From: a virus
Length of the DNA: 20,881 nucleotides
Strand: one strand, 5' to 3'
Virus record (IMG/VR): IMGVR_UViG_3300043425_000906
Coordinates: 1-20,881 of that record
The first letter of the stretch is position 1; each line of letters starts with the position of its first letter. The notes under the pieces were generated by a model that was given only the letters and a program-made list of their open reading frames with translations, was not told where the DNA came from and did no database searches. Positions 1 to 20,881 of this stretch are shown here, piece after piece. A program made the position numbers and the translations under genes.

Positions 1-3000
1 TTCGGGTCCGCATGAGCACGCACGAGCTGGTCGAGCCCCTGAATGGTGGCATTGAAGAAAGGCACAAACTGATTCAGCACACGGCTCACCTCACCCGCCC
101 TGGCGAAGTTCAGGCTTACCACCTTGCTCATGTTGGCCGCTTCCATCTCCGACTTACCAGATGCCAGTGCCTTCTTGAACTCCCCGACTCGCGTGGCCTC
201 TTCGGTGAACTGCCCCACGCTGCCGATCAGTCTCAGCGCATTGCGGAAACCACCGCGCCAGGCCTTCGGATCAGCCAGCCCCTGCATGGCACGTCGGGCA
301 ATCGGATCTTTTGGCAGCGCATCTTCCAACAGTGAGCTGAAAGCCTCGCTACCCGTCACCATGCCGCTGAACTGGCCGCCCGCTTCCTTCCACTGCTCAT
401 AGACACCGCTCTTGCGCATGATCTCCATGGCACCACGCACCGAGTCCACGAAGGGCACAAAGCCGCTCTTGCTCAGCACGCCGCCTTGCACGGCATCACG
501 GATCATGTTCGGCAGGGCAAACCATGGGCCGCCCGTGGCACCCCAGCGCAGCACCTTCGTCGGTGTCGTCATGATTTTGACCATCCAGCTCGGGATGCTG
601 CCCAGCTTCACGCTGTCTGCATCGGCATAGCGCAGCGCATTCATCAGCAGCGGGTCTTTCACCTCCCAGTGCTCGCGTTTGCCATCGCGGAAGATGATCA
701 CTTCCCCGTTCTTCGTGTCCGGCTTCGTCACCGCTTGGAAAAGTCGCAGCGTCAAATCTGCCGAGCTTGGCAGCATGGAGGCATCCTTGATCACGCCTTC
801 ATCCACCAGCTTCTGCACGATGGCATCATGCCCGATGGTCGTCGGCTTCATCTTCGGTGCGATCCCCTCGCCCCACTTGCCACCGCCCTGCACTTCCTTC
901 ACCAGATCGAAGAACTTCTGCCCGATCAGATTCTGCTCCGCGATCTTGCGGAACATGAAGGCATTCTTCATCGCTGATTGCAGCGGGTCGATGATGGCGC
1001 GGTCACTGCCTTTCAGGGCTCGGATGCCGCTGTTCAGGTCCACATACCCGCCCGCATTCTTGCCACCTTCCGGGCCAAAGCTCACCCCGTTCAGCTTCTC
1101 ATAGAGCCGGTAAAACGGCACATAGTCAGCATTCGCCGCATCCATGTCCGCCGCCGCCTTGGCATCCAGCAAACCCGCCTGCACCAGCAGGTTGCGTTCA
1201 TTCCGCTGCCACTTGATCAGCTTCTGGCGCATCGGCTCAAAGCGTGCCTCCAGCGCCTGCATCTCTGCCGCTGGCAGTTTCGCATTCTCGAAGCCGCTAC
1301 GCTTGCCACCGCGCTCGATCTCCGCCGCACGCTTCAGCGCCAGGTAAGTGCTGAAGCTCTCATTCTCCCCAGGCCGCAGCCCGCTGAGAATGCTTTTCAG
1401 CCCCTCGCCCACACGATTGCCAAAGAGGTCCGTCTGGTGGCCGAACACATCCGCGCCCGCCTTGCTCGCCCATCCACCGCGATGATTCTCCATCCATGCC
1501 TCCACCTCGGCCGCTTGCGTCTCCAGTCCGGGCTGCTGAGCCGCCGCGCGTGTCACATCCAGCGCAGGCTGAATGGTGTTCACCGCCTGCGCATACAGCC
1601 CTTTGAGAAAGCTCGTCACCGTCTGCGTCTGCCGCTCTGCCGCCGGATCAAAGACCACCTGCGCCTTGGCCTTCTGAAAGGCCGGCATAGCGATGTAGTC
1701 TTGCAACATGAAGCGCGTGTTGCGCAGTCCCTCCAGCATATCCGGGGCGCGGCGCTGCATCTCCGCCTCAAAGAAGCCGCTGAAGCGTGGTGCCTTCGCC
1801 CGCGTGCCCACCGGGTCCACCAGCCAGCCACGTATATACTCCGCCACGCCTTCCTTGCGCACCTGGTCCGGCGTGTAGGTCGGCGCACTCGTCGCCTGCC
1901 CCATTGCCATCAGCTCCGCATCATAGATGCCGCCCCAATCCGTCGCCTTCACCTTCTGGCCCGGCACCGAGTCAGTCAGCACGCGGAAGTGCAACGCATG
2001 ACCCACCTCATGAGCCAGCACCGGCAGATCATTGATCGCCTGAAGCCGGATTGTCTCCGGCTTGCTCTTGTAGATTCCCAGCGCCCCCTTGAATCGGCCC
2101 ACGCCCACCGCAGGCAAGCCCACCGTGTTCAGCAAATGCCGCCGGATACCATGCAGCGTCTGCACCGTGCCGCTCCAGGTCTGGATCACCGCAGGCGGCC
2201 CCGCATTGCTCACCGTGGACGGCAACGGCCCCGCCACCGCAGGTCGCTGATACGCGGCAGACATCGGCAGCACCTCCTCCTCCTTGAAAGTCGTCTTCTG
2301 ATTGAAAGCCGCATCCTTCTTCTCCATCGAGCGCGCCCGATGTTCCGCCTTCCTGTCCGCCTCAGCCTGCGCTTTCGCAGCCACAGGGTCCACCTCCAGC
2401 CGAGTCTGAATCACACGTCGTTTCTGGATCGTCGTCAGCCCCTCCAGCGCCGCTTCATTCCCGCTCGTGTAGTAGGCATCCGCCTTCGCATACACCTCCG
2501 GCGTCCACTTCGCCTGCGCCAGTGCTGGCAGAGATTCATTGGCCGCCCGCAAAGCTCTGCTCATGTCCGTGATCGTCCCAGACACTTCAGGCGCGGCAGA
2601 GAATTCACCTTGAAACTCCTGCTCGATCTTCTGTGCCAGATCCAGATCACCCTCAGCTACAGCCTCCGCCGCCTGCTCATAGGCTGCTGAGTCTTCCCAC
2701 GGCACAGCCATTCCAGCAGCTTCATTAGCAGCCAGTCCAGGACTCTTAGCAGTAGCAGCAGCACGCGCATCGGGAGAGGTAGCACCCGCAGGCTGACTGA
2801 AAAGCGCCATGTCACCGGCTGTGCTGTCCAGCATGTCCGGCGTGCCATACTCTCCGGCATTGCCTTTCAGCGCGGCGCTCTGCCGCTCGGCCAGATCGGC
2901 ACGCTGCTTGGCTCGTGCCTTCTCGGCGGCCAGTTCCTCATCACTCACGCTCTGCATGGTGAAGGGGTCTTCAAAGTCGGGCGCGGCCTGCTCACGCTGG

Positions 3001-5009
3001 CGCGGCTGATACTCATCCACAAAGACACCCGCCCGCGTGGTCGGGTCCAGACTCAGCACCCCGTAGCGCTTGCCGTCCTCGATCACCACGTTTGTCAGAT
3101 AGCCGTCTTCGTCATAGTCGATCTTCCGCACCACGGCCTTCTCGCCATTGATCAGCATCTCATCACCGGGGGCCACATCATCCAGGGCCACGAGCGTCTT
3201 GTCACGGTCCCCGGCTTTGGCTTGGTCCTTCTCGAAGCTGCTCACCTGCTGCGCTTCCTGTCTCAGCGCCTTGTCACGCTGGCGAAACTGCACGCGGTAT
3301 TGAGTGCGCGCATTGATCGTGCTCTGCACTTCATTCATCAAATCATCCACGCTCTGAATGCCTGGGAAACCTGCCGCCTGGGCCATGCCCAGCAGAGTGT
3401 CTGGCGAATGACCGCGCTGCGTCGTCGCAATGAACTTCCGGTAATACATCGGAATGTTATACCGCTCCTGCCAGTCGTAGCCAGCCTGTCCCTCCTGAGT
3501 GCTGCCCTTCACCGCCACGTTCAGCGGGTTCTCATTGAGGAAATCCAGAATGTCATAGCTGCCCAGCGGGCTGTCAGGAATCACGGGGCGCTTGAGCGAA
3601 CCATTCCTCACCTGCATTCCCGCCACCTGCCGCTGCCTCTCCATCTCCGCCGCCTCCGCGATGGCCTGCGCCTGCGGACTCTTGGCAATGCCGAAATCTC
3701 GCAGCACATTGCCGCCCGCCGCCGGGGTCGGTGCATTAAAAGGATCATCTTGGAAACCCGGCACCTGCTGGCGTGAGGGGGCGGACACCGTTTGTCCTAC
3801 CCCTGCCGGGGCGGGTGGCGTCACGACTTCGCCGCCGTCTTCCGTGGGTTGAGGCGGGGCTTCAATCGGGCCGCTGAAAGGATTCTCTGCTGGCGTTTGG
3901 CCTGCTGATACTGGTTCATTGTTTCGGGGTGGGTTGGTCGTCCTGCCTTGGCCGATCTTCTGCGCAGCCGCGCCCACGCCCATGAGTCCCAGCGATGCCG
4001 CCAGCGAATCCTTGGCGATCTGCACGCGCTGCTCCCACGGCACAAAAGCACTGTCCATGCTGGCGCTCACCTGCTCACTCAGCATCTCCGCGCCCACACC
4101 CTTTGCCACACTGGCACCACGTTGCACCATCGTCCGGCCCGCCCTCAGCGCGGCATTGCCAGCACCCACGGTGCCGATCATGCCGGCCAGCTCCGCCGGA
4201 TCTCCCGCTGCCTGGATGTAGGGACGTGCCTCCGGTGTCAGACCTTGCGCCAGCGTGCTCTCACTCATCAGCCGCGCTTTCTCCTGCTGCGTGCGGCGCA
4301 TCCCCGGTGTCTCCAGGATGCTTTGCTCCAGGCGCTGCCATGCCTCCGGGCTGCGCGTGCGCAGATACACATTCAGCGCGTCCGCATTCTCCGGCCTGCC
4401 CAGCAGGCTGTTGTCCTTGTGCCAGGCACCATTGGCGTCGGGAGTCTCGCGGTAAAACTTCGCCTGCTCAGCACGCACCACCGCGTCCTGCTTGTCCAGC
4501 CAGCCCGGCAGGCCATCGCCATCATCAAAGAAAGCCCCCTCATCGATGCCGCGCTTCAGCTCCTTCAGCTTACCTTGCAGCGGCTTAGGATCATCGAGCA
4601 CCTTCTGGGCGGCACCTGTCGCCAGGCCTGCCAGATTCGCGCCGATCATCGGCCCCAGAGTCTCCCCTGGAATCTGTCCTTTCAGCCCCTGCTCAGTCGG
4701 CACCACCGGGCTCATACCCAGGGCCATCGTGCCCACCGTGGCCGCGCTGTCTTTGATGGCACGGCCTGCCACCGTGGCATAACGGCCCGCCGTCTCCAGC
4801 ATCGTCTCACTGGCACTGACACGATCCCGCACCGTCTGCGCAAACTGGCCCCACTTCTGATAAGTGTCCTTGTTCCATGTTCCTGCCAGACTCGCCGCGC
4901 CCTCCGCCAGTGCACTCTCCGCCACGCTCTTCCGTTTCTCCAACGGCAGCGCTTGGAATTGAGGGCTTTCGATCAGGCTCGGGATCTGGTCAGCAGTCGG
5001 GGCAGGCAT
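1..5009 (-). CDS. Giant phage polyvalent/ejection-type protein with HEVGH metallopeptidase domain (3' end outside window)
   Basis: An uninterrupted minus-strand frame of 1669 codons starts at ATG 5009 and leaves the window without a stop. Along the protein I see a helical N-terminus; a Pro-rich linker (about 355-433); a small beta-rich, SH3/KOW-like stretch (about 608-666); an Ala-rich, charged stretch (about 735-820); and a zinc-peptidase segment LAHEVGHALHF with HEVGH at 1000-1004 and KEGVAEYI at 1052-1059 as candidate third-ligand region. The C-terminal part contains ALPNMIRDAV (about 1495) and QFVPFFNATIQGLDQL (about 1645), sequence of the kind found in 'large polyvalent protein associated' domains (LPD38-like, recognised from memory). 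Such phage proteins are thought to be packaged and injected with DNA. The gene follows the tail genes, where T7-like phages keep internal virion proteins. Reading frame is certain; metallopeptidase is likely; the polyvalent/ejection role is inference. No SD precedes the start. Confidence 0.85.
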   Translation of the reverse strand, partial: MPAPTADQIPSLIESPQFQALPLEKRKSVAESALAEGAASLAGTWNKDTYQKWGQFAQTVRDRVSASETMLETAGRYATVAGRAIKDSAATVGTMALGMSPVVPTEQGLKGQIPGETLGPMIGANLAGLATGAAQKVLDDPKPLQGKLKELKRGIDEGAFFDDGDGLPGWLDKQDAVVRAEQAKFYRETPDANGAWHKDNSLLGRPENADALNVYLRTRSPEAWQRLEQSILETPGMRRTQQEKARLMSESTLAQGLTPEARPYIQAAGDPAELAGMIGTVGAGNAALRAGRTMVQRGASVAKGVGAEMLSEQVSASMDSAFVPWEQRVQIAKDSLAASLGLMGVGAAAQKIGQGRTTNPPRNNEPVSAGQTPAENPFSGPIEAPPQPTEDGGEVVTPPAPAGVGQTVSAPSRQQVPGFQDDPFNAPTPAAGGNVLRDFGIAKSPQAQAIAEAAEMERQRQVAGMQVRNGSLKRPVIPDSPLGSYDILDFLNENPLNVAVKGSTQEGQAGYDWQERYNIPMYYRKFIATTQRGHSPDTLLGMAQAAGFPGIQSVDDLMNEVQSTINARTQYRVQFRQRDKALRQEAQQVSSFEKDQAKAGDRDKTLVALDDVAPGDEMLINGEKAVVRKIDYDEDGYLTNVVIEDGKRYGVLSLDPTTRAGVFVDEYQPRQREQAAPDFEDPFTMQSVSDEELAAEKARAKQRADLAERQSAALKGNAGEYGTPDMLDSTAGDMALFSQPAGATSPDARAAATAKSPGLAANEAAGMAVPWEDSAAYEQAAEAVAEGDLDLAQKIEQEFQGEFSAAPEVSGTITDMSRALRAANESLPALAQAKWTPEVYAKADAYYTSGNEAALEGLTTIQKRRVIQTRLEVDPVAAKAQAEADRKAEHRARSMEKKDAAFNQKTTFKEEEVLPMSAAYQRPAVAGPLPSTVSNAGPPAVIQTWSGTVQTLHGIRRHLLNTVGLPAVGVGRFKGALGIYKSKPETIRLQAINDLPVLAHEVGHALHFRVLTDSVPGQKVKATDWGGIYDAELMAMGQATSAPTYTPDQVRKEGVAEYIRGWLVDPVGTRAKAPRFSGFFEAEMQRRAPDMLEGLRNTRFMLQDYIAMPAFQKAKAQVVFDPAAERQTQTVTSFLKGLYAQAVNTIQPALDVTRAAAQQPGLETQAAEVEAWMENHRGGWASKAGADVFGHQTDLFGNRVGEGLKSILSGLRPGENESFSTYLALKRAAEIERGGKRSGFENAKLPAAEMQALEARFEPMRQKLIKWQRNERNLLVQAGLLDAKAAADMDAANADYVPFYRLYEKLNGVSFGPEGGKNAGGYVDLNSGIRALKGSDRAIIDPLQSAMKNAFMFRKIAEQNLIGQKFFDLVKEVQGGGKWGEGIAPKMKPTTIGHDAIVQKLVDEGVIKDASMLPSSADLTLRLFQAVTKPDTKNGEVIIFRDGKREHWEVKDPLLMNALRYADADSVKLGSIPSWMVKIMTTPTKVLRWGATGGPWFALPNMIRDAVQGGVLSKSGFVPFVDSVRGAMEIMRKSGVYEQWKEAGGQFSGMVTGSEAFSSLLEDALPKDPIARRAMQGLADPKAWRGGFRNALRLIGSVGQFTEEATRVGEFKKALASGKSEMEAANMSKVVSLNFARAGEVSRVLNQFVPFFNATIQGLDQLVRAHADP

Positions 5010-5020
5010 GGGAAAAGGAA

Positions 5021-5044
5021 GGTCAAAGGGTCAAGAGGTCAAGG
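5021..5044. repeat. Three tandem 8-bp repeats (GGTCAARR) before the giant gene
   Basis: Three adjacent octamers GGTCAAAG, GGTCAAGA and GGTCAAGG fill most of the 41-base gap between the stop of the 373-aa gene and the start of the giant gene. Read in the sense of transcription they are pyrimidine-rich CTTTGACC-type units, so they are not ribosome binding sites. They could be an operator, an RNA-binding site, or merely slippage. Function unknown. Confidence 0.8.
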
Positions 5045-5050
5045 CAGCGG

Positions 5051-6172
5051 TCACTTCGCCTGCGTGTTCAGCCAGTCCAGCCAGCTCGGAGCCGACTTCT
5101 CCTTGTTGTCCGGCACGCCATTGCCGTCCGCATCTTCGACATAGCGTTTCACCAGCCTGCCGCTGGCAGGGTCTTCCATCACCGTGAACTGCCGCACCGG
5201 TGTCTTCACCATCTTGCCCGTGGCTTTGTCCATGATCTCCTGTCCACCTTCGGTCTGGATCTTGCCCGTGAAGGGGCGCGGCGTCGTGGGTTGCGCTGGG
5301 GCATAGGTCCGGCCTGCCACATCAGTGGCCTGCTTCGGCAGCGCGGGCACCATGCCCTGCCCACGGAATAGCTTCTCTTGTTCCATGGCTTGTTTGGCGA
5401 TAGCCTGTGCCTGCTCCTCCTGGGACTTCGGCAGCGCGGGCAGCGCCATCGGATCAGGAGCCGGGCCGGGGAAGAATCCACCTGCGGTCTTGGTGCTACC
5501 ATCGGCCTGCCGCATCATCGGCACATAACCACCCGCGCCTTCCATGGCGAAGAGTTCAGGGGCTTGCATCGTCTGCTCCTCGGCGGCGGTTTTCTCCTGC
5601 TGAGCCATGAAACTCGTGTTGTCCTGCGAGGCCCAGAAAGCATCATCACGGCCCGGCATCACGGGGGCGGGGGCGGCGGCGGGCTGCGTGCCGTTGTAGC
5701 TCGGCAGGGGGCGCGGGCCGCTGAGCATCATGGGTGCCTGTCCGGCGCTCATCATCATGGGCATGGGAGCCTGCCCGGTGCGCTCGGCGAAGTTCCGGTT
5801 GTTCCGGCCCACCGCGTAGGCGTTCGGGTTGTTCGTGCCGACACCACGCGGTGCGTAGCTCATCGGTCCACCACCACCACGTTCCGACAGTGGGCGCGGG
5901 TCCATGCCGCCCAGCGGATTGATCGGAGCTTGGCGCATGGGTGCGGGCGCTGCCACCACGGGCGCGGGGATGGGAGCGGGTCGTGGTGTCGGAGCACCGG
6001 AGCGGCCCAGCGCTGCCACGCGATCACTCGCAGGTGTCTGGAATCCCATCGGTGCCGGGCGTGCGTTTCTGGCCTGCTCTTCCACACCCGGAGGCAGTGG
6101 CGCTGGCGTAAACGCGGAGGCTGGGAAGGGCTGGGCTCTCATCCCAGGGGGTAGCATGATTTTAGAGGCCAT
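5051..6172 (-). CDS. Pro/Ala/Met-rich virion-associated protein, 373 aa, unrecognised family
   Basis: I do not recognise a family. Residues 1-180 are low-complexity, dominated by Pro, Ala, Gly and Met (for example APMPMMMSAGQAPMML near 135-150), with almost no predicted secondary structure. Residues 185-275 are more helical and Gln/Glu-rich. The C-terminus is more ordered and charged: KMVKTPVRQFTVMEDP, then RYVEDADGNGVPDNKE, ending SWLDWLNTQAK. The DADGNGVPD stretch resembles a dockerin/thrombospondin-3-like calcium loop. The gene sits between a virion gene and the giant ejection-type gene, 21 bases after the former and 41 before the latter. A role as an ejected or internal virion component is plausible from position only. 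ATG 6172 is the first start after the preceding stop. Confidence 0.8.
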   Translation of the reverse strand: MASKIMLPPGMRAQPFPASAFTPAPLPPGVEEQARNARPAPMGFQTPASDRVAALGRSGAPTPRPAPIPAPVVAAPAPMRQAPINPLGGMDPRPLSERGGGGPMSYAPRGVGTNNPNAYAVGRNNRNFAERTGQAPMPMMMSAGQAPMMLSGPRPLPSYNGTQPAAAPAPVMPGRDDAFWASQDNTSFMAQQEKTAAEEQTMQAPELFAMEGAGGYVPMMRQADGSTKTAGGFFPGPAPDPMALPALPKSQEEQAQAIAKQAMEQEKLFRGQGMVPALPKQATDVAGRTYAPAQPTTPRPFTGKIQTEGGQEIMDKATGKMVKTPVRQFTVMEDPASGRLVKRYVEDADGNGVPDNKEKSAPSWLDWLNTQAK

Positions 6173-6193
6173 AACAAGAATTCAGTCAGAGGT

Positions 6194-6946
6194 TTAGTTG
6201 CGGGAAAGGAAAGAGATGGAGTAGATGGAAGTCAACGCATTGCCGGGGTAGGCACCGCGAGAAATCGGGGACACACTCACGGCGGTGCCGGAGTAGCCAG
6301 CGCGCACTTCGCCTGTCTCGACTTCATCGGGCAGTGGATTGGCGCGGTTGCCTTCGAGATAAGTGCCGAGAGTGCGCAGGCCGATGTTAAAGTTGCTGTC
6401 AAAGGTGGCGGGATCATCAAAGTCCGTGGCGTAGTTTGGATCTTCGGCGAAACGACCGCGCACATAGAAGGTGATCACGGCGGTCTTTTGCAGGTCGGTG
6501 ACTTCGACATCGTAGCCGGGGCCGGTGCCTTCAAAGTAGTCGCCCGCCCAAAGCGCTCCGGGTGCCAGCTCACCAGCGGGTGTGGAGGTGCTGCCTGCTT
6601 CGGGCAGGATCTGCTGGAGCGTGCCCCAGGTATAGCCGCCCTGAGCCTGTGAATAACTCACCGCCGCCACGAGGTAAGGTGGATAGGTGAAGGTGCCATT
6701 CTCCACATACTCCGGCGGCAGAGTCACCACGCCGGTCATGCTCTGGGTCATGGTCACCTGTGCCCAGACATGGATCATGAGCGTCTTCGGTGTGCGCACC
6801 ACTGGAGATGTCTCCACCGGCAGCAGAGTCACCTGCCGATCCGCCACCACCACGCCCTGCCCGGCGAGAGGCAGCAGCTTGGCTTTCCATTCTTCAATGG
6901 TCTCGCGTGCGATGGCCACGCACTGCCTGGCTTGGTCACCCGTCAT
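6194..6946 (-). CDS. Probable tail/virion structural protein, 250 aa
   Basis: A short helical N-terminus (QCVAIARETIEEWKAKLLPL, residues 8-27) is followed by a largely beta-type chain rich in Thr, Val, Gly, Tyr and Pro, with no membrane segment or signal peptide. No family recognised. ATG 6946 overlaps the TGA of the 61-aa gene by four bases (ATGA), implying coupled translation. Its place between the ASH-domain protein and the putative ejection genes suggests a tail or tail-completion component. The composition (Tyr/Gly/Thr-rich, low Cys) fits a virion protein, but the exact role cannot be read from the sequence. Confidence 0.8.
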   Translation of the reverse strand: MTGDQARQCVAIARETIEEWKAKLLPLAGQGVVVADRQVTLLPVETSPVVRTPKTLMIHVWAQVTMTQSMTGVVTLPPEYVENGTFTYPPYLVAAVSYSQAQGGYTWGTLQQILPEAGSTSTPAGELAPGALWAGDYFEGTGPGYDVEVTDLQKTAVITFYVRGRFAEDPNYATDFDDPATFDSNFNIGLRTLGTYLEGNRANPLPDEVETGEVRAGYSGTAVSVSPISRGAYPGNALTSIYSISFLSRN

Positions 6947-7128
6947 GAGGTGGCTGCCCTCCCGATGGTGATGAAAGGGTAGCCGCTGCCGATGGCAGTG
7001 CTGTCACTGCCCGCCGCGAGCTGGATCTCCGCGATGGCCTGCTGCATCATCTCATTGGTCAGGCGCAGGATCTCGTTGGCCTGGGCTTCAGGCCCGGCCT
7101 TGCCATCGAGGAGATCGTCAGAGGTCAT
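6943..7128 (-). CDS. Small helical phage protein, 61 aa
   Basis: Residues 14-40 form a continuous amphipathic helix (PEAQANEILRLTNEMMQQAI), followed by a Gly/Ser/Ile-rich tail (STAIGSGYPFITIGRAA). The tail resembles, in composition, that of its upstream neighbour (VIGGSNPLLFVP): both end in a Gly-turn plus hydrophobic strand. ATG 7128 overlaps the stop of the 63-aa gene by four bases and its own TGA overlaps the next ATG, so it is the middle of a tightly coupled trio. No family recognised; an oligomeric minor virion protein or chaperone is possible. Too small to assign a role. Confidence 0.7.
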   Translation of the reverse strand: MTSDDLLDGKAGPEAQANEILRLTNEMMQQAIAEIQLAAGSDSTAIGSGYPFITIGRAATS

Positions 7129-7316
7129 GGCACAAAGAGAAGAGGATTGCTGCCGCCGATCACCGCCGCCCCTTCGGCGGGGATGAATTGGATGCGGCCC
7201 ATGGTCACGGCGATGAGTTGTTTCACCAAGGCCTGCATTGACTCAAACTGCGCCTCGTCGCCTCTCTCTCCCGAGAGGTTGGCGAAGGTGTCGTTGGATG
7301 GGGGCTCTTGGTCCAT
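7125..7316 (-). CDS. Small helical phage protein, 63 aa
   Basis: An acidic disordered start (MDQEPPSNDTF) leads to a helix (AQFESMQALVKQLIAVTMG, residues 22-40) and a short hydrophobic C-terminal stretch IQFIPAEGAAVIGGSNPLLFVP. The layout, helix then Gly-rich strand, matches the following 61-aa protein and suggests two related or interacting partners. It begins nine bases after the stop of the 615-aa protein. No family recognised; the coding call rests on conserved codon bias and tight spacing on both sides. Confidence 0.7.
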   Translation of the reverse strand: MDQEPPSNDTFANLSGERGDEAQFESMQALVKQLIAVTMGRIQFIPAEGAAVIGGSNPLLFVP

Positions 7317-7325
7317 GGTTTTCGG

Positions 7326-9173
7326 TTACACGGCGGTCATCTTGATATTCACTTCATAGGGGTCTTCGTTCTCGTCGTTGTTTTGCAGTGTCAGGAATTC
7401 AGTGAAGGTGCCAGCCGCCAGCGGTGCGTAGCGCACCACCATGGTCGTGCTGCCACCTGCTGCCACGGGGGAGGTTGGTGCTGTCTGCACGCTGAAGTAG
7501 CCCACCATGGCATCGGCAGTCACCGTCAGCGGTGCCGTGCCAGTGTTTTCGATGGTCAGCGTGATGTCCGTGGTCATGCCTACCGTGGTCGTGCCAGCCG
7601 GGAAGATTTCGCTGCCATTGGCGTAGCTTGTGCCCAGATATTTGAGGTTGATCTCCGGCACCAGCACCGTGCCTGCCAGATTGATCGTGTGCGGGCTCTG
7701 CGGGTCGTCGCTGGTGATGGTGAGCACGGCGGTCTTGCTGCCGCTCGATGTCGGGCTGAAGGTGACAAGCTGTGTCTCGCTGCCATCCACGGCCACGGAG
7801 GTCGGCGAGGTGCCGAGGGTCCACTGGTTCGCATTGGTGCCACTGAGGGCGATGCTGGAGATGATGAGCGGCATGGTGCCGTCATTGTAGATCGTCAGGG
7901 TATCGGCATCGCTGCCGCTCACGGTGGCGCTTTGGGTATTGGTGCCGCCGCTGGCGATCACGGTGCTGCCATTCTGCACGCGTATTTCTGGCTCGCTCTG
8001 GGCCATGAACTGCGCCGTGTTGCTGTTGGTGCCGCCGTGTTTGATGCGCGCATAGTATTGACGCCCACGGGTCAGGCCCGTGACATCGTAGGTGGTCGCG
8101 CTCGTGCTCACGCTCACATTGTTCAGCAGGAAGCCACGGCTGAAGTCGGGCGTGGTGGACACGTCCAGCGTAGTGCCACTGGCAGCGGCGGCAAAGGAGA
8201 GGCGCACGCTTGTCACGGTCAGAGAGGCCCAGCTCAGCACCAGACTCGACACCACACCCGCCGTGCTTGGGGCATCGATCGTCACCGTCGTGGTCAGCCA
8301 GCCGCCAAGATACGGCCGCACATCCACGTCAGCGATTAATGTGGCGGGCCAGGCGACGGGACTTGTGGCGGGCTCGATCCATGTAAAGCCCTGCTCGCTG
8401 AAGTAATAGTTCCCATGCAGGCAGCTTTCCACGCTGACATTGAAGTCCACCCCATTGTAGGAGATGGGCCGTGGCAGCAGCACCGTAGGCACCGGCAGGT
8501 AAGGCGCACTGCCGGAGGCGGGCCAGTTGGCATCTCCGTCAAAGGTCGGCTTCACGCTCGTCCAGCGTTCAGTGATGGTGGCCTTGCAGCTTCCATTGTA
8601 GCTAAAGGACTTCCAGACTGGGTAGAAGATGTATCCCGTCACCGCACTGAAGGCATCCGCTGGATCAGCATAGATGGGCCGGACGAATAGCGAGTCCAGC
8701 ACGGGTGGCCAGTAGTGGCGCACATGCTTGTAATGCACCCGCTCCTTGAGTCCGCTCGCGGCATCGCCTGCCAGTCCGGCGGCCTCGCGGATGGTCTTGA
8801 TCATCCAGTCGGGATTGATCGATTCCACTTCGGCAAAGGTGCCGGTGCTGTCGATGGCTGTGGCATTGGTGCCCGCCGCCACGATCTCGCGCGTGGTGGT
8901 GCGGATGGTTCCGGTGTCCGGGTCGATGCTCTTGCTCACCATCTGGGAGCCGAGTTCGATATACATCGGATACTGAAACCCCTCCTCTGCTGGTTCAAAG
9001 CCAAACAGGATATGATTCGGGTAATCCGCCGCAGGCGTGTAGGCCTCGCCGATGGTCATCCGCTTCGCCACGTCATCACGCACTTTCTTCCCCCGCAGCA
9101 GCAGGTTCTTGAGCGGTTCACCGAAGCGCAGCGTGCGGTTCGGGTCGTCGCCATTGATCAGCCAATTAGCCAT
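7326..9173 (-). CDS. Probable tail/receptor-binding protein with FN3-like and two ASH-type Ig domains, 615 aa
   Basis: Residues 1-300 look like a phage virion domain (MANWLINGDDPNRTLRFGEP...), including an aromatic, Pro-rich central part. Residues 311-390 resemble a fibronectin-III/Ig strand pattern ending in YDVTGLTRGRQYYARIKHG. Residues about 394-502 and 506-615 are two tandem repeats of the choice-of-anchor D / ASH (ASPM-SPD2-Hydin) type: each opens with PEI and continues with TLTIYNDGTMPL or ITLTIENTGTAPL, then a (V/R)TFSP or VRYAPL strand and a closing TITSDDPQ or TLQNNDENE turn. These domains usually mediate adhesion. I infer a host-contacting tail or fibre-like protein exposed on the virion. 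The start overlaps the upstream gene by eight bases. The N-terminal family is unrecognised. Confidence 0.85.
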   Translation of the reverse strand: MANWLINGDDPNRTLRFGEPLKNLLLRGKKVRDDVAKRMTIGEAYTPAADYPNHILFGFEPAEEGFQYPMYIELGSQMVSKSIDPDTGTIRTTTREIVAAGTNATAIDSTGTFAEVESINPDWMIKTIREAAGLAGDAASGLKERVHYKHVRHYWPPVLDSLFVRPIYADPADAFSAVTGYIFYPVWKSFSYNGSCKATITERWTSVKPTFDGDANWPASGSAPYLPVPTVLLPRPISYNGVDFNVSVESCLHGNYYFSEQGFTWIEPATSPVAWPATLIADVDVRPYLGGWLTTTVTIDAPSTAGVVSSLVLSWASLTVTSVRLSFAAAASGTTLDVSTTPDFSRGFLLNNVSVSTSATTYDVTGLTRGRQYYARIKHGGTNSNTAQFMAQSEPEIRVQNGSTVIASGGTNTQSATVSGSDADTLTIYNDGTMPLIISSIALSGTNANQWTLGTSPTSVAVDGSETQLVTFSPTSSGSKTAVLTITSDDPQSPHTINLAGTVLVPEINLKYLGTSYANGSEIFPAGTTTVGMTTDITLTIENTGTAPLTVTADAMVGYFSVQTAPTSPVAAGGSTTMVVRYAPLAAGTFTEFLTLQNNDENEDPYEVNIKMTAV

Positions 9174-9498
9174 GGTCGATGTCCTCCGAGGTCAGGGGTT
9201 GGGTCAGCTCGGGTGCGTCCGGCATGTCAGCCATGCCGATGTGTCCGCGCTTGGCGGTCATAGCCTGGCTGAGTGCCTGCCAGTAGTGCTGCATCTGTGC
9301 CACGCCGTTTTGCACTCCGGCGGAGTAGATGGCACGCACCGCCCAGTCAGCAGAGGTGGTTTCATCGCTCGGGATGGCTGCCGCAATGTCATCCGCTCCA
9401 GGACTGCGCAGGTGCCAGACATCAAAGCCCTGCACCGTCTTGAGTGTGCCGAGCTTGTCGAAGCCCGCAGTGGTGAGAAATTGAGCGGCGGGACTCAT
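9166..9498 (-). CDS. Hypothetical phage protein, 110 aa
   Basis: The start MSPAAQFLTTAGFDKLG is chosen because ATG 9498 overlaps the endolysin stop by four bases (ATGA); the longer frame upstream would lie entirely inside the endolysin gene. The chain has an N-terminal alpha/beta part (TVQGFDVWHLRSPGADD), a helical centre (GVQNGVAQMQHYWQALSQAM) and a disordered acidic tail. No signal, membrane segment or catalytic motif is seen. It links the lysis genes with the downstream adhesion gene, which it overlaps by eight bases. The function is unknown; from the position it could belong to either module. Confidence 0.75.
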   Translation of the reverse strand: MSPAAQFLTTAGFDKLGTLKTVQGFDVWHLRSPGADDIAAAIPSDETTSADWAVRAIYSAGVQNGVAQMQHYWQALSQAMTAKRGHIGMADMPDAPELTQPLTSEDIDHG

Positions 9499-9956
9499 TT
9501 GAATTCGAAGGCCAGCCTCCCTGTGTTGAAAAGGTATTGCTCCGCCTTGCGCCTGCGCACGAGTCCGGGCAGCACCTTGCCGCCGCCGCGTGTCCACTTC
9601 AGGAACTCCAGCGCCGCGCCACCCTTGTCGTTCTGGTTCAGCTTCTTCAGCAGCGTGCTTTTACCGAGCGCGCCCGTGTTGAAATGGAAGCTCACCAGCG
9701 CATCAAACTGGTGTTGCTCCAGTGGCACCTTCACCAGCTTCTCCACGGAAGGGGCGAACACACTCAGGTCATGCTTCAGCAGTTCCTCCGCCTGCGCCTT
9801 GGTGATCTTCCTGCCAGCTTTCACAGTGCCATCCTTGTGCTTTAGTCCGGTGTGTCCGTAGCCGATGGTCCAGACTCCGGCGGGGCAGAGGTAAGCGGTA
9901 AGGTAAAGCCCTTCGAAGTGCTTCACGAGATCGGTGCAGAGAGGCGAGATGTTCAT
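9495..9956 (-). CDS. Endolysin, GH24 (T4/P22-type) lysozyme, 153 aa
   Basis: This muramidase hydrolyses peptidoglycan glycan chains at the end of infection. The start MNISPLCTDLVKHFEG at ATG 9956 puts the family's catalytic pattern in place: Glu15, eight residues, Cys24, five residues, Thr30 (HFEG ... YLCPAGVWTIGYGHT). Cys at the second position replaces the Asp/Cys seen across the family. Downstream are HQFDALVSFHFNTGA and a WTRGGGKVLPGLVRRRKAE segment, both characteristic of the family. There is no signal peptide or SAR anchor, so export depends on the holin. The length fits the family norm of 145-165 residues. The start overlaps the stop of the membrane miniprotein by four bases. Confidence 0.96.
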   Translation of the reverse strand: MNISPLCTDLVKHFEGLYLTAYLCPAGVWTIGYGHTGLKHKDGTVKAGRKITKAQAEELLKHDLSVFAPSVEKLVKVPLEQHQFDALVSFHFNTGALGKSTLLKKLNQNDKGGAALEFLKWTRGGGKVLPGLVRRRKAEQYLFNTGRLAFEFK

Positions 9957-10039
9957 TGGCGGAAAGTGGCGATCACTCCCCACAGCACGAGCACCAGGCA
10001 AAGCGTGGCGAGTGAGATGGGCAGGATGAGAGGGTTCAT
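9953..10039 (-). CDS. 28-residue single-pass membrane miniprotein coupled to the endolysin
   Basis: The frame reads MNPLILPISLATLCLVLV followed by LWGVIATFRQ: one hydrophobic segment spanning residues 4-25 with a short basic end. Its TGA overlaps the endolysin ATG (CAATGA), a typical translational-coupling arrangement. AAGGAACC lies just upstream of ATG 10039, one of the few SD-like runs in this window. It sits between the tRNA and the endolysin. It may be an auxiliary holin/antiholin or a leader that meters endolysin translation; both are inferences. Confidence is moderate because of its size. Confidence 0.6.
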   Translation of the reverse strand: MNPLILPISLATLCLVLVLWGVIATFRQ

Positions 10040-10070
10040 GGTTCCTTGTGCTTGGTGCTTCGTTGAAAGG

Positions 10071-10144
10071 TAACAGGGGCAGGACTCGAACCTGCGGTCT
10101 TCTGGTTATGGGCCAGACGATTTAACCAACTTATCCACCCTGTC
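10071..10144 (-). tRNA. tRNA-Met(CAT)-like gene with C33, overlapping a membrane-protein gene
   Basis: The minus strand folds as a full 74-nt cloverleaf: acceptor GACAGGG/CCCTGTT (first pair G-U), a 3-bp D-stem GAT/ATC with GG in its loop, anticodon stem TCTGG/CCAGA around loop CCCATAA (anticodon CAT), a 5-nt variable loop, T-stem GCAGG/CCTGC with loop TTCGAGT, and discriminator A. CCA is not encoded (A is followed by CCT). Position 33, almost always U, is C here. The anticodon fits Met or, if lysidine-modified, Ile; the G1-U72 pair is unlike a bacterial initiator. The 5' 39 bases also encode the end of the upstream protein. Confidence 0.82.
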
Positions 10145-10294
10145 AGAAAGATTGTCCGGCGTGCTGTCGCCTAGCTTGTGGTGCTCCCATGCTGCGGCAG
10201 CATCAACCACCCAGAAGAGCACGAGCAAAGCCGCGAAAACCAGCGGCAGCAGCACCGCGATGGCGATGAGAAGGACTTGCAGCACGGTCATCAT
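10106..10294 (-). CDS. Small membrane protein of the lysis cassette, 62 aa
   Basis: Residues 3-31 form a long hydrophobic segment (VLQVLLIAIAVLLPLVFAAL onward through LVLFWVV), followed by a soluble polar tail with EHHKLGDSTPDNLSDRVDKL. ATG 10294 overlaps the lipoprotein TGA by four bases; ATG 10291 is an alternative start. The last twelve codons and the TAA stop lie within the tRNA gene: the stop is made of the final three bases of the anticodon loop. It may be a second holin, antiholin or spanin helper, judged from position and topology only. No family recognised. Confidence 0.65.
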   Translation of the reverse strand: MMTVLQVLLIAIAVLLPLVFAALLVLFWVVDAAAAWEHHKLGDSTPDNLSDRVDKLVKSSGP

Positions 10295-10515
10295 GGTGTC
10301 AGTGCCTCCCGCACGCGCTGCTGGTATTCGGCATCCGAGTGCCAGACCTCATCAGTCTGGGACTGGTATCGCCCTTGGGCTGTTTGGATCACGGTGCCCG
10401 CTGGCACCTTCAGGAAGGGCGGCGAGTAGAGCGTCATTGAGTCGGCGACGGGCCGGGAGGAACACGCGCAACTCATCAGCAGCGCGACGATCAGCAGGAG
10501 TATTGGCGGTTTCAT
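10291..10515 (-). CDS. Small lipoprotein, Rz1/o-spanin-like position, 74 aa
   Basis: A lipoprotein signal peptide is evident: MKPPILLLIVALLMSC, with lipobox L-M-S-C and Cys16 as lipidation site. The predicted mature protein is 59 residues and contains SPPFLKVPAGTVIQT and SQTDEVWHSDAEYQQRVRE. The gene starts inside the upstream 96-aa gene in another frame and runs past its end, the arrangement of Rz/Rz1 pairs, so an outer-membrane spanin subunit is a reasonable inference. It is not Pro-rich like classical Rz1, so another envelope role (for example superinfection or decoration lipoprotein) remains possible. The stop overlaps the next ATG. Confidence 0.75.
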   Translation of the reverse strand: MKPPILLLIVALLMSCACSSRPVADSMTLYSPPFLKVPAGTVIQTAQGRYQSQTDEVWHSDAEYQQRVREALTP

Positions 10516-10642
10516 GGCGGATGATTTTAAGCGTGAGGCGTTCCAGATCTCGGGAGGACTTCCATGCCGCCAGCCAAGGCACCACTTTCAGCGCCGCTGT
10601 GGCGGCCTGAAGGAAGGCCGTGATGGTGGCCAAGGGATTCAT
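10352..10642 (-). CDS. i-spanin-like helical protein, 96 aa
   Basis: Residues 5-28 form a moderately hydrophobic helix (ATITAFLQAATAALKVVPWL), weaker than a classical membrane anchor. They are followed by charged helical segments (SSRDLERLTLKIIRHE, then DRRAADELRVFLPARRRL) and a disordered Pro-containing tail. ATG 10642 overlaps the holin TGA by four bases. Holin, a helical protein with an N-terminal hydrophobic segment and an overlapping lipoprotein gene together match holin-Rz-Rz1 organisation. The assignment as inner-membrane spanin is inference, since no sequence signature of Rz is seen and the charged helix could equally serve another role. Confidence 0.7.
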   Translation of the reverse strand: MNPLATITAFLQAATAALKVVPWLAAWKSSRDLERLTLKIIRHETANTPADRRAADELRVFLPARRRLNDALLAALPEGASGHRDPNSPRAIPVPD

Positions 10643-10812
10643 GCGCCGGTCTTGTTGCCATCTTTGGAGGCGATGAGCCCGAGGCCAGCGAGCACGCCCA
10701 CGGCTTTGGCAAGCTCGTCAGCGTATTGTGGCAGCCAGGTGGCAGTGACGACTCCGAGGATGGTCACAAGTCCGGCGAGGCTGGTCTTCCAGTTTTTGAG
10801 GATGTAGTTCAT
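10639..10812 (-). CDS. Holin, small single/double-pass membrane protein, 57 aa
   Basis: The start MNYILKNWKTSLAGLVTILG at ATG 10812 lies four bases after the upstream stop; a longer frame exists but its N-terminus would overlap the upstream gene. One hydrophobic segment runs through residues 11-27, then a short turn (LPQYADELAK) and a second, Gly-rich one (VGVLAGLGLIASKDG), ending basic. This pattern is typical of small phage holins that place a lethal lesion in the inner membrane and let the endolysin out. The spanin-like genes follow directly, supporting the role. Family assignment is from pattern recognition and context. Confidence 0.78.
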   Translation of the reverse strand: MNYILKNWKTSLAGLVTILGVVTATWLPQYADELAKAVGVLAGLGLIASKDGNKTGA

Positions 10813-10816
10813 AGGA

Positions 10817-11275
10817 TTAGGGTCGGTTGTCGGTTTCTTGGTTCGGCGGTTCTCCGCAGCATTCGGCATCATTCGGCAAAATGCGGAAGTTCTTGGCGAT
10901 GGCCCAGCTCTTGCCCGCCTTCACAGGCGTGGGGTAGATGCGGCCAGCCGAGATCCAGTCGAGCACCGCTCGCTCCGTCACCTTCTCCCGCGCAGCGATG
11001 TCGGCGGTCGTCACATAGTCGCGGGCGGTATCCACCAGCTCCGTAGTCGGTTCCGTTTTCCCCACATTGACATTCTGGGAAACCCCGCCCTTGCCTCCAG
11101 TTTGAATCATGACGATCTGCATTTTAAGCACCGCGATGTCTTTGTCATGCCTCACAATGGACGACACCGCCCAAAGCGAAAAGATCGGTGCCGCCCAAAG
11201 GCTGATCTTGAAGATCCAGCCGTGCAGGGTGCCCAGCTTGATCACGCTTTCGGAGGATTCGTCAACGATGCTCAT
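10817..11275 (-). CDS. Membrane protein fused to an excisionase/MerR-like HTH domain, 152 aa
   Basis: A transmembrane segment (GWIFKISLWAAPIFSLWAVS, residues 19-38) is followed by a basic stretch and a short helix (DKDIAVLKMQIVMIQ), a Gly/Asn/Thr linker, and then DYVTTADIAAREKVTERAVL (86-105) with WISAGRIYPTPVKAG and SWAIAKNFRILP. That C-terminal unit matches AlpA/excisionase winged-HTH patterns (helix, turn, helix, basic wing). Basic residues after the membrane segment favour a cytoplasmic HTH. The start ATG 11275 overlaps a mini-frame stop. It immediately precedes the holin. Membrane-tethered regulator, lysis-timing factor or adapted protein-binding domain are the options; none is proven. 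Confidence 0.75.
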   Translation of the reverse strand: MSIVDESSESVIKLGTLHGWIFKISLWAAPIFSLWAVSSIVRHDKDIAVLKMQIVMIQTGGKGGVSQNVNVGKTEPTTELVDTARDYVTTADIAAREKVTERAVLDWISAGRIYPTPVKAGKSWAIAKNFRILPNDAECCGEPPNQETDNRP

Positions 11276-11346
11276 GGAGTCGAGGTTGTTTCTTCGGGTG
11301 GCTCTGCTGCTTCCTCAGTTGGTTTCGGCATCAGGTGCTCAAGCAC
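11272..11346 (-). CDS. Possible mini-gene or frameshifted remnant, 24 aa
   Basis: A GTG-started frame reads as a Pro/Glu/Thr-rich peptide with HLMPKPTEEAAEPPEETTST; the internal ATG 11331 would give 19 residues. Its TGA overlaps the next gene's ATG by four bases, as true genes here do. Upstream, ATG 11374 opens a different frame (MTASWEVHRCA, then stop) that a +1 shift would join to this one, so a 33-residue protein broken by a single base change is an alternative. Evidence is spacing and composition only. Confidence 0.3.
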   Translation of the reverse strand: MLEHLMPKPTEEAAEPPEETTSTP

Positions 11347-11378
11347 ACCGATGGACTTCCCAGGAAGCGGTCATGTTG

Positions 11379-11651
11379 TTACCAAGTGATGCCAATGTCA
11401 TGCCCCGACGGGTTGTAGAACGACACAAGTCCGTTGATGGCAGTGGATGTCACGGGCAGTCCGGTTGAATCATCCTCCCACCCGCTGCCGGTGAAGGAAT
11501 GGCTGGACAAAGTGCCACCAGACGAGTCGAGCTTACGAACCTGCAAGCCAGCAGGAAGGGCGCTCGCGGTTGAACAAGAGATCGTGGTGACATCCAGCCC
11601 TTGCGCATAAACAACGGGTTGGATGGGTGATAGGTTGGCGTGTAGATTCAT
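11379..11651 (-). CDS. Small beta-rich virion protein, 90 aa, paralogous to the FN3 protein's end
   Basis: The start MNLHANLSPIQPVVYAQG at ATG 11651 is five bases after the upstream stop; a longer frame would overlap that gene. The chain is beta-type, Ser/Thr/Gly-rich, without signal or membrane segment. Its C-terminal half, GSGWEDDSTGLPVTSTAING then VSFYNPSGHDIGITW, parallels GNWEDDFSNPSNGVSVSGSF and the end of the 204-aa neighbour: a GxWEDD turn followed by a strand-turn-strand run ending in an aromatic. I infer a duplicated domain, probably a surface decoration or fibre tip. No database family recognised. Confidence 0.7.
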   Translation of the reverse strand: MNLHANLSPIQPVVYAQGLDVTTISCSTASALPAGLQVRKLDSSGGTLSSHSFTGSGWEDDSTGLPVTSTAINGLVSFYNPSGHDIGITW

Positions 11652-11656
11652 GGTGA

Positions 11657-12271
11657 TTAAGGTTCGGTATCCCAAAAGGTGTAAGTTGAAGGGCCGCCTG
11701 AGTTGGCCAGGCCAAAAGATCCAGAAACAGAGACGCCATTGCTAGGGTTGCTAAAGTCGTCCTCCCAGTTTCCATCTCCAAGTGCGTAGTATTCGGTGCC
11801 GCCAATGTTCGCAATGATCCCCACGGGAACAGGCTGAGTCGCACCGAAGAAAAGAGTGCTCAATGTCCACGAGCCTGCGGGTGCCTGAAGGGTGGTGCTG
11901 ACGCTGTTGTTGATCGTATAAAAGCTGCGCGCCGTGACACTGCTGCTGAATAACGAGGTGCCTGCTCCGTTTGTGGCACTGATCCAGAAGTAATACTTTT
12001 CACCTGCCTGGATGCTCTCACCTGAATCAAAAGTAAAGTTAGAACCAGTTGCTGAACTGGTCAACACTGAGGCCGAACCAATGACATTCGTTGTTCCAAA
12101 TTTAATTTGAAAGGTGTCTGCTGACGGCTGAGATGTCCAACTCAACACAATCAGTTGATCCCCTGCCGTAGCTGTAAAGCCAGTGGGGGTTTCTGGCGCT
12201 GAAGCCCCAGCTCGCCGCTTCCACCGCAGCAGCAGCGGATAGGCGTCGTAAAGGCGGTAAAGGGCTTTCAT
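11657..12271 (-). CDS. Fibronectin type III domain virion protein, 204 aa
   Basis: A basic N-terminal helix (LYRLYDAYPLLLRWKRR, residues 4-20) leads to an FN3 domain at 25-118: PETPTGFTATAGDQLIVLSW, later ESIQAGEKYYFWISATNGAG, with the conserved Trp and Tyr. Residues 120-204 form a separate beta domain with LGDGNWEDDF, shared in outline with the 90-aa neighbour. FN3 domains on virions usually bind polysaccharide or help initial host attachment. The FN3 part uses A/T-ending codons much more than neighbouring genes, suggesting recent acquisition. It starts ten bases after the previous stop with no SD run. Confidence 0.8.
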   Translation of the reverse strand: MKALYRLYDAYPLLLRWKRRAGASAPETPTGFTATAGDQLIVLSWTSQPSADTFQIKFGTTNVIGSASVLTSSATGSNFTFDSGESIQAGEKYYFWISATNGAGTSLFSSSVTARSFYTINNSVSTTLQAPAGSWTLSTLFFGATQPVPVGIIANIGGTEYYALGDGNWEDDFSNPSNGVSVSGSFGLANSGGPSTYTFWDTEP

Positions 12272-12281
12272 GGGACGGGTT

Positions 12282-12599
12282 TTAACTGAGAGCGCGTTTC
12301 CAGGCGATGTAGCGGGCGGTGCCAGTCATGGCGACCACACTGACGGGGCCGGTGTAGTCGGTGATATAAACAGGTGGCGAGGTGCCATCATCAGCGGCCG
12401 TGCCTGCGGGGAGAATGAAACTGAAACTGCTGGTCGTGGCAGAGGCACCGAGCTTCACGGCCAGCGCGGCATCATCCAGATTCTGGATCACGCCCACCTC
12501 ACCAGGGGAGAGCGTGAAGACGGTGGCATTTGCGGTGGCGACGGCGTAGTTGTCCGGCGTGGTGCCAGACTGAAGAGGGACAGAGCGGACGGCTTCCAT
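12282..12599 (-). CDS. Small beta-type capsid decoration-like protein, 105 aa
   Basis: The composition (Ala, Thr, Val, Ser, Gly; almost no charge) and alternating hydrophobic pattern (NATVFTLSPGEVGVIQNLDD, AALAVKLGASAT, SFSFILPAGTAADD, PVSVVAMTGTARYIAWKR) indicate a single beta-sandwich or jelly-roll-like domain. Virion decoration or spike proteins, in particular ones that cap neck or capsid surfaces, often look this way, with an ILPAGT turn and a closing G-T-A-R-Y strand. The gene is eight bases from the adaptor-like gene and ten before the FN3 gene, both probably virion surface genes. Role inferred; family not recognised. Confidence 0.72.
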   Translation of the reverse strand: MEAVRSVPLQSGTTPDNYAVATANATVFTLSPGEVGVIQNLDDAALAVKLGASATTSSFSFILPAGTAADDGTSPPVYITDYTGPVSVVAMTGTARYIAWKRALS

Positions 12600-12607
12600 A
12601 AAGGTGA

Positions 12608-13312
12608 TTAGGGTTTGGGGGATTCTCGGTTTCGGCGCAGTTCAGCGCGGTGGATTTCAAGCAGTTCATCAAGGGCGGCGCGTTGCAGCGTCATGCCGGT
12701 GGGCACTTGGCCCTGCTCCAGCAGCCAGGTGCCGTGCATGTGCCGGATGACAAATTCATGCAGCACCTCCAGCACGGGCATGAGCACCCATTTGCTGGCC
12801 GCCAGATCGGTGGCGAAGGTGCCACTGGTGTGCGCGACGATGCAGCGATAGCATTCCAGACTGCTCACCGTGCGGACATCGCCGACGACATAGGCCGTGG
12901 CAGTCACCCAGGCGGTGGTGTTGAATTTGTAGATGCGGGGCGTCCAGCTTACCCAGACCGTCTCCAGATCCTCGCTCACGCTGATTCCGGTCTTGTCAGT
13001 GAAGAACTGCACGCTGGCTGCCAGCCGTGTCTCGCGTGGGTCGAGCGTGTAGATCTCGATGTTCCGGGCATCGCCCAGCACATCCCAGGAAATGAGGCCA
13101 CTGCTCGGGGTGATCTCCGCCCAGGTGCGGGCATCTTCCCAGAAGACATTGGCTTGAAAGGGCAGCTCGTAGCCGATCTTGTAGCTGCGATTGAACTTGG
13201 CGAGGTAGTCCGCTTTGAGCGTGGCATTACTGCCGATCTCCGTCAGGAAACCTGTCGAGCGCACGGCATCCTCGAAGGCTGTCGTGAAGGGGACATGTTC
13301 GCGGAGAGCCAT
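12608..13312 (-). CDS. Probable head-tail adaptor with inserted carbohydrate-binding-like domain, 234 aa
   Basis: MALREHVPFTTAFEDAVRST at ATG 13312 begins five bases after the preceding stop; the longer open frame upstream would overlap that gene. Residues 1-130 and 178-234 look like a virion connector, mixed alpha/beta and ending in a charged helix (LLEIHRAELRRNRE). Residues 133-177 carry TAWVTATAYVVGDVRTVSSL and CYRCIVAHTSGTFATDLAA then SKW, a pattern close to CBM5/12-like or phage 'YxCxxxHTS' beta modules that bind sugars. The position after the capsid gene, where T7-like phages have the adaptor, suggests a neck protein; the 166-aa gene in between is unassigned. Both assignments are inference. 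Confidence 0.72.
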   Translation of the reverse strand: MALREHVPFTTAFEDAVRSTGFLTEIGSNATLKADYLAKFNRSYKIGYELPFQANVFWEDARTWAEITPSSGLISWDVLGDARNIEIYTLDPRETRLAASVQFFTDKTGISVSEDLETVWVSWTPRIYKFNTTAWVTATAYVVGDVRTVSSLECYRCIVAHTSGTFATDLAASKWVLMPVLEVLHEFVIRHMHGTWLLEQGQVPTGMTLQRAALDELLEIHRAELRRNRESPKP

Positions 13313-13317
13313 GAGCG

Positions 13318-13818
13318 TCAGGCCACGAGGGCGGTCCGGCCCTCCTGTGCCGCTTGTTGGAGTCGCAGACTTGTTTGGGCCATCTGCATGGCGCGGTGCA
13401 TCCGGCCCTCCTTGGCCGCCTGCTCCAGTGAGATGGTCCACCCACCTTGGATCTTGCCGGTGACGACCTTCTCAGGCGCGCAGTCCGGGTTGCGCTTCAG
13501 GAAGTCGCGCATCATCTCGGTGTCATCGAAGACCTCGCCGCCCTTGCAGCCGCGTTGGCCCAAGGTGCTGCGGTGCAGTTGCTTGTAAGTCAGCGGGGCC
13601 ATGTGGTAGGCCGGCATGAACTCAAAATCATTGCGCACCACCACGGGACCGCGAGCGCGGCGGAGTTCGGCGGCACGCTTTTCCTGCATGGCGGCGCGGT
13701 GATTGTCCGCCTCCAGCTTGGCCCGGTAGGCCGCAAAGATGGCACGGGCTTTGATCACTCCCATCCGGCGGGCGAGTTGTTCAAAACCGAGCACTGGCTC
13801 TTTGTCAGGATTCCACAT
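13318..13818 (-). CDS. Hypothetical head-module protein, 166 aa
   Basis: Arg/Lys-rich helices dominate: IKARAIFAAYRAKLEADNHR and KRAAELRRARG in the N-terminal third, and a helical C-terminus with RMHRAMQMAQTSLRLQQ. A central segment (FEFMPAYHMAPLTYKQLH, later GCKGGEVFDDTEMMRDFLKR) is likely a small globular unit. No signal, membrane segment or catalytic motif. It follows the capsid gene after a 121-base gap that holds a hairpin and precedes the adaptor-like gene by five bases. A head-completion or connector role is possible by position; I do not recognise the family. Confidence 0.75.
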   Translation of the reverse strand: MWNPDKEPVLGFEQLARRMGVIKARAIFAAYRAKLEADNHRAAMQEKRAAELRRARGPVVVRNDFEFMPAYHMAPLTYKQLHRSTLGQRGCKGGEVFDDTEMMRDFLKRNPDCAPEKVVTGKIQGGWTISLEQAAKEGRMHRAMQMAQTSLRLQQAAQEGRTALVA

Positions 13819-13916
13819 AACGAAGAATAGAAAAGGGCCGCCAAGGCAGGCAGAAGGATCTCGGGGAAGGGCGCGCCAGTTGCGGTCACATCAACACAAC
13901 AACAAAGGCACTTCCT

Positions 13917-13933
13917 CCCGCCTGCCCGGCGGG
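13917..13933 (-). terminator. GC-rich hairpin after the capsid gene, weak terminator or RNA-stability element
   Basis: The minus strand reads CCCGCC-GGGCA-GGCGGG, a perfect 6-bp GC stem with a 5-base loop, starting seven bases after the capsid TAA. No U-run follows at once; a UUUGUUGUUGUG-like stretch begins about ten bases later. It sits in the largest intergenic gap of the head module (13819-13939), where a partial terminator or 3'-end stabiliser would raise capsid mRNA over downstream genes. The rest of the gap shows nothing recognisable. Confidence 0.4.
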
Positions 13934-13939
13934 GATGTT

Positions 13940-15169
13940 TTAGGCGACGGCGGTGTAAACCTTGCCGTGAACCGCAGGCATGGAGCAGAAGAGGCTGAAG
14001 AAGCCTTCGACATAGCCCTGCGTGCCGCTGCCGTCCGGGGAGAGGTCCACTTCTTCGAGGCCGTTCAACAGCTCGTAGAAGTATTCCATCTCAAGGGCCA
14101 GCATGTGGTCCTGGTCACCCAGCGTGAGCGTGGGGGAGCCGGTGGCGGTGGCCGCAGCCGAGAGCACGATGCGCGTGCTGTTGGTGATGCTGGCGATGTA
14201 GGCACCCGCAGGAATGCCCGTGCCGCCGATCTTCATGCCAGACTGGAGGCCTGCCGTGCTCGTCACGTCCAGCGCGGTGCTGGTGTTCGTGGTGCTGGCA
14301 CCGGCAAGGGAGCCCGCATTGCGCACACCGTTGAGGTGCTCGGTGGGGACGACCATCAGACTGCCGAAGGCGGTCTTGTAGCCGGTGAGCATGGCGCTGA
14401 TCTCGTGATCGGTGCTGTCCTGGTTGAAGCGGCGGATCGGCGTGCTGGTATTGCTGAGTGTGCCAGCATCGAAGAACGTGGCCAGGTGATTGGCGAAGTC
14501 CGTGGTGCAGAAGGCGGTCAGCTTGACGTTCTTGCGCTTGGCCTGACGGCACTCCAGCAGGAGCGTGCGCATCTGCGTCTCGGTGAAGGCCGAGGCGGAG
14601 GCCACGTTGATGAGCTGGGCCGAGGTCGGGCGGTAGTTGCTATCCACCTGGAAGGTGGAGCTGGTGCCCTGGGCGGAGCTTTCGACATAGCCGGAGGCAC
14701 CCATGGTGAGGTGCATGGTGCCCAGGCGGGCTTCGTCATCGTGCGCGGTGGCGGTATCCTTTGCCACCTGGGCGGAAAGGTAGGTGAGTTCGACGCCCTG
14801 CTTGTAGCGCTCCAGAGCGCGGAAGCGGGACTCGCCGACTTCATTGGCGACGCCTGCGGTGTTTTCGACTTTCTCGACGCGCTTGCTCACGCCGTAGGTT
14901 TCGCGCTTCTGCTGCACGGCACCGTAGATCTTGGCGCGGTTGGTGAAGTGATTGCTCACGCTGGCGCGTGTCACGGAGTCACCTTCTTCGACACCGGCAA
15001 GGCGTCCCGTCAGGTGTTTGTCCGCCACTTTGGAATAGACGGAGTTTTCAGCCGCGCCGCCACTTTGGACGGTGGAGCTGAACAGTGTGTTCTCGTTGTC
15101 GAGAAGGGCGATTTCGTCGGCCAGATCTTCGTGGATGCCTGGGACGGTAGAGGAGAGGGCTTGAGCCAT
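13940..15169 (-). CDS. Major capsid protein, SU10/DUF5309-like HK97 fold with inserted domain, 409 aa
   Basis: The protein forms the capsid shell. Recognisable traits of the family are the N-terminal TGRLAGVEEGDSVTRA region, TNRAKIYGAVQQKRETYGVS (76-95) with its N-x-x-x-I and VS pattern, ENTAGVANEVGESRFRALER (102-121), and the late VVPTEHLNGVRN followed by LALEMEYF, YVEGFFSLF and a C-terminal HGKVYTAVA. Residues about 285-351 interrupt the conserved core with a Thr/Ser/Gly-rich beta module (STAGLQSGMKIGGTGIPAG onward). The gene follows the scaffold-like gene by 46 bases and is followed by a hairpin, both usual for capsid genes. The start is unambiguous but has no SD run (CCAACTACC before ATG). 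Family recognition is from memory of motifs. Confidence 0.9.
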   Translation of the reverse strand: MAQALSSTVPGIHEDLADEIALLDNENTLFSSTVQSGGAAENSVYSKVADKHLTGRLAGVEEGDSVTRASVSNHFTNRAKIYGAVQQKRETYGVSKRVEKVENTAGVANEVGESRFRALERYKQGVELTYLSAQVAKDTATAHDDEARLGTMHLTMGASGYVESSAQGTSSTFQVDSNYRPTSAQLINVASASAFTETQMRTLLLECRQAKRKNVKLTAFCTTDFANHLATFFDAGTLSNTSTPIRRFNQDSTDHEISAMLTGYKTAFGSLMVVPTEHLNGVRNAGSLAGASTTNTSTALDVTSTAGLQSGMKIGGTGIPAGAYIASITNSTRIVLSAAATATGSPTLTLGDQDHMLALEMEYFYELLNGLEEVDLSPDGSGTQGYVEGFFSLFCSMPAVHGKVYTAVA

Positions 15170-15215
15170 GGTAGTTGGAAAATTGGGATTTTAGAGTTCC
15201 ACGCTGGCGCGGAGG

Positions 15216-16412
15216 TCAGGAGGCGCGGGCCATGCTACGCACGGGTCCGAGCTTGATGGCTTCCTTGAGGTATTTCTGGCGCTCGTCTTCGGTCTTCGCC
15301 GTCTTCGCCTTCTGCATGAGAAGGCTCTTGCGAGCCGCGAGGTCAGAGCCGGTGCTGTCAACCGCTGCCAGGCGTGGAGTGCTGGCGCGTGACTCGCTCG
15401 GCGGGTCTTTGCGTTGGGTGGAATCCTCTTTCGAAGATGGCGCTTTTGTCGCAGCGCCCGCTGTGTCCGGGAAAGTGATGACGGCACGGCGGCTTTGCAG
15501 CACGTCGTAGAGGGCGGCCTTGGCCACCAGCTCTTCCAGTCGCGTCGGCAAACTGGCGTCTTTGAGATAGGTTTCGCGGGCTTCGGTGTAGCCCTTCGTG
15601 GTCGCGTGTTTCTCCGCCAGCTTGGTGGCGGACTCGCGCACCTTGCCCACTTTGGCATCGTGGCTGAACCAGTCCTGCGCATCCGTGATGCGCTGCTGGT
15701 AGGTGAACAGATCGGCGGGGCGTAGTTCCACTTCATGCCCGTTCGGCAGCTTGTGGCTCACGGATTCATCTTCGGCGCGGCGTCCAGCTTTGACCTCGCG
15801 CTCGTGGTAGGAAAGCAGCGCCAGGGCTTCCTTGGCATTCTCGCCCCATTTGGCGACTTCATGGCCATCTTTGAAATGCACGAAGGTATTGCCAGCGAGT
15901 CCGGCAGCACGCACAGCGGCCTCTCCATCCTGCTTCTCAATCTCGGCCAGCTTGGTTTCCAGTTCGGACACCTTGGCCTCGTGCTCTTTGATCTTGGCCT
16001 CGGCTTCCTGCGCACGCTTGCGCACCTTGGCGGCTTCCTTGCTGGCTTCGGTGATGCGCTTGCGGGCTTTCTCATCGAGCTTGGCCAGTTCGGCCTCGCT
16101 GATTTCTTCCACGGACGCTTCCTCGGCAGTCACCACCGGAGTTTCCTCGGGTGTGTCGAAGGTGATGCTTTCCGGTTCAGCAACAGTCGCAGGCTTTTCA
16201 ACCGGGGCGGCAGGCTTGGCTTCAACGGCAGGCGTTGAGAGGGCGGCAGCAGCGGCCTTGGCTTTCTTCTCCTTGCGCTGAGCACGGAAGGCCTTGGCCT
16301 GTTCGGGGCTGAGTCCACGAGCGATGTGCTCGGCGGTGGCATCCTGCGGCGTGATGATCGTCACCGGAGCTTGAGCTTCGGCGGGCGCGGCAGGTGTTGC
16401 GATGTCGGACAT
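15216..16412 (-). CDS. Scaffold-like coiled-coil protein, 398 aa
   Basis: Residues 1-100 are disordered and Ala/Pro/Glu-rich. A long coiled coil runs from about 104 to 162 (SEAELAKLDEKARKRITEAS ... IKEHEAKVSELETKLAEIEK). A small mixed domain (FVHFKDGHEVAKWGENAKEA ... KLPNGHEVELRPADLFTYQQ) follows, and then a C-terminal tail with a basic helix (RKSLLMQKAKTAKTEDERQK). This order, acidic disordered start, coiled coil and basic end, directly before the capsid gene, fits an internal scaffold that guides procapsid assembly and contacts capsid through its C-terminus. Length is on the high side for scaffolds. Role is inferred from layout. Confidence 0.82.
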   Translation of the reverse strand: MSDIATPAAPAEAQAPVTIITPQDATAEHIARGLSPEQAKAFRAQRKEKKAKAAAAALSTPAVEAKPAAPVEKPATVAEPESITFDTPEETPVVTAEEASVEEISEAELAKLDEKARKRITEASKEAAKVRKRAQEAEAKIKEHEAKVSELETKLAEIEKQDGEAAVRAAGLAGNTFVHFKDGHEVAKWGENAKEALALLSYHEREVKAGRRAEDESVSHKLPNGHEVELRPADLFTYQQRITDAQDWFSHDAKVGKVRESATKLAEKHATTKGYTEARETYLKDASLPTRLEELVAKAALYDVLQSRRAVITFPDTAGAATKAPSSKEDSTQRKDPPSESRASTPRLAAVDSTGSDLAARKSLLMQKAKTAKTEDERQKYLKEAIKLGPVRSMARAS

Positions 16413-16417
16413 GGGCA

Positions 16418-16432
16418 GGACATTACCTGTCC
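16418..16432 (-). promoter_or_regulatory. Small hairpin at the scaffold ribosome-binding region
   Basis: The minus strand has GGACA-GGTAA-TGTCC, a 5-bp stem with a 5-base loop ending six bases before ATG 16412. A purine-rich AAGGGGATGGGGTGGGACAG run lies just upstream and partly within it. If it folds in the mRNA it could limit ribosome access to the scaffold gene. A five-base stem may be chance. The remainder of the 75-base gap to 16487 shows nothing else. Confidence 0.3.
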
Positions 16433-16487
16433 CACCCCATCCCCTTCAACGCACGGGCGTGAAGTGTCACAAAGTTTGACGCTGGCC

Positions 16488-16781
16488 CTATTCCCCGTCT
16501 TCGCGCTGGGTCGGTTCTGACTCCAGCCATGCCCGCACGATCTGGTAGAGATACAGCGCCCCGCAAGCCTGCCCTTGGTCGTGCGAGGTGGCATCATGCT
16601 GCACGCCCTCTGCCTGCATACTGAAGGCCTTGCGCTCGATCAGATTAAACATCGCCTTCACCGCCGGGTCATGGCGATTCTGAAACACCAGCTTGCGAGC
16701 CTTCGCCCGGTCTTCGGGTGTCAGGTTAAACGTCTGCCCATAAAGCGGCGCGCAGAGGATCACGGGGGGAGTGTCGGGCAT
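16488..16781 (-). CDS. Hypothetical protein between portal and scaffold, 97 aa
   Basis: ATG 16781 lies one base after the portal stop (TGATATG), so this start is preferred over the TTG three codons upstream. The chain starts MPDTPPVILCAPLYGQTF, then a helix (TPEDRAKARKLVFQNRHD), a second one (AVKAMFNLIERKAFSMQ) and a third (GQACGALYLYQIVRAWLESE), ending acidic. The all-helical fold with a His/Gln-rich turn (GVQHDATSHDQGQ) has no family that I recognise. Position between portal and scaffold suggests an assembly or connector accessory. Confidence 0.75.
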   Translation of the reverse strand: MPDTPPVILCAPLYGQTFNLTPEDRAKARKLVFQNRHDPAVKAMFNLIERKAFSMQAEGVQHDATSHDQGQACGALYLYQIVRAWLESEPTQREDGE

Positions 16782-16782
16782 A

Positions 16783-19080
16783 TCAAACAAGTTGTTGGGC
16801 TTCGATCTGCGGCTGCTGCATCATCTGCGCCAGGCTCACACCATCGGGCAGCGCTTGCAGCATTTGCAAAAGTTGTTCGCCTGCGCTGGGCTGGGCCAGC
16901 GGGTCTTCAGACAAGGTGCGGCCGATGCGGGCATTCTCGCCACCGTGCTGCTTCTGGTTGTTCACCAGTCCGGCAAGGTAACTCGTGAGCACGACATGGA
17001 TCTGCTGACCACCGATCACACTTTGCTGGCGGAGCGGACTGCGCATGACTTCATCGCTCACCGCCTGGGCAAGCCCGCCGAAGTCCATGCCCTCGGTGAC
17101 ATCGGGAGCACCACCGGAGAAGATTTCAGAGAGGTGCATCCGCGCCATGTCGAGCGTTTGACGCTGGGCGGTGTCGGCATCCTTCGGCAGGCACTGCGCG
17201 GCGAGGCCGGGGTCGAGCATGTTGAAGCCTGCTTCGAGGATCGGCAGGGTGTTGATCTGCCCGCGATTGTCGAGCGGCACGATCATGTCCTTGATGAAGC
17301 CGAGGTGCTTGCTCGTCCATTCGACATCGAGACTCTTGACGTTGAACTTGCTTTGGAAGTCGAAGCCACCGCGCACGTCGTCTGCCGTGGCGGTCACCAG
17401 TTCATTGGTGCCGGTGATGCGGGCACCTTGCAGCGGCGGCATGTATTGCTGAATGAGCTTGGCGGTGCGGGCAATGCACTGACTGAGCGAAAGCATGAAC
17501 CAATCCAGCTCCGCCTGCCCCATCATCATGGCCACACTGTCGGCGACGTTGCGACTGGCGAAGCCAAAGAACTCATTGACGCTTTCACGCACGGTGCGCT
17601 CGATCTCGATGCTGCGGCCATCGGGCGGCGGGATCTGTAGAGCGGTGGGCACCTTGCCGCGAATGGATGGCAGGAACACACCGGGCGCGGGGCGCAGGCC
17701 TTCGAGTTCCGGGTCGCCTGTCCATGTCGGGAAGGTCGTCAGGCTGGCGGCATCGGTGCGGCTGTCCCACTGGGCTTTCACCGCTTGCTCCTTGGTCATC
17801 GTGATCTCGGGCACGCTGTAGCCATCGAGCATCAGGCGCTCGTCCTGGCTGAAGGTGAAGGGCACGAAAGGATACGCACCATCCCAGTCCATGCGGAGTT
17901 CGCGCTTCGCCACCTTGTCCTTCACATCGGCGTGCATCACGGTGGCATAGGTGCCGGTGAGCCCGTCCACCGTCACGGCGCGATCCCACAGCTCGATGAT
18001 CTGATACAGGTGATTTTGTGCCTCGCCATTAGTGCGGGCGCTCCAGTTCACCCCGGCACCACTGAGCGCCCACGGGTAGCTGGCCATGCTGTTGCTGAAC
18101 AACGCGCTGCGGCCTTTGTGCTTTTCCAGCACCTCTTTGACCCATGCCTTGTCCCAGTCATAAAGCGCGGCCTGCTCACGAATCCACTGCGCTGAACGCC
18201 AGCGCACGCGGCCCACCCAGCGGCAGGAGTCGAGCCCGTCTTCCATCAGCGTTTCATAGGGAAAGAAGACATCCACGAACGGCTGCAAGGCCTCCCAGCA
18301 AGGGGAGCTGCGTTTGACATAAGCGGCATGAACGGTGGCTTGTTCAGCACCTTTGCGCAGCGCGCCCAGCGCCCGCTTGATGGAGGCCTCACCAATCTTG
18401 CGACGTTGCGCCGCACCGGGGAGATTGCGCAGGCAAAGGGGAATCAGGCGCGACTCCTCCGCCTCGTCCAAAACCATGGCATTGAAGTCGATGTCCTCGA
18501 TCAATGTCATGTCCTGCGCCTCGGCAGCGACTTGCATTTTCAGCCAGTCCGCCACCATGGGCACAGTGATCTGGATGGCTTCCACCCCGCGCTCTTCCTT
18601 CCAGCCGACATAAAGCAGGCTGGCGCGGAAGCGATCCGCGTAACTGCCGGCCCGTAGGCCTTGAGTCACGAACTCCGTCCGCATGGGTCCATTGAGGTAG
18701 TAGCGCAGCACCTGGCGCATGAGCCCGGCGCGTTTGGCGTCCGTGCTTTCCATCGGCGTCACAGTGAGGCTGCCCGACACCAGCGCGGCGATGCGTGCCG
18801 CATTGCGACGGTTCATCACTGTTTGCGTCAGATGCACCTCATGGTCAGCGGCCCCGTTGAAGGGCTTCGCATCGCTCGTCTTGGTGTTGGCCTTCTTGCC
18901 CGTGCCGGTTTTGTTCTGCCACCAGCACTTGCGCGTCTGCTCGTTGGTCGCCATTTGTTTCAGAAACAGACTGGCATCACGGCAGGCCGCGTCCATCTCG
19001 TCCAGGGCATCGCTCACCTTCCAATCGGCAAGCGGCTTCTCCGGGTCAATGACGGAGGGGAGTTCAGAGGGTTCGGCCAT
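16783..19080 (-). CDS. Portal protein (P22/T7-type podovirus portal), 765 aa
   Basis: The portal forms the dodecameric DNA channel at one capsid vertex. Diagnostic features are KPFNGAADHEVHLTQTVMNR (72-91), equivalent to the 'W-x-G-A-S-D' entry of many portals; the long mixed alpha/beta wing and stem; FFPYETLMEDGLDSCRWVGR, typical of the clip-domain entry; VRESVNEFFGF, the usual 'x-N-x-F-G' crown-entry helix; and a Gln-rich C-terminal helix (LQALPDGVSLAQMMQQPQ) fitting a barrel/crown extension. The length of 765 matches P22-like portals. The start ATG 19080 overlaps the HTH-like gene by 17 bases. The genes that follow (97-aa, scaffold, capsid) are the usual head order. Assigned from motifs and context. 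Confidence 0.9.
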   Translation of the reverse strand: MAEPSELPSVIDPEKPLADWKVSDALDEMDAACRDASLFLKQMATNEQTRKCWWQNKTGTGKKANTKTSDAKPFNGAADHEVHLTQTVMNRRNAARIAALVSGSLTVTPMESTDAKRAGLMRQVLRYYLNGPMRTEFVTQGLRAGSYADRFRASLLYVGWKEERGVEAIQITVPMVADWLKMQVAAEAQDMTLIEDIDFNAMVLDEAEESRLIPLCLRNLPGAAQRRKIGEASIKRALGALRKGAEQATVHAAYVKRSSPCWEALQPFVDVFFPYETLMEDGLDSCRWVGRVRWRSAQWIREQAALYDWDKAWVKEVLEKHKGRSALFSNSMASYPWALSGAGVNWSARTNGEAQNHLYQIIELWDRAVTVDGLTGTYATVMHADVKDKVAKRELRMDWDGAYPFVPFTFSQDERLMLDGYSVPEITMTKEQAVKAQWDSRTDAASLTTFPTWTGDPELEGLRPAPGVFLPSIRGKVPTALQIPPPDGRSIEIERTVRESVNEFFGFASRNVADSVAMMMGQAELDWFMLSLSQCIARTAKLIQQYMPPLQGARITGTNELVTATADDVRGGFDFQSKFNVKSLDVEWTSKHLGFIKDMIVPLDNRGQINTLPILEAGFNMLDPGLAAQCLPKDADTAQRQTLDMARMHLSEIFSGGAPDVTEGMDFGGLAQAVSDEVMRSPLRQQSVIGGQQIHVVLTSYLAGLVNNQKQHGGENARIGRTLSEDPLAQPSAGEQLLQMLQALPDGVSLAQMMQQPQIEAQQLV

Positions 19081-19327
19081 GAGGAGGAGCGTGGTTCACA
19101 TTTGGTGACCCGCATCCAGCGCACCCTTCCCCAAGAGCAGGGCCACGCTTCTGCACCTCCGCGCAGAAGTCAAGCACCGTTTGCCGCAGCCACAAGCGGC
19201 GGGCGTGGAGGTGATGCTGAACGGGCGGCGGCTGGTTCCTTTCCAGCAGCGCCCGCACCTCCCGCTTCCGCAGGCCGGATTGCATCAGCAGGTCATGAAC
19301 TTGGGAATAGGTGATGAGGAGTGTCAT
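19064..19327 (-). CDS. Small HTH-like protein preceding the portal, 87 aa
   Basis: Residues 4-58 show a helix-turn-helix layout with basic wing (LITYSQVHDLLMQSGLRKRE, VRALLERNQPPP, then HHLHARRLWLRQTVLDFCA), like AlpA or excisionase proteins and also like the DNA-binding domain of many small terminases. The tail contains CAGC and two His residues, a possible weak metal site. The gene ends inside the portal start with a 17-base overlap, implying coupling. The small terminase is often encoded in this part of head modules, so this is one candidate; a transcription factor or adaptor is equally possible. Confidence 0.65.
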   Translation of the reverse strand: MTLLITYSQVHDLLMQSGLRKREVRALLERNQPPPVQHHLHARRLWLRQTVLDFCAEVQKRGPALGEGCAGCGSPNVNHAPPHGRTL

Positions 19328-19333
19328 GGCGGT

Positions 19334-19537
19334 TTAAGGGAGCGCGTCAAAACTGGTTGAGCCATATACCGGCGAGTTCTGCGGGATGCGCTTGCAGGCA
19401 CGCAGGTAGGATTTCCAGCGGTGCTTGCGAGGATTCGATATGGCCTCAAGGCACCGGCCAAGGAAACCTGTTGGACGCACACCCGAAAACAAATCGGATG
19501 CAGGCAACGGCTCGGGGGCTGTCTGTCGTGTTTTCAT
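19334..19537 (-). CDS. Hypothetical protein, 67 aa
   Basis: ATG 19537 overlaps the stop of the 113-aa gene by four bases (ATGA), which supports translation. A disordered basic start (MKTRQTAPEPLPASDLFSG) is followed by a helix (LGRCLEAISNPRKHRWKSYL) rich in Arg/Lys and a short tail with VYGSTSFDALP. The basic character could indicate nucleic-acid or capsid-interior binding. No family recognised. Confidence 0.65.
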   Translation of the reverse strand: MKTRQTAPEPLPASDLFSGVRPTGFLGRCLEAISNPRKHRWKSYLRACKRIPQNSPVYGSTSFDALP

Positions 19538-19875
19538 AGTTTTGTGCTTGCCGTCGCCACAGCTTGGGCGTTCTCCAAAGATTCCAGAAGCGGTGCCAAT
19601 GCGCGGGCGGCGGCACCTTGCCCATTGTCGCGGTCGTAAAGGCGGGTATCCAGAATCGGCCTCCCGAAATGGATTTTCATGGGGCGATTCCTGAGATAGT
19701 CGAAGTAGAGCCGATTGCCCTGCTCCCCTTCCGTCAGTCTGTCGATTTCCGCTTGCGCCTCATCCACCGTCATAAGTTTGTGAGGGAACGGCAGCGGGTT
19801 CAGCGTGCCGTTGTAGAGAGCGGTGATCATTTCCGCAGGGTCGAGTTTCGAGATGTCGATTTCGTATGGATTCAT
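19534..19875 (-). CDS. Conserved-looking phage protein, 113 aa
   Basis: The preferred start MNPYEIDISKLDPAEMITAL at ATG 19875 has a polar, gene-like N-terminus; the frame extends fourteen codons more but that part begins at the edge of a hairpin. Traits are DPAEMITALYNGT, an LMTVDEAQAEIDRL helix, the run YFDYLRNRPMKIHF (58-70), LDTRLYDRDNGQGAAARALA (75-94) and a C-terminal helix. The Y-D-R-D-N-G-x-G stretch with the YL-x-x-RP-M/I-K segment resembles a small protein found next to terminase/portal genes in various phages; I know no function for it. The stop overlaps the next ATG. Confidence 0.75.
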   Translation of the reverse strand: MNPYEIDISKLDPAEMITALYNGTLNPLPFPHKLMTVDEAQAEIDRLTEGEQGNRLYFDYLRNRPMKIHFGRPILDTRLYDRDNGQGAAARALAPLLESLENAQAVATASTKL

Positions 19876-19917
19876 AGTCATTCGGTGGTTCGAAATTAAG
19901 ATGGAGAACAATGGCAT

Positions 19918-19936
19918 GCTGGCAACGAATGCCAGC
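19918..19936 (-). promoter_or_regulatory. Perfect 7-bp hairpin after the glycosyltransferase gene
   Basis: GCTGGCA-TTCGT-TGCCAGC on the minus strand, a perfect 7-bp stem with a 5-base loop, lies eleven bases after the glycosyltransferase TAA. No U-tract follows, so it is likelier an mRNA 3'-end or processing element than a full terminator; the genes downstream are on the same strand. The 72-base gap it sits in (19876-19947) shows nothing else. Confidence 0.5.
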
Positions 19937-19947
19937 GGGGTAGTCGG

Positions 19948-20604
19948 TTAGGTGTCGGAGTCCTGGGGCGCTGGCTTTCGTGCCAGATGCCCAGCGATAG
20001 GAAACTTCGCCTGCCCGACATGTCCGACAAACACGCGCTTGTCGATCAGCACGCGCCCGCCCAGCTCGCGCCACTTGGCGCAGAAGGCGAAGTCCTCGCT
20101 GGTGCCATCGTAGGAGGTCGGCCAAAAGCTGTGCATGTCGCCGAACTCGGTGTTCTTCATGAGCGTGACGTGCGGCTTCATCTTCTCGAACACCGAGCGA
20201 TGCACCCGCATGAAGCCACGCGCCGTCTTCGCCACCTCCCACAAGATGCCCTCGCACAGTGACGGGTTCTCCATGCCCGGCAGCGGCACGATGGGAGCCT
20301 CGAACTTCACGGTGCGTTTGCTGTAAAGGCCGAACACCAGCGGCTCATCATGCTCCAGCAGGTGCGCCAAGTCTTGCGGCTTGAACACCAGATCCGTGTC
20401 GATGACGATCATTTCGTCACACTCGCTGGCGAGGAACTGCTTGGTGGCGACATCCATGGCATAGCCCGGATACGGCGTGGAGAGATGGCAAAAGATGCTT
20501 TCCCCTTGCAGCGCCCCCATCATGGAGACAGCCCAAGCCGTGACGGATAGCCCCATGCCGTTGTCGATGATCGGATAGAAGATGGGTTTGTCAGTTTGGT
20601 TCAT
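19948..20604 (-). CDS. GT-A-fold glycosyltransferase-like protein, 218 aa
   Basis: The protein probably transfers a sugar from a nucleotide donor. It has the GT-A pattern: an N-terminal Rossmann-like start, CDEMIVIDTDLVFKP with the D-T-D metal/donor motif (69-71), FGLYSKRT, then CEGILWEVAKTARGFMRVHR, and the later catalytic-type SEDFAFCAKWRELGG (169-183) followed by FVGHVG with a conserved His195. The length matches short phage glycosyltransferases that lack a second domain. There is no membrane anchor or signal. It lies 3 bases from the 87-aa gene and 72 before the next. Such phage enzymes often modify virion proteins or DNA, but the substrate is not visible here. Confidence 0.82.
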   Translation of the reverse strand: MNQTDKPIFYPIIDNGMGLSVTAWAVSMMGALQGESIFCHLSTPYPGYAMDVATKQFLASECDEMIVIDTDLVFKPQDLAHLLEHDEPLVFGLYSKRTVKFEAPIVPLPGMENPSLCEGILWEVAKTARGFMRVHRSVFEKMKPHVTLMKNTEFGDMHSFWPTSYDGTSEDFAFCAKWRELGGRVLIDKRVFVGHVGQAKFPIAGHLARKPAPQDSDT

Positions 20605-20607
20605 ACT

Positions 20608-20871
20608 TTAAATGGTTTTTCCGTTGAGGGTGATTGTGTCATCTGCTGAGATTTGAAGATTGCGCCCGAATATGATTTCTCCCGGCTCTTCAAATCGGCG
20701 CTTTAGATCAACATCGTAGAAAGCGAACAAGGCTTTGATGTTAGATGCTGCTGCCTCATGATTGCCGTCTTCTATATTTTTGAGGATGGCTTGGCGCATA
20801 TTGGCTGCGTGGCCCCGCATTGCGCCTAAAACGGTCTGGATACTTTTGGCCGTCTTTTCTGCCGACTTCAT
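20608..20871 (-). CDS. Hypothetical helical protein at window edge, at least 87 aa
   Basis: ATG 20871 is the first Met in the window, but no in-frame stop lies between it and the edge, so the true start may be upstream. The N-terminal two thirds are helical and Lys/Ala-rich (AEKTAKSIQTVLGAMRGHAA, NMRQAILKNIEDGNHEA, NIKALFAFYDVDLKRRF); the end is a short beta part (IIFGRNLQISADDTITLNGK). Codon use is clearly more A/T-rich than in the genes that follow. It ends three bases before the glycosyltransferase start. Family not recognised. Confidence 0.6.
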   Translation of the reverse strand: MKSAEKTAKSIQTVLGAMRGHAANMRQAILKNIEDGNHEAAASNIKALFAFYDVDLKRRFEEPGEIIFGRNLQISADDTITLNGKTI

Positions 20872-20881
20872 TGCTTCAACA

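What the first reader, a model, noticed from the sequence alone, without database searches (positions are those of the whole stretch)
1..5009. A >1669-codon open frame fills the left quarter of the window
From ATG 5009 the minus strand stays open to base 1 without any stop. Because it lacks a stop inside the window it is easily missed, and plus-strand shadow frames could be mistaken for genes. The protein strings together several apparent domains separated by low-complexity linkers, as large polyvalent phage proteins do. A novel domain combination is likely.
Basis: partly seen in the sequence, partly recalled or inferred. Interest (0 to 1): 0.75.

Follow-up and report, generated by a model that had tools for sequence, protein, structure and literature searches.

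The report
Mosaic giant injected-type phage protein
The long open frame is real: it is most of the gene for a roughly 2000-residue phage protein of the kind carried in the virus head and injected into the host, and in sister phages with nearly identical heads the same gene has been rebuilt from different modules.

Summary
From ATG 5009 the minus strand is open to base 3 (1669 codons); the window is a whole IMG/VR record, so the stop lies off the contig, about 336-363 codons further on judging by relatives. The protein is the N-terminal part of an LPD38-type polyvalent protein: variable N-terminal and payload modules, a zincin domain (HEVGH plus EGVAE), a helical core, then LPD38. The contig ends just before LPD38, which 24 of 25 aligned giants carry. 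Relatives sit in podophage structural operons, and one LPD38 giant (phage JC1 gp69) is a virion protein by mass spectrometry. I therefore infer a head-packaged, ejected protein with a built-in peptidase. The C-terminal half is LPD38-type in two (about 20% identical) and an unrelated type in five. A short palindrome, GGGGTAGGACA-N5-TGTCC, sits in frame at the same linker in six of seven giants. The class is known; the within-genus rebuilding and the conserved DNA seam appear new. Payload function is unknown.

The parts
3..5009 (-). Giant ORF, 1669 codons, N-terminal part of an LPD38-type polyvalent protein; stop and LPD38 lie off the contig
3870..5009 (-). N-terminal module, residues 1-380 (Ala/Gly-rich, no strong transmembrane segment); about 44% identical to the giants of sister phages G003 and G004 only
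3783..3803 (-). DNA seam GGGGTAGGACA-N5-TGTCC (encodes GVGQTVS) in the Pro-rich linker between N-terminal and payload modules; conserved in 6 of 7 giants of the genus
2910..3737 (-). Payload module M, residues 425-700, unknown function; ~96% aa / 88% nt identical to the giant of sister phage G001 (L002), about 27% to L093; its second half also in L012
2994..3212 (-). Small beta-rich sub-domain of M (residues 600-672), also found in L093 and L012
   Evidence: low-confidence model
2700..2807 (-). Ala-rich linker (residues ~735-770) where similarity to G001 ends
1695..2147 (-). Zincin-like metallopeptidase domain, residues 955-1105
1998..2012 (-). HEVGH zinc motif, residues 1000-1004; HExxH present in 25 of 25 aligned giants
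1839..1853 (-). EGVAE, residues 1053-1057, with the presumed third zinc ligand; E1053 and E1057 invariant
3..1442 (-). Helical core preceding LPD38, residues 1190-1669; shared with at least 84 phage giants
5051..6172 (-). Gene just upstream (373 aa), homologous to the gene at the same place in some sister phages (36-65%, partial)
13940..15169 (-). Major capsid protein (SU10_MCP, PF17236), 90-95% identical across the genus
16783..19080 (-). Portal protein, assigned by position and size only (765 aa; no family hit), 89-94% identical across the genus
   Evidence: (no hit)
16418..16432 (.). Second copy of the GGACA-N5-TGTCC palindrome, just upstream of the 398-aa gene at 15216-16412

Best explanation
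The ORF encodes most of an LPD38-type polyvalent protein of a short-tailed phage. Shown from sequence: it is a single coding frame built of an N-terminal module, a payload module, a zincin domain with intact zinc motifs, and the helical core that precedes LPD38 in relatives; in sister phages with about 90% identical heads this locus holds giants built from different modules. Inferred: the C-terminal part (core plus LPD38) is the docking and ejection part that gets the protein into the head and out through the tail; the zincin cleaves the protein itself, freeing payload modules during packaging or after entry, or cleaves a host target; the N-terminal and M modules act in or on the newly infected host. 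Fast replacement of modules, exchanged in frame at linkers, adapts the phage to host defences or inner-membrane barriers. Not shown: packaging, ejection, peptidase activity, and what M does.
For: Homology to giants of podophages over residues ~950-1667. In Pelagibacter HTVC034P and Manatee Spring MW202898 the homologue lies one gene after an annotated internal virion protein B; in Vibrio FGH and Bacillus Palmer it lies in the structural region. LPD38 in 24 of 25 aligned giants, all but the truncated window, starting 26-38 residues after the point where the window ends. HExxH in 25/25 and invariant E1053/E1057; zincin profile matches the N4 vRNAP C1 zincin (hhalign P 2.7e-6, 88%); fold search gives lethal factor peptidase at probability up to 0.93, though E is only ~0.6. 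Confident model of zincin-core-LPD38 in L013 (pLDDT 86, pTM 0.83) with 88 BFVD matches at E<=0.001, many named large polyvalent proteins. An LPD38 giant, JC1 gp69, is in virions with 51 unique peptides (PMC9144972). Payloads in relatives: ddrB-ParB, DNA methylase, zeta toxin, lysozyme. Module replacement within the genus.
Against: No Pfam hit in the window ORF itself and LPD38 is not visible because of truncation. The host is unknown. Core and LPD38 match no solved structure. No sequence homology to the N4 C2 domain. No enzymatic payload is recognisable in this giant.
Confidence: 0.68

Rival explanations
1. Pure ejectosome protein: the giant only forms part of the transient DNA channel, as T7 gp16 does, and the zincin and M are structural relics with no effector role.
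For: Same region as internal virion proteins; many LPD38 giants lack the HExxH domain.
Against: Zinc motif strictly kept wherever the domain was aligned; M under strong purifying selection (dN/dS ~0.055); relatives carry recognisable enzymes.
Confidence: 0.2
2. Assembly chimera: the contig joins two phages, so the mosaic of the giant is an artefact.
For: Similarity to L002 begins and stops sharply at residues ~395 and ~760; metagenome origin.
Against: Frame stays open across both junctions; codon usage of all four segments agrees (distances 0.09-0.13) and matches the L002 giant but not the other genes of the contig; several sister contigs show equally different giants; the shared part is 88% identical, not identical.
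Confidence: 0.06
3. A virion RNA polymerase or other N4-type ejected enzyme.
For: N4 vRNAP has a zincin C1 domain homologous to this one; similar late-gene order with the giant last.
Against: No RNA polymerase family hit; N4 C2 not homologous to core/LPD38; only a few hundred residues are unassigned ahead of the zincin.
Confidence: 0.03

Closest known systems
Phage polyvalent proteins with LPD38 (Pfam PF18857; Iyer et al. 2017, PMC5512222)
   Same: Very large multi-domain phage protein in a late operon, zincin domain, LPD38 expected right after the window
   Different: This zincin is not recognised by any Pfam model; the M module is unnamed; two mutually exclusive C-terminal types at one locus within a genus were not found described in the papers searched
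Giants of Vibrio phage vB_ValP_FGH, Thalassomonas phage BA3, Vibrio 1.183/1.211-type phages
   Same: Zincin, core and LPD38 in the same order where checked (FGH), 24-25% identity
   Different: FGH carries an adenine-methylase-like payload; the window has M instead and no methylase
JC1 gp69 / Bcep22 gp75 DarB-like giants
   Same: LPD38 near the C-terminus, last of the structural genes, virion protein by mass spectrometry (JC1)
   Different: 4515 aa with transglycosylase, methylase and helicase modules; no direct BLAST similarity to the window protein found
N4 virion RNA polymerase gp50 (PMC12633501)
   Same: Homologous zincin (C1) followed by a large helical domain; ejected giant at the end of the late operon
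   Different: No RNA polymerase domain here; C2 and core/LPD38 are not detectably homologous
T7 gp16 and other podophage ejection proteins (review PMC8954989)
   Same: Late-gene position and inferred route into the cell; module swapping is known there too
   Different: No sequence similarity, no transglycosylase domain in the window protein

Membership tests
Phage polyvalent proteins (Iyer 2017) | Several distinct domains in one very large polypeptide | tested here: met
   At least four separable modules with different spread among relatives
Phage polyvalent proteins (Iyer 2017) | Zincin MPTase: HExxH plus downstream Glu | tested here: met
   HEVGH 1000-1004, EGVAE 1053-1057, conserved in 25/25; matches N4 zincin profile
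Phage polyvalent proteins (Iyer 2017) | Encoded among virion genes | tested here: met
   Follows portal, SU10-type MCP and other late genes on one strand
Phage polyvalent proteins (Iyer 2017) | Packaged and injected | not testable with these tools
   Only by analogy with JC1 gp69 (PMC9144972)
LPD38 family (PF18857) | Passes the Pfam gathering score | tested here: inconclusive
   No hit in the window, because the contig ends 26-38 residues before the domain starts in relatives; the other 24 aligned giants all hit
N4-type virion RNA polymerase | T7-like RNA polymerase domain | tested here: not met
   No such family in Pfam or PHROGs scans
N4-type virion RNA polymerase | C2 helical domain homologous to N4 gp50 C2 | tested here: not met
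   hhalign probability below 1%
T7 gp16-like ejection proteins | Sequence or fold similarity, transglycosylase domain | tested here: not met
   No Pfam, PDB sequence or PDB fold match

The most novel reading that the evidence does not exclude
The locus is a recombining cassette for injected proteins: sister phages keep the same head but exchange whole N-terminal, payload and C-terminal delivery modules in frame, the crossover homology being supplied by a short palindromic DNA element (GGGGTAGGACA-N5-TGTCC) lodged in frame in the linker, and the LPD38 module and the unrelated type-B C-terminus are interchangeable delivery ends.
Probability: 0.22. Interest if true: 0.78.

Novelty: new variant of a known kind. 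Interest (0 to 1): 0.58.

Why it matters
Giant ejected proteins are thought to be among the first phage molecules to meet host defences, but how fast they change was not visible. Here phages with about 90% identical capsid and portal carry giants that share only fragments, and even the presumed delivery end has been replaced by an unrelated one. That gives natural pairs for asking which module confers packaging and ejection and which confers host-specific action, and a concrete DNA seam for asking how in-frame swaps arise.

Tried and rejected
Pfam on the window ORF and its pieces: nothing convincing. PDB by sequence: nothing for the window protein; the family profile reached only lethal factor at E 0.024. 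PDB by fold: no match at E<=0.001. M module: no relative in 50,697 phage records, profile-guided scan found only the three already known, model poor (pLDDT 58). N-terminal module: none in isolates, none in LPD38 giants outside the genus. GTDB genomes: only two distant loci on short MAG contigs, so no host. Homology of core/LPD38 to N4 C2 or to the type-B C-terminus: tested by hhalign, rejected at this sensitivity. Transmembrane N-terminus: best 19-residue hydropathy only 1.19, not claimed. Considered and rejected: that the seam is conserved only for its peptide (GVGQxxS), because all six giants use the same codons GGG GTA GGA CAA and TCC, mostly rare in these genes. Searches failed on coordinates or limits.

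Full report
Observation. The window is a whole IMG/VR virus record of 20,881 bases. On the minus strand a frame opens at ATG 5009 and stays open to base 3, 1669 codons. At 61% G+C a stop-free run of this length has a chance of about 3e-23. Codon-position composition, synonymous change against a relative (74 of 86 changed codons; dN 0.028, dS 0.51) and homology all say the frame is translated. The plus-strand ORFs are shadows.

What the C-terminal half is. Pfam finds nothing in the ORF, PHROGs only families of unknown function. tblastn finds 55 phage records, all below 60% identity, aligned mainly over residues ~950-1667: giants of Vibrio, Thalassomonas, Pelagibacter, Bacillus and Escherichia phages, mostly podophages. 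In HTVC034P and MW202898 the order is tail tube A (or a gene at that place), tail tube B or stabilisation protein, acetyltransferase, internal virion protein B, a ~500-aa protein, then the giant, then tail fibre. All four annotated relatives tested contain LPD38 beginning 26-38 residues after the last residue that aligns with the window. An alignment-guided scan found 273 IMG/VR relatives, 80 kept. Of 25 giants with the zincin aligned, 24 hit LPD38 and only the truncated window does not. The four closest relatives (34-39% identity over this part) continue for about 336-363 residues beyond the window's end, so the full protein should be about 2000 aa.

Zincin. HEVGH at 1000-1004 and EGVAE at 1053-1057: the HExxH and both glutamates are conserved in all 25 aligned giants. 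The domain profile matches the C1 zincin of N4 virion RNA polymerase (hhalign P 2.7e-6, probability 88%). The model of L013 (1049 aa, 53 sequences, pLDDT 86, pTM 0.83) has no solved match at E<=0.001; the best by probability is the lethal-factor peptidase (up to 0.93, E about 0.6), the same reference fold used when polyvalent-protein zincins were first described (PMC5512222). BFVD gives 88 matches at E<=0.001, many named large polyvalent proteins. So the peptidase assignment is by motif, profile and weak fold agreement, not by activity.

Mechanism. JC1 gp69, an LPD38 giant of 4515 aa, is in purified virions with 51 unique peptides (PMC9144972). Iyer et al. propose that zincins in such proteins act by autoproteolysis or on host targets. 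Payloads fused to this module in relatives include ddrB-ParB, DNA methylase, zeta toxin and lysozyme. I therefore infer head packaging, ejection and processing for the window protein. None of these was tested.

A mosaic gene. One IMG/VR contig (L002, the same record as G001) shares only residues ~381-760 with the window giant, at 88% nucleotide identity over 1036 bases, with unrelated sequence on either side. Synonymous divergence there (0.51) is lower than in the neighbouring shared genes (0.74-2.1), consistent with later exchange, though the numbers are rough. Searching with the portal found ten contigs with 89-94% identical portals. Per-gene comparison shows capsid 90-95% and portal 89-94% in all, the tail-side genes patchy, and the giant broken into pieces: N-terminal module in G003 and G004 (44%), M in G001 (87%), a 90-residue linker piece in G002 (67%), a 55-residue piece in G010, and in G009 only a remote match. 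All-against-all comparison of the window, six sister giants and L093 shows two C-terminal types in the genus: LPD38 type in the window and G009 (about 20% identical to each other; G009 LPD38 E 1.6e-25, with an HExxxH variant), and an unrelated ~820-aa type B in G001, G002, G003, G004 and G010 (47-96%). Two of the six, G003 and G004, are close to each other (96% over the C-terminal part, 74% over the N-terminal part, with a different middle). Type B gave no accepted Pfam family, no homologue in isolate phages for its G001 member and no profile similarity to LPD38 giants or N4 (the type-B alignment is shallow, so sensitivity is limited).

Not an assembly artefact, most likely. All four segments of the window giant have the same codon usage and match the L002 giant, while differing from the other genes of the contig.

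The seam. Alignment ends among the giants fall in Pro-rich, hydrophobic-poor stretches more than random positions do (Pro 0.083 against 0.057, none of 2000 resamples as high); since local alignments tend to end in fast-evolving linkers anyway, this alone is weak. But at the linker between N-terminal and payload modules six of the seven genus giants carry the same in-frame DNA element GGGGTAGGACA-N5-TGTCC: the 15-base dyad is 87% identical pairwise while sequence 20-60 bases away is at 32-35%. The spacer is always 5 (13 hits at 5, none for other lengths 0-15), the reversed control pattern gives none, and chance expectation in the window is 0.06 against 2 found. The codons are mostly rare ones and identical, so conservation is at the nucleotide level (independence is assumed there, so the figure overstates the surprise). 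G001 and G002 carry a second copy 21 bases on. In IMG/VR the full element occurs in 74 stretches; at 15 sites it lies in frame in a long ORF, mostly giants, and otherwise outside long ORFs in unrelated contexts. Some of the 74 are expected by chance alone. It looks like a widespread short palindromic repeat that has lodged in giant linkers. Whether it is a crossover site, a protein-binding site, an RNA hairpin (clearly better than shuffles in two of five) or a passive insertion is open.

Verdict. Known class, real and well placed; the within-genus rebuilding of the giant, with exchange of the C-terminal type, and the seam are what a specialist would find surprising.

Noticed in passing
window 3783-3803 and 16418-16432; L002 10088, 10109, 17260, 17281; L124 7417, 7438: Palindrome GGACA-N5-TGTCC with invariant 5-base spacer, sometimes in tandem 21 bases apart, found in many IMG/VR contigs (74 stretches for the extended form).
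   Followed up: partly
window, upstream of most minus-strand genes: Most start codons lack a Shine-Dalgarno sequence (clear only before 6194-6946 and 7326-9173), which may point to a host lineage that does not rely on it.
   Followed up: no
window 3-5009 against 5051-19080: Third-position GC skew of the giant (+0.30) is opposite to that of most neighbouring genes on the same strand (down to -0.42); L002's giant is also G-rich at third positions (+0.41).
   Followed up: partly
window 9495-10001 (-): Endolysin (phrog_7, E 1.2e-59) lies among tail-side genes; found in only two of the sister contigs compared.
   Followed up: no
window 7326-9173 (-): 615-aa protein with two ASPM-SPD-2-Hydin type Ig-like domains; its L002 counterpart is twice as long (1227 aa).
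   Followed up: no
L002, L093, L125, L128 giants: Recurrent motifs GFTDFANWSRAM...RFG..I..YLQGIW and SRFASP shared by several of these giants as small modules.
   Followed up: no
L126 giant residue 883, L128 giant residue 1096: HExxH motifs in the middle of two type-B giants, possibly further zincin domains of another clade.
   Followed up: no
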